Positions 1-64,000 of a stretch of DNA of 64,000 nucleotides are shown here, piece after piece (positions within the stretch are counted from its first letter, which is position 1; every line of letters begins with the position of its first letter). Origin of the DNA: Ruminiclostridium josui JCM 17888. Lineage in GTDB: Bacteria; Bacillota; Clostridia; Acetivibrionales; DSM-1351. The position numbers and the translations under genes are program-made. The stretch spans positions 496,001-560,000 of the forward strand of contig NZ_JAGE01000002.1 of NCBI RefSeq assembly GCF_000526495.1. The letters are read 5' to 3'. The notes below the pieces were generated by a model that saw only the letters and a program-made list of their open reading frames with translations, was not told the DNA's origin and ran no database searches.

Positions 1-2
1 TA

Positions 3-191
3 CTTGATATTTTGGCTCGCAAGAAATTCAACAATGTATTAAAACGCCATGTTAAATTGCCATATACTGAATGGTGGCTTAATCAGCCCGATCAGTTTAT
101 ACTTGCAAAGCACCCCGAAATACTTGATGAACCCGAGCCTGTTGTAGAAACCACAAAGAAAAAAACCGTAATTAAGGAGGTTATAGCATAA
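3..191 (+). CDS. C-terminal end of a nitrogenase component 1-type subunit (partial)
   Basis: The open frame enters from the left edge and ends at TAA 189-191, leaving 62 codons. The visible part contains an aromatic stretch (YTEWWLNQPDQF) and a Lys/Glu-rich tail. The stop overlaps the ATG of the next gene by one base (TAATG), which implies translational coupling. Because the next gene is a nitrogenase component 1-type subunit and these proteins normally work as heterotetramers, this is most likely the partner (NifD/NifE-like) subunit. The visible C-terminus holds no diagnostic cysteine, so the family call rests on context. It could also be another operon member. Confidence 0.5.
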   Translation, partial: LDILARKKFNNVLKRHVKLPYTEWWLNQPDQFILAKHPEILDEPEPVVETTKKKTVIKEVIA

Positions 192-1543
192 TGGCTAAAC
201 AAACAAACTCAATAGTCCACCCACGTTACGGTTGTTCAATCGGTGCGGCATATACCGTTCTTGCAATCAACAGGGCTATCCCTATTATAAACTGTTCTCC
301 CGGTTGCGTGGATAAACAATACACAATGCTTTCGGGTGAAAACGGTTATCAGGGTGCGGGATATGGTGGTGGTGGTGCTATTCCCTCCGTAAATATCGGT
401 GAAAAGGATGTGGTATTTGGAGCCGCAAAAAAACTTGATGATCTTGTGAAATCTACACTCCGCATTATTGACGGCGATTTGTTCGTTGTGCTGTCAGGTT
501 GTGTTAGCGAGCTTATTGGCGACGACGTTGAAAGCGTTACGAGAAAATATGCCGAAAAGGGAAAACCTGTAATACATTCGGACGTAGCTGGATTTAAGGG
601 AAATAATCTCTATGGACATGAACAAGTTGTTATTGATATTATTGACCAGTTTGTGGGGGATTATGGAAAAGACGAGCCGAAGCAAAAAAAACTAATCAAT
701 GTATTTACGGAGGTTCCATACTTTAATACATTTTGGCGTGGTGATTATACAGAGATAAAGCGTATTTTAGAGGGGGCGGGGTATACCGTCAATATACTTT
801 TCGGAATTGACAGCGGCGGGATTTCAGAATGGAAAACCATTCCCAAAGCGGAGTATAATATTGTTCTGTCACCTTGGGTAGGACTTAGAATCGCTGAGCA
901 CCTTGAAAAGAAATACAACACACCTTATCTACATTATCCTGTCATACCTATCGGCGAAGAGGCAACCACTGAATTTATACATAATGTTCTGAAATTTACA
1001 AAAGCAGGCAAGACACAAGTGGCTAAGGCTAACAATTTCATTGCCAAAGAAGCACAGATTTACTATTACTACCTTGAACACTTTGCAGAATTTTTTGCGG
1101 AATTCTGGTTCGGACTGCCGTCAAAATTTGCTATTGTATCAGATGCTGCATATAACATCGCAATAACAAAATTCCTTGCCGATCAATTGGGGCTTATACC
1201 CCTAAAAGCAATTATTACTGACAACACGCCTGCAAAACATCGTGTACATTTACAAGAATTGTATAAAAACCTCACGGACGGTGTAAGCGTTGATGTAGAC
1301 TTTATCGAGGACGGTTATATTATCGAACAGGAGATTGAAAAGGTAGATTTTGGCTCTGCAATGCCATTCATATTCGGTACATCCTGGGAGGCAGACGTTG
1401 CGGCTAAACGAAAGGCACAGCTTATCCGCATTGGGACGCCGATAACAGACAGACTTGTTATAAATAAAAGCTATGTGGGATATCGAGGAGCGTTATCGTT
1501 AATTGAAACAATATATACGGCGTCGGTAGGCGGTCAGCCGTAA
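191..1543 (+). CDS. nitrogenase component 1-type oxidoreductase subunit
   Basis: A 450-residue protein of the nitrogenase component 1 superfamily (NifD/K/E/N and relatives). Cysteines sit at positions 15 (RYGCSIG), 35/39 (INCSPGC) and 104 (LSGCVSELIGDD), the spacing used to hold a P-cluster-type [Fe-S] centre between two subunits. A Gly-rich run (GYGGGG, about 57-62) follows. The start is supported by AAGGAGG about 10 bases upstream and by the one-base overlap with the preceding gene. It lies in one operon with an ABC importer and a NifH-type protein, so it probably forms the catalytic component fed electrons by that iron protein. It does not read to me as canonical NifK; nitrogenase-like reductases such as methylthio-alkane reductase or CfbCD are better analogies. 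The substrate is unknown. Confidence 0.8.
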   Translation: MAKQTNSIVHPRYGCSIGAAYTVLAINRAIPIINCSPGCVDKQYTMLSGENGYQGAGYGGGGAIPSVNIGEKDVVFGAAKKLDDLVKSTLRIIDGDLFVVLSGCVSELIGDDVESVTRKYAEKGKPVIHSDVAGFKGNNLYGHEQVVIDIIDQFVGDYGKDEPKQKKLINVFTEVPYFNTFWRGDYTEIKRILEGAGYTVNILFGIDSGGISEWKTIPKAEYNIVLSPWVGLRIAEHLEKKYNTPYLHYPVIPIGEEATTEFIHNVLKFTKAGKTQVAKANNFIAKEAQIYYYYLEHFAEFFAEFWFGLPSKFAIVSDAAYNIAITKFLADQLGLIPLKAIITDNTPAKHRVHLQELYKNLTDGVSVDVDFIEDGYIIEQEIEKVDFGSAMPFIFGTSWEADVAAKRKAQLIRIGTPITDRLVINKSYVGYRGALSLIETIYTASVGGQP

Positions 1544-1561
1544 GAAGAATGAGGAATCTAT

Positions 1562-2374
1562 ATGGCTAAAAAACTTATTGTTAACGAACTTAAAACATCT
1601 TATATAATCAAAGATAACGGTAAAAAACAAAAATTTACCGCACTGGAGAATATTAATATTACAGTAGAAGAGGGAGAATTTATCACAATACTTGGTCCTT
1701 CTGGTTGCGGAAAGTCAACATTGCTTGACGTGATTGCGGGACTAATTAAACCCGAAAAAGGAGAAGTGCTAATTGACGATAAGAAGGTTGAAAAGCCATC
1801 TCTTGATGTAGGGTTTGTCATGCAAAGCTATGGGCTGTTTCCTTGGAGGACTGTGCGAAGAAATATTGAATATGGTCTTGAATTAAAAAAAGTACCTAAA
1901 AAAGAGCGTAAAGAGATAACTGATAAATATTTGTCACTCATTCACCTAGAAAGCTTTGCGGACAGATACCCCTATGAGCTTTCTGGCGGAATGAAGCAAC
2001 GTGTGGCTATTGCGCGCTCGCTGGCATATAATCCGGACATACTGCTTATGGACGAACCGTTCGCGGCAGTTGACGCACAAACAAGAGAAATCTTGCAGGA
2101 CGAACTTTTAAACATTTGGGAACAAACTAAGAAGACTATTATCTTTGTCACACACAGTATTGAAGAGGCAGTTATCCTTTCGGACAGGGTAATTGTCCTA
2201 ACTGAAAACCCCGGGACAATAAAAGCCATAAAAAACATAGAACTTACCCGCCCCCGTAACTCAGACATACGTGGTACAAATGTATTTCGGGATTATGTTC
2301 AGCTGTTTTGGAAGCTTCTCCATAACAAGCCTGAAGACGAAGATATTCTGAATGAGGGGGATTATAGAATATGA
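1562..2374 (+). CDS. ABC importer ATPase, SsuB/TauB/NrtD-type
   Basis: A 270-residue cytoplasmic nucleotide-binding subunit of a type I ABC importer. Visible motifs are Walker A (GPSGCGKST, about 44-52), the Q-loop (VMQSYGLFPW), the signature (LSGGMKQR), Walker B (ILLMDEPF) and the switch His (VTHSIEEA). The VMQSYGLFPWRTV and HSIEEAVILSDRV stretches are typical of the nitrate/sulfonate/taurine subfamily. The gene overlaps the following permease by 4 bases (ATGA). With the two permeases and lipoprotein it makes a complete importer inserted between the nitrogenase component 1-type genes and the NifH-type gene, suggesting that it brings in the reductase substrate or a precursor. Confidence 0.9.
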   Translation: MAKKLIVNELKTSYIIKDNGKKQKFTALENINITVEEGEFITILGPSGCGKSTLLDVIAGLIKPEKGEVLIDDKKVEKPSLDVGFVMQSYGLFPWRTVRRNIEYGLELKKVPKKERKEITDKYLSLIHLESFADRYPYELSGGMKQRVAIARSLAYNPDILLMDEPFAAVDAQTREILQDELLNIWEQTKKTIIFVTHSIEEAVILSDRVIVLTENPGTIKAIKNIELTRPRNSDIRGTNVFRDYVQLFWKLLHNKPEDEDILNEGDYRI

Positions 2375-3126
2375 AAAAATTTGTGGGTTTTATATTTGTA
2401 ATCCTCTTCTTCGGGTTTTGGGAGCTTGCGGCAAGTCAGAACTGGATTGATACGCAGTTTGTCCCTGCGTTTTCTACTGTAATCAAAGAAATGGCGAAGA
2501 TGATACAGCTGAATATGTTCTGGGAGCACATATATTACAGCGTTTTCAGACTTGCTTTAGGGATTGTGATAGCAGTACTGGTCGCACTGCCCCTTGGGTT
2601 TATACTTGCGACAAAGCTTCCTAAAGTAGCAGGTTTTGTAACGCCTTTTTTGACAAACCTCTCGCTTATAAACGCATTCACGCTTATGCCTATATTCATT
2701 ATTCTTTTTAAAACTGGTGAAACAAGCAAGATTGTGATTATATTTTGGTGTGTTGTGTTTCCGGCACTATTTTCAACTATGATAAGCGTAACCAACTTTG
2801 ACCCGATATTGATTAAGGCCGCAAAAGCCATGGGAACAAACGGGATTAAAATGTTCTTTGCGGTAATACTTCCTGGGTGTTTCGGACGAATACTTACAGG
2901 AATTAAAACTTCGGTTACTTTCGGATTTACGGTACTTATTGCAGTGGAAGAACTCGGCGCGGACAGCGGACTTGGGTGGCTTGTACATAATGCTGAAAAG
3001 AATTACAACATTCCCCGAATGTATGTTGGAATATTACTCATAGCCATAATCGGCATAATTGTAGCAACCCTTCTTGATAAGTTACAGGAATGGTCGGTAC
3101 GTTGGGAATCCAAGGAGGTGATGTAG
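2371..3126 (+). CDS. ABC importer permease, SsuC/TauC-type (first of two)
   Basis: A 251-residue integral membrane protein with about six hydrophobic segments, the usual size for SsuC/TauC permeases. The cytoplasmic EAA-type coupling loop is visible as AAKAMGTNGIKMFFAVILP. It starts inside the stop of the ATPase gene (ATGA). It is paralogous to the next permease (both carry the KAMGTN loop), so the channel is probably a heterodimer. The substrate cannot be told from the sequence. Confidence 0.88.
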   Translation: MKKFVGFIFVILFFGFWELAASQNWIDTQFVPAFSTVIKEMAKMIQLNMFWEHIYYSVFRLALGIVIAVLVALPLGFILATKLPKVAGFVTPFLTNLSLINAFTLMPIFIILFKTGETSKIVIIFWCVVFPALFSTMISVTNFDPILIKAAKAMGTNGIKMFFAVILPGCFGRILTGIKTSVTFGFTVLIAVEELGADSGLGWLVHNAEKNYNIPRMYVGILLIAIIGIIVATLLDKLQEWSVRWESKEVM

Positions 3127-3128
3127 AG

Positions 3129-3914
3129 ATGGATAGACTTAAAAATCTCATTTCTGCAAGTTTTCTCACAATTGTTTTATTTGTTGTTTGGCATATAGCT
3201 ATCGTAACAGGTGCAATTGATAATGGTATTCTGCCCGCACCTCTTGATGTACTAAAACGGATTCTGATAAATATACAGCAACCTGACTTTTGGCAAAAGA
3301 CATTGTTTCTTACTGTAAAAAGAGGACTGAAGGGCTTTACCATATCAGCGACTGTCGGAATATTTATTGGCGTATCACTTGCCACTTATTTAAAATTTGC
3401 AAAAGAATATATAATGCCGCTATTGCATTTGTTTGAAAAACTTAATCCCCTTGCGTTGTTTCCGTTGTTTATGCTGTTTTTCGGTATAGGTGATGAAAGT
3501 AAAGCAGCTATTGTGTTTTGGGTAGTGGTTTGGCAAATTGCCTTTCATACCCTTGCGGGCATTGAAAACGTCGATAAGGAGATTATAAAAGGGGCAAAAG
3601 CTATGGGAACAAATAGGGTGGTGCTGTTGTTAAAGGTTATACTTCCCGCATCGCTTCCAGAGCTATACATTGGTTTTAAACTCGGAGTGCAAATGTCGTT
3701 TTTATTTGTTGTATCTGTTGAGATGATAAGCTCCTCAAATCTATTCCCAGGACTTGGCGGATTCATAATGGAATCAAAAAAAGCATATAATCTGCCGAAT
3801 ATTTACTCCGGTATAATCATTACAGCAATCATAGGCATAGTTCTTACAAAAATACTTGATTTAATTGGTGAAAAACTTTTTGATTGGAAGCAAAAAGCAA
3901 GTTTAATAAATTGA
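3129..3914 (+). CDS. ABC importer permease, SsuC/TauC-type (second of two)
   Basis: A 261-residue membrane protein with the same architecture as its upstream paralogue, including the coupling loop AKAMGTNRVVLLLKVILP. An in-frame ATG at 3090 lies upstream, but AGGAGGTGAT at 3113-3122 places the start at 3129, three bases after the upstream stop. Two permease genes in place of one homodimeric permease set this importer apart from the textbook Ssu and Tau systems. Confidence 0.87.
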   Translation: MDRLKNLISASFLTIVLFVVWHIAIVTGAIDNGILPAPLDVLKRILINIQQPDFWQKTLFLTVKRGLKGFTISATVGIFIGVSLATYLKFAKEYIMPLLHLFEKLNPLALFPLFMLFFGIGDESKAAIVFWVVVWQIAFHTLAGIENVDKEIIKGAKAMGTNRVVLLLKVILPASLPELYIGFKLGVQMSFLFVVSVEMISSSNLFPGLGGFIMESKKAYNLPNIYSGIIITAIIGIVLTKILDLIGEKLFDWKQKASLIN

Positions 3915-3972
3915 TGAGGAGAAAAGGTACTTACCTACGTTAACATAAAATTATTAAAAAGGGAGGATTGTT

Positions 3973-5025
3973 ATGAAAAACAAAACAATAATCACACTGC
4001 TTCTGTCGTTTGTGGTAGTCATTTCACTTGCATCTTGCGGAAATGATGAAAAAGCAAGGAATACGCAGACAAACGCAAATGTTTCAAGCAAAAAAGAGGA
4101 ACTTTTCCCCATTAAAACCGCAACTCGCAAAGACTGCACACTTGCTCCGTATATCGTGGCGATTAAAAAGGGATTCTTTGCAGAAGAAGGACTTGAACTG
4201 GTATGGACAGGTGAAATTCCAGACAGCGAAATACTCACGTCCATTGTTACAGGAGTAAATGATTTCCATGACACTCATCCAAATCAGCTTGCACTTTGGG
4301 TACAAGGTGGTGCCAAAGTAAAGGCTGTGGGGCGTTCTATCATCGAACCTGACCCTGATAAAATAGGTGATACCGAACACAGATTACTGCATATGTGGTA
4401 TTTCGTTAATGACGACGCTTGGAATGCAGGCGTAAGGACTATTGCTGACCTAAAGAAATACAAGAGTGGCACAAAGCTCAAATCAGCCGGTTGGGTCAAT
4501 ACTTGTGAATCTTTCATACTTGAAACAATATTTGATAAATACAATGTACCGCGTTCTAATTTTGAGTGGATAGGTATGGATGCGGACACATCAAAAATAG
4601 AGGCACTCAAGCTGGGACAGGTTGATATAATTGGTGTTCATCCTCCGTTCTTTGATGCAGCTAAAGAAGCTGGCCTTCATAAAATTGACGATAGCTGGGA
4701 TGCTGGACTCGGTGAAGCAACGGGAACATATCTCTATTTCTTTTCAGATGACTTTATTGCAAAACACCCTGACAAGGTTCAGTCCTTTGTCAACGCTTTG
4801 AAAAAGGCTCAAGTTTGGGCGAACGCAAATAAGGAAGAAACCGCAAAGCTTACGGGGGATTTTATAGGTCAGGAAGTAAAAGGAAATCATTACTATTCCG
4901 AAAACACCCAAATCCCCGAAGATAGCATCAAACCCTGGATTGACGACCTTGTAAAATCAGGTACTCTAAAAGAGGGTGAAATAAAAGTCAGTGATATTGT
5001 TACACATCAGTTTGAAGTAAAATAA
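3973..5025 (+). CDS. ABC importer substrate-binding lipoprotein, SsuA/NMT1-like
   Basis: A 350-residue extracellular solute-binding protein. The N-terminus is a lipoprotein signal peptide with lipobox LASC and the lipidated Cys at 22, followed by a Lys/Asn/Gln-rich linker. The mature part starts KTATRKDCTLAPYIVAIKKG, with FFAEEGLEL and the SAGWVNTCESFILE region, the organisation of periplasmic-binding proteins of the NMT1/SsuA/ThiY class. GGGAGG precedes the start. A 58-base gap separates it from the permeases, so it may be expressed at a higher level. It defines the specificity of the importer, but the ligand (sulfonate, nitrate, thiamine precursor or other) cannot be read from the sequence. 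Confidence 0.87.
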   Translation: MKNKTIITLLLSFVVVISLASCGNDEKARNTQTNANVSSKKEELFPIKTATRKDCTLAPYIVAIKKGFFAEEGLELVWTGEIPDSEILTSIVTGVNDFHDTHPNQLALWVQGGAKVKAVGRSIIEPDPDKIGDTEHRLLHMWYFVNDDAWNAGVRTIADLKKYKSGTKLKSAGWVNTCESFILETIFDKYNVPRSNFEWIGMDADTSKIEALKLGQVDIIGVHPPFFDAAKEAGLHKIDDSWDAGLGEATGTYLYFFSDDFIAKHPDKVQSFVNALKKAQVWANANKEETAKLTGDFIGQEVKGNHYYSENTQIPEDSIKPWIDDLVKSGTLKEGEIKVSDIVTHQFEVK

Positions 5026-5038
5026 TTTTTTATGGTGA

Positions 5039-5298
5039 ATATATGAATTACATAAAGAGCGATGGGATGTCCAGTCTAATTATTTTGCAGAAGACGGCAG
5101 AGCAGGTTTTAGTAAGGGGGCACTCGATGCATTCTTATATCCCGATTTTAAAACAATTCGAATTTTGCCGTGGAAAAAAGATACTGTGCTTATACTTTCG
5201 GAAAACTTAAAGCATATCGGAGAATGGGAGAGGAGTAGATATTTATGAGCGACAAAATGAAATTTAATATTCGTGAACAATTTACTTACGTGAAGTAA
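5039..5298 (+). pseudogene. decayed ORF remnants between the binding protein and the NifH-type gene
   Basis: Between the lipoprotein and the NifH-type gene there is protein-like sequence without a usable gene. One frame is open from 5039 to a TGA at 5246-5248 but has no start codon. It reads plausibly as the C-terminal piece of a soluble protein (for example KGALDAFLYPDFKTIRILPW and VLILSENLKHIGEW). Its stop overlaps an ATG at 5245 in the typical operon ATGA manner, and that second frame (MSDKMKFNIREQFTYVK) ends after 17 codons. I read this as two genes cut down by deletion. I do not recognise the parent family. Confidence 0.4.
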
Positions 5299-5346
5299 GC
5301 TTTGAAAATACATTTTCACACAGTTAATGAATATATGGAGGTTTAA

Positions 5347-6198
<852 letters not shown>

Positions 6199-6256
6199 AC
6201 ATTCGAACAATCGCATTTTGATTTGCAAATATTGAGAATTAAGGAGAATGGGTAAA

Positions 6257-6691
6257 ATGACTAAACTTAAAACCAGAGCAAAAGTACTATTGGTAGTGAC
6301 ATCATTTTTAGGAGCGGTAACGGCTGTACTTCCTCAAGGAGTGTATCACTTAAAAGAAACCACTGGTATGCATATGGGAACTCATATGCTGTGTTATAAG
6401 ACTTGTGTCAGTGTGACTGTACTCGGCACAATTCTTGCAGCAATTGCACTTGGAACATTATTTGTTAAAAGCAAAAAGGTCAACTTGTTAGCAAGCGGAT
6501 TGTTATTTTTGGGAGGAGTTTTGGTTATTATTATCCCTAAATTCAATGGATACTGCGAAATGGAAACTATGGCTTGTCGTGAAATAACAGAGCCTACTTT
6601 GATTGTACTTGGCGTACTTATAAGCTTACTATCTATTGTTCAGATACTTTCTAAGATAAAAAGTATTCATAAAAAGGTTGAAATTTTATGA
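6257..6691 (+). CDS. DUF4418-like four-TM membrane protein
   Basis: A small membrane protein of 144 residues with four predicted hydrophobic segments and two Cys-containing extracellular-type loops (HMLCYKTC and GYCEMETMAC) that could form disulfides or bind metal. It resembles the DUF4418 family, whose function is unknown. An ATG lies at 6248, but AAGGAG at 6241-6246 fits the ATG at 6257 much better. The stop overlaps the next gene (ATGA), so it belongs with the FtsX-type permease and ATPase downstream and may be an accessory subunit of that transporter. The group begins 58 bases after the NifH-type gene and could be cotranscribed with it. Confidence 0.7.
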   Translation: MTKLKTRAKVLLVVTSFLGAVTAVLPQGVYHLKETTGMHMGTHMLCYKTCVSVTVLGTILAAIALGTLFVKSKKVNLLASGLLFLGGVLVIIIPKFNGYCEMETMACREITEPTLIVLGVLISLLSIVQILSKIKSIHKKVEIL

Positions 6692-7896
6692 TTGTTTGGA
6701 AAATTTCAATCTGTAACATTAAAGAAAGAAGTTTTAGAAGTGTAGGGATATTATTGCTAACCGCTTTTGCAGTTTTTATAATAACAGTGGGGCTATGGTT
6801 TAAAATTGGCTTGCAAAACGGTATTGACAGCATCACAGAAAGACTCGGTGCAGATATTATGCTTGTTCCTGTTCAAGTTGAAAATGATTTTGAGGGTGTA
6901 TTGCTTTCAGGCAAACCGTCTACGTTTTATATTTCTAACACAGTAGCAGAGGAGTTGCCACAAATTGACGGAATTAAAGATAGCACGCCTCAAATATTTA
7001 TTTCAACATTTAATAGTGAACACTGTGCGGCACTCGTACAAATAATCGGATATGACCCGGAAACGGATTTTGTTATTAAGCCTTGGTTGAGCAATTCTAA
7101 TATTTTCACTCCCAAATATGGACAAATCGTAGTAGGTGCAAACATCAAGCGCACTGTCGGGGAGAAAATGCTCTTGTTTTCAAAAGAATACGAAGTTGTT
7201 GCAAATCTTGGAAAAACGGGTATGGGGTTTGATAACTGCGTATTTGTAACCCTTGATACGGCACAGACATTGCTTGATGAATATCAGCATTACAAGGAAT
7301 CGTCACCATTACCAAAGGGCAAAGGCGTAAAAGATGTTGTTTCGACTGTTATGGCTAATATTTCCGATGATTACAATATAGTGGATGTACAAAAAAATAT
7401 AAATGAGCACTTTCGTCGTGAGAGCATTAAAACCATAACGAATAAAGCGTTAATTTCAAGTACATCAAAAAACCTGGGACTTGTGAAAAGTACTTTAACT
7501 GTTATCTCGGTTGGGATTTGGCTTTTTGCCGTGTTTGCACTTGTAATTATATGGACTGTTGTACTTAACGAACGGAAACGTGAATTTGGAATACTTCGGG
7601 CAGTTGGCGCAAAAAACAATGTTCTTATTCAGATTATGATTTCTGAAGGTCTGATTCTTTCACTCACAGGCGCAGTTATTGGCGCATCAACAGCAGTTTT
7701 CGGTGTTTCGTTGTATAATAAGCTTATTGAAAAATCTCTTTCAGCAGCATATCTTCCTCCATCCGGATTATCGGCAGTGACTCTTATATTCGGGGCGATT
7801 ATTTCAGGAGTCATGGCTGGGACAATTGCGGTATTATTTTCGACTGTAAAAATTTCTAAGATGGAAGTATTAAACAATATAAAAGACAGCAACTAA
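6688..7896 (+). CDS. FtsX/MacB-type ABC transporter permease
   Basis: A 402-residue membrane protein with one N-terminal transmembrane helix (about 15-45), a large extracytoplasmic domain, and three C-terminal helices (about 265-400). This is the MacB/LolC/FtsX permease layout. The segment NERKREFGILRAVGAKNNVL between TM2 and TM3 is the hallmark coupling region of the family. It overlaps the DUF4418-like gene by 4 bases and is followed 18 bases later by a LolD/MacB-type ATPase. Such systems drive extracellular processes or export rather than import. The cargo is unknown. Confidence 0.88.
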   Translation: MIVWKISICNIKERSFRSVGILLLTAFAVFIITVGLWFKIGLQNGIDSITERLGADIMLVPVQVENDFEGVLLSGKPSTFYISNTVAEELPQIDGIKDSTPQIFISTFNSEHCAALVQIIGYDPETDFVIKPWLSNSNIFTPKYGQIVVGANIKRTVGEKMLLFSKEYEVVANLGKTGMGFDNCVFVTLDTAQTLLDEYQHYKESSPLPKGKGVKDVVSTVMANISDDYNIVDVQKNINEHFRRESIKTITNKALISSTSKNLGLVKSTLTVISVGIWLFAVFALVIIWTVVLNERKREFGILRAVGAKNNVLIQIMISEGLILSLTGAVIGASTAVFGVSLYNKLIEKSLSAAYLPPSGLSAVTLIFGAIISGVMAGTIAVLFSTVKISKMEVLNNIKDSN

Positions 7897-7913
7897 AGGC
7901 GGTGAAATAGTTT

Positions 7914-8573
7914 ATGAGCTTTCTTAAAACGAATAATTTAGCAAAATCATATACTCGACGTGGCGAGGAATTTTTTGCAGTTGACAGAGTAGACATTGAA
8001 CTATATAAGACGGATTTTGCAGTCATTACTGGTCATTCCGGAAGTGGAAAAAGCACTTTACTTTCTTTACTTACAGGAATTTTGAAACCAGACAGCGGAG
8101 AAATTATTTTTGACGGTAAAGATTTAACACAATTGTCTGAAGATAAGCTTGCTTATCTTCGCTGTTCTGAAATCGGATATATTCCGCAAGGAAATACGCT
8201 TTTATACAATTTATCTGTAATCGAAAATATAACTTTGCCATCAAAGTTATCGGGGATTAAAGGAGTGAATATCGTAGAACTTCTTAAAAAAGTCGGCATA
8301 TCACATCTGTTAAATGAAAGGCCTCGTAATTTATCAGGTGGGGAGGCAAGACGTGTGGCAATAGCAAGAAGTTTGATATCAAATCCCAAGATACTGATTG
8401 CAGACGAACCTACAAGCGACCTTGACCCCGAAAACGCCGACTCAATCTTGCGGCTTTTTGAAGAGATAAACAAAGGCGGCACTGCGATAATTATCGTTAC
8501 TCACGACAGACAAATTCCAACTGCCGCAAACAGATACTTTATGATGCAAAATGGTAAAATAATTGAAAACTAA
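7914..8573 (+). CDS. LolD/MacB-type ABC transporter ATPase
   Basis: A 219-residue ATPase with Walker A (GHSGSGKST), Q-loop (YIPQGNTLL), signature (LSGGEARR), Walker B (ILIADEPTSDLD) and switch His (VTHDR). The LxxDEPTSDLD form and short length are typical of the LolD/MacB family that pairs with FtsX-type permeases. It is the last gene before a strong hairpin terminator and so probably closes the operon. Confidence 0.9.
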   Translation: MSFLKTNNLAKSYTRRGEEFFAVDRVDIELYKTDFAVITGHSGSGKSTLLSLLTGILKPDSGEIIFDGKDLTQLSEDKLAYLRCSEIGYIPQGNTLLYNLSVIENITLPSKLSGIKGVNIVELLKKVGISHLLNERPRNLSGGEARRVAIARSLISNPKILIADEPTSDLDPENADSILRLFEEINKGGTAIIIVTHDRQIPTAANRYFMMQNGKIIEN

Positions 8574-8624
8574 AGCATCGGAAGTAAATTAAAAATCAAT
8601 TGCTTATTTAATACTATTTCATAC

Positions 8625-8664
8625 AAAAAAAAATCTTCCGAACAAACGTACGGAAGATTTTTTA
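8625..8664. terminator. bidirectional Rho-independent terminator
   Basis: The arms AAAATCTTCCG and CGGAAGATTTT form an 11-bp stem around a 10-base loop. An A-run lies on the left and a T-run on the right, so it can act on both strands. It separates the plus-strand transporter genes from the converging minus-strand cellulase gene. Confidence 0.85.
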
Positions 8665-8685
8665 TAAGTAAATTAATCCAATATT

Positions 8686-11490
<2,805 letters not shown>

Positions 11491-11521
11491 TTAAATATAA
11501 GGTTAAATAGTTGGAAATAAG

Positions 11522-11543
11522 ATGTGAACGATACCGCTCACAT
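11522..11543. promoter_or_regulatory. putative operator, perfect inverted repeat ATGTGA-N10-TCACAT
   Basis: Six-base arms ATGTGA (11522-11527) and TCACAT (11538-11543) are perfectly complementary around a 10-base spacer. The element lies about 45 bases upstream of the cellulase start codon. Its size suits a dimeric sugar-responsive regulator, but the arms do not match the classical cre consensus closely. It may also arise by chance. Confidence 0.35.
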
Positions 11544-11643
11544 AGAAATGAGCTTTGGTTTGCCTCCTCTCCATATGATATAGCAGTGTATAACCTTTGA
11601 TTCAATTACAATCCCGGTCATTACTTGCATGATTTATATTTCG

Positions 11644-11671
11644 CTGTGCGTGTGTCCAATACACCACACAG
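11644..11671. promoter_or_regulatory. imperfect dyad CTGTG...CACAG
   Basis: An imperfect GT/AC-rich inverted repeat (CTGTGCGTGTGT against ACACCACACAG) lies between the candidate promoter and the operator-like repeat. It could be an operator or form an RNA hairpin in the cellulase leader. No known consensus is recognised. Confidence 0.25.
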
Positions 11672-11789
11672 AGAAAGACGAGAAATAGAGTCGATGTTTA
11701 GTAAGATTGATTTACAATTAAATACGGCCATATGAAATGACTTTACATTTTTAAGAAATATATATATTTATACTATTTTTTTCCGTTAT

Positions 11790-11819
11790 ATTATATCATC
11801 GTGATACAATGTCAATCAA
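11790..11819 (-). promoter_or_regulatory. candidate sigma-A promoter of the GH5 cellulase gene
   Basis: Read on the minus strand: TTGATT (11814-11819), an 18-base spacer, then a perfect TATAAT (11790-11795). An overlapping TTGACA gives a shorter, worse spacing. It would produce a leader of about 300 bases carrying both dyads. Confidence 0.45.
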
Positions 11820-11996
11820 GACAATTTAAAAGGGAATACTCTCATGATATCTAAAGTTTAGTTGGTTTTACCAAGATAAATAAGTTATGGTAAAATGATA
11901 TTTATTATAGATAAAGTCCCAGCATAACAAACATACATACTCAGTTAACGTTGTTCTAGTTTGTGTCTCACTATTAATTTTTTGGAGGTTATTATA

Positions 11997-13433
11997 ATGA
12001 AAAAAATCAAACGCCTTATAGCCTTGGCAATTTTAACAATGGTGTTTATCTCACCATTTCCGGCATCTGTCTTAAATTTCAATCAAGTAATGGCCCTGAA
12101 CAACGGTCTGGGATTGACTCCCCCAATGGGTTGGAACAGCTGGAATATATTTGGGGGTGACATCAACGAAGATAAAATTAAAGAAATTGCAGATGCTATG
12201 GTTACAACAGGAATGAAGGATGCAGGCTATGAGTATGTAAATCTTGATGACAATTGGATGGCAAACCCTGCACGTGACGCTAATGGAAAACTTATTCCAG
12301 ACCCCAAACGTTTTCCGAGCGGAATGAAGGCTTTGGCAGATTATATTCATTCAAAAGGATTAAAATTTGGAATATATGGTGACAGGGGAGTAACCACTTG
12401 CTGCAATATTCCCCAAAGTGGAAGTCAGGGATATGAGGAGCAAGATGCAAAAACTTTTGCTGAATGGGGCGTGGACTATTTAAAATATGATAACTGCGCT
12501 TCAGACAGCAATTTGCAGGCAGGCTACGAAAAAATGAGGGATGCTCTTTTGAAGACAGGGAGGCCTATTTTTTACAGCATATGTTGCTGGTATTTTGCAG
12601 GTCCGTGGATGGTAGATTGCGGTAATTCTTGGAGAACCACGGGGGATATAAGTGACAGTTGGGGAAGCATTATAAGGAATATTGACGAAAACTCTAAATC
12701 AGCCGCTTACGCAGGTCCTGGGCATTGGAACGACCCAGATATGTTGGAGGTTGGTAATGGTAATATGACAGACACAGAATACAAAGCGCATTTCAGCATG
12801 TGGTGTATGATGGCAGCTCCACTTATTGCCGGAAATGATCTTAGAAATATGACACCTGCTACCAAAGAAATTCTTACCAACAAAGAAGTCATTGCTATTG
12901 ACCAAGATGCCGCAGGAGTGCAAGGCACTAAGGTAAGTTCTTCAGGAGAACTTGAAGTATGGTGTAAACCTCTAGGGACAGATGGTACTACCAAGGCGGT
13001 TGCACTCTTAAATAGAGGAGCCACTTCGGCAGATATCACAGTTAATTGGAGTGATATACAGCTTGCCGATGGTCCTGTCACAGTTCGTGATCTTTGGGAG
13101 CATAAGGACTGCGGTACCTTTAACACTGGGTATACAGCCAATGTACCGTCACATGGTGTAGTGGTACTAAAAGTACAAGCAAGCTCCACTGATACAAATA
13201 TAGAGTTTGGTGATGTTGACGGAAATGGCATGATTGACGCATTAGATTATTCATTAGTAAAACGGTATTTGCTGGGCCAGATTTCTGATTGTCCTGATTC
13301 AAAAGGCAAGCTTGCTGCTGATGTTGATGGAGACCAGCAAATAACAGCACTGGATTTTTCATTAATTAAGCAATACTTACTTGGGACTATTAACAAATTT
13401 CCTGCTCAAACAGCAAGTAAAATCAAGCCATAA
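11997..13433 (+). CDS. GH27 alpha-galactosidase with type I dockerin (cellulosomal)
   Basis: A 478-residue secreted enzyme. After a signal peptide (about 1-34) comes the GH27 (beta/alpha)8 domain opening with LTPPMGWNSWN. The nucleophile is Asp165 in YLKYDNC and the acid/base is Asp248 in HWNDPDMLEVG. A C-terminal beta domain follows, then a type I dockerin (about 411-475) with two calcium-binding repeats, DVDGNGMIDALDYS and DVDGDQQITALDFS. Both recognition positions are Ala-Leu, as in C. cellulolyticum dockerins, rather than the Ser-Thr of C. thermocellum. It should dock on a scaffoldin and remove alpha-1,6-galactosyl side groups from galactomannan. An in-frame ATG exists at 11961, but TGGAGG just upstream of 11997 and the signal peptide support the later start. 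Confidence 0.93.
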   Translation: MKKIKRLIALAILTMVFISPFPASVLNFNQVMALNNGLGLTPPMGWNSWNIFGGDINEDKIKEIADAMVTTGMKDAGYEYVNLDDNWMANPARDANGKLIPDPKRFPSGMKALADYIHSKGLKFGIYGDRGVTTCCNIPQSGSQGYEEQDAKTFAEWGVDYLKYDNCASDSNLQAGYEKMRDALLKTGRPIFYSICCWYFAGPWMVDCGNSWRTTGDISDSWGSIIRNIDENSKSAAYAGPGHWNDPDMLEVGNGNMTDTEYKAHFSMWCMMAAPLIAGNDLRNMTPATKEILTNKEVIAIDQDAAGVQGTKVSSSGELEVWCKPLGTDGTTKAVALLNRGATSADITVNWSDIQLADGPVTVRDLWEHKDCGTFNTGYTANVPSHGVVVLKVQASSTDTNIEFGDVDGNGMIDALDYSLVKRYLLGQISDCPDSKGKLAADVDGDQQITALDFSLIKQYLLGTINKFPAQTASKIKP

Positions 13434-13475
13434 TCTCTCTACTTCTTTATAATAAATGTGGGTGGTTGAAACGAG

Positions 13476-13764
13476 GTGAACGTAACTAATGTAAGAGTAG
13501 CAAAAGCAAAGTCTTATTCCGGGGCAGGACCATGAAACAATTTGCGGCTTACTAGATAGTATCAAGGGCAAATTGGATGACGATGGGGGAAGTGAATCTG
13601 ACAGTAGCAGCGGTCAGAATATGGCATACATTAATGACCCGGACGGTAGACTCTGTGATTGGGGGATTCCACGTACAGAGTGTTGCGGTGTACGTCTTCC
13701 TTTTGATTATAACGAAGAAGTACCTCCACAAATGCTTATGCTTGATGTTCCCGAAGCTGAGTAA
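13476..13764 (+). pseudogene. frameshifted GyrI/AraC-type effector-binding domain remnant
   Basis: A GTG at 13476 opens a frame (NVRVAKAKSYSGAGP) that stops at a G-run. A frame change there continues into a second open frame (QDHETICGLLDSIKGKLDD to LCDWGIPRTECCGVRLPFDY, then MLMLDVPEAE). Another frame change after GAG would be needed to go on into an aromatic IVL/IVF-like stretch. The layout and the VPEAE-type turn resemble GyrI-like small-molecule-binding domains found alone or at the end of AraC regulators. I interpret it as a broken copy. It lies between the GH27 gene and a terminator and has no intact start-to-stop frame of normal length. Confidence 0.35.
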
Positions 13765-13788
13765 TTATTGTGTTATATAAATTTAGTG

Positions 13789-13846
13789 AAAATCGTATAC
13801 TCTTAAGAGAAGTGGCATTGAGGCTTTTCTAGGGTATACGATTTTT
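13789..13846 (+). terminator. long-stem terminator upstream of the PKS operon
   Basis: Perfect 12-base arms AAAATCGTATAC (13789-13800) and GTATACGATTTT (13834-13845) enclose a partly paired interior (AGAGAAG / CTTTTCT) and end in a T-run. It closes the GH27/pseudogene transcription unit and insulates the PKS promoter. Confidence 0.65.
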
Positions 13847-14576
13847 GAGTTTATCCAACAGTATATAAAGCAGCTCATTAAATTTGATAATTGTGTAAAC
13901 TTAATGTTACCTTGCACAAGTATATGTTACTTCTTCATCATAATCCAATTTTATTTATCATTTATAGACAAAAAATAACAAATTTATTAATTTTAATACT
14001 AAAATGTAATAAATATAAATATTGTAAAATTATATATTTGAGTATATAATGTTCTTATACACACATTGTAAAATATTGATATAAATTGCATAGATTCATA
14101 AAAAAAGAAACTATTTTCAGTTATAATATTGCAGAACTTAATAGAATTGGGGACAGTATATTTTTGAGGGAAAGCATGTGAATAATGGAAATGACTAAGA
14201 TGAATTGTTTTATGTATTCCAGTGTATCTGGAAGAAATTTACATTGGTCGCGATGCTGTTAGTACCAATAGCGTGGATTTGCTCAATCTGCGATAGATAT
14301 TCTGTAAATTAATTAGTTCGCTTTTTATCATAATAGGTATAAAAAGGCATTCTCCGTTAAACACATCCATACCTTTAAAAAAGGCCTTCTCAAAGCCCTT
14401 GGAGCAGTAATGCGGCATTAATTCCAGGGATTTTTAAAGTTCTCAAAAGATACAAGAAGTGTATATCAGATTCATCCATATTTATAATTTAATAACCGAG
14501 ATATATGTTATCAGTTTAAGTTTAGCTTTAACTGATTTTGATTTCCTATTATCGCAATCAGAAAGGAAGAAGAATC
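13847..14576. other. AT-rich leader region of the PKS operon
   Basis: About 730 bases without an intact gene. It contains the candidate PKS promoter (14022-14050). Downstream lies about 520 bases of possible leader. The stretch 14340-14460 carries two related AAAAAGGC-TTCTC blocks and, on the minus strand, short protein-like frames that could be a worn transposase or other gene remnant, but I cannot assign it. No riboswitch fold was recognised. Confidence 0.4.
14022..14050 (+). promoter_or_regulatory. candidate sigma-A promoter of the PKS operon
   Basis: TTGTAA (14022-14027), exactly 17 bases, then TATAAT (14045-14050), in very AT-rich surroundings. It is the best promoter match upstream of the donor ACP gene. 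Transcription would start near 14057, leaving a leader of about 520 bases. Confidence 0.55.
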
Positions 14577-14825
14577 ATGACAAAACAAGAGATTTTTTGT
14601 ATTATCAAGGAAAATATTCTAGAAATACTTCCAGATTTACCAGAAGAAAGCATTACTATTGAGGAAAGTTTAAAAAATCTTGGAGCAAATTCAATCGACC
14701 GTATGGATATCATTGTGGATACTATTGAAAGGCTTCAACTAAAGATTCCTTTAGTTGAATTTGGCATGCTGAAAAACATTGGGGAAATCGTAGACCTTTT
14801 GTATGAAAAGAAGATGGGGAGTTAA
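14577..14825 (+). CDS. acpK: stand-alone acyl carrier protein of the beta-branching (HMGS) cassette
   Basis: An 82-residue ACP with the phosphopantetheine Ser39 in LGANSIDRMD. It lacks the Trp six residues after Ser that marks acceptor ACPs for beta-branching. This fits the donor role: carrying malonyl, then acetyl after decarboxylation by the KS encoded next, for attack by the HMG-CoA-synthase-like enzyme on the beta-keto group. This start (14577) is chosen over an in-frame ATG at 14538 because GGAAGAAG lies at the right distance and the extra residues are not ACP-like. It is the first gene of the PKS operon and is separated from the KS gene by only 4 bases. Confidence 0.85.
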   Translation: MTKQEIFCIIKENILEILPDLPEESITIEESLKNLGANSIDRMDIIVDTIERLQLKIPLVEFGMLKNIGEIVDLLYEKKMGS

Positions 14826-14829
14826 ATAA

Positions 14830-16104
14830 ATGGGCGATAGTAAAAGAATGGTTGCGATTACGGGCATGGGAATTGTAAGTTCCATTGGGAACAGTATCCC
14901 GGAATTTACAGCCTCTCTCAAAGAAGGAAAACATGGTATTAAAAAGCTGGAAAATATGCCGGCACCTGAAATTTCCGTGACCATTGGTGGGCAAATTAAA
15001 AACTTTTCCTTTGAAGCAGGCTTGGAAAAATATACTCTTTTGCCTGCCGAAACAGTGAAAAACGCCAGGCAGTTTGCACGGCGGTCATCACTACCCATTC
15101 AGGCTTCAGTTCTAGCTACTTTGGAGGCATGGGAGAATTCCGGACTGTATCAGGAACAGCTGAAAAGTGACAGAATTGGAATAGTTGTATCGGGAAGCAA
15201 CCTTTCCCAAAATTATACTTATGGTCATTATGATAAATTTCGCAATACCCCTGAGTATCTGACGCCTAGCTATGCACTTCACTATATGGATACAGACCAT
15301 TTGGGCGTTCTGAGCCAATTACTAGGAGTCAAAGGAGAAGGCTTTACAGCAGGTGGAGCCTCAGCTAGTGGTAATGTGGCATTGATTCAGGGATTCCGTA
15401 TGGTACAGAGCGGCATTGTAGATGCCTGTTTGGTGGTAGGTGCACTAGCAGATTTGTCCCCTATGGAGTTGCAAGGGTTTTACAATTTAGGAGGCATGGG
15501 TGGAAAGGGTTTTGCAGAGGAACCAGAAAAGGCTTGCCGTCCCTTTGACAAGGATCATGAAGGTTTTATCTATGGTCAAGCCGGAGGATGCATACTGCTG
15601 GAGGCTTATGATAGTGCTTCTGCACGAGGAGCATCAATACATGCATTTATGTTAGGAGGAGCCATTGCATTAGACGGAAATCGACTCTCGGATCCTAATG
15701 AAGAAGGGGAGGCTAGAACTATGATATCCGCTATGGCTCAGGGAAATGTAGAAGCATCTGAAGTGTCCTATATTAATGCACATGGTACATCCACTCCCTT
15801 GGGAGATATTACCGAACTGAAGGCCATCCGACGGGTTTTCAGAGAACACACTGGTAATATATGGATAAATTCTACCAAAGGACTTACAGGCCACTGTCTT
15901 TATTCGGCAGGAGTGGTGGAAGGTATTGCGACGATTTTACAAATGGAGCAGGGATTTGTACATCCCAACAGAAACCTTGAGAATCCGGTGGACATAGGAT
16001 TTCGTTTTGTGGGAAAAACTTCATCTCCGGCGGAATTACAGGTAGCATTAAGCAATTCCTTCGGCTTTGGGGGTATCAACACCTCTGTAGTTTTTAAAAA
16101 ATAA
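14830..16104 (+). CDS. pksF: decarboxylating ketosynthase (Cys to Ser), PksF-type
   Basis: A 424-residue free-standing ketosynthase fold. The nucleophilic Cys is replaced by Ser178 (GGASASGN), while the catalytic His residues are kept (NAHGTST, LTGHC). In beta-branching cassettes this KS variant decarboxylates malonyl-ACP to acetyl-ACP instead of condensing. Together with the donor ACP just upstream and the HMG synthase at 48517 it provides the acetyl unit for the branch carbon. GGGGAG precedes the ATG. Confidence 0.9.
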   Translation: MGDSKRMVAITGMGIVSSIGNSIPEFTASLKEGKHGIKKLENMPAPEISVTIGGQIKNFSFEAGLEKYTLLPAETVKNARQFARRSSLPIQASVLATLEAWENSGLYQEQLKSDRIGIVVSGSNLSQNYTYGHYDKFRNTPEYLTPSYALHYMDTDHLGVLSQLLGVKGEGFTAGGASASGNVALIQGFRMVQSGIVDACLVVGALADLSPMELQGFYNLGGMGGKGFAEEPEKACRPFDKDHEGFIYGQAGGCILLEAYDSASARGASIHAFMLGGAIALDGNRLSDPNEEGEARTMISAMAQGNVEASEVSYINAHGTSTPLGDITELKAIRRVFREHTGNIWINSTKGLTGHCLYSAGVVEGIATILQMEQGFVHPNRNLENPVDIGFRFVGKTSSPAELQVALSNSFGFGGINTSVVFKK

Positions 16105-16216
16105 GTTTAAGACGTGTTGGTGCATTGGCAGTTTATTCAGGTTAAAGTTTTACACCTGATATTGTAAAGCTAAGATTTCGATAGATAACACCGGATAATG
16201 ATGAGGAGGCAGGTAT

Positions 16217-18571
16217 ATGGTTGTATATTCTTTTCCAGGACAGGGTTCACAGGCTAAAGGAATGGGAGGAATATTGTTTGACGAATTCAAGGACTATACT
16301 TCTCAAGCTGACGAAATTTTAGGGTATTCAATAAAGAAGCTTTGTTTAGAGGATCCGGACTCAAATTTAGGACAGACACAATATACTCAGCCGGCACTTT
16401 TTGTTGTTAATGCCTTAAGCTACTTGAAAAAAATTCAGGAAGTTGGCAGAAAGCCGGACTTTGTACTTGGTCACAGTCTAGGAGAATATAACGCATTGTT
16501 TGCAGCAGATGTATTCGACTTTGAGACAGGTTTAAGACTGGTTCAAAAAAGAGGCAATCTGATGGCTATGGCAGTTGGCGGCGGAATGGCTGCGGTTATT
16601 GGATTAAGTGAAGAACAGGTATTTGATGTTTTAAAGCAGAATAATTTACATACAATTGATATAGCAAATCTTAATAGCCCCTATCAAATCGTAATTTCAG
16701 GTCTTAAAGCCGATATTGATTTGGCAGAAGCTATTTTTAAATCACATCCTGATGTTAAGATGTATATACCACTTAAAACAAGCGGAGCATTTCATTCCAG
16801 ATATATGGAGAAAGCTAAAGTTGAATTTGAAAACTTTATAAGCGATATCAGCCTTAATGAACCTAAGATTCCTGTTATTTCAAATGTTACAGCAAGGCCA
16901 TATATAAAAACTGAAATCAAAAGAAACATGGTCAATCAAATTACACACCCTGTAAAATGGACAGAAAGTATTCGATATCTCCTTGGATTTGGAGAATTGG
17001 AATTTAATGAAATTGGTGCAGGAAAGGTTTTAACAGGCTTATTCTCCAGAATACAAAAGGAAGCTAACCCCATAGAAATTCCAAATGATGAAAAAGAGAG
17101 TGTTCTATCAGGAAGATACGGTATAACATATGCTGCAGTGGAAAGCCAGGGGACTTTAAAGTATACGGATATTAACAATTCAATTACTGAATCAAAAAAC
17201 TTTCCATCAGTGGAACCAGAGGGAATCACGCCTTTCTCGTTAGGAGATTCTGAATTTAAAAAGGATTATAACCTTAAATATGCATATCTGGCAGGAGGTA
17301 TGTATCGTGGAATTTCCTCAAAGGAAATGGTAGTTAAGATGGGGAAGGCAGGAATGATGGGATTTCTGGGAACAGGCGGATTAAAAATCCCTGAAATCCA
17401 AGAATCAATTTCGTATATTAAAAGTGAACTTTCCAGAAATGAAGCATATGGAATAAACTTTTTGCACCATCCTGAAAATCATGAAATGGAAGAAAAAATA
17501 ATCGACATTATTTTAGATAATGGAATTAATATTATAGAAGCGGCTGCTTTTTTGGGAATAACACCTGCCTTGGTAAAATACCGTGGCAAAGGTTTGAAGC
17601 GCATAGCCAATGGAAAAGTTATAGCTACCAACAGAATTATTGCAAAGGTGTCAAGGCCAGAAGTAGCAGAGGCTTTTTTATCTCCTGCCCCCAACCGTAT
17701 TGTAAAAAAGTTGTTGGAGGAAAGGAAGCTATCCCAGGAAGAAGCAGATATGTTGGCGGAAACAGCCATGGCCGACGATATTTGTGTTGAGGCAGACTCA
17801 GGAGGGCATACAGATTCAGGAGTAGCATATACGTTGATGCCTGCAATTACGACATTAAGAGATAGAATGCAAGAGAAATTTGGATTTCACAAAAAAATTA
17901 GGGTAGGTGCTGCTGGTGGAATTGGGACACCTGAGTCAGCGGCAGCAGCATTCATTCTGGATGCCGATTTTATTTTGACAGGCTCTATTAATCAATGTAC
18001 TGTGGAGGCAGCAACAAGCAGTGCAGTAAAGGATTTGCTTCAAAAAGCCAATGTACAGGACACTGAATATGCTCCGGCTGGAGATATGTTTGAGATAGGA
18101 GCCAAAGTTCAGGTATTGAAAAAAGGACTGTTTTTTCCGGCAAGAGCAAACAAATTATATGATTTGTACAGACAACATAATTCATTAGAAGAAATTGACT
18201 TAAAGACAAGGACTCAGCTTCAGGAAAAATATTTTATGAAAAGCTTTGAAGATATTTATTCTGAAATTGTAAACAAATATCCTCATGAAATTTCAAAAGC
18301 AGAAAAAAGCCCGAAATACAAAATGGCTCTGATTTTCAAGTGGTATTTCAGGTATTCGACCAAACTTGCACTGGAAGGAAATGAAGACCAGAGAGTAAAT
18401 TATCAGGTACACTGTGGCCCGGCTCTGGGTGCATTTAATCAATGGGTCAAAGGGACCGAACTGGAAAATTGGAGAAATAGGCATGTAGATGAAATAGGCA
18501 TCAAAATTATGAATGAAACAGCAGCATATTTGAATTCACAGTTTCATTCATTAATGAAACACTGTGTATAA
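16217..18571 (+). CDS. pksE: trans-acting acyltransferase-enoylreductase didomain protein, PksE-type
   Basis: A 784-residue protein with two domains. The AT (about 1-290) opens with [14 protein letters not shown] and has the catalytic Ser87 in GHSLGEY; it loads malonyl units onto all ACPs of the AT-less modules. The second part (about 345-784) is a PfaD-type FMN/NADPH enoylreductase, recognised by [56 protein letters not shown] and [18 protein letters not shown]. The size matches AT-ER fusions of bacillaene-type systems. A good AGGAGG lies 8 bases before ATG. The ER could act in trans on some modules, in addition to the in-line ER of PKS B. Confidence 0.93.
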
Positions 18572-18667
18572 TTGAAAACCTAATAAGAGATAAATTGAAA
18601 TCAATGATTTAATCTCTACTGCAAAGAGATACTTGATTGCAATCTATTTAAGGGGTGGATTTGTGCA

Positions 18668-21600
18668 ATGAATGATGGTGCTATCAATAAGCTTGAAATA
18701 CAAGGAGCAATAAGCAATAAAGAATGTGATATTAACAATAAAAAGGATATCGCTATTATTGGGATGGCTTGCCGCTTTCCGGGAGCAAACAATACTCAAG
18801 AATTTTGGGAAAACTTGATTTCGGGGGTAAACAGCATAACGGAAATCCCACAGGAACGTTGGGATTGGAGAGAAGTATACGGAGATCCCCAGAAGGAAGA
18901 AAATAAAACGAATAGTAAATGGGGGGGATTTATCGATAACCTTGATAAATTTGATTCCCGTTTTTTTAACATATCACCAAAAGAAGCCAATTATATCGAT
19001 CCTCAGCATAGAATTTTTCTTGAAACAGTTTGGCAGCTTTTCGAAAATTCGGGATACAGCCCAAAAAGCTTGTCTGGAAGAAAAATTGGTGTATATGCAG
19101 GAGTTTCCAAGAATGATTACAGTGAGCTTTTAGGTCATGACATCAGTGCTTTTGTATCAACGGGTACAGTTCATTCCATATTAGTAAATAGAGTGTCATT
19201 TTTCTTTAACTTTAATGGGCCCAGTGAAGCAGTAGATACAGCATGTTCAAGCTCATTAGTTGCTTTACATAATGCGGTGAAAGATATATGTCTGGGAGAG
19301 TGCGAAGCTGCTGTTGTAGGTGGCGTAAACGCAATGATTAGTCCTCGAATGTATATTTCACATGCAAAATCCGGAATGTTGTCCAAAGATGGGCAGTGTA
19401 AGACATTTGATGCATCAGCAAATGGATATGTCCGCGGGGAAGGTGTTGGTGCACTTTTTATTAAGCCTCTTGAAAAGGCTCTCAAGGACAAAGACAATAT
19501 CCTTGGAGTGATTAAAGCGACAGCAATTAATCATGGTGGTCGCTCTAACTTTTTGACTGCACCAAATGTAACAGCTCAAGCCGAGGTAGTATTAACAGCT
19601 TTGAAAAGGTCTGGAGTAGACCCTAGAAATATCAGCTATATTGAAGCTCATGGTACAGGAACTCCTTTAGGTGATCCTATAGAAATTAATGCACTCAAAA
19701 AGGCCTATAAAGAATATTATGATTTTTGCAATGTTGAGATGAAAGAAAGCAACTATTGTGGTATTGGCTCAGTGAAGACAAATATAGGACATCTTGAAAG
19801 TGCCTCAGGCATGGCCTCAATAATTAAAGTATTGCTATGTATGCAGCATGGGATGCTACCTCAATTACTTAATTTTAAAGAGTTAAATCAATATATAGAA
19901 TTGGATAATTCTCCCTTTTTTATCGTTAAAGAGCCAATGAAATGGGAAAACAGACAAATTAATGAAAAAATTCAACCCAAGCAAGCTGCTGTCAGTGGCT
20001 TTGGGATGGGTGGCGTAAATGCCCATGTTATTCTTGAAGAACCGCCGAAAGTCCAGCGAAAGCAGCTAGTTGATAATTCGGTAAAACATCTTGTGCTGCT
20101 CTCATCCAAAAAAGACCGATTGAAAACTATGGTACAGGACTTACTGGATTTTCTGTGCAATGAGAACGGACTTAAAGTATCCATTGAAGACATTGCCTTT
20201 ACAATGATGTTCGGACGTGATGAATTTGAAGAAAGACTGGCAGTTTACACGGATTCAACAGCAAACCTTATTGCTTTACTGCAGGGGTATATGAAAGGTG
20301 AAACTTCAAAAGACTGTTTTTATGGCTTGGCTTCCGGTATAAAAGGCAATATACCAGAAAAGGTAATGTTTACAGACGATTTGCTGCATTACGCTGTTAA
20401 GTGGGTGAACGGTGGCTTAATTGATTGGGATATTTCAACATTTCCTGGTAAACGTACCTTACTGACAGGTCATCCGTTCTTAAAGAAGCGTTGCTGGTTT
20501 ATGAATATGGATAATAAAGAAAGTGAGATAAAAACTGGAATTGTTGAGAAGAAAATATCCGAAAAGGGGTTTATCACAAAAATAACAGTTACTACAGATT
20601 CTTTAATGGTTGCCCACCATCTTGTTCAAAGTAAAAAAACAATGCCTGGAATGGGTTATGTGGAACTGGCATTAAAAACACTGGCAGAAGAATTGGGTGC
20701 CAATAATGTGAATTGTTGGAGCATGAAAAAAATCTATTGGATTAAGCCTGCTGTTTTTCTGGAAGACTCAATGGAACTTACACTATCCTTCAAGCCTGCA
20801 GGCAATGAATATAATTTCCAAATTAACATTTCCAATGAGGTATATTGCCAAGGTGTAGTCGAAATATTCAGCAATAATTTAGAAACAGACAGGCTTGATA
20901 TTCAGAAAGTAATCGGACGGTGCTCGGAGGAAGAATCCAATGAATCTTTGTATAGTAGATTTATAAAAAGTGGTCTTTTATATGGGCCTTCCTTCCAAAT
21001 GTTACAAAATATTTATTGTGGGCAAAATGAAGCAGTTGCAAAAATTAATGACAAAACTCAAAAGACAGTTGTTGGAATTCTTGATGGTGCTTTGCAGACG
21101 GCAGTCAGATTGAGCATTAAAGATAAGTCGGGTGAAGATTCCCAATACGTGCCTTATTTTTTAGAAAATCTTGTATGTAAGGGAGATTTGGAAAAGCTGA
21201 GTTTCTATTATGTCAGACAGCAAGAAGATTCAAATGAATCTGTTCTAAAATTTGATATATTTGGTTGTGATCAAAAAGGACAAGTTCTTTTATCTTTTGA
21301 GAACTTTGTGAAACGTGCTCTGCCCGGCAAAGGTGACAATAGTCAACAGGTTTATTATTATACATCCCAGTGGCGTAAAAAAGAAAGCAATTGGAATCCT
21401 TTAGCAGCAACTGGCGTTATGATTATTAATGGCGATAAGAGCATGAAAGAAAATGCCATAGCAACAGTTGGTGAAGGCATTCAAATCACTATGTATAAAA
21501 CCTTCAAAACTGACAAATTGGAGGGTGAATCTTTAAGAGCTGACGATTCGGTAGATTTCCTTAAGCTGTTTAAAGAATTGATGACTAAAAAAAGTATTCC

Positions 21601-24600
21601 AAGTCATATTGTTATGCATTCCTACAGCCCGGGAAAAGGCGACTTAAAGGTTTTGCTTCACCTGATTCAATCTCTGATTAAGGCTAAAATAAAGAATCCG
21701 GTTAAAATTTCTTATTTTGATATGGACGGCAAACCAGAGTTTTTACCATATATTCATGCTGTAGGCGGACTAGCGCGTACATTGAAATATGAATATCCGC
21801 GTATCAGGTTGGAGGTTACAAGCTTTGACGGCAAGAATGATAAAAACCATGAACTGCTTTGGAAAGAAGTATTTGCAAATTTTTCACCCATGAATGAAAC
21901 ACGCTTTGTTCTGGGAAAGAGATATCAGCGGGAAATGGTTCCTGTGGCAGGTAAGCATTCAAATGAAGAATTATGTTTTAAAAAAGGCGGCGTGTATGTT
22001 TTTGCCGGAGGGGCAGGGGGACTTGGAAAAATATTCTCTGAATTTTTGGCCCGGAATTATCAGGCAAATTTGATTTTACTTGGACGGAAGGCTAAAAATG
22101 AACATATACAAATATTTCTGGATGATATTAGCAAAACAGGAGGAAATGCAGAATATATTCAAACAGATATTGCCGATGAGCATCAGTTGAAAGAGTCTTT
22201 AAAAGGTATAAGGGCTCAATATGGCGGCATTGATGGAGTAATACAAGCTGGAGGCATGATTGAGGATAGCTTTATTATCAACAAATCGGCAGAATCATTT
22301 GAAAGAGTTATATCATCTAAGATTGATGGTACTGTGAATCTGGATAAATTCACAGCATACGATAATCTAGATTTCTTTATTATGTTTTCATCTGTAGCTG
22401 CATTAATGCCGAATCAAGGCCAATGTGATTATTCTTCAGGCAATAGCTTTATGGATTACTATTCTGAATATCGAAGTCAAATGGTTGCAGAAAATAAGCG
22501 TAAAGGTCTTTCGATTTCAATAAACTGGCCCCTTTGGGAAAGTGGCGGGATTCAGGTTATGCCTCAAGAAAAGGAGCACCTTAAGAATGTTTTTGGAATG
22601 CAGCCGGTGGAAAATAATAATGGACTGAAAATATTTGCGGAACTCTTGAAGATTTCCAAAGAGCAAAATCTTACACAGATTTTAGGCATTGAAGGTGACA
22701 AGGCTAAAATAGATAAGCATTTCCAGATTTCAAATCATTCATTTGCAAAACTGGAATCAATTTTACCAGAACTATTGACAAAAGATTTGAAAATCATGGT
22801 TTCCATGGTGTTCCAAAAACCCATGGAGGAAATAAGTGAAAATATTTCATTAAAAGAATTTGGTGTAGATTCGGTTTCATTGCTAAAAATTGCACAAATT
22901 TCCAGAAAGTTTATCGGGATTGATATCAAGCCTACTTTATTTTTCGAATATGAAACCATCATGCAATTAAGAGAGTATTTGCTTCAAGAAAAGTACGACA
23001 AAATCAAAGAGAATTATGAAAAGCTTGGAAAAACTGTGGAATTATACAGAAGCACAGGCTTTTTAGATGTTGAACTGTCGGAAATAAATCAGGGGATTTA
23101 TCAACGAGTCTACCATAATAATGAGTTTTATATGGTAGATCATGTAGTTGAAGAGAAATTCAATGTTCCTGGTGCTTGCTTTATAGAAATGGCAAGACAG
23201 GCAGGAGTACTGGCTTACCCGGATCAAAAGCTTTGTAAATTAACAAACAATTACTGGGCAAAGCAGCTTTCTTCCAGTGGAGAGCCATTTACAGTTTACA
23301 TTCAACTACAGGAAAAGGATGACCGTGTATGTTATGAGATTTATAGTTTGGAAAAAACGCAGCAAAGGGATATCTATGCAACAGGGGAATTGGTTTTTGA
23401 AAGTTTTGAACAGCCTCAAAAAGTAATTGAAGGGCTTGATTTTAAAGAAATTAAGGATAGATGCTCTGTTTCCTGGTCAAGAGAACATGTTTATAAGCAA
23501 ATTCATGCTGAAGGACTGATAGTGGGGCCTACATTTATGCCAATGCAGGAAATCTACTCCAATGAGAATGAAACTCTGGCTATACTCGAATTGCCTGAGA
23601 TTATCAGCGATACTTATCAGGATTACTTAATTCATCCTACAATGTTGACAGGGGTTTTCCAGACTGCGCTCATGAATAATCGCTTCTATGAAGGCGATTA
23701 CAATACTTATATTCCAATAGCTATAGATTGTATAGAAATAATGGATTTGATACCTCAAAGATGTTATGTATATTGTAAATCGAATCCTAAAAACAAAAAC
23801 AATCAGGATATAAAGAAATTTGACTTGATGGTTTGCAATGAAAACGGCGGAGTTGTAGCAATACTTAATGGTTTTGCAATTAGAGCAAGAAAAACCGATG
23901 GGCAGAAAGCTGCTGACAGAACACTGGCTGCAATTGAAAAGAAAGCAGTTGTTGATAAATCCATTAACACAGTATTGGCACAGAACTTTATACGGACAAT
24001 GATTGCGCCAGTTATCGGTGTTGAGCCGGCTGACATTAAGCCAGATGATGATTTTGAAACATATGGAATCAATTCAGTATTGATACTTGAATTGAACCAG
24101 GTGCTGGAAGAGAACTTCGGAAGTGGATTGTCCAAGACCTTGTTCTTTGAGTATCGTAATTTGTCCGAGCTTACAGAGTATTTCATGGATGAACATAAAG
24201 AGGTACTTAGAGCAAAGCTGCCTGTACAACCTGAGCTTGAGGAAAGTGCTGAGGAGGAAATTAGTAAGATTTCAGAAAAAATAAATTTCGAAGAATCAGC
24301 TAAAGTGAGTTCTATTAAGATACAGAGCAGCGGACAAACATTATATGAGCCAATTTCACGTGATATAGCAATAATAGGCTTAGCTGGACGCTATCCAAAA
24401 GCAAAAACACTTTTGGAATTTTGGGAAGTCTTGAAGAATGCTACAGATTGTATAGAAGAAATCAGGACTGACCGTTTTGATTTCAGGCCCTACTATGATG
24501 CGGACAAAGAAAATGGCAAACTTGTCAGCAAGTGGGGAAGCTTTATAGACGATGTTGATAAATTTGACCCTATGTTTTTTAATATATCACCCCGTGAAGC

Positions 24601-27600
24601 GGAACTTATGGATCCGCAGGAAAGGCTGTTTCTTGAGGTTGTGTGGCATACACTGGAAGATGCAGGGTATACAAGACAAGGATTAAAAGATAAGACCGTA
24701 GGGGTATTTGTAGGCGCTTTATGGCAACCATATCAGGAAGTAGGCGTACATATGCGTAAGAATGGGAATATGGTTGGCCCTAGTACCCTTCTTTACAACA
24801 TTGCAAACAGGGTTTCATATTATTGTAATTTTAATGGCCCAAGCATGGCTGTTGACACTGCATGCTCATCTTCGTTGACTGCTTTGCATATGGCGTGTAA
24901 GAGTATTCAAAGTGGCGAAAGTGATTTGGCAATAGCGGGCGGGGTTAATTTATCCATTGGAGAAAGCAAATATATGTTCCTGAATCAATACAAGTTTCTG
25001 TCAAGTGAAGGCAAATGCAGAAGTTTCGGTGCAGGCGGAGATGGGTATGTTCCTGGGGAAGGAGTAGGGGCTATATTGCTGAAACCCCTTGAAAAGGCTG
25101 AAAAGGATAGGGATCACATCTATGGAGTGATTAAGGCAACCGCTGTAAATCATGGAGGAAAAACAAATGGATATTCTGTTCCTAATCCTATAGCTCAGTC
25201 TGAAGTAGTGCTTAAAACACTGGAAGAAGCCAACATTAACCCACGCAATATAAGCTATATTGAGACTCACGGAACTGGTACAGCACTTGGGGATCCTATT
25301 GAAATTACAGGATTGACCCGGGCTTTTAACAAGTATACACAGGATAAGCAGTTTTGCCATATAGGTTCTGTGAAGTCAAATATAGGGCATTTGGAAGCAG
25401 CTGCTGGGATTGCAGGTTTGACGAAAATATTATTACAGATGAAATATAAAAAATTAGTACCATCCTTGCATTCAAGGACACTCAATCCATATATCGATTT
25501 CAAATCTACACCCTTTAAGGTTCAACAGGAGCTTGAGGATTGGAATAATCCTATGGGTGTTGTTGACGGAAAAGTTGTGGAATATCCGCGGATTGCCGGA
25601 TTGTCTTCCTTTGGTGCAGGAGGGGCGAATGCACATGTTATTGTGAGTGAGTATTTACCTGAAAATGAAAGCAGTAGAATATCTGCGAATTTCATGCCTG
25701 TGCTGGTTGTATTATCTGCTAAAAATAAGGAGCAACTAAAGGAAAGAGCTATTTTGCTGAAAAATGTAATAGAAGATGGCTGTTTATCGGATGAAGATCT
25801 TGTAAATATGGCGTATACCCTTCAAGTTGGACGAGAAGCCATGGAGGAGAAGCTTGCGATTATTGTAAATTCTTTAAAAGAACTAGATAAAAAACTTGAA
25901 GATTTTATTAACGGGCAAGACCATATTGAGAATCTTGTAAGAGGAAAAAATGATCCCATTGCAATCAAACTGTTTTCTGAGGATGCGGACATGCAGGCGG
26001 TTGTAAAAATGTGGGCTGCAAAGGGGTATTATTCCAAGATTGCAGAACTTTGGGTAAGAGGAATGGAAATTGACTGGGGTATTATTTATGGAGATATAAA
26101 ACCTTACCGTATAAGCTTACCGGTATATCCTTTTGCCAATGAACACTATTGGTTGTCTGACAATGACGAAATATCTGAAAGCAGTATAAGAAGTTTAGTG
26201 AAGTCAACTGCCCTTCATCCTTTACTGCATAATAATGTTTCAAATTTCTTTGAACAACGGTTTTGCACACAATTCTCAGGACGAGAATTCTTTTTGGAGG
26301 ATCATGTAGTCAAGGGTGAAAAAGTGCTTCCTGGAGTTATTTTCCTTGAAATGGCCAGGGCAGCCGTGAACATAGCCATGGGAAATATGACAAACGAAGT
26401 TTCTGGAATCAGAATGAGAAACATTGTTTGGATTCGTCCGGTAGTAGTAAAAGAAGAACCTATAGAAATAAATGTAAGGCTTAGTCTAGAGGAAAGTGGA
26501 CAAGTCAATTATGAGATATATAGAAAAGATAAAGAAGATACGTCTTTTGATTTGGTTTACTGCCAAGGTGATGCGGTAATCCTTCAGAAGCCGAAGACTG
26601 AAATAATTAATATTGATGATTTGAAGGCTGAATGCGATTATGCTAGCTTCTCTACAGATGAATGCTATGAGGTATTCAGGTCTATGAACGCTGAATATGG
26701 GAGCAGACTGCAGGGGATACAAAAGGTTTTTGTAGGGCAGCAAAAACTTCTTGCAAAGCTTTCGCTGCCAATGTCAATGTGGGATGCTGAGGATGAATTC
26801 GTACTTCATCCAACCATTATGGATTCAGTTTTACAGCTTTGCTTAATTATAGGTTCTACGGAGATAGGCTCTTTTGGAGATAAGGAAAAGCGAAATCCAT
26901 ATTTGCCTTTTGCACTGGAAAACTTAGAGATTTTGAAAGAACTTCAACCTCAAATGTGGGCATACGTAAGGCCGTCTGGAGAGGAAGGGGTAACAAAGGA
27001 ATTTCAGAAGCTGGACATTGATGTATGCAATGATAGTGGAGAAGTATGCATACGAATTAAGGGGTTCTCTACTCGAGTATTAGAAGGTGAATTCCAAAAC
27101 GATGAAACTAGCAAAATCTATGATGCAACGGAAACAGTGTTGCTCACCCCTGAATGGCATAAAGCCAATGTTTTAAAGAGCGAATTTGATACTAAAAAGG
27201 AATCAAATGTTTTGATTGTTGGTGGCAATGACAGGAAATTTGAAGAGATAAAAGAAAAGTTCTGTAATTCGAAGAAGTTTCACATAGAGATGCAAAATAC
27301 TATTGAGGAGTTAACAGCACTCCTTGATAGCTATGGACAAATTGACCATATTGTATGGTTTGCACCGGATGAAGAAGTGATTTCTGCTACTGACAATACT
27401 TTAATAGAACAGCAGGAGTATGGTGTAATCACTGTTTTCCGATTGATTAAGGCTTTGCTTAATAAAGGCTATGGCACAAAAAAACTGGTTTGGAGTGTAA
27501 TTACATATAAAACTTGTCAAGTACTCAAAAGTGATGTAGCAAACCCAGGACATGCCAGTTTGCATGGGCTCCTTGGGACAATGGCCCAAGAATACCCCAA

Positions 27601-28885
27601 CTGGGATATACGGCTGTTTGACTTGGAAGATAGCAATGAGTTTTCGGTGAATAATATTTTTACAATATCCAGCGAGACTAATGGAAAACCCTTAGCTCTT
27701 CGCAATTCTGTTTGGTATGAAGAAAAGTTAATTCCTGTTCAAAGCCTTTCTCAGGAGAATGTCGCGTACAGGAGCGGCGGAGTATATGTGGTGATTGGTG
27801 GTGCAGGAGGGCTCGGTGAAGTTTGGAGTGAATATGTAATTAAAAACTATAAAGCACAGGTAGTATTAATCGGCAGACGGCAGAAAGACAGCAGCATTCA
27901 AGCAAAATTAGACAGACTTGCTGCCTTTGGTCCTACTCCACAATACATCAGTGCAGATGCATCAGATTTCAATTCATTAAAGCATGCATATGAAGAAATT
28001 AAGAAGATGTATCCAACTATTCACGGTGTAATACATTCTGCAATCCTGTTACTTGACCGAAGCTTGGCAAATATGGATGAGGAGCGTTTTAGGACTGCTC
28101 TGGCCGCTAAGGTTGATACTAGCGTTCATATGTCTCAAGTATTTAAGAATGAGCCTTTGGATTTTGTGCTGTTTTTTTCCTCAATAAACTCTTTTTTGAA
28201 AACTCCAGGACAAAGCAACTATGTTGCAGGATGTACCTTTAAGGATGCTTTTGCAAAACGGCTGAGTAAGGAATGGAATTGTGCAGTAAAGGTTATAAAC
28301 TGGGGGTATTGGGGAAATGTTGGGGTTGTAGCCTCTCAAGAATATATGGATAGAATGGCTAAAACAGGTTTTGCATCCATAGATCATATAAAGGCTATGG
28401 AAACATTGGAAATGCTGCTTCAAGGAGCTTTGTCTCAATTAGTCTTCTTTGAAAAATTGAAGCTTGCTGATTTTACTGGATTGAATGCCTATATAGCGAA
28501 TGAAGAGAAGATTACAGTGCTACCCACACATTTTCCTTCAAGCATACAATATTTACAGAAAAAAATAAGTACTACCCTGAATACAGACAGTCAGGATACA
28601 TCCAAAATGGACGAGGATATGTTGAAGAAAATAATCGTGGATACCGTATCATCAATACTTGATGTAGCACATGAGTATATAGATGCAGGTGTCGATTGGA
28701 TTGAAGCAGGCATGGATAATGTTGCCATGGCAAAGCTGACAGACAAAGTGAACCAGACATTTGGGTTGGAAATAAATGTTGCTTTATTATCTGAATATCG
28801 AAATATTGAAAGTCTGGCTAATTACATATCTGAGGAAAGAAAAAGTACTTTGCAAGCATATAGGGAAGGAGGGTTGCATTCATGA
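18668..28885 (+). CDS. trans-AT polyketide synthase A: KS-DH-KR-ACP-DH*-ACP / KS-DH-KR-ACP(dead)
   Basis: A 3405-residue cytoplasmic modular PKS without any AT. Order: KS1 (about 25-455, Cys193); DH1 (about 630-870, His651, Asp806; motif Gly replaced by Ser655); KR1 (about 890-1345, GAGGLG, Tyr1255); ACP1 (Ser1402); DH-like domain (about 1465-1745) with His1492 but Thr1661 instead of the catalytic Asp and Glu instead of the motif Gly; ACP2 (Ser1803); KS2 (about 1895-2330, Cys2066); DH2 (about 2510-2810, His2546, Asp2719); KR2 (about 2830-3260, Tyr3185); and an ACP fold (about 3320-3395) with Asn3351 at the phosphopantetheine site. No loading domain precedes KS1, so the starter must arrive from another carrier. 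The second module is completed by the MT-ACP at the start of PKS B; the genes overlap by 4 bases (ATGA). Confidence 0.93.
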   Translation: MNDGAINKLEIQGAISNKECDINNKKDIAIIGMACRFPGANNTQEFWENLISGVNSITEIPQERWDWREVYGDPQKEENKTNSKWGGFIDNLDKFDSRFFNISPKEANYIDPQHRIFLETVWQLFENSGYSPKSLSGRKIGVYAGVSKNDYSELLGHDISAFVSTGTVHSILVNRVSFFFNFNGPSEAVDTACSSSLVALHNAVKDICLGECEAAVVGGVNAMISPRMYISHAKSGMLSKDGQCKTFDASANGYVRGEGVGALFIKPLEKALKDKDNILGVIKATAINHGGRSNFLTAPNVTAQAEVVLTALKRSGVDPRNISYIEAHGTGTPLGDPIEINALKKAYKEYYDFCNVEMKESNYCGIGSVKTNIGHLESASGMASIIKVLLCMQHGMLPQLLNFKELNQYIELDNSPFFIVKEPMKWENRQINEKIQPKQAAVSGFGMGGVNAHVILEEPPKVQRKQLVDNSVKHLVLLSSKKDRLKTMVQDLLDFLCNENGLKVSIEDIAFTMMFGRDEFEERLAVYTDSTANLIALLQGYMKGETSKDCFYGLASGIKGNIPEKVMFTDDLLHYAVKWVNGGLIDWDISTFPGKRTLLTGHPFLKKRCWFMNMDNKESEIKTGIVEKKISEKGFITKITVTTDSLMVAHHLVQSKKTMPGMGYVELALKTLAEELGANNVNCWSMKKIYWIKPAVFLEDSMELTLSFKPAGNEYNFQINISNEVYCQGVVEIFSNNLETDRLDIQKVIGRCSEEESNESLYSRFIKSGLLYGPSFQMLQNIYCGQNEAVAKINDKTQKTVVGILDGALQTAVRLSIKDKSGEDSQYVPYFLENLVCKGDLEKLSFYYVRQQEDSNESVLKFDIFGCDQKGQVLLSFENFVKRALPGKGDNSQQVYYYTSQWRKKESNWNPLAATGVMIINGDKSMKENAIATVGEGIQITMYKTFKTDKLEGESLRADDSVDFLKLFKELMTKKSIPSHIVMHSYSPGKGDLKVLLHLIQSLIKAKIKNPVKISYFDMDGKPEFLPYIHAVGGLARTLKYEYPRIRLEVTSFDGKNDKNHELLWKEVFANFSPMNETRFVLGKRYQREMVPVAGKHSNEELCFKKGGVYVFAGGAGGLGKIFSEFLARNYQANLILLGRKAKNEHIQIFLDDISKTGGNAEYIQTDIADEHQLKESLKGIRAQYGGIDGVIQAGGMIEDSFIINKSAESFERVISSKIDGTVNLDKFTAYDNLDFFIMFSSVAALMPNQGQCDYSSGNSFMDYYSEYRSQMVAENKRKGLSISINWPLWESGGIQVMPQEKEHLKNVFGMQPVENNNGLKIFAELLKISKEQNLTQILGIEGDKAKIDKHFQISNHSFAKLESILPELLTKDLKIMVSMVFQKPMEEISENISLKEFGVDSVSLLKIAQISRKFIGIDIKPTLFFEYETIMQLREYLLQEKYDKIKENYEKLGKTVELYRSTGFLDVELSEINQGIYQRVYHNNEFYMVDHVVEEKFNVPGACFIEMARQAGVLAYPDQKLCKLTNNYWAKQLSSSGEPFTVYIQLQEKDDRVCYEIYSLEKTQQRDIYATGELVFESFEQPQKVIEGLDFKEIKDRCSVSWSREHVYKQIHAEGLIVGPTFMPMQEIYSNENETLAILELPEIISDTYQDYLIHPTMLTGVFQTALMNNRFYEGDYNTYIPIAIDCIEIMDLIPQRCYVYCKSNPKNKNNQDIKKFDLMVCNENGGVVAILNGFAIRARKTDGQKAADRTLAAIEKKAVVDKSINTVLAQNFIRTMIAPVIGVEPADIKPDDDFETYGINSVLILELNQVLEENFGSGLSKTLFFEYRNLSELTEYFMDEHKEVLRAKLPVQPELEESAEEEISKISEKINFEESAKVSSIKIQSSGQTLYEPISRDIAIIGLAGRYPKAKTLLEFWEVLKNATDCIEEIRTDRFDFRPYYDADKENGKLVSKWGSFIDDVDKFDPMFFNISPREAELMDPQERLFLEVVWHTLEDAGYTRQGLKDKTVGVFVGALWQPYQEVGVHMRKNGNMVGPSTLLYNIANRVSYYCNFNGPSMAVDTACSSSLTALHMACKSIQSGESDLAIAGGVNLSIGESKYMFLNQYKFLSSEGKCRSFGAGGDGYVPGEGVGAILLKPLEKAEKDRDHIYGVIKATAVNHGGKTNGYSVPNPIAQSEVVLKTLEEANINPRNISYIETHGTGTALGDPIEITGLTRAFNKYTQDKQFCHIGSVKSNIGHLEAAAGIAGLTKILLQMKYKKLVPSLHSRTLNPYIDFKSTPFKVQQELEDWNNPMGVVDGKVVEYPRIAGLSSFGAGGANAHVIVSEYLPENESSRISANFMPVLVVLSAKNKEQLKERAILLKNVIEDGCLSDEDLVNMAYTLQVGREAMEEKLAIIVNSLKELDKKLEDFINGQDHIENLVRGKNDPIAIKLFSEDADMQAVVKMWAAKGYYSKIAELWVRGMEIDWGIIYGDIKPYRISLPVYPFANEHYWLSDNDEISESSIRSLVKSTALHPLLHNNVSNFFEQRFCTQFSGREFFLEDHVVKGEKVLPGVIFLEMARAAVNIAMGNMTNEVSGIRMRNIVWIRPVVVKEEPIEINVRLSLEESGQVNYEIYRKDKEDTSFDLVYCQGDAVILQKPKTEIINIDDLKAECDYASFSTDECYEVFRSMNAEYGSRLQGIQKVFVGQQKLLAKLSLPMSMWDAEDEFVLHPTIMDSVLQLCLIIGSTEIGSFGDKEKRNPYLPFALENLEILKELQPQMWAYVRPSGEEGVTKEFQKLDIDVCNDSGEVCIRIKGFSTRVLEGEFQNDETSKIYDATETVLLTPEWHKANVLKSEFDTKKESNVLIVGGNDRKFEEIKEKFCNSKKFHIEMQNTIEELTALLDSYGQIDHIVWFAPDEEVISATDNTLIEQQEYGVITVFRLIKALLNKGYGTKKLVWSVITYKTCQVLKSDVANPGHASLHGLLGTMAQEYPNWDIRLFDLEDSNEFSVNNIFTISSETNGKPLALRNSVWYEEKLIPVQSLSQENVAYRSGGVYVVIGGAGGLGEVWSEYVIKNYKAQVVLIGRRQKDSSIQAKLDRLAAFGPTPQYISADASDFNSLKHAYEEIKKMYPTIHGVIHSAILLLDRSLANMDEERFRTALAAKVDTSVHMSQVFKNEPLDFVLFFSSINSFLKTPGQSNYVAGCTFKDAFAKRLSKEWNCAVKVINWGYWGNVGVVASQEYMDRMAKTGFASIDHIKAMETLEMLLQGALSQLVFFEKLKLADFTGLNAYIANEEKITVLPTHFPSSIQYLQKKISTTLNTDSQDTSKMDEDMLKKIIVDTVSSILDVAHEYIDAGVDWIEAGMDNVAMAKLTDKVNQTFGLEINVALLSEYRNIESLANYISEERKSTLQAYREGGLHS
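23040..23910 (+). other. DH-like domain lacking the catalytic Asp, between two ACPs
   Basis: This hot-dog-fold domain of PKS A keeps DHVV with His1492 but has Glu where the HxxxGxxxxP Gly is expected. HPTMLTGVFQ replaces HPxxxDxxxQ. Loss of the Asp is known from enoyl-isomerase (double-bond shift) and pyran synthase relatives of DH. The position ACP-DH*-ACP suggests action on the chain after module 1 or inactivity. Confidence 0.65.
28610..28850 (+). other. ACP domain without phosphopantetheine Ser (Asn3351)
   Basis: The C-terminal fold of PKS A reads EAGMDNVAMAKL where GMDS is expected; the codon is AAT at 28718-28720. It cannot be pantetheinylated. The working carrier of this module is the ACP on PKS B. 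Confidence 0.75.
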
Positions 28886-31800
28886 AAGAAATGGAAGGGC
28901 TTTTAAAAAAGCTTTTATTAGTACAACTTCAAAACTGCGGCATTTTTAATGAAAAAAAATTGATTCTATCAAAACTGAAAATAGAAAATAAGATAAGAGA
29001 TTTATATAGCCCTTGGCTGGAAGAAAGTATTAAAATTTTGGAAAATGTCGGTTTTCTAAAATTTGATGGATATGCTTATACTTTGGCGGAGAATCTTAAT
29101 ATTGACACAAAAGAAGTATGGAAAGAATGGGACAATAATAGGGATAAATGGCTGAAAGGTCAGAATACTAAAGCCTATGCATCTTTGGTAGATGTAACTT
29201 TAAGAGCTTTGCCAGAAATTCTTACAGGCAAAACTCCTGCTACTGATATTATGTTTCCGAATTCATCCATGAATTTGGTTGAAGGAATTTATAAGAATAA
29301 TGAGGTCTCTGATTTCTTTAATAAAGTACTTGCTGATGCTTTGGCTGCTTTCATAGAAGAACGCCTTAAGCAAAACCCAAAAACAAAAGTGAAGATACTT
29401 GAAATCGGTGCTGGTACAGGAGGAACTAGCGAAAAGGTTTTTCAAAATCTGCGCCCTTTTAAGGACCATATACAGGAATATTGTTATTCAGATATTTCTA
29501 AAGCATTTTTGTTGCATGCCGAAAATACTTTCGGTCCAGACAATCACTTTTTGACATATAGAATTTACAACGCTGAACTGTCCAGTGAAAGTCAGGGAAT
29601 CCAAGAGGGCAGTTATGATGCAGTGCTGGCTACTAATGTGCTTCATGCAACATCAAACATTAGAAATACTTTAAGAAACGTAAAAGGACTACTGAAAAAT
29701 AACGGTTTGATTCTTTTAAATGAAATAAGCTGTAATACCCTGCTTCTACATCTTACCTTCGGTCTTCTAGAGGGGTGGTGGCTATACGAAGATGCAGATT
29801 TACGTATACCGGGATGTCCCGGACTGTATCCTGAGGTTTGGAAAAATGTATTGGAAGATGAAGGTTTCAGGCATGTATTCTTTCCAGTGAAGGAGGCACA
29901 TACAAGGGGGCAACAGATAATTATAGCAGAGAGTGACGGTATTATCAGAAAACGAGAAAATCTAGAGAATAAAAAGGTGAAGCAAATTGCAACCCAAAGT
30001 ACCAATTTGACGACTGCGCATGAATTTAAACGGGATGAAAAGAGAGCAAAAGTAGTTCAAGGCAAAGATGTTACCGAGCAGATGGTAAATGACTATGCAA
30101 GAATGATAATTCGTGAAAGTATAGCAAAATCCATAAAAATTGATGAAAGAAAAATACAGGATGATCGTAGTTTTTCCGAATATGGTGTTGATTCTATCAT
30201 TGGAGTAAACCTTATAAATTCTCTGAATAAGTGTTTTAACATTTCTATAAATACCACAGCATTATTTGAATATAATAATGTAAATAGTTTGTTAAAGCAT
30301 ATTATCAAAGAATTTAAACCTGTCATTGAAGGTATCCTTGAAAAAAGTCGGCCTTCTCAAGAACTGCATTCTGAGGTTGAAGAAGAATTCGATGATGAAA
30401 ATAGGAATCCGGACATTAGGCAGATTAAAAGGTCTGTACATAAAAACCGAATTAACAAGCAGGAAGCACCTGAAGAGATAATCAAAGATGAACCTGCTAC
30501 TGCTAAAAGAAAAAAGGACTCAATAGCAATTATAGGAATCAGTGGAAGGTTTGCAAAGTCTGATACCTTGGATGAATTGTGGGAAAACCTTATTCAAGGC
30601 TCTGATTTAACAGAAAAAGTAACACGTTGGGACCTTTCCAAACATTTTTCAGGCGATAAGAGCTATTGCAATTATGGTAGTTTTATAAATGAAATTGACA
30701 AATTTGACCCGGGGTTTTTTAATATTTCTGGTCTTGAAGCAACTTATATGGACCCGCAGCAGAGGATTTTTCTAGAAGAGTCCTGGAAAGCTTTAGAGGA
30801 CGCTGGATATATTAATGATAACCTGAATGAATATTCCTGTGGTGTTTTTGTAGGATGCGTGCCAGGAGACTATCCCAATCTCTTTGACGATAATGCACCT
30901 GCCCAAGCTTTTTGGGGGAATGCCGGGTCGGTTATCCCAGCCAGAATATCCTATTTTCTAAATCTTAAAGGACCAGCGGTTGCAATTGATACTGCTTGTT
31001 CAAGTTCGTTGGTTGCTTTGCATATGGCATGCCAAAGCTTGAGAGAAAACGAAGTCAACATGGCTTTGGCCGGAGGTGTATTTATACGAACTACCGAAGA
31101 GTTTCATTTGATGTGCAGCCGTGCGGGAATGTTATCTCCTTCAGGACATTGTCATACTTTTGATAGTGCTGCAGATGGCTTCGTTCCTGGGGAAGGGGCT
31201 GGAGTTATAGTTCTCAAACGGTTGGAAGATGCTTTGGCGGACGGTGACCACATTTATGGAGTAATCACTGGCTCTGCTGTAAATCAAGACGGTGCTACAA
31301 ACGGAATAACGGCACCAAATGCAAGCTCTCAGGAAAGCTTAGAGCGGAGTGTATATGACACATTTGATATAAACCCTGAGAAAATTCAGATGGTAGAGGC
31401 TCACGGAACTGGGACAAAACTTGGAGATCCTATTGAATTCCAGGCACTTACCAAAGCCTTTAGACATTATACGGATAAGAGCAATTATTGTGCTATTGGA
31501 TCAATTAAGACAAATATCGGACATACTTCCACTGCAGCGGGCATAGCCAGTGTAATTAAGGTTCTGTTGTCATTAAAAAATAAGAAAATACCACCGTCAA
31601 TTCATTTTGAAAATTGCAATCCAAATATTCAATTTGACCAAAGCCCTTTCTTTGTGAATACACAAGCTATAGATTGGGAGGCAAACCAGGGAGATAAACG
31701 TATGGCTGCCATAAACTCCTTCGGTTTTGGTGGTACAAATGCACATGTGGTTATAGAAGAAGCACCTTATACAGAAAGGGTTCATTCAAAGAAGCCCGCA

Positions 31801-34800
31801 TACTTGATTGTACTTTCAGCTCGTACCAAGGAGCAGCTCCTGATACAGGCTGCTCAATTGCTAAGCCATATTGAAAAAAATAAGAACATTGATTTAGGAA
31901 ATATGAGCTACACCCTTCTCACGGGAAGAAAGCATTTGAAAAACAGAATGGCTTGTGTGGTAAGGGATATAGATGAACTTGTGGAATTTTTAACAAAGTG
32001 GCTGGAGAAAGGAAATATACCACAGGTTCATACTTCAGAGCTTCATATAAATGAGCATAAGGATCAAGGGTTATTAAAGAGTTTTGGAAATCAATGTATT
32101 GAAAACTCTCTAAATACTGAATCAGTAGGGGAGTTTTTAGAAAACTATGATTTATTAGCGGAACTATACATTCAAGGATATTCTCTGAATTTTGAAAGAC
32201 TGTTTTCTGAAGATTTGTATTCAAGAATTTCCTTGCCTACTTATCCCTTTGAACGTTCCAGCTATTGGGTTAAGGGGAATGGTAAAAATTATTCCCATAA
32301 AGATGTAAAGCTTGTAGCCGAGGATTCAGTTGACAGTACTGAAAATATAAAGCCAAGCACTATTTTAAATTCGCATACCGAGCCAGGAGGGATTGTATTG
32401 CAACCTTTGGATGAGGAAGCGCTTTATGAACTGGAGAAAAACCACAATCAAATTCCGTGTATGGTAACTTTAGTACAAAGTGACGAGATACTTGCTGAGA
32501 ATGGAAAAGAAGCTTCTTTGGAAATTGAAAAAGTATCTGTTTCATTGGAGACACTTCAGAAAGAATTGGTATCTAGCTTGGCGGATGCTTTATATATAAA
32601 AATCGGTGATGTAGATATTGACAAACAATTTATCGACATGGGTATGGATTCAATCATTGCAGTTGAATGGATTAATGCTGTAAACAACAAATACGGTGTT
32701 TCTATAGCGGTAACAAAAGTGTATGATTACCCAACGATAAGAGAGTTTTCGGATTTTTTGATAAGGAAGCTAGGGGAAACTGATGTAGCAGTAAGCTCTG
32801 GTGAGTCTTATGATAAATTCAAGTATTCAAAACCTTTACAGGTGGATTTATCCGACACTATTACCTTTGAAGATTTGCCCACCGATGTTAGCTATGGAAG
32901 TATGAATTTGAGTGTAAAGGAAATAAAATCATCAGCAAGCATCCCTATCTCAGAATATCAAATGGAACTAGCCGCAAGTTTAGCAGATGCGTTATACATA
33001 AAACAGTCTGACATTGACTTGGACAGCCAGTTTATAGACTTAGGTATGGATTCTATTATAGGGGTTGAATGGATTAAGACCATAAACCAAAAGTACGGAT
33101 TATCAATTGCTGCTACAAAAGTTTATGATTATCCTACTATAAGGGAGTTTTCGGAATTTTTAGTAAGTGAATTGGCTAAGCATAATAAAACAATAAGTGT
33201 TGTTCTTGACGAAAGGGTTGAGCCGTCAATTCCCCTACAAAATGCTGTAAATAATAACATGATAAAAATGCATCAGCCCGAGAAAGCTCCCAAAGTAGAA
33301 CTCTTAAATCTGGATGACGAGATTTTGAATGCATCAGAAAATCCTGTTTTGCCGGAGATAGCTGCTACTATAGAAGAGAGCTTGCCTATGACGTTGGAGG
33401 TCAAGTCTGAAAATAAGGAGAAAGAAGTACAGAATCCCGAAGTATTGGGAACTCCTGCTTTCCGAGAGCGATACCACTGTATCTCAAATTATTATGCTGG
33501 GTCAATGTACTGTGGGGTATCCTCCGTTAAAATGGTTGTTACCATGGGGAAATCTGGTTATTTAAGTTTTCTGGGAAGTGCAGGATTAGCCATTGATGAA
33601 CTAGAAAGACAAATGCAAAGCATTCAAAGAGAGTTGAGCTCCGGACAGCCTTATGGCGTTGGATTGATATGCAATTTGAATGACCCTGATGAAGAAAAGC
33701 AACAAGTAGAATTGTTATTGAAATATAAAGTACCAGTAATTGAAGCGGCTGCCTATTCATCGGCTTCTGCACCTTTGGTTTATTATAGATTAAAAGGGCT
33801 GAAAAAAGAAGGCAATAAGTTCATATTTCCGCGACGTATCATTGCAAAGTGCTCACGCTTGGAAGTTGCAAGGATGTTTATGTCTCCTCCGCCTGTAGAA
33901 ATTGTTAAAGCCTTATTGAATGAAGGTCTTATAAGTGCCAGCGAAGCAGAGCTTTCTCAGCAGATTCCATTGGCCGACGATTTAGCTATAGAAGCTGATT
34001 CAGGTGGACACACAGATCAGGGAGTCTCATTTGCTCTGATTCCTTCCATTATTTCTTTAAAGAATGAAATGGTTAAGCAATATAAAAACCAAATAAGCAT
34101 AATGGTTGGCTGCGGGGGAGGTATTGGGACTCCAGAAGCGGTGGCATCTGCATTTATGCTGGGTGCAGATTTTATATTTACGGGTTCAATAAATCAATGT
34201 ACAGTTGAAAGTGGTGCCCATGAGGTGGTTAAGGATATGCTTTCTTCTATTACCATTCATGATACTTGCATTACAATGGCTGGAGACATGTTTGAAATAG
34301 GCTCGAAAATACAAGTGGTTAAGAAAAATACACAATTTGCAGCTAGGGCTAACCGCTTATATCGTTTGTTTATGCAGTACAATTCTATTGATGAAATGCC
34401 CGATGCAATAAGGCGTGAAATTGAAACAAAGTATTTTAAAAAGCCAATTTCAGAAGTATGGGACATTATTTGTGAATATAAAAAGAAGAAGCACCCGGAG
34501 CAAATTGCTGAAGCTAACAAAAATCCAAGATTTAAGACTGCACTTGTGTATAAATGGTATTTTGCTCATTGTAGTCAAGTGACTCTGAAAGGTGATGTAT
34601 CAGAAAAAGATAATTTCATGATCCATTGCGGTCCGGCAATGGGTGCTTTTAACCAGTGGGTACGGGGCACTGCACTGGAACAGTGGAGAAACCGCAAAGT
34701 AAGTGAGATTGCGACACTATTGATGGACAAGGCTCGTGATTTTATACAGAAATATGATTTGCCGCAAACCTTACAAAATAGAAATACTGAGGATTGTGCC

Positions 34801-37800
34801 ATTGCTGTGATTGGAATGTCAGGTCAATTTCCGAAATCAAAGGATATTGATATGTTCTGGGATAATCTGAAAAATGGAAGAGATTGTATATCTGAAATTC
34901 CTTCAACTCGCTGGCCTGTAGAAGAATACTTTGATGAAAATCCAAAGGCTGAAGGCAAAACATATTCAAAATGGATGGGGATTTTAGAAGATATAGAAAA
35001 GTTTGATCCGCAATTTTTTAACATTTTACCTGTGGAGGCAGAGTTAATGGACCCACAGCAGCGACTTTTCCTTGAAAACTGCTGGAGAAGCATCGAAGAT
35101 GCGGGTATTAATCCAACTTCACTTTCAGGAAGCCGATGTGGTGTTTTCGTGGGCTGTATGACAGGTGATTATGCGAATATTGCCGGAAATAACGGATTAA
35201 ATGCACATGGGATGATGGGAAATTCAAGTTCAATCTTAAGTGCAAGGATTTCCTACTTGCTTAATTTAAAAGGGCCTTGTTTGGCAATTGATACAGCGTG
35301 TTCGTCTTCCTTGGTAGCAATTGCTGAAGCTTGTAACAGCCTTATCCTTGGAACCAGCGATTTAGCATTAGCCGGTGGTGTGTGTGTGTTAACAGGACCA
35401 TCTATTCATATCATGACTAGCAAGGCAGAAATGCTGTCTAAAGATGGAAAATGCTTTACTTTTGATCAGAGGGCTAATGGATTTGTTCCAGGTGAGGGTG
35501 TAGGTGTTATCTTACTAAAAAGACTATCTGATGCTATTCGGGATAATGATTCTATCTATGGTGTCATCCGTGGATGGGGTGTGAACCAAGATGGAAAAAC
35601 TAACGGAATTACTGCCCCTAGTGTACTTTCTCAGATTTCTTTAGAAAAAGATGTATATGAGCGTTTTTCAATCAATCCTGAAAGCATTTCCATGATTGAA
35701 GCTCACGGTACAGGGACAAAGTTAGGAGATCCCATAGAAGTTGAGGCTCTTACTGAATCATTTGGTGCATATACTCAAAAGAAGAATTACTGTGCTTTGG
35801 GATCCTCCAAAAGCAATATTGGACATTTGCTTACCGCCTCAGGTATAGCAGGTATCATTAAAGTACTGCTTTCAATAAAGCATAAGATGTTGCCGCCTAC
35901 TATCAATTTTGAACAGCTAAATGAGCATATAAATTTAGAGGAAAGTCCATTTTATATAAATACAAAGCTGCAGCCATGGGAGTCTGTAAAGGATGAACCA
36001 AGGCGTGCCGCTGTCAGTTCATTTGGATTTAGTGGAACCAATGCACATATTGTGATAGAAGAATACAGAACAGATAATAAGGACAGCCTGCTAGGGCTTG
36101 TTACCCCAGAAGAAGGCCCGGTATTGTTTACTCTGTCAACTAAAAAGGAAGGCTTACTTAAAGTTTATGCCAAATCAATACTGAACTGGGTTTTTGAGCA
36201 AAAGGAGCTTGTATTAAAGGATGTTGCATACACATTGCAAACAGGTCGAGAAGCAATGCGTTATAGAATTGCATTTGTAACAGACTCCCGGGAAGATTTG
36301 ATTAATACTCTACAAAGGTTTGTAGATGGAGATTTAGTCAGCAAAATATTCCAGGGGCAGGTTGTAAAAGGTGAGAGAAATAAGCAAGGATGGAATATTG
36401 ATGCTGAGAAAGATAACGTACTGGATAGTATTGTACAGGACGGAAATTTGAAATTAATTGCAGAGCATTGGGTAAATGGTTCAATAATAAATTGGGAGTT
36501 ATTGTACAAAGGGACTAAGCCCAAAACTATTCATATGCCTACATACCCCTTTGACAAGCAGACTTACTGGATTGCCGGGCGTAATCAAGAAAGCCGGAAA
36601 ATGGTATACCTTAAAAAGTCTTGGAAAGAGAGTAATCTCTGCTCTGAGATATCAGAGAAATGCTTACATAAAAGAATCGCAATCTTATACAACGAGGAAA
36701 CGAAGGATTTAGCAGCGGAGCTTTCAAATCATTTTCCAAAAGGTAAAACAATAAATATATCTGACATTACTGCGGAGCTTAAGAAACCGGAGAAATTCTG
36801 GGAAAGCTACAATGGCTGTATTGATATAGTTGGATGTGGAAATAAAGAAAGCGAAACTTATGATTGGATTGAATGGCTACAGCGTCTTGTGGAATACGGA
36901 GATAAGGATGGGATGATGTTATTATGTGTTACGAAAGGACTAGAGTTTTTTCATAACTGTAGCGTTAACTTGTCGGGAGCCTTACATGCTGGCTTGTACC
37001 GTATGCTCCATAGTGAATACGGATATTTGACTTCACGGCATATGGATGTTGAAGCCCAGACAGATAACGAGACTCTTCTAAAACTCGTTTTAGAAGAATT
37101 TTGTCTTGAAAGTAATGAGTCAGAAATTTGCTACCGTGGAGGTAACCGATATAAGACTTCTTTCCAGGAAGAACAAATAAAGAATGTTGTATCAATAGCT
37201 GATAAAGCTTTTCCCAAAGATAAGGTTTTGCTGGTGACCGGAGGAACAAGGGGAATTGGATTCCTTTGTGCGGAGTACTTAGTAAAGAATTATGGAGTTA
37301 AATACCTTGTGTTGACGGGACGAGAAAAATTCCCGCCGAAAGAGCAATGGGATTTGTATATAGATGATAACACTTCCCTTGGTCAAAAAATCCGCAATAT
37401 TAATTCACTAGAAGCAACGGGCACTGAAGTTGAAGTGTTGTCTCTAGACTTGACGGATTTTGAGGGAGTTTGCAGTGAAGTGAAAAGAATCCATGAAAAA
37501 ATGGGCCATATTGGTGGTGTTATACATGCTGCAGGGATTTACGATGCAGAAAATCCTGCATTTATCAGAAAAAAACAGGATGGACTCCGTAAAGTATTGT
37601 CTCCTAAGGTAGATGGGCTTAATACACTGCTGAAAGCCTTTGAGAATCAACCCTTAAAGTTTTTCATACTTTTTTCCTCTGTATCGGCAGTAGTTCCAGC
37701 ACTGGCTTCAGGGCAAAGTGATTATGCAATGGCAAATGCTTACATGGATTATGTTGCAGAAGCTAAATTTTCAGAGCTTCCTATTGTGAGTATCCAATGG

Positions 37801-39762
37801 AACAGCTGGAAGGAAACGGGAATGGGTGAAGCGAAGACGCCTGCTTTCAAGCAAACTGGATTTTTAAGCCAAACAAATGAAGAAGGATTGCATTTTCTGG
37901 ATGATATTTTATCTGGTCAATTGGGGCCTGTTGTATTGCCTGCGGTTGTAGATAGCCGTACATGGAGTCCTGAAGCTCTTATGAAAGCAAAAAGTGAAAT
38001 AAAAACCACAAAGACAATAAAAAAGCTTGATACTAAATATAAATTATATGAAGAACAAGTGACGGAAGATATCCGAAACAATGTTCAAAAGTGGATAACA
38101 GATTTATTTGCAATGGAGTTGAAGCTTTCTGAAAAGGAACTGGAAAAGGATGTTGCATTCCAAGACTATGGTATGGATTCAATCATATTGGCTCAGATTA
38201 TAAGCTCAATCAATAAGCAGCTTGAACAGGATTTAGATACTTCAATTTTATATGAATATCCTACTATAGAGACCTTCTCAGGCTGGCTTATAAAGGAGCA
38301 TGGCCCATCACTGGCTAAAGTAATCAAACTTGAGAAACCAGAGCAAAATGTTTCGTCAGTAGAGGCAAAAGAAGTTTTGGCTACCTCGGAGAAGACGACA
38401 TACAATAGTACACCTTTAACTGCAGGGAGTATGCTAGACATTGCAGTGGTAGGACTTTCATGCAAATTCCCTGGCGCCAGAAATTTGGAAGAATACTGGA
38501 AACTATTAAAAGAGGGTCGAAAAGCCATAAGACCTGTTCCAAAGGAGAAATGGGGATATCAAAGCACATATTGGGCGGGTTTATTAGAAGATAGCGGACA
38601 ATTTGACTCAAAGTACTTCATTTTGTCTGAAGCGGATGTCAAGGCTATGGATCAACAAGCACTTATAGTTCTGGAAGAGAGTTTGAAGCTATTTAGCCAT
38701 GCTGGATATTCTGCTCAGGAAGTAAAGGGAAAACCTATAGGGGTTTATATTGGCGGAAGGAGTCAACACCGCCCGGAAAAGACTTTTCTTGAAAAAGCAA
38801 GAAATCCCATCGTAGCAGTTGGACAGAATTACTTGGCAGCAAATGTTTCACAGTTTTTTGATTTAAGAGGTCCTAGTATGGTTGTCGACACTGCCTGTTC
38901 TTCTGCACTGGTAGGAATGAGCATGGCCATTCAAGCGCTGCAGTCTGCTGATATTGAGGCAGCAGTTGTTGGTGGTGTTAGTTTGCTGAATTCAGATGAA
39001 GTACATCACATATTTGAGCAGAGGAAAATTTTGAGTAAATACCACCAGATGCATGTATTTGACCGTCGAGCAGATGGTGTGGTTCTGGGGGAAGGCATCG
39101 GCATGGTTTTGCTGAAAACTTTGGATAAGGCACTTGCTGATGGAGATAAAATTTACGCTGTGGTTAAATCTGTTGCAGTTAATAATAATGGGCGGACAGC
39201 AGGTCCGGCAAGTCCAAACCTAGAGGCACAGAAGGAAGTAATGCTTACAGCATTGAAGAAAAGTGGCAAGCGAGCGGAGGACATAAGTTATATTGAAGTC
39301 AACGGATCAGGTTCAGAGGTTACAGATCTGTTGGAGCTCAAATCCATCAAGTCAGTGTATGATTCAGATTCAGCCGATATTTGCATACTGGGCTCCATAA
39401 AACCCAATATCGGGCATCCCCTTTGTGCAGAGGGTATTGCAGGATTTATTAAGGTAGTGATGATGCTGAATCATCAAAGGATGGTTCCATTCCTTTCGGG
39501 GGAAGAGCCACTGAAGCATTTCGATATGGAATCAACACGTTTCAGGTATCAAAGGACTGAACAAGAGTGGACAGGCACCAAGAAGGCAGCTGCAATAAAT
39601 TGCTTTGCTGATGGTGGTACAAATGTCCATGTAATATTGGAAAACTGGGAGTATGATAATGCAGTTGAGCCGAAGCGAAGACCTATTCCTCTTCCTGAAC
39701 CTGAGACTGTAGAAAACCGACCTGTTACAACTTTAAATCGCTTCTGGAAACGTAAAATATAG
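28882..39762 (+). CDS. trans-AT polyketide synthase B: MT-ACP / KS-ACP-ACP-ER / KS-KR-ACP / KS0
   Basis: A 3626-residue modular PKS. Order: C-methyltransferase (about 20-350; SAM motif LEIGAGTGG at 173-181); ACP (Ser438); KS3 (about 550-955, Cys706); tandem ACPs (Ser1257 and Ser1391), each with Trp six residues later; in-line PfaD-type FMN enoylreductase (about 1530-1953; [29 protein letters not shown]); KS4 (about 1970-2390, Cys2140); KR3 (about 2580-3040, GGTRGIG, Tyr2948); ACP (Ser3100); and KS0 (about 3185-3590; Cys3339 kept, His of HGTGT replaced by Asn3474, His3512 kept). The first half completes module 2 of PKS A with an alpha-methyl group. The middle module has all marks of beta-branching followed by enoyl reduction. 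The C-terminal KS0 works with the DH-ACP that opens PKS C. KR3 lacks the Asp at the LDD position seen in the other KRs, suggesting the opposite hydroxyl configuration. Confidence 0.94.
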   Translation: MKEMEGLLKKLLLVQLQNCGIFNEKKLILSKLKIENKIRDLYSPWLEESIKILENVGFLKFDGYAYTLAENLNIDTKEVWKEWDNNRDKWLKGQNTKAYASLVDVTLRALPEILTGKTPATDIMFPNSSMNLVEGIYKNNEVSDFFNKVLADALAAFIEERLKQNPKTKVKILEIGAGTGGTSEKVFQNLRPFKDHIQEYCYSDISKAFLLHAENTFGPDNHFLTYRIYNAELSSESQGIQEGSYDAVLATNVLHATSNIRNTLRNVKGLLKNNGLILLNEISCNTLLLHLTFGLLEGWWLYEDADLRIPGCPGLYPEVWKNVLEDEGFRHVFFPVKEAHTRGQQIIIAESDGIIRKRENLENKKVKQIATQSTNLTTAHEFKRDEKRAKVVQGKDVTEQMVNDYARMIIRESIAKSIKIDERKIQDDRSFSEYGVDSIIGVNLINSLNKCFNISINTTALFEYNNVNSLLKHIIKEFKPVIEGILEKSRPSQELHSEVEEEFDDENRNPDIRQIKRSVHKNRINKQEAPEEIIKDEPATAKRKKDSIAIIGISGRFAKSDTLDELWENLIQGSDLTEKVTRWDLSKHFSGDKSYCNYGSFINEIDKFDPGFFNISGLEATYMDPQQRIFLEESWKALEDAGYINDNLNEYSCGVFVGCVPGDYPNLFDDNAPAQAFWGNAGSVIPARISYFLNLKGPAVAIDTACSSSLVALHMACQSLRENEVNMALAGGVFIRTTEEFHLMCSRAGMLSPSGHCHTFDSAADGFVPGEGAGVIVLKRLEDALADGDHIYGVITGSAVNQDGATNGITAPNASSQESLERSVYDTFDINPEKIQMVEAHGTGTKLGDPIEFQALTKAFRHYTDKSNYCAIGSIKTNIGHTSTAAGIASVIKVLLSLKNKKIPPSIHFENCNPNIQFDQSPFFVNTQAIDWEANQGDKRMAAINSFGFGGTNAHVVIEEAPYTERVHSKKPAYLIVLSARTKEQLLIQAAQLLSHIEKNKNIDLGNMSYTLLTGRKHLKNRMACVVRDIDELVEFLTKWLEKGNIPQVHTSELHINEHKDQGLLKSFGNQCIENSLNTESVGEFLENYDLLAELYIQGYSLNFERLFSEDLYSRISLPTYPFERSSYWVKGNGKNYSHKDVKLVAEDSVDSTENIKPSTILNSHTEPGGIVLQPLDEEALYELEKNHNQIPCMVTLVQSDEILAENGKEASLEIEKVSVSLETLQKELVSSLADALYIKIGDVDIDKQFIDMGMDSIIAVEWINAVNNKYGVSIAVTKVYDYPTIREFSDFLIRKLGETDVAVSSGESYDKFKYSKPLQVDLSDTITFEDLPTDVSYGSMNLSVKEIKSSASIPISEYQMELAASLADALYIKQSDIDLDSQFIDLGMDSIIGVEWIKTINQKYGLSIAATKVYDYPTIREFSEFLVSELAKHNKTISVVLDERVEPSIPLQNAVNNNMIKMHQPEKAPKVELLNLDDEILNASENPVLPEIAATIEESLPMTLEVKSENKEKEVQNPEVLGTPAFRERYHCISNYYAGSMYCGVSSVKMVVTMGKSGYLSFLGSAGLAIDELERQMQSIQRELSSGQPYGVGLICNLNDPDEEKQQVELLLKYKVPVIEAAAYSSASAPLVYYRLKGLKKEGNKFIFPRRIIAKCSRLEVARMFMSPPPVEIVKALLNEGLISASEAELSQQIPLADDLAIEADSGGHTDQGVSFALIPSIISLKNEMVKQYKNQISIMVGCGGGIGTPEAVASAFMLGADFIFTGSINQCTVESGAHEVVKDMLSSITIHDTCITMAGDMFEIGSKIQVVKKNTQFAARANRLYRLFMQYNSIDEMPDAIRREIETKYFKKPISEVWDIICEYKKKKHPEQIAEANKNPRFKTALVYKWYFAHCSQVTLKGDVSEKDNFMIHCGPAMGAFNQWVRGTALEQWRNRKVSEIATLLMDKARDFIQKYDLPQTLQNRNTEDCAIAVIGMSGQFPKSKDIDMFWDNLKNGRDCISEIPSTRWPVEEYFDENPKAEGKTYSKWMGILEDIEKFDPQFFNILPVEAELMDPQQRLFLENCWRSIEDAGINPTSLSGSRCGVFVGCMTGDYANIAGNNGLNAHGMMGNSSSILSARISYLLNLKGPCLAIDTACSSSLVAIAEACNSLILGTSDLALAGGVCVLTGPSIHIMTSKAEMLSKDGKCFTFDQRANGFVPGEGVGVILLKRLSDAIRDNDSIYGVIRGWGVNQDGKTNGITAPSVLSQISLEKDVYERFSINPESISMIEAHGTGTKLGDPIEVEALTESFGAYTQKKNYCALGSSKSNIGHLLTASGIAGIIKVLLSIKHKMLPPTINFEQLNEHINLEESPFYINTKLQPWESVKDEPRRAAVSSFGFSGTNAHIVIEEYRTDNKDSLLGLVTPEEGPVLFTLSTKKEGLLKVYAKSILNWVFEQKELVLKDVAYTLQTGREAMRYRIAFVTDSREDLINTLQRFVDGDLVSKIFQGQVVKGERNKQGWNIDAEKDNVLDSIVQDGNLKLIAEHWVNGSIINWELLYKGTKPKTIHMPTYPFDKQTYWIAGRNQESRKMVYLKKSWKESNLCSEISEKCLHKRIAILYNEETKDLAAELSNHFPKGKTINISDITAELKKPEKFWESYNGCIDIVGCGNKESETYDWIEWLQRLVEYGDKDGMMLLCVTKGLEFFHNCSVNLSGALHAGLYRMLHSEYGYLTSRHMDVEAQTDNETLLKLVLEEFCLESNESEICYRGGNRYKTSFQEEQIKNVVSIADKAFPKDKVLLVTGGTRGIGFLCAEYLVKNYGVKYLVLTGREKFPPKEQWDLYIDDNTSLGQKIRNINSLEATGTEVEVLSLDLTDFEGVCSEVKRIHEKMGHIGGVIHAAGIYDAENPAFIRKKQDGLRKVLSPKVDGLNTLLKAFENQPLKFFILFSSVSAVVPALASGQSDYAMANAYMDYVAEAKFSELPIVSIQWNSWKETGMGEAKTPAFKQTGFLSQTNEEGLHFLDDILSGQLGPVVLPAVVDSRTWSPEALMKAKSEIKTTKTIKKLDTKYKLYEEQVTEDIRNNVQKWITDLFAMELKLSEKELEKDVAFQDYGMDSIILAQIISSINKQLEQDLDTSILYEYPTIETFSGWLIKEHGPSLAKVIKLEKPEQNVSSVEAKEVLATSEKTTYNSTPLTAGSMLDIAVVGLSCKFPGARNLEEYWKLLKEGRKAIRPVPKEKWGYQSTYWAGLLEDSGQFDSKYFILSEADVKAMDQQALIVLEESLKLFSHAGYSAQEVKGKPIGVYIGGRSQHRPEKTFLEKARNPIVAVGQNYLAANVSQFFDLRGPSMVVDTACSSALVGMSMAIQALQSADIEAAVVGGVSLLNSDEVHHIFEQRKILSKYHQMHVFDRRADGVVLGEGIGMVLLKTLDKALADGDKIYAVVKSVAVNNNGRTAGPASPNLEAQKEVMLTALKKSGKRAEDISYIEVNGSGSEVTDLLELKSIKSVYDSDSADICILGSIKPNIGHPLCAEGIAGFIKVVMMLNHQRMVPFLSGEEPLKHFDMESTRFRYQRTEQEWTGTKKAAAINCFADGGTNVHVILENWEYDNAVEPKRRPIPLPEPETVENRPVTTLNRFWKRKI
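32540..33180 (+). other. tandem beta-branching ACPs (Trp-flagged) in PKS B
   Basis: Two ACPs with GMDSIIAVEW and GMDSIIGVEW. The Trp six residues after the phosphopantetheine Ser is the established flag for recognition by HMG-synthase cassettes. Doublets of such ACPs are typical of beta-branching modules. Confidence 0.88.
33466..34740 (+). other. in-line PfaD-type enoylreductase domain in PKS B
   Basis: About 425 residues homologous over their length to the ER half of the AT-ER protein in this operon (shared YAGSMYCGVSS-like opening, [44 protein letters not shown]). It is embedded directly behind the beta-branching ACP pair rather than supplied in trans. Confidence 0.88.
38437..39660 (+). 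other. non-elongating KS0 at the C-terminus of PKS B
   Basis: This ketosynthase fold keeps DTACSSA (Cys3339) and NIGHP (His3512) but has EVNGSGSEV in place of EAHGTGT, so Asn3474 replaces a decarboxylation His. Such KS0 domains pass the chain on without condensation. Combined with the preceding KS-KR-ACP and the following DH-ACP it forms a dehydrating bimodule. Confidence 0.85.
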
Positions 39763-39767
39763 GGGGG

Positions 39768-42700
39768 ATGAGAGTGCGAGAACAATTATTATTGGATATG
39801 GAGCATCCGGTTTTAAAAAATCACAAAGCATATGGTCAGGAGTTGCTTCCTGGATTGGCATATATTGATATGCTTTACCAGATTTTCAGGGAAAGAGGAT
39901 TCAACTTTAAGGAGCTTGAATTAAGGAATCTCTCTATCTATTACCCTATGACCGTTGAATGCGGATATAGTATTTTGTTGGATATCCGTTGTACAGAAGC
40001 AAAAACCGATTTATGGAGCATAGATATTTACGGGAGTAAGAAGAAGGATGACGGATCCATTTCAGAAAAGAAGTTATATGTGCATGCTGAAATGCACCGA
40101 ATTATTCCGAAGACATATGACGGCGAAAAAATAGATTTTTGTGAGTTAAAAGCACAATCCGTAAAGCATTGGAGTTTGGAGGAAGTATATGGAAAATGCC
40201 GACTGCAGGAACTAGTTCATTATGGGTATATGAAAGCTGATGGCACTGTATATGCGACGGAACAGGATATCCTTATGGATATTTCAGCAGGACAGGAAGC
40301 TTCTGTAGATGCAGATGATGCCATGTTTCATCCAGTTCTTATTGATGGAAGTGCAGTAGGCTCAATGACGATGTTTTCTAAAATTGTAGAAGAAGAGCAT
40401 CGACTGTTTTTGCCCCTTTATTATGAGTCTTTCTATGCAGCCGAATTATTGCAGAAACGATGCCTGACGAGAATTAAAAAAGAGTCCTTGCAACGTAAAA
40501 AAGACCTTCTCTACATGACAATAGAGTTTTTCAATGAGGACGGTAATAAAGTTGGCGAGCTAAAAAACTTTGCTAATAAATTAGTACGTAGTGCCAATTT
40601 GATTAATTCCAACATGGAATATGAGCAGCTAAAACAGGATAAATTAGAAATGGAGGATTCTGAAAATATATTTTCAGAATCCGGCAATAATTCAGAGGAC
40701 GATGTTATAAATGATATAGAATCTTTTTTAAAGCAACTGATGGCAGAACAATTGGAAGTATCAGCAGATTGTATCGATACTCAAGCCGGATATTATGAGA
40801 TGGGTTTAGATTCACCGGGCTTATTAAGAATTGTGAGTTCAATTGAAGAAAAAGTGGATGAAATACTGCCACCTACATTGTTATTTGAATACACAACCAT
40901 TAAAGAGCTTAGTGAATATCTTGTAGAAAGATACGGTTCTCACTTTATTCATTCCAATGAAGCCAATGATGAAGAACTAAACAATAATAGTGTAACGGCT
41001 AAAATAGAAAAAAAGCCGATTTTCCAAGAAGAACTTAAGGAATGCGAAGAAATAAAAGGATCTCAAATACAGGATATTGCAGTTATAGGTATGTCTGGGA
41101 GGTATCCTCAAGCAGAAAATATCCAGGAGTTTTGGGAAAATCTTTTCAACGGAAGAGATTGCATCACTGAAATTCCAAAATCCAGATGGGATTACCATTG
41201 CCTTGACGGATTAAAATCGAATTCAGGAAAAAGCATGTCAAAATGGGGTGGCTTTATTAAAGAACCTGATCGTTTTGATGCAAAATTTTTTAGGGTATCT
41301 CCAAGGGACGCTGAAACCATGGATCCTCAAGAACGGTTGTTTTTGGAGGTTTGCTGGGAAACAATAGAAGATTCGGGGTACACTCCCAAAAACCTTGTTA
41401 TACCCAAGGGCGCAAACAATAGAAGAGATGTTGGAGTGTTCGTAGGAGTAATGCATAAGGATTACACTATGATCGAGTCAGATGCGGTCTTAAAAGGACA
41501 AGTACTTCCTGTATCCTTCAGTCATGCACAAATTGCCAACCGAGTATCGTATTTTTGCAATTTTAATGGCCCCAGTATAGCAGTTGATACAGTATGTTCC
41601 TCATCCTTGACTGCTGTTCATCTGGCAATGGAAAGCATAAATCACGATGAATGCGAAGTAGCAATCGCAGGAGGAGTTAATTTATCATTGCATCCAAACA
41701 AATATATGACATATGGCATGATGGATATGCAATCCAGCGAAGGTCGCTGCCGTGCCTTTGGTGAAGGGGGAGACGGATATGTATCTGCCGATGGCGTAGC
41801 AGCCATATTGCTGAAACCTCTAAAAAAAGCCATTGAGGACAATGACCATATCTATGCGGTGATAAAGGGCAGTGCCATAAACCATGTGGGAACTGTCAGC
41901 GGCATTACTGTACCGAGCCCTGTTGCTCAGGGCGAAGTAATTGATGCCTGTCTGAAAAAAACAGGAATTGACCCGAGAACTATCAGTTATGTTGAGGCGC
42001 ATGGAACAGGGACATCATTAGGCGATCCTATAGAAATTGAAGGACTTGTAAGAGCCTATAAGAACTATACATCGGATCATCAATATTGTTCAATCGGTTC
42101 GGTGAAGAGTAATATCGGACATGCAGAGTCTGCTGCAGGAGTGATTGGGCTTCAAAAAGTTGTATTACAGCTTTATTACAAAACTCTGGTAAAATCCCTG
42201 CATTCCGAAAAGTTAAATTCATATATTGATTTTGAAAAATCCCCATTCTATGTTCAGAGGAAAACAGAAGAATGGAAAACTCCAACAATTGTAACTAACG
42301 GCAAAGAGATTCCTGTAAAAAGACGCGCCGGCTTAAGCTCTTTCGGTGCTTCAGGCTCCAATGTACATTTAATCTTGGAGGAGTATATCTCTGATGATTT
42401 TCATACAAGGGATAGCATAGAAGCAGATAACCAGGAAAATCTGGTATTAGTACCCTTATCTGCCAAAAATAAAGATAGACTTCTGGAGTATGCAAAAAAG
42501 TTGCTGGATTTTATTACTGTAAAGGAGTTATCTTTACGGCAGCTTGCGTATACATTTCAAACCGGAAGAGAAGCAATGGAAGTACGTGTGGCATTTTTGT
42601 CCAGCAGTATTTTTGAACTCAAGGAAAAGATTAAAGCTTTTATCACTGGAAATGATTTACCCGAAGACTGTTGGTTCGGAGAAATAAAGAACAAAAAGTC

Positions 42701-45700
42701 CAAAAAGGAAAAGTCAGATAAAGGGCTTACTCCAATAACTGCGAAGAATCTCATTACATTAAAGCAAAGACTGAAAGAAATGGCAGAGCTATGGATTAAT
42801 GGAGAATCAGTAAATTGGGAGCTTTTATACGGTGAAGGAAAACCTAGAAAAATTAGTTTGCCCACATACCCTTTTGCCAATGAACACTACTGGATACCCA
42901 TTGTTGACAGCGAAGCCAAAAATATATTAGGCAACAAAAAGGCGACTGAGTGGTTACATCCGTTATTGCAGAAGAATACCTCGGACTTTTCTGAACAGCG
43001 TTTCAGCACAACCTTTACAGGTGATGAAATATTTCTTTTAGACCATATGATTAATGGCCAAAAACATTTACCGGGTGTAGCTCATCTTGAAATGGTCAGA
43101 GAAGCGGTAAAACTGTCTGTGGGAGCCGACAAACTGATTGGAACTGAAATGCGGATAAAAGATGTTGTTTGGATAAGACCGGTAGTTGTTGAGCAGCCTG
43201 TAACAGTGAATATTGGGCTTTATCCTGGCGAAAATGAAGAAATTAGCTTTGAAATATATCAAGATTTAGAGGAAGATGGCAAAGAGCTTATTGTATACAG
43301 TCAGGGATATGTACTGCTGGAACAGCAAACGGGAGAAGAACCTTCTATAGACATTGCATCTGTAGAAGCTAAATGTAAGGAGATGACTGTAAGTGGTGCA
43401 CAATGTTATGAAGCCTTTAAAGACGTAGGCTTTGAGTATGGACCAAGCCATAATGGAATTGAAGAATTATTGGTGGGTGATGGTCAGGTAGTGGGTAAAT
43501 TATCCTTGGCTCCTGAGCTTTTCGGTTTTGTGAATGAGTACATGCTGCACCCCGGAATAACAGATTCGGCGCTTCAAGCTTCCATAGGCCTCATTCTCAG
43601 AAACGGTAACTTTACTTCTTTAGTACCGTTTGCACTGGATGAAGTGAGGATATTAAAGAGCTGCACTAATAAGATGAGAGCTCTTATAAAATATGCAGAC
43701 AGCAACAAAGAAGAAAAACAACTAAGAAAGCTAAACATCGATTTATACGACATGCAGGGGATGCTTTGTGTAAGTATTAAAGGGCTTTCTACCAAGGCAA
43801 TTGAAATGAATGCTTCGGGCTTAAACATTGATAAAACTCACGGCAGTATGCTTCTTAAACCGAAGTGGGTTGAAAAAACTGCATGCTTGGATGAGGTATC
43901 CTTTAAAAAACGGATTGTGATGCTGTGTGCGCCTTTTGATTCAGCAAAAAAATCAATTAAGCAAAAAATTAATGGGGTGAGATGTTTTACTTTTAGCGAT
44001 AATTTTGAGGATGCAGCAACGGCGTTTACGGATTTTTCCATGAAAGTTTTTGAAAATATTCAGAGTATTTTGCTTGAAAAACCATTGGATAAATTACTTA
44101 TCCAAATCATAATACCCAATTGTGGTGAGAAGCAAATATTTTCTGGGCTTTCCGGGCTTTTAAAGACTGCTACCCTGGAAAATCCAAATCTGGTTGGGCA
44201 GATTCTTGAACTGAACCCACAGGAAGAGACTGATGCACTGATTGAAAAGCTTGAGGATAGCAGCAAAATATCTAAATATAGCCGCATTAGATATGTTGGA
44301 GACAGATGTCTTGTTTGTAATTGGAGTGAAATTGATAAAGTTGATGACAAGGAAATCCCCTGGAAAGACAATGGAGTTTACTTGATTTCCGGTGGTGCAG
44401 GCGGTTTGGGATTGATTTTCGCCGAAGAAATAGTGCAAAAAGTTAAAGGAGCCGTTCTTGTTTTAACCGGAAGATCCACCTTGACATCGGAAAAGAGTGG
44501 AAGATTAAAAGGATTGGAAATAAACGGAAACAAGATAATTTACAAGCAAGTGGATGTATCGGACAAGGTAGCTGTTTCAATTCTTGTGAAGGAAATGTTA
44601 GATACCTACGGTACTATTAACGGAATTATCCATAGTGCAGGTATTGTAAAGGACAATTTTATTGTTAAAAAGCCTAAAGAAGAGTTTTGGGAAGTGCTGG
44701 CTCCGAAGGTTGCCGGAGTAGTAAATTTGGATTTATCAACTAAGGATGTTGCACTGGACTTTTTCATCATATTTTCATCCGGTGCAGCGGTGGTGGGAAA
44801 TCCGGGACAGGCAGATTATTCGGCAGCTAATGCTTTTCTTGATGCTTATGCGGAATATCGTGAAATATTGGTAGATTTAGACCAAAGATCTGGTAAGACT
44901 TTATCAATCAATTGGCCATTGTGGGAAAATGGCGGAATGAAGGTGGATGAAGAGTCTGAAAAGTTGATGATGAGCAGGTTGGGAATAACTCCAATGCTGA
45001 CTTCTACAGGAATTAATGCACTTTACCGGTGTATTTCCTCCGGTGAAGTCCAAGTTATGGTTGTGGAGGGTTTATTGAAGCGTATGAGACAAAAGCTTAT
45101 TTCAAGTGACGAGACTTCCGATGTATTCCCAAAAACGATGACTAATTCTGCGAATAGAAACAATAATGAAAGCGAAAGCGTACATAAAAAGCTAAGTGAA
45201 GGTTTAGTCCAGATTGTATGTAAGGTTTTGAAGGTGCAAGAAAAAGATATTGATAATAATTCGGATTTGAATGACTATGGCTTTGATTCAATTACATGGA
45301 CCGAATTTGCTAATCGGTTGAATCAGGAATATGAGTTGGATATAAATCCTACACTATTTTTTGAGTATTCAACAGTGAATAGCCTTTGTGATTATCTTAT
45401 TAAGGAATTCCCATCAAACTTTACATACATGACGCAACAGCAGGATTTGAAAGCAAAAGAAGAAAAGGTCGATGAGGAAACAGTACCTACGACAATTAAT
45501 ATGGCGGCTAAAAAAAGAAACAATTCAAGATTTGTGAAGCATACTACAAATAAGGTAGCAGCTAAGGATTTTGAACAAGAGCCTATTGCAGTTGTGGGAA
45601 TGAGTGGCAGCTTCCCTATGGCAAAGGATTTGGAAGAGTTTTGGGAAAACTTGAAGGCTGGAAGGGATTGTATCAGTGAAGTACCTTCATTAAGATGGGA

Positions 45701-48488
45701 TTGGAAAAAACTGTATGGAGATCCTGTTAAGGAACGCAATAAGTCCAATATTAAATGGGGCGGATTCATTGACGGAGTAGACCAATTTGATCCACTTTTC
45801 TTTGGTATATCCCCGCGTGAAGCTGAATTTATGGATCCACAGCAAAGGCTTTTGATGATGCACGTTTGGAAAACTATTGAAGATGCAGGATATTCAGCAA
45901 AGAAACTTTCGGGAACCAAAACTGGTATCTTTGTGGGAACTGCAGACACAGGTTATAGTAGGCTTTTCTCTTATGAAGATACTTCTATTGAAGGTTATTC
46001 TGCTACCGGTATTGTTCCCTCTATAGGTCCCAATCGGATGAGCTATTTTCTGAATTTACACGGACCTAGTGAAGCGATTGAAACGGCATGTTCAAGTTCA
46101 CTAGTTGCAATAAATAGAGCCATATCAGCAATGAGGGATGGTACCTGTGATATGGCAATTGTTGGCGGAGTCAACACCCTCGTTAATCCAGATTTCCATA
46201 TCAGCTTCAACAAAGCCGGAATGCTTTGCGAAGATGGGAGATGCAAGACTTTCTCAGACAAAGCAAACGGTTATGTACGTGGTGAAGGCGTTGGAATGCT
46301 TTTGTTAAAAAGACTCAGTGAAGCAGAGAAAGACGGAGACCATATTTATGGTCTAATCAGAGGAAGTGCAGAAAATCACGGGGGACATGCCAATTCATTA
46401 ACTTCACCTAATCCTAAGGCACAAGCTGATTTACTTGTCACAGCTTATAAAAAGGTAGGCTTTGATCCTAGGACGATTACATATATAGAAGCCCATGGCA
46501 CAGGGACTGAACTTGGTGATCCAATTGAAATCAATGCCCTTAAGGCGGCTTTTAAAGAACTGTATCAGGACTATGGAATTTCTCACATAGAAGAAAGACA
46601 TTGCGGATTGGGTTCGGTAAAAACGAACATCGGACATTTGGAGCTTTCATCAGGTATTGCAGGAGTAATTAAGGTGTTATTGCAATTAAAGCATAAGACT
46701 TTAGTTAAGAGCCTTCATTGTGAGACTGTCAATCCGTATATCAAGTTAGAGGATAGTCCGTTCTACATCGTACAGGAGGCAAAGAACTGGGAGACTTGTA
46801 AGGATGAAAGTGGTAATGACATTCCTCGGCGTGCAGGTGTAAGTTCTTTTGGATTTGGTGGTGTAAATGTACATATTGTCCTAGAAGAATATATTCCTCG
46901 TAAGACTGTAAGGACAACTGCTAGTAATCAAAATTCTGTTGCGATAGTTATTTCAGCAAAAAATGAAGCTCGCTTAAGAGAGTACGTAGAGCTATTGCTT
47001 TCACATATAAGCAAAAATAATCTGACAGATGCCGATTTGAGGGATTTGGCATATACGCTGCAAATAGGACGTGAGGCTTTTGATGAGAGGTTAGGTGTTA
47101 TAGTAAGTTCAATTCAGGAACTCAAAGATAAATTAAAGGGTTTTCTTGAAAACAAAGAAAAAATATCTGATTTATATTATGGACAAACAAAGCGGAATAA
47201 AGATTTGCTATCAATTTTTTCTTCAGATGATGAGTTTCAGGAAACCATTGACAAATGGCTTCATAACAGAAAATATACCAAGCTTTTAGAAATTTGGGTC
47301 AGAGGCTTGTGGGTAGACTGGGATAAGCTGTATGTCAATGAAAAGCCAACCCGAATGAGTCTTCCGACGTATCCTTTTGCTAAGGAAAAATACTGGGTGC
47401 CAAAGGGCAAGAGCAAAAAGTTTGACATCAATCCTGTTGAACTTTCCCAAAATAGTATAAAGGAGGAAGTAGATTTCAAACAGGCTTCAGTAAAAACAGT
47501 GGAAAGGCAGATTGTAAATCCACTAGAAATAGGGACGGAAACTGAATTTTTTACTAAAACCCTTGAGAAACCGAAAGGGATTTCATTAATTAATTTATCG
47601 CCGGATATGGAAAAAGTATATGTGAAAGATGTGGGAAACCATCTTGATATAAAAGTTTCGGCAGAGGAATCAAAGCATTCTGAGGCAGAAAGCGCATTAT
47701 CCGCGGAATCGGATAAAAAGAAGATAATATCTGGACAAGCATTAGAAGAATATTTGTTGGAGAGTCTTGCTGAAGTACTGAATTTGAGTCAGGGTGATAT
47801 TGATCCCCATGAGAAATTTATTGATATGGGTGTTGACTCAATCACTGGAGTTAACTGGGTGCAGGCAATAGGACAAAAATATGGAATTACCATTAGGGCA
47901 ACAAAAATTTATGATTATCCCAGCATAAAAGAGTTTGCAAAATATTTGGAAAAGGAACTTTATAAAAATGATTTGATTGTTTCCGGGAAAGATAATTCCT
48001 TTACTACACCAGATAAATCAACATATACCTCGCTGCAAAATCCTGTGAAGGAAGAAGCTATGTATACGCAGCCGGAGAGTGAAACATCAGGAGAAGTATT
48101 GGAAAGCCAGAAAGCAATCTCTGTTGATATTGAAGCTCTTCAAGCTTCTTTGGCGGCTTGTTTGGCTGATGTGTTGAATATTGATGAGAATCAGATTGAT
48201 GTGAGCGAGAAGTTTGTAGATATGGGGTTAGATTCTATCACTGGAGTAAATTGGGTTGGGCTCATTAATCAGCAATACGGAACTTCCATCAAGGCAACTA
48301 AGGTTTATGATTATCCAAATATACTTGAGTTTTCAACATTTCTGCAAAAGGAAATCGAGAAAATGGGACAGACACCAAATCCGGTACTTCATCTGTCGGC
48401 AGATGAAATATTGATGAAAGTTCAGTCTGGATTAATGAATATTGAACAAGCTGAGGAATTATTGACACGATTGGGGTATGAGGAATAG
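39768..48488 (+). CDS. trans-AT polyketide synthase C: DH-ACP / KS-DH-KR-ACP / KS-ACP-ACP
   Basis: A 2906-residue modular PKS that opens with a DH, continuing the bimodule begun on PKS B. Order: DH (about 8-285; HKAYGQELLP with His19, Asp193); ACP (Ser349); KS6 (about 430-880, Cys610); DH (about 1060-1345; His1093, Asp1266); KR (about 1360-1795; GGAGGLG, Tyr1684); ACP (Ser1841); KS7 (about 1940-2385, Cys2108); two Trp-flagged ACPs (Ser2691/Trp2697 and Ser2823/Trp2829); and a short C-terminal helical tail (about 2873-2906) resembling a docking element. KS7-ACP-ACP lacks all reductive domains, as expected for a beta-keto group destined for branching. The ORF opens at ATG 39768, but GTG 39774 is better spaced from the G-rich ribosome-binding site and may be the real start. 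Confidence 0.93.
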   Translation: MRVREQLLLDMEHPVLKNHKAYGQELLPGLAYIDMLYQIFRERGFNFKELELRNLSIYYPMTVECGYSILLDIRCTEAKTDLWSIDIYGSKKKDDGSISEKKLYVHAEMHRIIPKTYDGEKIDFCELKAQSVKHWSLEEVYGKCRLQELVHYGYMKADGTVYATEQDILMDISAGQEASVDADDAMFHPVLIDGSAVGSMTMFSKIVEEEHRLFLPLYYESFYAAELLQKRCLTRIKKESLQRKKDLLYMTIEFFNEDGNKVGELKNFANKLVRSANLINSNMEYEQLKQDKLEMEDSENIFSESGNNSEDDVINDIESFLKQLMAEQLEVSADCIDTQAGYYEMGLDSPGLLRIVSSIEEKVDEILPPTLLFEYTTIKELSEYLVERYGSHFIHSNEANDEELNNNSVTAKIEKKPIFQEELKECEEIKGSQIQDIAVIGMSGRYPQAENIQEFWENLFNGRDCITEIPKSRWDYHCLDGLKSNSGKSMSKWGGFIKEPDRFDAKFFRVSPRDAETMDPQERLFLEVCWETIEDSGYTPKNLVIPKGANNRRDVGVFVGVMHKDYTMIESDAVLKGQVLPVSFSHAQIANRVSYFCNFNGPSIAVDTVCSSSLTAVHLAMESINHDECEVAIAGGVNLSLHPNKYMTYGMMDMQSSEGRCRAFGEGGDGYVSADGVAAILLKPLKKAIEDNDHIYAVIKGSAINHVGTVSGITVPSPVAQGEVIDACLKKTGIDPRTISYVEAHGTGTSLGDPIEIEGLVRAYKNYTSDHQYCSIGSVKSNIGHAESAAGVIGLQKVVLQLYYKTLVKSLHSEKLNSYIDFEKSPFYVQRKTEEWKTPTIVTNGKEIPVKRRAGLSSFGASGSNVHLILEEYISDDFHTRDSIEADNQENLVLVPLSAKNKDRLLEYAKKLLDFITVKELSLRQLAYTFQTGREAMEVRVAFLSSSIFELKEKIKAFITGNDLPEDCWFGEIKNKKSKKEKSDKGLTPITAKNLITLKQRLKEMAELWINGESVNWELLYGEGKPRKISLPTYPFANEHYWIPIVDSEAKNILGNKKATEWLHPLLQKNTSDFSEQRFSTTFTGDEIFLLDHMINGQKHLPGVAHLEMVREAVKLSVGADKLIGTEMRIKDVVWIRPVVVEQPVTVNIGLYPGENEEISFEIYQDLEEDGKELIVYSQGYVLLEQQTGEEPSIDIASVEAKCKEMTVSGAQCYEAFKDVGFEYGPSHNGIEELLVGDGQVVGKLSLAPELFGFVNEYMLHPGITDSALQASIGLILRNGNFTSLVPFALDEVRILKSCTNKMRALIKYADSNKEEKQLRKLNIDLYDMQGMLCVSIKGLSTKAIEMNASGLNIDKTHGSMLLKPKWVEKTACLDEVSFKKRIVMLCAPFDSAKKSIKQKINGVRCFTFSDNFEDAATAFTDFSMKVFENIQSILLEKPLDKLLIQIIIPNCGEKQIFSGLSGLLKTATLENPNLVGQILELNPQEETDALIEKLEDSSKISKYSRIRYVGDRCLVCNWSEIDKVDDKEIPWKDNGVYLISGGAGGLGLIFAEEIVQKVKGAVLVLTGRSTLTSEKSGRLKGLEINGNKIIYKQVDVSDKVAVSILVKEMLDTYGTINGIIHSAGIVKDNFIVKKPKEEFWEVLAPKVAGVVNLDLSTKDVALDFFIIFSSGAAVVGNPGQADYSAANAFLDAYAEYREILVDLDQRSGKTLSINWPLWENGGMKVDEESEKLMMSRLGITPMLTSTGINALYRCISSGEVQVMVVEGLLKRMRQKLISSDETSDVFPKTMTNSANRNNNESESVHKKLSEGLVQIVCKVLKVQEKDIDNNSDLNDYGFDSITWTEFANRLNQEYELDINPTLFFEYSTVNSLCDYLIKEFPSNFTYMTQQQDLKAKEEKVDEETVPTTINMAAKKRNNSRFVKHTTNKVAAKDFEQEPIAVVGMSGSFPMAKDLEEFWENLKAGRDCISEVPSLRWDWKKLYGDPVKERNKSNIKWGGFIDGVDQFDPLFFGISPREAEFMDPQQRLLMMHVWKTIEDAGYSAKKLSGTKTGIFVGTADTGYSRLFSYEDTSIEGYSATGIVPSIGPNRMSYFLNLHGPSEAIETACSSSLVAINRAISAMRDGTCDMAIVGGVNTLVNPDFHISFNKAGMLCEDGRCKTFSDKANGYVRGEGVGMLLLKRLSEAEKDGDHIYGLIRGSAENHGGHANSLTSPNPKAQADLLVTAYKKVGFDPRTITYIEAHGTGTELGDPIEINALKAAFKELYQDYGISHIEERHCGLGSVKTNIGHLELSSGIAGVIKVLLQLKHKTLVKSLHCETVNPYIKLEDSPFYIVQEAKNWETCKDESGNDIPRRAGVSSFGFGGVNVHIVLEEYIPRKTVRTTASNQNSVAIVISAKNEARLREYVELLLSHISKNNLTDADLRDLAYTLQIGREAFDERLGVIVSSIQELKDKLKGFLENKEKISDLYYGQTKRNKDLLSIFSSDDEFQETIDKWLHNRKYTKLLEIWVRGLWVDWDKLYVNEKPTRMSLPTYPFAKEKYWVPKGKSKKFDINPVELSQNSIKEEVDFKQASVKTVERQIVNPLEIGTETEFFTKTLEKPKGISLINLSPDMEKVYVKDVGNHLDIKVSAEESKHSEAESALSAESDKKKIISGQALEEYLLESLAEVLNLSQGDIDPHEKFIDMGVDSITGVNWVQAIGQKYGITIRATKIYDYPSIKEFAKYLEKELYKNDLIVSGKDNSFTTPDKSTYTSLQNPVKEEAMYTQPESETSGEVLESQKAISVDIEALQASLAACLADVLNIDENQIDVSEKFVDMGLDSITGVNWVGLINQQYGTSIKATKVYDYPNILEFSTFLQKEIEKMGQTPNPVLHLSADEILMKVQSGLMNIEQAEELLTRLGYEE
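47740..48360 (+). other. second pair of Trp-flagged beta-branching ACPs (PKS C)
   Basis: The carrier sites read GVDSITGVNW and GLDSITGVNW, both with Trp at +6 from Ser. The genes for the HMG-synthase-like protein and ECH1 follow directly. This marks a second beta-branch position in the chain, here without an adjacent ER. Confidence 0.88.
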
Positions 48489-48516
48489 AAAACAAGTAAT
48501 TGATAGGAGTGGGAAT

Positions 48517-49776
48517 ATGGTACCAGTTGGAATTGAGGCTTTAAATGTATTTGGCGGAACAGCTTATCTGGATGTAATGCAATTGGCAGAGCACCGCAAA
48601 TTAGATACAGCTAGGTTTGAAAACCTATTAATGAAGGAAAAGACTGTCGCACTGCCTTATGAAGACCCTATTACCTTTGGCGTAAATGCAGCAAAGCCGA
48701 TTGTTGATAGGATGACAGAGGATGAGAAAAATAGGATTGAGTTGCTTATTACCTGTTCAGAATCGGGGATTGACTTTGGAAAATCTATCAGCACTTATAT
48801 CCATCAGTATCTTGGCCTTAATCGCAATTGCAGATTATTTGAATTGAAGAATGCATGTTATTCCGGGACTGCAGGTTTGCAGATGGCTGTAAACTTTATA
48901 TTGTCTCAAACTTCACCGGGAGCAAAGGCTTTAGTAATTGCTACTGATATTTCAAGGTTTCTGATAGTGGATGAAGGTGAGGCTTTATCAATGGACTGGT
49001 CATTTGTAGAACCCAGTGCCGGGGCAGGGGCAGTGGCTTTATTGATAAGTGAGACTCCTTATGTCTACAGGGTAGATGTGGGAGCAAATGGTTACTACGG
49101 ATATGAGGTTATGGATACTTGCCGTCCTGTGCCTGATAGTGAAGCCGGCGATTCAGACTTGTCTTTAACCTCATATTTGGATTGCTGTGAGCAGACGTTC
49201 TTGGAATATCAGAAAAGAGTTAAAGGTGCAGATTACGGTGAAACCTTCCATTATCTCGCATTCCACACTCCTTTTGGGGGAATGGTAAAAGGTGCGCACC
49301 GCACAATGATGAGAAAAATGAAGCATGCAAAGCCGGCCGAAATCGAAGAAGATTTCATCCGTCGAGTTATGCCGGGTATGGTTTATTGTCAAAGAGTTGG
49401 CAATATTATGGGGGCTACGGTATTCTTATCCCTTGCAAGCACTATTGATTTGGGGAATTTTGATACGCCCAAAAGGATAGGTTGCTATTCATACGGCTCA
49501 GGTTGTTGTTCGGAGTTCTACAGTGGGGTTGTTACAGCAAGGGGACAGCAAATTCAGCGTCAATTTGATATAGGTAAGAGACTGGATCAACGCTATAAGT
49601 TGTCTATGGATGAGTATGAAATATTGCTAAGGGGAAGTGGTGCAGTTAAGTTTGGAACAAGAAACTGCAAATCTGATTTTGATTTACTTCCAGGCATTAT
49701 TGATTCAGTTAAGGATACTCCAAAATTATATTTGGAAGGAATTCACGAATTTCATCGTGAATATAGGTGGATCTAA
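48517..49776 (+). CDS. pksG: HMG-CoA synthase-like beta-branching enzyme, PksG-type
   Basis: A 419-residue 3-hydroxy-3-methylglutaryl synthase homologue that condenses acetyl-ACP onto the beta-keto group of an ACP-bound polyketide. It starts MVPVGIEALNVFGGTAYLD, characteristic of the PKS subfamily. It has the nucleophilic Cys114 (LKNACYSGTAG), ITCSESGIDFGKS and the catalytic-His region YLAFHTPFGG. An upstream in-frame ATG at 48478 overlaps the PKS C stop, but AGGAG at 48505-48509 and family length favour 48517. Acceptors should be the two Trp-flagged ACP pairs; the donor should be the stand-alone ACP. Confidence 0.94.
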   Translation: MVPVGIEALNVFGGTAYLDVMQLAEHRKLDTARFENLLMKEKTVALPYEDPITFGVNAAKPIVDRMTEDEKNRIELLITCSESGIDFGKSISTYIHQYLGLNRNCRLFELKNACYSGTAGLQMAVNFILSQTSPGAKALVIATDISRFLIVDEGEALSMDWSFVEPSAGAGAVALLISETPYVYRVDVGANGYYGYEVMDTCRPVPDSEAGDSDLSLTSYLDCCEQTFLEYQKRVKGADYGETFHYLAFHTPFGGMVKGAHRTMMRKMKHAKPAEIEEDFIRRVMPGMVYCQRVGNIMGATVFLSLASTIDLGNFDTPKRIGCYSYGSGCCSEFYSGVVTARGQQIQRQFDIGKRLDQRYKLSMDEYEILLRGSGAVKFGTRNCKSDFDLLPGIIDSVKDTPKLYLEGIHEFHREYRWI

Positions 49777-50525
49777 TGAATTTTGAGACTATTGATGTAC
49801 GTTTTCAGGATACTTTTTGCTTTCTAAAATTTAATCGACTCGAGGCCAAAAATGCCATAACCAACCGCTTGGTTGATGAAGTACTCCAAGTTGCGGAAAT
49901 GTGTGAAGAATCTGTGACTGTTTTGATTCTGGAAGGATCTCCTGAATACTTTTGCTTTGGTGCTGATTTTGAGGTCATCTATGAAACTATGAAACAGGGA
50001 GAACAGTTTGAACAGGACCCGGAGCCCCTGTATAATTTATGGCTTAAGTTGGCGACAGGCCCATATATTACAGTATCTCATGTCAGAGGAAAAGCCAATG
50101 CCGGAGGAGTGGGTTTTGTTGCTGCAAGCGATATTGTTATTGCAGATTCAAATGCTCAGTTCAGTTTGTCTGAATTACTGTTTGGACTTTTTCCGGCATG
50201 TGTATTGCCTTTCTTAAAAAGAAAAATAGGATTACAGAAAGCCCATTATATGTCTTTGATGACACAACCCATCTCGGCACAGCAAGCCTACTCGTGGGGG
50301 TTGGTGGATGCTTTGGGAGACGATAGCGAATTACTACTCAGGAAACATTTTCTAAGGTTGAAATATATATCGAAAACTGCGGTTCGAAAGTATAAAAAGT
50401 ACATCAGCATGCTGGACAATGATTTAGTAAAGTCAAAAGAATTGGCAGTTGAAGCAAATCGTGATGTGTTTTCTGATCCGGAAAATCTCAACAAAATATT
50501 TCAATTTATAGAAAATATGAAATAG
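49776..50525 (+). CDS. pksH: enoyl-CoA hydratase-like ECH1 dehydratase, PksH-type
   Basis: A 249-residue crotonase-fold enzyme of beta-branching cassettes. It resembles PksH/ECH1 along its whole length (FETIDVRFQ, FCFGADFEVIYE, TGPYITVSHVRGKANAGG, FSLSELLFGLFPACVLPFL). ECH1 dehydrates the HMG-type intermediate to the 3-methylglutaconyl form; an ECH2 normally decarboxylates it. A GTG start at 49767 is possible, but ATG 49776 overlaps the upstream stop (TAATG), follows AGGTGG well, and fits the family N-terminus. No separate ECH2 gene is visible in the window. Confidence 0.92.
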   Translation: MNFETIDVRFQDTFCFLKFNRLEAKNAITNRLVDEVLQVAEMCEESVTVLILEGSPEYFCFGADFEVIYETMKQGEQFEQDPEPLYNLWLKLATGPYITVSHVRGKANAGGVGFVAASDIVIADSNAQFSLSELLFGLFPACVLPFLKRKIGLQKAHYMSLMTQPISAQQAYSWGLVDALGDDSELLLRKHFLRLKYISKTAVRKYKKYISMLDNDLVKSKELAVEANRDVFSDPENLNKIFQFIENMK

Positions 50526-50552
50526 GTTAGGTTTCTTGAGGTAAATGGGGGA

Positions 50553-53500
50553 GTGATGAGTACTATGCAGGACAAAGACCGGACAAAATTGAACAGCATA
50601 TTAAAGGCATTAAAATCCGGAGAAATAAGTATATCTGATACAAAAAGCATATTGGAAAATAGGAAAAAGCCTGAAGAAAAAGATTTTGGGATAAATAGCA
50701 GGATAAGCACATCCACAAAGACCTGTGCAAAGGAAGTGTCCGCAAGTGAGAATGGAATTGCAATTATAGGTATGTCCGGACAATTCCCAAAGTCAAAAAC
50801 TTTGCATGAATTTTGGAATAATATCGCAAACGGTATCGACTGTATCTCGGAGGTACCCCCGGAGAGATGGCCTGCTGAAAAATATTACGATGCAGATGCA
50901 AATGTTCCGGGAAAGACCTATTGCAAATGGCAAGGAGTACTTGAGGATGTAGACAAGTTTGATCCTTTGTTTTTCAACATATCTCCTATTGAAGCCGAAA
51001 TCATGGATCCACAGCAGAGACTTATCCTTGAAAGCTGTTGGGGCTGTATAGAAGATGCTGGAATTAATCCTCAATCATTGTCTGAAACCAAATGCGGAGT
51101 TTTTGTAGGGTGCGGAGTCAGCGACTATGGACAGCAGGGGGATGGCCAAGAGTTGAATGCCTATGGACTGATGGGAAGTTCCCCTTCTATTTTGGCAGCA
51201 CGGATTTCGTATATACTAAATTTAAAAGGACCATGTATGGCCATAGATACAGCATGCTCTTCCTCCTTAGTTGCAATATCAGAAGCTTGTAACAGCTTGA
51301 TGTTGAATACCAGTGATATTGCCCTTGCAGGTGGAGTACATATTATGCTTAGTCCTGCGGGATTTGTAATGGCAAGTAAAGCTGGGATGCTGTCACCGAG
51401 CGGCAGATGTCATACTTTCGATGCCCGAGCTGATGGGTTTGTCCCTGGGGAAGGGGTAGGCGTAGTTTTGCTGAAGCGCCTGTCTGATGCTATAAGAGAC
51501 AGAAATCCTATTTACGGAGTTATCCGCGGATGGGGAGTAAACCATGACGGGAAAACCAATGGTATTACTGCACCGAGTGCAAATTCACAAATTGAGCTTG
51601 AGAAGGAAGTATATAGGCGCTTTGGAATTAATCCCGAAACCATTACAATGGCCGAAGCTCACGGAACCGGAACAAAGCTTGGGGACCCCATTGAAATAGA
51701 GGCACTTACAGAATCCTTTCAACATTTTACAAACAAAAAAAATTATTGTGCGTTGGGTTCTGTTAAAAGCAATATAGGTCATTCTGTTAAGGCCGCAGGA
51801 GTTGCAGGGCTCATTAAAATATTACTTTCTTTGAAAAATAAAATGATACCGCCTACGATAAATTTTGAAAACTTAAATGAACATATTTATTTAGAAAATA
51901 GCCCATTCTATATCAACACACAATTAAAACCATGGGAAACAGCACCGGGGCAATTGCGTCGAGCGTGTATCAGCTCCTTCGGATTTAGTGGAACAAATGC
52001 CCATTTGGTAATTGAAGAATATGCTTCACAAAATGAGATAAAAGACTCTGCATCTGTAATAAACTCAAATAATCCTGGATTATTTGTTTTGTCTGCCAAA
52101 AAAGAAGAATCCCTCATTGAGTATGCTGACAGACTAAAAAATTGGCTTGAATCAAAGAAAGACATCAATATTGAGGAACTGGCATACACTTTTCAGGTCG
52201 GCAGGGATGCTATGGATTTCCGCCTTGCAGTTATTGCAGAATCCAGAGAGCAGTTAATTGAGGAGTTAGCAGGGGTTGTTTCCGGACATCCTTCTGAGCG
52301 AGTTTTCACAGGTCGAGCTAAAAGAAAAAAGTCTGTGGAAGAGATAAATGAGGAAAAAGAAATACTAGCGGCGGTAAAAATATGGATTAAGGATAAAAAC
52401 TTCAGTGGATTGGCAAAGGCTTTTGTCAAAGGTGTTAATATCCATTGGGACATGCTTTATGATGATGATAAAAGGCCAAGAAGTATTCATGCTCCTACAT
52501 ATCCATTTAAAAGAGAGCGGTATTGGAACTGCCAAGGAAATACAGAGGCTAATGAGCCTTTGGATACTACCACTGGCTTAAAAGCGTTACATCCTTTACT
52601 GCACCAAAATACCTCTGATTTATATCATAACAGGTACACCTCGATTTTCACTGGAGATGAATTCTTCTTAAAAGGGCATGTTGTAAAAGAAAAAAGGATA
52701 ATGCCGGGTGTAGCATATCTTGAGATGGCAAGGGCGGCAGCGGAAATGTTGTCCGGAGATTTTTCAAAGGCTCAAATAACATTAAAAAATGTGGTTTGGG
52801 TACACCCTATTATTGTAGAAAAAACCCCGGCAAAGGTCGATATTAACCTTTCTGAAGATAACAACAGCGAATTTGCTTTTAAGGTATACAGTGACGTTGA
52901 AGCAGCTGATGAAAATTCGAAGTTACATTGTCAGGGTAAAATTCTTTTCAATGAAAAATCCGGTGAGCGACCTGTATTGAACTTAGAGGAATTGAAATGT
53001 CAAACCAATGTAAAGAGAATTTCTTCAGAGCAATGCTATCAGGTGTTTAGTGAATTGGGTATTGAGTATGGTCAGGAATTCAAAGGAATAGAATCTGTAT
53101 TTGTAGGTAAGGAGATGGCTCTTGCAAAGCTAGTCCTGCCGTCATCCGTATCATCAACCAAAGAGGAGTTTGGTCTGCATCCAAGCATACTCGATGCTGC
53201 CTTACAGGCCTCGGTTGCTCTGGTAATGGGTACGGATAATCAAAAATTTGCTCTTCCCTTTGAATTGCAGCAATTGAATGTGTTTAGTAAATCTACATCC
53301 AACATGTGGGCCTTAATCCGTTATAGCAACGACAGCAATAGTTCCGGAAAGATTCAAAGGCTTGATATTGACTTGTGTGATGAACAAGGGCTGGTTTGTG
53401 CTCAGATAAAAGGGCTGACATCAAAAGGACCTGAAACAACCAATGTAGATGACATGAACCCTTCAGATATGGATACTGTCATGATTTATCCATCATGGAT

Positions 53501-56500
53501 AGAACAGCCTTCAACTGGAAAAGGCCATATGCCATCCTTGTACAAGCATATCGCAGTATTTTGTGAGATACCGCAACTTTCAGATGAAGGTTGCGTAGCC
53601 GAAATGGATGGCATAGAGACTTTTATATTAGATTCTAAACATAAGGACATTGACAAACGGTTTGAAGAGTATAGCATTCAGATATTTGAAATAATTCAAA
53701 GGGTACTCAAAGAAAAGCCAAAAGATAAGGTACTGTTCCAAATAGTTGTTCAACCAACAGGTGAAAAACAGCTATTTTGGGCTCTCTCAGCATTGTTGAA
53801 AACTGCTCGGTTAGAATATTCAAAATTTATCGGTCAGATGATTGGTATCGAATCCGATGAAAGTTTAGATGAAATTTTTAACAAAATAAACGTAAATAAA
53901 TTCAACCTAAGCAATAAAGAAATAAAATATCAGGATGGCAGAAGGTTTGTTTGTCAATGGACTCAATTAGATAAACCTGAACAAGTTGAATCAATGCCAT
54001 GGAGAGATAACGGAGTTTACCTTATTACTGGCGGAGCAGGAAAATTAGGCTTGATTTTTTCAAAAGAGATTGCAGAAAGAGTTGAAAATCCAATTTTGAT
54101 TTTAACAGGAAGATCCCCTCTGAATGAAAGCAGGCTTAAAGAATTAGAAGAATTAGAGAAACTTGGTGCTACCGTCAGATATCAACAAATGAACGTTGCT
54201 AATAGACAAGATGTCCGAATGGTAATTCAAAGCATAAAAAACCAGTATGGAAATATCAATGGAATCATACATGCAGCAGGTTTAATTCAGGATAACTTTA
54301 TTGTAAAGAAAACTCAGAAAGAATTAAAAAATGTTTTGGCACCCAAAGTTACCGGCCTTGTAAATATGGATTTGGAAAGCAAAGATATGAATCTCGACTT
54401 TATCCTACTCTTTTCATCAGGTGCCGGAGCAATGGGAAATATGGGGCAAATAGATTATTCTGCTGCTAATGCATTTATGGATCAATTTGCTTCCTATCGT
54501 AATGAGCTAGTGTCATCGAAGCAACGGTACGGCAGGACTTTGGCAATCAATTGGCCTCTTTGGAAATCTGGAGGCTTACATGTGGATGAAGAAAATGAAA
54601 AGCTGGTAATGAGAAATACCGGAATGGTTGCAATGAAATCTTCAAGGGGCATAAAGGCATTTTACCGATGCTTTTCATCAACAAAAGAACAGATAATGGT
54701 ATTGGAGGGGAGGTATAAAATGTTAAAGGATAAAATCAATGCAATAAATGATTCCGAAGGTGTGCAAGCTTTGAATAGTACTCCATTGAAAGAAGCCAGA
54801 GTTGTCATTGATAAGGATAATTTATTTGAAAAGGTTCAGACAGATTTAGCCAAAACGGTTTCCATGCTACTTAAGGTCAAAATACAGGATATTGATTTGG
54901 AAGGAGAGTTAAGTGAATATGGATTTGACTCTATTTCACTAACACAGTTTATAAATAAGCTTAATGAGCAGTACAAACTTGAACTGGCTCCTACAATTTT
55001 CTTCGAATACTCCACACTTCATAGCTTTGCCAAGTATTTAACTGACGAATATGAAGAAGTTCTTGCTTCAAAATTTGGTGTAAGAAAAGTAGTTGATGTT
55101 CCTGTTCAAGAGAAAGAAACATATATGGAAAAATATGTATATATAAAAGAAGAATCGGTACATATGGATAAAGGGATGGAAAAGTATAAATTAATACAGG
55201 AAACACCTACTTCAAAGAGTATCCATAGGGAACAAGAACCTATTGCCATTGTCGGTATTAGCGGAATATTCCCTCAATCCAAGGATATAGATATGTTCTG
55301 GGATAATTTAGTAAACGGACGGGACTGTATTACCGAAATTCCAAAAGAACGTTGGGATTATAAGGAATATTATGGAGACCCTTCTAAAGAAGATAACAAA
55401 ACAAATGTTAAGTGGGGGGGCTTTATTGAGGCTGTCGATGAATTTGATCCGCTATTTTTCGGGATTTCTCCTCAAGAAGCAAAGCTCATGGATCCACAGC
55501 AGCGTCTACTTATGATGTATGCATGGAAGGCAATAGAAGATGCCGGATATTCAGCTCAAAGCATTTCAGGAAGTAAAACAGGAATGTTTATCGGCACCGC
55601 AAACACGGGTTATAGCCAATTGATATGCAGGGCAAATCTTCCAATCGAAGGTTATACTGCTACCGGATTGTCTATTTCTGTCGGTCCAAACAGGATGAGC
55701 TATTTCCTTAATATCCATGGACCCAGTGAACCTATAGAAACGGCTTGCTCAAGCTCGTTAATTGCAATTCACCGGGCAGTATCCGCAATAAAGGATGGAA
55801 GCTGCGATATGGCTCTTGCCGGCGGTGTAAACACATTGGTATCCCCCGATGCACATATCAGCTTTTCCAAAGCAGGAATGCTCTGCGAGGATGGCAGGTG
55901 TAAAACCTTCTCGGATAAAGCCAATGGATATGTGAGAGGTGAAGGGGCAGGCATACTTTTCTTAAAGAGATTAAGTGATGCTGAAAAAGCAGGGGATCAT
56001 ATTTATGGAGTCATTTTAGGGACTGCCGAAAACCACGGAGGTCGTGCAAATTCACTGACTGCACCTAATCCTAAAGCTCAGGCAGAGTTGATTAAGACTG
56101 CATACACTAATGCCGGAGTAGATCCGAGAACCGTTACATATATTGAAGCACATGGAACAGGTACTGAACTTGGAGATCCCATAGAAATAAACGGATTGAA
56201 AATGGCATTCAGGGATTTGTACAAAGAAACAGGAGATAGTGAAGTTACAAGCAGACATTGTGGGCTGGGCTCTGTGAAAAGTAATATAGGACATTTGGAA
56301 CTGGCAGCTGGAATTGCAGGAGTAGTTAAAGTTCTTCTGCAAATGAAGTATAAGACTTTAGTTAAAAGTCTGCACACTGAAACTATTAACCCATATATAC
56401 AGTTGGAAGACAGTCCATTTTATATTGTAAATGAAAAGAAGGAATGGAAGGCTCTTAAAGATGATTCAGGCAATGACATACCACGCAGAGCTGGTGTAAG

Positions 56501-59500
56501 CTCCTTTGGATTTGGCGGAGCTAATTGCCATATTGTATTGGAAGAGTATATACCTAAAGCCTGCAATTGCAGCAAGAATCTTCAAAACAGCGGTGAGCCT
56601 TACATTATAATACTGTCAGCGAGAAATGAAGAACGTCTTAATGAACAAGCAAATCAGCTGCTGGAAGCAATATCTAAGCCGCAGTTTGAGGAAAATGATA
56701 TTGTCAATATGGCATATACCCTTCAGGTAGGACGTGACGCCATGGAAGAACGTATTGCAATTGTGGTAAAAACAGTTGAGGAGCTGAAAGAAAAGCTTAA
56801 GGCATTTATTGAAGGTCAGCAGGATATTGATGATTTTTACAGAGGTCAGGTTAAGAGCAGCAAAAAGGCTTTGGATATTTTTGCCGGTGATGAGGATATT
56901 CAAAAAGCCATAGAAAATTGGGTAATAAAGAAAAAATACTCTAAAATCGCAGAACTTTGGACCAAGGGCTTTGATATAAAATGGAACCTTCTTTATTGTG
57001 ATGCTGAATTGCACAGAATAAGCCTTCCTACTTATCCCTTTGCAAAGGAAAAGTATTGGGTTCCCGTATCTGGAAATAAGATGATAGGAAATATGGAAAG
57101 CAAAACAACTCTTCCTATAATGACTATTCCAGAAAGTAATAAGTCAGAAGAAAAAGTATCTTCTGTAAGCAGTAAGCCTGTTCAAATTAATTTGGAAAGT
57201 AATACCTTTGACAGCTTAAAATATGTCAAAAGCGTTGTTAAAGAATTATTAGGCATGGTTTCCGAAACTTTAATCAATCCCGGTCAGCAGTTGTCAAAGT
57301 ACGGAATGAATTACACATTGGCAATAAAATTACAGGACCGTATTAAGAAGGATTTGAATATTGAAATTGATGGCAAGAGGTTTATTGATAAATTTACAGT
57401 CAATGAATTGGTTAATCAAATAGACGAAGTCAGGAAACCTCAAGGAAATCCTGTGGCAAATCAAACTGTCTCGGTACAGACATTTGAGACTGAAAAGGAA
57501 CAGCCAAAGAAAGTTGAGGAAGAAAAGGTCTGTCAGAATAAAAATAATTCCTTTGATGTTAAGCAATATATAGAACAAATAATAAGGGAATTATTAGGAT
57601 TATCTTCAGATACCCAAATAGAGCCAGAAGAGCAGTTGTCCAAATACGGAATGGATTCCATATCAGCAATAAAATTACAGGATAGGGTAAAGAACGATTT
57701 GAAGATAGAACTTGACGGCAGAAGATTTGTTGAGAAATTTACAATGAATGAAGTAGTGGAGCAAATTAAAGAACTCCAAAAATTGCAAAATTGCCCTACG
57801 AAAGAGCAAAAAACTCCAAATACCGAAACAACTTTTGAGACAGTCAAGGAACAGACAAAGAAAGTAGAAGATGAAAAGCCGTGTGGGGAAGAAAATAATT
57901 CCTTTGATGTTAAGCAATATGTAGAACAAATAACAAGGGAGTTATTAGGATTATCTTCCAACACCCAAATAGAGCCAGAAGAGCAGTTGTCCAAATACGG
58001 AATGGATTCCATATCAGCAATAAAATTACAGGATAGGGTAAAGAACGATCTAAAGATAGAACTTGATGGCAGGAGATTTGTTGAGAAATTCACAATGGCT
58101 GAAGTAGTGGAGCAAATTAAAGAGCTTCAAAAGTTGCAAAATTGTCCCAGGAAAGAACAGAGTACTCCGGTGCCAATATTGACTGAGGATAAGGAACTGC
58201 CAGAACAGAAAACTTCCTTAGAGAAAATACAAAATATTGGAGAAACAGAGGATATAAAAAAATCTCAAAGACCTGTAACAACAGCAAGTAACAACTCCTT
58301 GTCCCCATGGGAGTTGGACAGAAAACTGCCTGAGGGATTAAGTTTGGGGCAGAATGCTGTTCCATTCAAGCATAGCTTTGTAAAGGAAAAGGTTTTCCTG
58401 ACAGGGGTAACAGGTCTGTTTGGTGCATTTTTATGTGGCGAAATATTAAGAAGTACTTCTACATCTGTTTACTGTCTTATCAGAGCTGAGTCAGAAGTAT
58501 CAGGCTTAAAACGGATTGAGGAAAATTTAAGAAAGTACAATTTGTGGAGTGAAGGTTACAAAACTCGTGTATTTCCTGTCTTAGGTGACTTAAACGAGGA
58601 AAGAATGGGAATCAGCATGGATGTTTATGAAGAGCTCAGCAAAGAGATAGAAGCAATTTATCATTGCGGAGCACTTGTAAACCATGTGTTGAATTATTCA
58701 CAAATGAAAACGGCGAATGTAGATGGGACAATTTCTATTATCAAATTTGCAGGTAACCTTAAAATTAAACCCATTCACTTTATTTCCTCTACTGGAGTAT
58801 GCATACGGACTGGTGATGACAATTTGCTGCTACCGGCCTACACAGAGGAAAATTTGCTGGAAGACGGAAGATACCTGACAAATGGCTACTCACAGACAAA
58901 ATGGGTATCGGAACATCACATGATGCAAGCCCATGAAAGAGGGATTCCTGTTACTATTATGAGATGCGGTCAGGTTACTGGTACAAGTGATAAATGTGTC
59001 GGTATTGCAGTAGATATGTTGCATAGATTTTTGAAAATATTCAGCGAATTACAATATACACCTGCTTGGGATGATGGTGTGATAGACGTTACCCCCATTG
59101 ACTATATAAGTCAAGCGGTTCTTGCAATAAGTCAGAAAAACGATTGCTACGGGAAGATTTATAACCTGATAAATCCCAAACCGATTCCCATTAAGGAGTT
59201 TTTTGGATATTTGAGAAAAAAGAATACCACGATGTCCGAAATTCCTTATCAACAATGGGTGGAGTACTGTCAAAAATACATTGAAAGCCTGCCCGAAAGC
59301 AATAAAAGGACTGTGTTACTGGACTTTTTTATCAAAAGAGGAGCGACTGGTTATAGGTTGTTTGAAGTATATTATTTTAGATATCAAGGTCTTATGAATT
59401 CAAATACACATGCAGCACTGGAAGATACAGGAATTGAATTTCCGGTTCTGGATGAAACATGGTGGAATCAATTTTTGAAGCAGCTTGCGTTACTGGACTA

Positions 59501-59501
59501 A
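50553..59501 (+). CDS. trans-AT polyketide synthase D: KS-DH-KR-ACP / KS-ACP(dead)-ACP-ACP-thioester reductase
   Basis: A 2982-residue terminal PKS. A helical N-terminal stretch (LNSILKALKSGEISISD, about 10-26) may dock to the similar tail of PKS C. Order: KS8 (about 65-490, Cys235); DH (about 685-955; His709, motif Gly replaced by Glu, Asp881); KR (about 970-1400; GGAGKLG, Tyr1302); ACP (Ser1460); KS9 (about 1560-2000, Cys1732); ACP fold with Asn-Tyr (2253-2254) in place of Asp-Ser; two almost identical ACPs (Ser2369, Ser2486); and a C-terminal NAD(P)H thioester reductase (about 2605-2980; TGVTGLFG, Tyr2779 and Lys2783 in YSQTK). Release is therefore reductive, to aldehyde or alcohol, not by a thioesterase. 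The start is GTG 50553, ATG 50556 or ATG 50565; ribosome-binding-site spacing does not decide. Confidence 0.93.
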   Translation: MMSTMQDKDRTKLNSILKALKSGEISISDTKSILENRKKPEEKDFGINSRISTSTKTCAKEVSASENGIAIIGMSGQFPKSKTLHEFWNNIANGIDCISEVPPERWPAEKYYDADANVPGKTYCKWQGVLEDVDKFDPLFFNISPIEAEIMDPQQRLILESCWGCIEDAGINPQSLSETKCGVFVGCGVSDYGQQGDGQELNAYGLMGSSPSILAARISYILNLKGPCMAIDTACSSSLVAISEACNSLMLNTSDIALAGGVHIMLSPAGFVMASKAGMLSPSGRCHTFDARADGFVPGEGVGVVLLKRLSDAIRDRNPIYGVIRGWGVNHDGKTNGITAPSANSQIELEKEVYRRFGINPETITMAEAHGTGTKLGDPIEIEALTESFQHFTNKKNYCALGSVKSNIGHSVKAAGVAGLIKILLSLKNKMIPPTINFENLNEHIYLENSPFYINTQLKPWETAPGQLRRACISSFGFSGTNAHLVIEEYASQNEIKDSASVINSNNPGLFVLSAKKEESLIEYADRLKNWLESKKDINIEELAYTFQVGRDAMDFRLAVIAESREQLIEELAGVVSGHPSERVFTGRAKRKKSVEEINEEKEILAAVKIWIKDKNFSGLAKAFVKGVNIHWDMLYDDDKRPRSIHAPTYPFKRERYWNCQGNTEANEPLDTTTGLKALHPLLHQNTSDLYHNRYTSIFTGDEFFLKGHVVKEKRIMPGVAYLEMARAAAEMLSGDFSKAQITLKNVVWVHPIIVEKTPAKVDINLSEDNNSEFAFKVYSDVEAADENSKLHCQGKILFNEKSGERPVLNLEELKCQTNVKRISSEQCYQVFSELGIEYGQEFKGIESVFVGKEMALAKLVLPSSVSSTKEEFGLHPSILDAALQASVALVMGTDNQKFALPFELQQLNVFSKSTSNMWALIRYSNDSNSSGKIQRLDIDLCDEQGLVCAQIKGLTSKGPETTNVDDMNPSDMDTVMIYPSWIEQPSTGKGHMPSLYKHIAVFCEIPQLSDEGCVAEMDGIETFILDSKHKDIDKRFEEYSIQIFEIIQRVLKEKPKDKVLFQIVVQPTGEKQLFWALSALLKTARLEYSKFIGQMIGIESDESLDEIFNKINVNKFNLSNKEIKYQDGRRFVCQWTQLDKPEQVESMPWRDNGVYLITGGAGKLGLIFSKEIAERVENPILILTGRSPLNESRLKELEELEKLGATVRYQQMNVANRQDVRMVIQSIKNQYGNINGIIHAAGLIQDNFIVKKTQKELKNVLAPKVTGLVNMDLESKDMNLDFILLFSSGAGAMGNMGQIDYSAANAFMDQFASYRNELVSSKQRYGRTLAINWPLWKSGGLHVDEENEKLVMRNTGMVAMKSSRGIKAFYRCFSSTKEQIMVLEGRYKMLKDKINAINDSEGVQALNSTPLKEARVVIDKDNLFEKVQTDLAKTVSMLLKVKIQDIDLEGELSEYGFDSISLTQFINKLNEQYKLELAPTIFFEYSTLHSFAKYLTDEYEEVLASKFGVRKVVDVPVQEKETYMEKYVYIKEESVHMDKGMEKYKLIQETPTSKSIHREQEPIAIVGISGIFPQSKDIDMFWDNLVNGRDCITEIPKERWDYKEYYGDPSKEDNKTNVKWGGFIEAVDEFDPLFFGISPQEAKLMDPQQRLLMMYAWKAIEDAGYSAQSISGSKTGMFIGTANTGYSQLICRANLPIEGYTATGLSISVGPNRMSYFLNIHGPSEPIETACSSSLIAIHRAVSAIKDGSCDMALAGGVNTLVSPDAHISFSKAGMLCEDGRCKTFSDKANGYVRGEGAGILFLKRLSDAEKAGDHIYGVILGTAENHGGRANSLTAPNPKAQAELIKTAYTNAGVDPRTVTYIEAHGTGTELGDPIEINGLKMAFRDLYKETGDSEVTSRHCGLGSVKSNIGHLELAAGIAGVVKVLLQMKYKTLVKSLHTETINPYIQLEDSPFYIVNEKKEWKALKDDSGNDIPRRAGVSSFGFGGANCHIVLEEYIPKACNCSKNLQNSGEPYIIILSARNEERLNEQANQLLEAISKPQFEENDIVNMAYTLQVGRDAMEERIAIVVKTVEELKEKLKAFIEGQQDIDDFYRGQVKSSKKALDIFAGDEDIQKAIENWVIKKKYSKIAELWTKGFDIKWNLLYCDAELHRISLPTYPFAKEKYWVPVSGNKMIGNMESKTTLPIMTIPESNKSEEKVSSVSSKPVQINLESNTFDSLKYVKSVVKELLGMVSETLINPGQQLSKYGMNYTLAIKLQDRIKKDLNIEIDGKRFIDKFTVNELVNQIDEVRKPQGNPVANQTVSVQTFETEKEQPKKVEEEKVCQNKNNSFDVKQYIEQIIRELLGLSSDTQIEPEEQLSKYGMDSISAIKLQDRVKNDLKIELDGRRFVEKFTMNEVVEQIKELQKLQNCPTKEQKTPNTETTFETVKEQTKKVEDEKPCGEENNSFDVKQYVEQITRELLGLSSNTQIEPEEQLSKYGMDSISAIKLQDRVKNDLKIELDGRRFVEKFTMAEVVEQIKELQKLQNCPRKEQSTPVPILTEDKELPEQKTSLEKIQNIGETEDIKKSQRPVTTASNNSLSPWELDRKLPEGLSLGQNAVPFKHSFVKEKVFLTGVTGLFGAFLCGEILRSTSTSVYCLIRAESEVSGLKRIEENLRKYNLWSEGYKTRVFPVLGDLNEERMGISMDVYEELSKEIEAIYHCGALVNHVLNYSQMKTANVDGTISIIKFAGNLKIKPIHFISSTGVCIRTGDDNLLLPAYTEENLLEDGRYLTNGYSQTKWVSEHHMMQAHERGIPVTIMRCGQVTGTSDKCVGIAVDMLHRFLKIFSELQYTPAWDDGVIDVTPIDYISQAVLAISQKNDCYGKIYNLINPKPIPIKEFFGYLRKKNTTMSEIPYQQWVEYCQKYIESLPESNKRTVLLDFFIKRGATGYRLFEVYYFRYQGLMNSNTHAALEDTGIEFPVLDETWWNQFLKQLALLD
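57543..58146 (+). repeat. tandem near-identical ACP repeat, 351-base period
   Basis: About 250 bases from 57543 recur at 57894 with an offset of exactly 351 bases (117 codons) and only about 16 differences, many of them silent. Both copies code an ACP with YGMDSISAIKL. A third, diverged copy without the active Ser precedes them (about 57210-57430). This is a recent in-frame duplication inside PKS D. Confidence 0.9.
58378..59498 (+). other. terminal thioester reductase domain of PKS D
   Basis: A short-chain-dehydrogenase-like reductase of the NRPS/PKS terminal R-domain type, with Rossmann motif TGVTGLFG, IYHCGALVNHV, and the YxxxK pair in YSQTKWVSE. No thioesterase fold is present anywhere in the PKS proteins. 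Confidence 0.88.
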
Positions 59502-59561
59502 AAGTATGTAAATACATGGAATTATAGGTAGAATGATTTTGTAAAGGAGGGAATGGCTGCA

Positions 59562-62500
59562 ATGATAAGTGCAATAGAAGAAGGCGTTATCTGCAATGAA
59601 GAGTTACCTGAGGTTAGCGTATATTTGCTTCCTTCTGATTCAAGCAAACTGAAAGAAGTAATGAAAAATGGAAATATCCTTGGAGTCATCAAATATAGTA
59701 ATCAAGAAAAGAGTAATGATTTTGAAACATTAAAAGATGGCTATCCTGAATTAAGTGTTAACATGAAGGTGCTTTTGGGGGATGTATATTACGAAGTTTG
59801 GACGTCAAGTAAGCCTGTTTCTTATGGAAGTATGGGTGATCTGCAATATGCGACAGACGGATTTCACCACTTTTTAACTGTTAGCATAAAAGAGGATAAC
59901 ATAGGACTGAAAGAAGCTGGCAAGCTTGCATATGATTCAATCTTTGAGGCTATCGGAAGAAATAATTACCCGAACATTTCAAGAATTTGGAATAATATCC
60001 CCAATATTAACGAATATGCAAATGAAACAGAAAGGTATACTCAGTTTTGCCATGGCAGAGCGGATTCTTTCCAGAACAACAGAAGTATTTATCCTGCAGC
60101 AACAGGAATCGGCTGTCGTGGAGACAGTGTTGGAATTTATGCGATTTCCACATCAAAAGATATAAACAAATATATTGAAAACCCAAACCAGACTCCTGCA
60201 TATAAATATCCGCAGAAGTATGGAATAAAGTCCCCGAGCTTTGCAAGAGCAACCTATACGGGGTATGGTCCAGACAAAGGGACATTGTATATATCTGGGA
60301 CAGCCAGCATTATAGGCCATGAGACAGTTCACGTAGGTGATGTAAGAAAGCAGTGTGAGACAACCATAGATAATATCAAGGTTCTGATATCTGAAAAGAA
60401 TTTATACAATTATGGGATAAATAGAGGTTTTACTCTTGAAGACCTGGATTGTATCAAGGTATATATTAAAAACGAAGAGGACTTTGAGACTGTCAGAGAT
60501 ATTTGCAGCAAGGAATTTTTGCCCGATAAATCAATCGTTTATTTAAAGGCTGATGTATGCAGAAGTGATCTTCTGGTTGAAATTGAGGGTGTCATTATGG
60601 CAAATAGAGGAAAAGAACAATTTGATGGAGCAATAACCTTTTCGGAGGCAAGAAAAGCAAAATTGGGTAAATGGACTTTAGACATGGAAATGTCCAAGAA
60701 AAACCTTAAAGCCGGAGAAAATCTACAGTTTAAGCTGCGAATAAACCTATCGACAAACATACTTAATGGATTTATGAATGGCAGTAGACTGACACCAAAA
60801 TCATTGCTACTCTTATTTACCTCAGAGCGGTGCTTCGACTCCCAAGGCATCCATCGAATACCGCTAGATGAGAAAATGTCTACACTGTTGACACCTACAG
60901 GCCTGGCTATTGAGGGAGGCAGTTCCAATGCCATAAGTAAACATACGGGCAGCAGGTATAGAAACCCTATTGATGAAATGTTTGAGATACCCCTAAATGA
61001 ACTTCAAAAAGGGTACAGTGACAACTTTTTTTGGATAGAAGGCAAATATGAAATTCCTTTACCCCAAGACATGCCACCCGGAGTTTATAGGATACGCTTG
61101 GATTTTGGAATATCGGATGGCAAAAACAATTTCAGCCTTAACCATGAAGAGTTTGGTGGACGGCCTGAAAATGATGATGATATTTCATTAGTTTATTCGC
61201 CGCCTTTTACTGTAAGCGGACAAGATGTTTATGGTAATTGGATTAATGCAGCCAATATTGAGAAAAGGTTGTACTGGGTGCTGCTGAATCAATACAAATC
61301 CAATGGATATCAAGGTGTTGTGGCAGAAGAAGACAAACACAACTTTGCGTTATCTAACAGGAATATTGTTCATGATGAAGTTATTCTGCCTTTGTATGAT
61401 GAAAGAGGAAACATAAATACATATAATTTGGAACCTGTATTTGCAACTGACCTTGTGGATTGTCAGAGAAATATACCTTGGAATTATCATTCAGGACAAC
61501 TATCAATTAAAGTGTATGATCCTGATGGAAACGAAAATGATCTGGGTTCTGCTGCATTTGTTGAAAATATAAACGGTTGTGCAACCACAGGCAAAACTAG
61601 TTTTATACAATGGAAGCCCCATAAGTATGGACAGTACAAGGTTATTGCAAAGGGCTGGATTGAAGATATATGGGGAAACCGCTACTATGGAGGCGGAACC
61701 TATGAATTTTGGATTGCAAAAAGAATAACTTTTGGTACATCCACATTTATGGGAATGCCTTTTAGTGTTGGATACGGATATGGTGCTGAAATTGGGTTTG
61801 CCCCTGCGGTTCCTGCGGATGTTACTGTCAAGGTAGATCTTTACGTAGGTTCTGATCCTAATAATGTAAAGACGTCAACTTCCCAAGGCAAAGCAAGTAG
61901 CGGTGGAATGTTCAGTACAGCCTATGGAATGCAAAAATTTGTGTTTGACGAACCGGGAGAATATCATGCAAAACTAAGGGCTACATACACTGATAATGAA
62001 GGCCACTTATGGGTATGTACTTTACGTCATGCAGGTGTTATTCATACGGGAAAAGGACCTCTTATAGCCCATGGGAAAAAGCTGAAGGAATGTAAAGATT
62101 ATTTATCTCCACAACAGTATGGTTATCCATACAATTACGGAGAAGTACTACTTGTGCCAGAGGATGGATACGGTGCCAATATGATTGAGCCGGTTCTCAC
62201 GTACACCATCAGTGGAAGAGAAGATAAGAATGACTTTGAAAAAGTCGGTGCCAGCAATGTCAGAATCGTAGCCTCAAAGGATTTGTGTCCTCATCTTTAT
62301 CCGGAATATATAACTGACTGGGCATATTACTATGTAGGTGCATCTTGCCCCGGTCTGTCGGCAAGATTTATGGTTGCAGAAGATGGTGTGTACAAGCCGT
62401 CCTGGCCCGTAAGTGCAACTAATTTTGGCGGTCAGATTGGCGCATCAAATACCGGCAGTACTCTGGGAACTCCATACAGGCTACTTGGAGGCGTAGTTTT

Positions 62501-63317
62501 ACGCAAAAAAAATGAAACACCCATGTATGGTGATTATATTTCCAATGCATTTATTATATCTAAAGGCTCTGAAGCACGAGTTATCAAAGCTGGAGAAGAA
62601 CTTTTGGTAGGAGCAAAAGGAGCGAAATTCAGGTACTATATTATCTCTCACCGTCCTGGATTGCTCTACGAACAAGACTACTTGTTCTGGCCATATTTGC
62701 AGATGGATCCTATTGTTCCGGCGCATATAAATTATACACTAACATATCCTGATGGCAGAAAAAGGACTGTTCAAGGAAGTGCCGATAGTAAACTGGGGTA
62801 TTTTATGTCACCTGAAAGGTTTCCTCTTGACCAACCAGGCGTATACAGAATCAATTTTGAGTCAAATTGGAATGGCTACAAGGGAAGTATGCCTGGTATG
62901 CCCAAAGATGGAGCTTATATCTTTGTATATGAAAAGGAAAGACCTGCTAATTTCAGTTATATCAAATTGAACCTTAGAAAACAGCAGAAATTTGATATAG
63001 AGGAAGGATTGATTATTGAAGGAGTAAGCAGTGCCAAGAAGGTATATTATGCTTCTATTACACCGGGGGCATTGGTAGAGCAAGGGGAAATTCCAGTGGA
63101 GAATGGCCGCTTTAAGTACCACTTTTCACCAGAGGCAGCCAATAATAATGTTCCTATTTATGACATAAAAAATGTTGTTACCGGACGAAAAGAGACTGGT
63201 AGAATTATTCATCTGACATTTTTTGCTCAGGAAGAAGATGGAAATGGTGGAATATGGCACTCTTATGCAAGGGTAATTATCAGAGGGACAATGGCATTTT
63301 ATACATATGACTGTTAA
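59562..63317 (+). CDS. chorismatase (FkbO/Hyg5 family) fused to a ~900-residue beta-rich C-terminal region
   Basis: A 1251-residue protein. Residues about 1-348 match chorismatases: ERYTQFCHGRADSF, YPAATGIGCRGD, ENPNQTPAYKYPQKYG, SPSFARATYT, SGTASIIGHETVHVGDVR and VCRSDLLVEIEG. Glu340 aligns with the catalytic Glu. Gly246 and Cys333 occupy the positions that distinguish Hyg5-type (3-hydroxybenzoate) from FkbO-type (dihydrocyclohexene carboxylate) enzymes, which carry Ala at both. The remaining 900 residues, beginning near MANRGKEQF, are rich in beta-strands, aromatic residues and Gly/Pro turns (e.g. PGVYRIRLDFG, PGEYHAKLRATY, PGVYRINFES), like serial Ig-like sandwiches. I do not recognise a family. 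There is no signal peptide. Normal chorismatases are about 340 residues. ATG 59553 is in frame, but GGAGG fits 59562. It sits directly behind PKS D and probably supplies the starter acid. Confidence 0.82.
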   Translation: MISAIEEGVICNEELPEVSVYLLPSDSSKLKEVMKNGNILGVIKYSNQEKSNDFETLKDGYPELSVNMKVLLGDVYYEVWTSSKPVSYGSMGDLQYATDGFHHFLTVSIKEDNIGLKEAGKLAYDSIFEAIGRNNYPNISRIWNNIPNINEYANETERYTQFCHGRADSFQNNRSIYPAATGIGCRGDSVGIYAISTSKDINKYIENPNQTPAYKYPQKYGIKSPSFARATYTGYGPDKGTLYISGTASIIGHETVHVGDVRKQCETTIDNIKVLISEKNLYNYGINRGFTLEDLDCIKVYIKNEEDFETVRDICSKEFLPDKSIVYLKADVCRSDLLVEIEGVIMANRGKEQFDGAITFSEARKAKLGKWTLDMEMSKKNLKAGENLQFKLRINLSTNILNGFMNGSRLTPKSLLLLFTSERCFDSQGIHRIPLDEKMSTLLTPTGLAIEGGSSNAISKHTGSRYRNPIDEMFEIPLNELQKGYSDNFFWIEGKYEIPLPQDMPPGVYRIRLDFGISDGKNNFSLNHEEFGGRPENDDDISLVYSPPFTVSGQDVYGNWINAANIEKRLYWVLLNQYKSNGYQGVVAEEDKHNFALSNRNIVHDEVILPLYDERGNINTYNLEPVFATDLVDCQRNIPWNYHSGQLSIKVYDPDGNENDLGSAAFVENINGCATTGKTSFIQWKPHKYGQYKVIAKGWIEDIWGNRYYGGGTYEFWIAKRITFGTSTFMGMPFSVGYGYGAEIGFAPAVPADVTVKVDLYVGSDPNNVKTSTSQGKASSGGMFSTAYGMQKFVFDEPGEYHAKLRATYTDNEGHLWVCTLRHAGVIHTGKGPLIAHGKKLKECKDYLSPQQYGYPYNYGEVLLVPEDGYGANMIEPVLTYTISGREDKNDFEKVGASNVRIVASKDLCPHLYPEYITDWAYYYVGASCPGLSARFMVAEDGVYKPSWPVSATNFGGQIGASNTGSTLGTPYRLLGGVVLRKKNETPMYGDYISNAFIISKGSEARVIKAGEELLVGAKGAKFRYYIISHRPGLLYEQDYLFWPYLQMDPIVPAHINYTLTYPDGRKRTVQGSADSKLGYFMSPERFPLDQPGVYRINFESNWNGYKGSMPGMPKDGAYIFVYEKERPANFSYIKLNLRKQQKFDIEEGLIIEGVSSAKKVYYASITPGALVEQGEIPVENGRFKYHFSPEAANNNVPIYDIKNVVTGRKETGRIIHLTFFAQEEDGNGGIWHSYARVIIRGTMAFYTYDC
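60606..63317 (+). other. unrecognised beta-rich C-terminal region of the chorismatase fusion
   Basis: About 900 residues after the chorismatase fold. At least three segments share a pattern of Pro-Gly-x-Tyr-x-(Ile/Ala)-x-(Leu/Phe), typical of the last strand of Ig-like modules. No catalytic motif, transmembrane helix or export signal is evident. Such modules are more usual in extracellular proteins, which makes their fusion to a cytosolic enzyme odd. Confidence 0.6.
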
Positions 63318-63340
63318 TCAATCATGTCACAAAGGAGATG

Positions 63341-64000
63341 ATGGTAATAATTACAACAAACAGAGAGCAAGAAGTACCGAATAACGAATCTATCTTTAAC
63401 AAGGAACAGCCAAGCAGTTATGAAGGACAAGCCCGGCTAGAAGCCTTGACAGAAACTATGAATGAATACATGGTACCCAGTAAGGAGTTTAATAGGTTTC
63501 AAGAGGCAGCCACAGAATTAGAAAATATATCTAAGCTACTATTATTCAATGCTTTTAGGGAAATGGGAGTTTTCTGTGATGCAGGAGAAAGGTACCATGA
63601 AGATGAGTTAAAAAGCAAACTGAATATCATTTACCAATACGGCCGCCTTTTTGGTGCACTTTTAGGCATGGTAGAAGATGCTGGGTTTGTTTACAGGGAA
63701 GGTAAATATGTATTTTTGACCAGAAAGGCAGAGGACGAAAGCATAAGATATAAGCTGAATAATAAAGAAAGAATGTTTGGCGATTATCTTTATGCTTATC
63801 CTGAAATGAAGGCTCAAATAAAGTTCCTGGGAGCTTGTGTAGAGAATTATCCAAGGATTCTTACAGGGAAAATACACCCTGCACAAATCATGTTTCCTAA
63901 GGGGTCCATGGAGCTTGTTGAGAATATCTATAAACATAATGCCAGCTCGGATTACTACAATGGCTTAGTTACACACAGCGTAGAGAATTACATCGAAAAA
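63341..64000 (+). CDS. N-terminal part of a further PKS-type protein beginning with a methyltransferase-like region (partial)
   Basis: The frame is open from ATG 63341 (an ATG at 63338 is also in frame, directly after AAGGAG) to the right edge, 220 codons. After a polar N-terminus the sequence is clearly homologous to the N-terminal lid region of the C-methyltransferase that opens PKS B: compare YPRILTGKIHPAQIMFPKGS here with LPEILTGKTPATDIMFPNSS there, and both continue with the SMxLVExIYK pattern. The SAM-binding motif would lie beyond the window. It could be another split extension module, a loading module, or a stand-alone methyltransferase. It starts 24 bases after the chorismatase gene and so continues the operon. 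Confidence 0.75.
   Translation, partial: MVIITTNREQEVPNNESIFNKEQPSSYEGQARLEALTETMNEYMVPSKEFNRFQEAATELENISKLLLFNAFREMGVFCDAGERYHEDELKSKLNIIYQYGRLFGALLGMVEDAGFVYREGKYVFLTRKAEDESIRYKLNNKERMFGDYLYAYPEMKAQIKFLGACVENYPRILTGKIHPAQIMFPKGSMELVENIYKHNASSDYYNGLVTHSVENYIEK

Follow-up and report, generated by a model that had tools for sequence, protein, structure and literature searches.

In Ruminiclostridium josui, a gene lying within a trans-acyltransferase (trans-AT) polyketide synthase (PKS) cluster encodes a chorismatase that continues, in the same reading frame, into a tail of about 900 residues for which searches of profile libraries, PDB sequences and sets of genomes gave no relative that could be accepted. 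The gene occupies 59553..63317 (+) of the window, i.e. the whole stretch of 64,000 nucleotides that was analysed. We favour, with a probability of about one half, a reading in which it makes one cytosolic protein, composed of a chorismatase of the Hyg5 type (CH-II) and of a non-catalytic tail that would tether the enzyme or bind a partner or the product, the acid formed being delivered to polyketide assembly. This reading is built on the single frame, the family of the enzyme part, its catalytic and subtype residues, the position of the junction at the natural end of the enzyme and the tight spacing of the cluster genes, all of which can be read in the sequence.

The open reading frame is unbroken and specifies 1254 amino acids from its first ATG (59553), or 1251 (about 140 kDa) from the alternative ATG at 59562. 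A Shine-Dalgarno-like AAGGAGG (59544..59550, +) stands 2 nt before the former and 11 nt before the latter, so that the start is ambiguous and may be either of the two. As the preliminary description had pointed out, the protein is more than three times as long as a usual chorismatase, two stand-alone relatives having 357 and 349 residues. Over 903 codons the frame of the tail is free of stops, and 30-80 occur in each of the other five; in base-shuffled sequence such an absence has a probability of about 3e-30. The GC content of the tail at codon positions 1, 2 and 3 is 0.485/0.393/0.326, the four PKS genes having 0.47-0.48/0.33-0.36/0.33-0.34; codon usage favours this frame only weakly (score of 0.095 in frame vs 0.086 in one reverse frame). 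Nowhere does the protein contain a long hydrophobic stretch (the mean KD19 peaks at 1.1), and we infer that it is cytosolic.

Residues 1-348 (59562..60605, +; core 37-345) form the chorismatase domain, which is delimited by PF21168, TIGR04444, PDB relatives and the alignment with stand-alone enzymes. PF21168 covers the FkbO/Hyg5-like N-terminal half (residues 78-195, 59793..60146, +), and the Rid/YjgF-like half (residues 230-344, 60249..60593, +) is matched by PF01042 below its cut-off. Both chorismatase profiles match residues 1-348, where the preliminary description had noticed the FkbO/Hyg5 signature. PF21168, by which membership of the FkbO/Hyg5 superfamily is assigned, gives 97.8 bits for these residues, over a gathering cut-off of 27 bits (4e-27 for the whole protein). 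TIGR04444 matches residues 37-345 with positions 3-311 of its 311 (5.6e-96 when residues 1-348 are searched, 1e-94 with the whole protein), and its 321.5 bits for residues 1-348 are 3.5 below the curated cut-off of 325; this near miss is common to all three Ruminiclostridium enzymes, the two stand-alone relatives scoring 313.5 and 306.6 bits. We therefore claim membership of the superfamily and not of the NCBI subfamily. The best solved relatives among PDB sequences are 5ag3 (2.3e-74) and 5a3k (5.7e-73), both entitled 'putative pteridine-dependent dioxygenase' and taken by us to be Hyg5, and FkbO (4bps) is found at 3.8e-55. The alignment with Hyg5 spans residues 37-346 and shows identity at 136 of 306 positions, and G182, G246, C333 and E340 align with its G173, G240, C327 and E334; Hyg5 differs in having 340 residues and no tail.

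According to the passages of PMC7170507 on these enzymes, the catalytic glutamate is Hyg5 Glu334, and the residues of the 3-hydroxybenzoate-forming Hyg5 subfamily (CH-II) are Gly164, Gly231 and Cys318 of Nat-hyg5, which we transfer to Hyg5 numbering with an offset of 9 inferred from Glu325/Glu334. In the josui protein the catalytic Glu (E340) and the CH-II Gly/Gly/Cys (G182, G246, C333) are all in place, the stretch from C333 to E340 being encoded by 60558..60581 (+), so that 3-hydroxybenzoate is the likely product; a section of PMC3949708 states that the product of a chorismatase is not accurately predictable from alignment alone. Nat-hyg5 of Streptomyces conglobatus shares the CH-II residues with the josui enzyme but is actinobacterial and lies in an unknown type I PKS cluster, and the passages describing it mention no fusion (PMC7170507). 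XanB2 and ArcB, from xanthomonadin-type pigment clusters, belong to the same superfamily, have a YjgF-like half and convert chorismate into 3- and 4-hydroxybenzoate; they differ in being proteobacterial, and in Azoarcus an AMP-ligase and an ACP are encoded within the cluster itself (sections of PMC3949708).

The tail (residues 349-1251, 60606..63314, +) begins where stand-alone chorismatases stop. In fact, the nearest relatives, from the Ruminiclostridium genome G003 (L016, 62% identical) and from R. hungatei (L017/L024, 56% identical), share the end motif, have no tail and end, in the alignment, at the junction codons M346-A347-N348 (60597..60605, +). This coincidence would also be seen if there were two proteins, the tail being a separate gene that is also made from the ATG at 60597 or has been falsely joined by a sequencing error, and it is accompanied by a GAGGG 7 nt before that ATG, at a position that could serve an internal start, and by stops near the junction in the other two frames. 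However, the GAGGG follows from the conserved EIEG codons, of which it is part, and the R. hungatei gene likewise has it in front of an ATG, from which only four codons (the ATG among them) lead to the stop. The frame is open across the junction, and the genome of R. josui, a cellulose-degrading clostridium, is assembled in 2 contigs and 100% complete; we consider two proteins quite unlikely, whether by an internal start or by the sequencing error that the preliminary description had named as a way of splitting the gene.

In the phylogenetic tree the three Ruminiclostridium chorismatases make one group (support 100/99), to be read with the composition flag on the josui enzyme, its two nearest relatives and Lacrimispora, which are unlike the rest and can for that reason be drawn together. 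Hyg5 groups with Streptomyces enzymes, and Azoarcus, Lysobacter and like proteobacterial sequences form a separate branch. The G003 and R. hungatei genes adjoin genes that read as cellulosomal, and no ketosynthase motif is present in the 20 kb (about 10 kb on each side) around them. Since the genus thus has chorismatases without PKS genes nearby, the enzyme itself is not foreign to the lineage, which corrects the preliminary description; the unusual features are the fusion and the presence of PKS genes around it.

A survey of 80 chorismatase loci, fetched out of 190 relatives reported, revealed at most 33 residues after the matched domain in 78 of them and a convincing C-terminal fusion in none. 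A Streptomyces wuyuanensis locus (L061) has 722 residues past the domain, but its end motif is broken there and the extension looks like an unrelated gene into which the frame, in GC-rich DNA, simply continues. L078 proved an artefact of a split match of which one piece was shown, its frame having 352 residues, and L103, L092 and L094 have their long open stretch N-terminal of the domain and not after it. The fusion is thus apparently unusual, not being seen in the relatives examined, and the earlier impression that it is unknown elsewhere holds for these 80 loci. Likewise, the statement that no trans-AT clostridial cluster is known to have a chorismatase agrees with our finding, among open-licence full texts, no paper combining 'chorismatase' and 'trans-AT'.

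For the tail, neither Pfam families nor PDB sequences give any match at E up to 10; PHROGs gives one 20-residue match at 0.037, and NCBIfam two weak ones, TIGR03769 over 25 residues (0.0012; 19.3 bits vs a cut-off of 30.9) and NF041940 (13.5 bits vs 25), neither of them accepted. Its own genome is the only one to contain it among 11 genomes of the family and, at 0.01, among 398 of the phylum; in the order, matches at E up to 1 occur in 7 of 58 genomes, its own included. The best of these is a 60-residue match (1.8e-4; 1.5e-4 against the fetched loci) to what is presumably an N-acetylglucosamine-6-phosphate deacetylase (L010), and two more are matches of 34% over about 68 residues to a 150-aa protein that we take to be an epimerase-type cupin (L011, L012); all were judged to be due to chance. 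One of 22 chorismatase-bearing genomes (22 of the 80 loci covered) gives a match at 0.08, in a frame that contains a stop. No match was found at 0.001 in 339 and 329 genomes of two other phyla, where an empty answer carries no weight for want of a positive control, nor in plasmids and phages; the 145 loci fetched, when searched by tblastn and phmmer, return the gene itself and these weak matches alone, and peptide-pattern scans of the genome and of viral contigs, which reach close relatives only, yield no relative.

The preliminary description had seen serial beta-sandwiches in the tail, a reading for which the support is weak. The strand-like motif [PY]GxYx[IVA] occurs four times (residues 506, 689, 798 and 1092; 0.13 expected in shuffles, for a motif chosen post hoc), and its recurrence, together with the sub-cut-off TIGR03769 match, hints at Ig-like beta-sandwiches; hhalign of single-sequence segments detects no significant internal repeat. 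The tail has no long hydrophobic segment, and a scan for CxxCH, HxxxDG, the AMP-ligase core, phosphopantetheine, HxH, HExxH, DxDxDG and GxSxG motifs found one GxSxG alone (GISDG, residue 516), in no known context. This lone motif, and the resemblance of the GxY motifs to structural sandwich domains, argue against a tail that is itself catalytic and activates, transfers or cyclises 3-hydroxybenzoate or the released polyketide. Such an activity would explain the absence of an AMP-ligase from the cluster, where no activating domain was found; moreover, 900 residues are large for a mere docking region, and with no accepted profile match no known activity can be read in them. All considered, a catalytic tail seems to us distinctly improbable.

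The setting of the gene is that of a trans-AT PKS, as originally described, with modules lacking AT, a discrete AT and a beta-branching cassette. A free-standing acyl carrier protein (14577..14825, +; PRK07117 over cut-off), which we assign to that cassette, precedes a free-standing ketosynthase-like protein (14830..16104, +) with GASASG at the site at which an active-site Cys would be expected, presumably a decarboxylase of the beta-branching type, and a trans-acting acyltransferase fused to a PfaD-type enoyl reductase (16217..18571, +; profile matches). Three modular PKS proteins follow (18668-28885, 28882-39762 and 39768-48488, +), the first of which opens straight with a ketosynthase and has no loading domain; then come the HMG-CoA-synthase-like (48478-49776, +; PF08540 over cut-off, TIGR01835 below) and enoyl-CoA hydratase (49767-50525, +; PRK07112 over cut-off) proteins of beta-branching, a PRK07110 hydratase being also over cut-off in the cluster. 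The last PKS protein (50553..59501, +) carries a C-terminal thioester-reductase (PF07993, residues 2616-2856), and Pfam finds no acyltransferase in any of the four PKS proteins. Its gene ends 51 nt before ATG 59553, and 20 nt after the fusion gene begins that of a free-standing methyltransferase of 413 aa (63338..64000, +; whole in L003, 3339-4580), which shares 46% identity, over 233 aa, with the methyltransferase at the N-terminus of the second PKS protein. This tight spacing suggests one transcript from the last PKS gene through the methyltransferase gene; neither gap holds a terminator-like site, and the sole one found lies inside the chorismatase coding part (3.0 expected). No counterpart cluster was found in the genus by searching with the thioester-reductase region, whose matches, present in 8 of the 10 other genomes, are at most 34% identical.

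The starter-unit role implied for the enzyme is weakened by the lack of an activating partner close by. Pfam detects no AMP-binding domain (PF00501) in the four PKS proteins or in seven other proteins of the cluster region, and a six-frame search of the genome locates 42 AMP-binding places, none in the window or the following 36 kb; neither an AMP-ligase nor a CoL/AL domain for starter supply was thus found in the cluster. Since the first PKS, too, lacks a loading domain, any entry of 3-hydroxybenzoate into this PKS is hypothetical, and as a starter unit the acid would need a remote ligase. No PKS genes lie within about 10 kb of the stand-alone relatives, so that the role of the enzyme may be outside polyketide synthesis. 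The josui gene could also be a passenger, present in the cluster by chance and providing 3-hydroxybenzoate for another purpose, for example as a signal or an antioxidant phenolic or for a remote assembly line, as the cellulosomal-type neighbourhoods of the two relatives and the AMP-binding places elsewhere in the genome would allow. A precedent is nat-hyg5, whose 3-hydroxybenzoate feeds an assembly line encoded elsewhere in the genome (passages of PMC7170507). The short gaps that separate the fusion gene from its PKS and methyltransferase neighbours speak against a passenger, which we regard as unlikely.

In the preferred reading, that of one protein with a non-catalytic tail, the Hyg5-type (CH-II) part would convert chorismate into 3-hydroxybenzoate and pyruvate. 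The tail, long and probably rich in beta-sandwiches, may, as a guess, stem from the loss of the stop codon of a genus chorismatase gene that lay in front of a separate downstream gene; its most likely role, also a guess, would be to keep the enzyme at the PKS complex or to bind a partner or the product. We infer that the acid is used in polyketide assembly: activated by a ligase encoded elsewhere in the genome, it would pass to the local PKS, as starter or as late-added group, or to another assembly line of the genome. Late addition of 3-hydroxybenzoate has a precedent in brasilicardin, and service to a cluster elsewhere in the genome has one in nat-hyg5 (passages of PMC7170507).

It is very improbable, in our estimate, that the tail is a new enzyme or carrier region that receives 3-hydroxybenzoate directly from the fused chorismatase and loads it on, or attaches it to, the product of the PKS; if true, an aromatic starter or cap would be introduced here with no adenylation step encoded in the cluster. 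More generally, a chorismatase joined to 900 orphan residues amid the PKS genes of an anaerobe hints at a new means by which polyketide assembly tethers or uses an aromatic acid derived from shikimate, and the orphan tail is a well-bounded region open to direct structural and functional testing.

The fusion gene is a single open frame (59553 (or 59562)-63317) in a gene cluster that is a trans-AT polyketide system with beta-branching; the host genome has 4.47 Mb in 2 contigs, and the window covers bases 496001-560000 of the second one. The cluster opens with a carrier protein (14577; PRK07117), a ketosynthase-like protein with GASASG at the expected active-site Cys (14830) and an AT-PfaD protein (16217), which are followed by three PKS proteins (18668-48488), an HMG-CoA-synthase-like protein (48478), a hydratase (49767) and a last PKS protein ending in a thioester reductase. 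The fusion gene lies between this last PKS and a free-standing methyltransferase (63338-64000 in the window), and a second polyketide-type hydratase (PRK07110) is found about 5 kb past the methyltransferase (9545-10297 of L003, the locus continuing the cluster). Among the other genes between these two, one encodes a DUF3795 protein and another a hydrolase of the isochorismatase family (PF00857, 1.5e-33), whose family name alone is no tie to chorismate. The free-standing methyltransferase and the one at the N-terminus of the second PKS (28882-30300) share 46% identity over 233 aa. Downstream of the cluster there is a gene set that we take to be of the IS66-type transposase kind (L004 6794-9241), with recombinase-like genes near it. 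Elsewhere, 191-6198 of the window and 7463-10000 of locus L005 encode a nitrogenase-like subunit (best profile TIGR01278, far below cut-off), a NifH that passes its cut-off and a substrate-binding protein resembling SsuA; upstream, another nitrogenase-like frame and a LysR-like regulator were recognized by eye, and the whole reads as a putative nitrogenase-like reductase system adjoining sulfonate-type transport.

The preliminary description had assigned the first ~348 residues of the fusion protein to the chorismatases, and profile searches agree: chorismatase models cover residues 37-345, with 97.8 bits for PF21168 (cut-off 27) and 321.5 bits for TIGR04444, narrowly under the curated cut-off of 325. 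The nearest solved structures are 5ag3 and 5a3k, followed by FkbO (4bps), and 136 of 306 aligned positions are identical to 5ag3. Mapped onto this structure, E340, C333, G246 and G182 correspond to E334, C327, G240 and G173 of Hyg5. Glu334 of Hyg5 is the acid starting the reaction, and Gly164, Gly231 and Cys318 of Nat-hyg5 are marks of the CH-II type (PMC7170507). Because these residues match, the domain appears to be intact and to belong to the 3-hydroxybenzoate type, the product of a chorismatase being a matter that alignment alone does not settle (PMC3949708).

Chorismatases were found in 3 of 11 genomes of the genus, namely the fusion and two stand-alone proteins of 357 and 349 aa, 62% and 56% identical to its chorismatase part, respectively. 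These three group together in an 87-row tree (support 100/99), and the chorismatase of Lacrimispora amygdalina is added with support 99/90; this last grouping is less sure than its values, because Lacrimispora sits on a long branch and exactly four rows, those of Lacrimispora and the three Ruminiclostridium proteins, differ from all others in letter make-up. The class-level search found a chorismatase in 4 of 391 genomes, counting the host genome and one with a distant match, and the phylum-level search in 2 of 398, the second match being weak; the enzyme is therefore rare among the clostridia sampled. Both stand-alone Ruminiclostridium genes adjoin genes reading as cellulosomal, and no ketosynthase motif was detected in the 20 kb covered around each of them. 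Dockerin-like repeats, read by eye in proteins of the window, agree with a genus shared with R. hungatei.

Other gene blocks contain related enzymes. In R. hungatei (L017 10270-16431) the neighbours of the stand-alone chorismatase are a CcmF-like haem lyase and a protein of 1008 aa with Ig/PKD domains, a dockerin and, by eye, a CxxCH motif, possibly another chorismatase-cytochrome pairing. A recurring block is present in three Bacteroidota plasmids (L147, L148, L149), where a gene annotated as c-type cytochrome or YncE family, a chorismatase-like protein and a protein of ~230-250 aa follow one another in all three; the two chorismatase-like proteins scored (L148, L149) reach 3.8e-36 and 2e-24 with TIGR04444, below cut-off. 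A SUMF1/EgtB/PvdO-annotated protein lies a few genes away in 3/3 (the only one scored, from L148, has HZS_alpha and FGE-sulfatase domains) and an IclR regulator in 2/3. In Lacrimispora (L053 4132-5921) the chorismatase is immediately 3' of a protein that by its look we take to be a DAHP synthase, as if the pair were a dedicated shikimate-pathway supply.

In the stand-alone genes an EIEG motif is followed by a stop after 4 and 6 residues; the fusion gene reads past EIEG through V344-I345-M346-A347-N348 into a tail of 903 residues. The frame of this tail is free of stops, of which each of the other frames contains 30-80 (probability by chance about 3e-30), and its codon-position GC resembles that of the PKS genes; codon usage is weakly favourable (0.095 in frame vs 0.086 in one reverse frame). 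It contains 10.2% Gly, 6.6% Tyr and 4.6% Phe and no long hydrophobic segment. No relative was accepted from Pfam, NCBIfam, PHROGs, PDB sequences, genome sets, plasmids and phages or the fetched loci, and hhalign of tail segments gave no significant internal repeat. The motif [PY]GxYx[IVA], a pattern chosen by eye before the shuffle count, occurs 4 times vs 0.13 expected (0 of 5000 shuffles reach four); it resembles the late strand known from sandwiches of the Ig-like and PKD types, and such a fold for the tail would be a guess.

Among 80 chorismatase loci fetched out of 190 relatives, at most 33 residues lie beyond the matched domain in 78; of the remaining two, L078 is a split match within a 352-residue frame and L061 is most plausibly a run-on of the frame. 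Therefore, as the preliminary description had supposed, no convincing counterpart of the fusion was seen in the loci examined. Searches of open-licence full texts found no report of a chorismatase together with a trans-AT system, nor of a hydroxybenzoate starter linked to chorismate in such systems. In elansolid, a trans-AT product, the starter is 4-hydroxybenzoate supplied by a chorismate lyase, which belongs to an enzyme family other than chorismatase. For multidomain chorismatases the same literature gave only an isotope-labelling review, whose two chorismatase passages are silent on fusions, and the passages of PMC3250452 examined describe clusters of the trans-AT type from C. cellulolyticum and C. 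papyrosolvens with no word beginning 'chorism'.

The usual role of chorismatases, the supply of a starter acid, had been implied for this cluster too. The first PKS lacks a loading domain and begins, at residue 26, with a ketosynthase. The cluster also yielded no AMP-binding domain, all 42 AMP-binding places of the genome being outside it, so the starter-acid role is not backed by local gene content. In contrast, two Streptomyces plasmid chorismatases lie directly 5' of an AMP-binding gene, and an AMP-ligase motif occurs in the flanks of 24 of the 80 fetched loci, a motif count that is a lower bound. Ketosynthase motifs were present in the flanks (up to 10 kb per side) of 13 of the 80, all 13 from Actinomycetota, again a lower bound since the strict motif missed some ketosynthases of the window; neither clostridial locus of the 80 (R. 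hungatei, and Lacrimispora with only 8.3 kb) shows one. In brasilicardin 3-hydroxybenzoate is a late-added group (PMC7170507), and by analogy such a use would be open here too.

We propose that the first part of the fusion protein would convert chorismate into 3-hydroxybenzoate, a predicted step well supported by the residues, that the tail may serve as a tether or binding region, and that a ligase encoded elsewhere would activate the 3-hydroxybenzoate.
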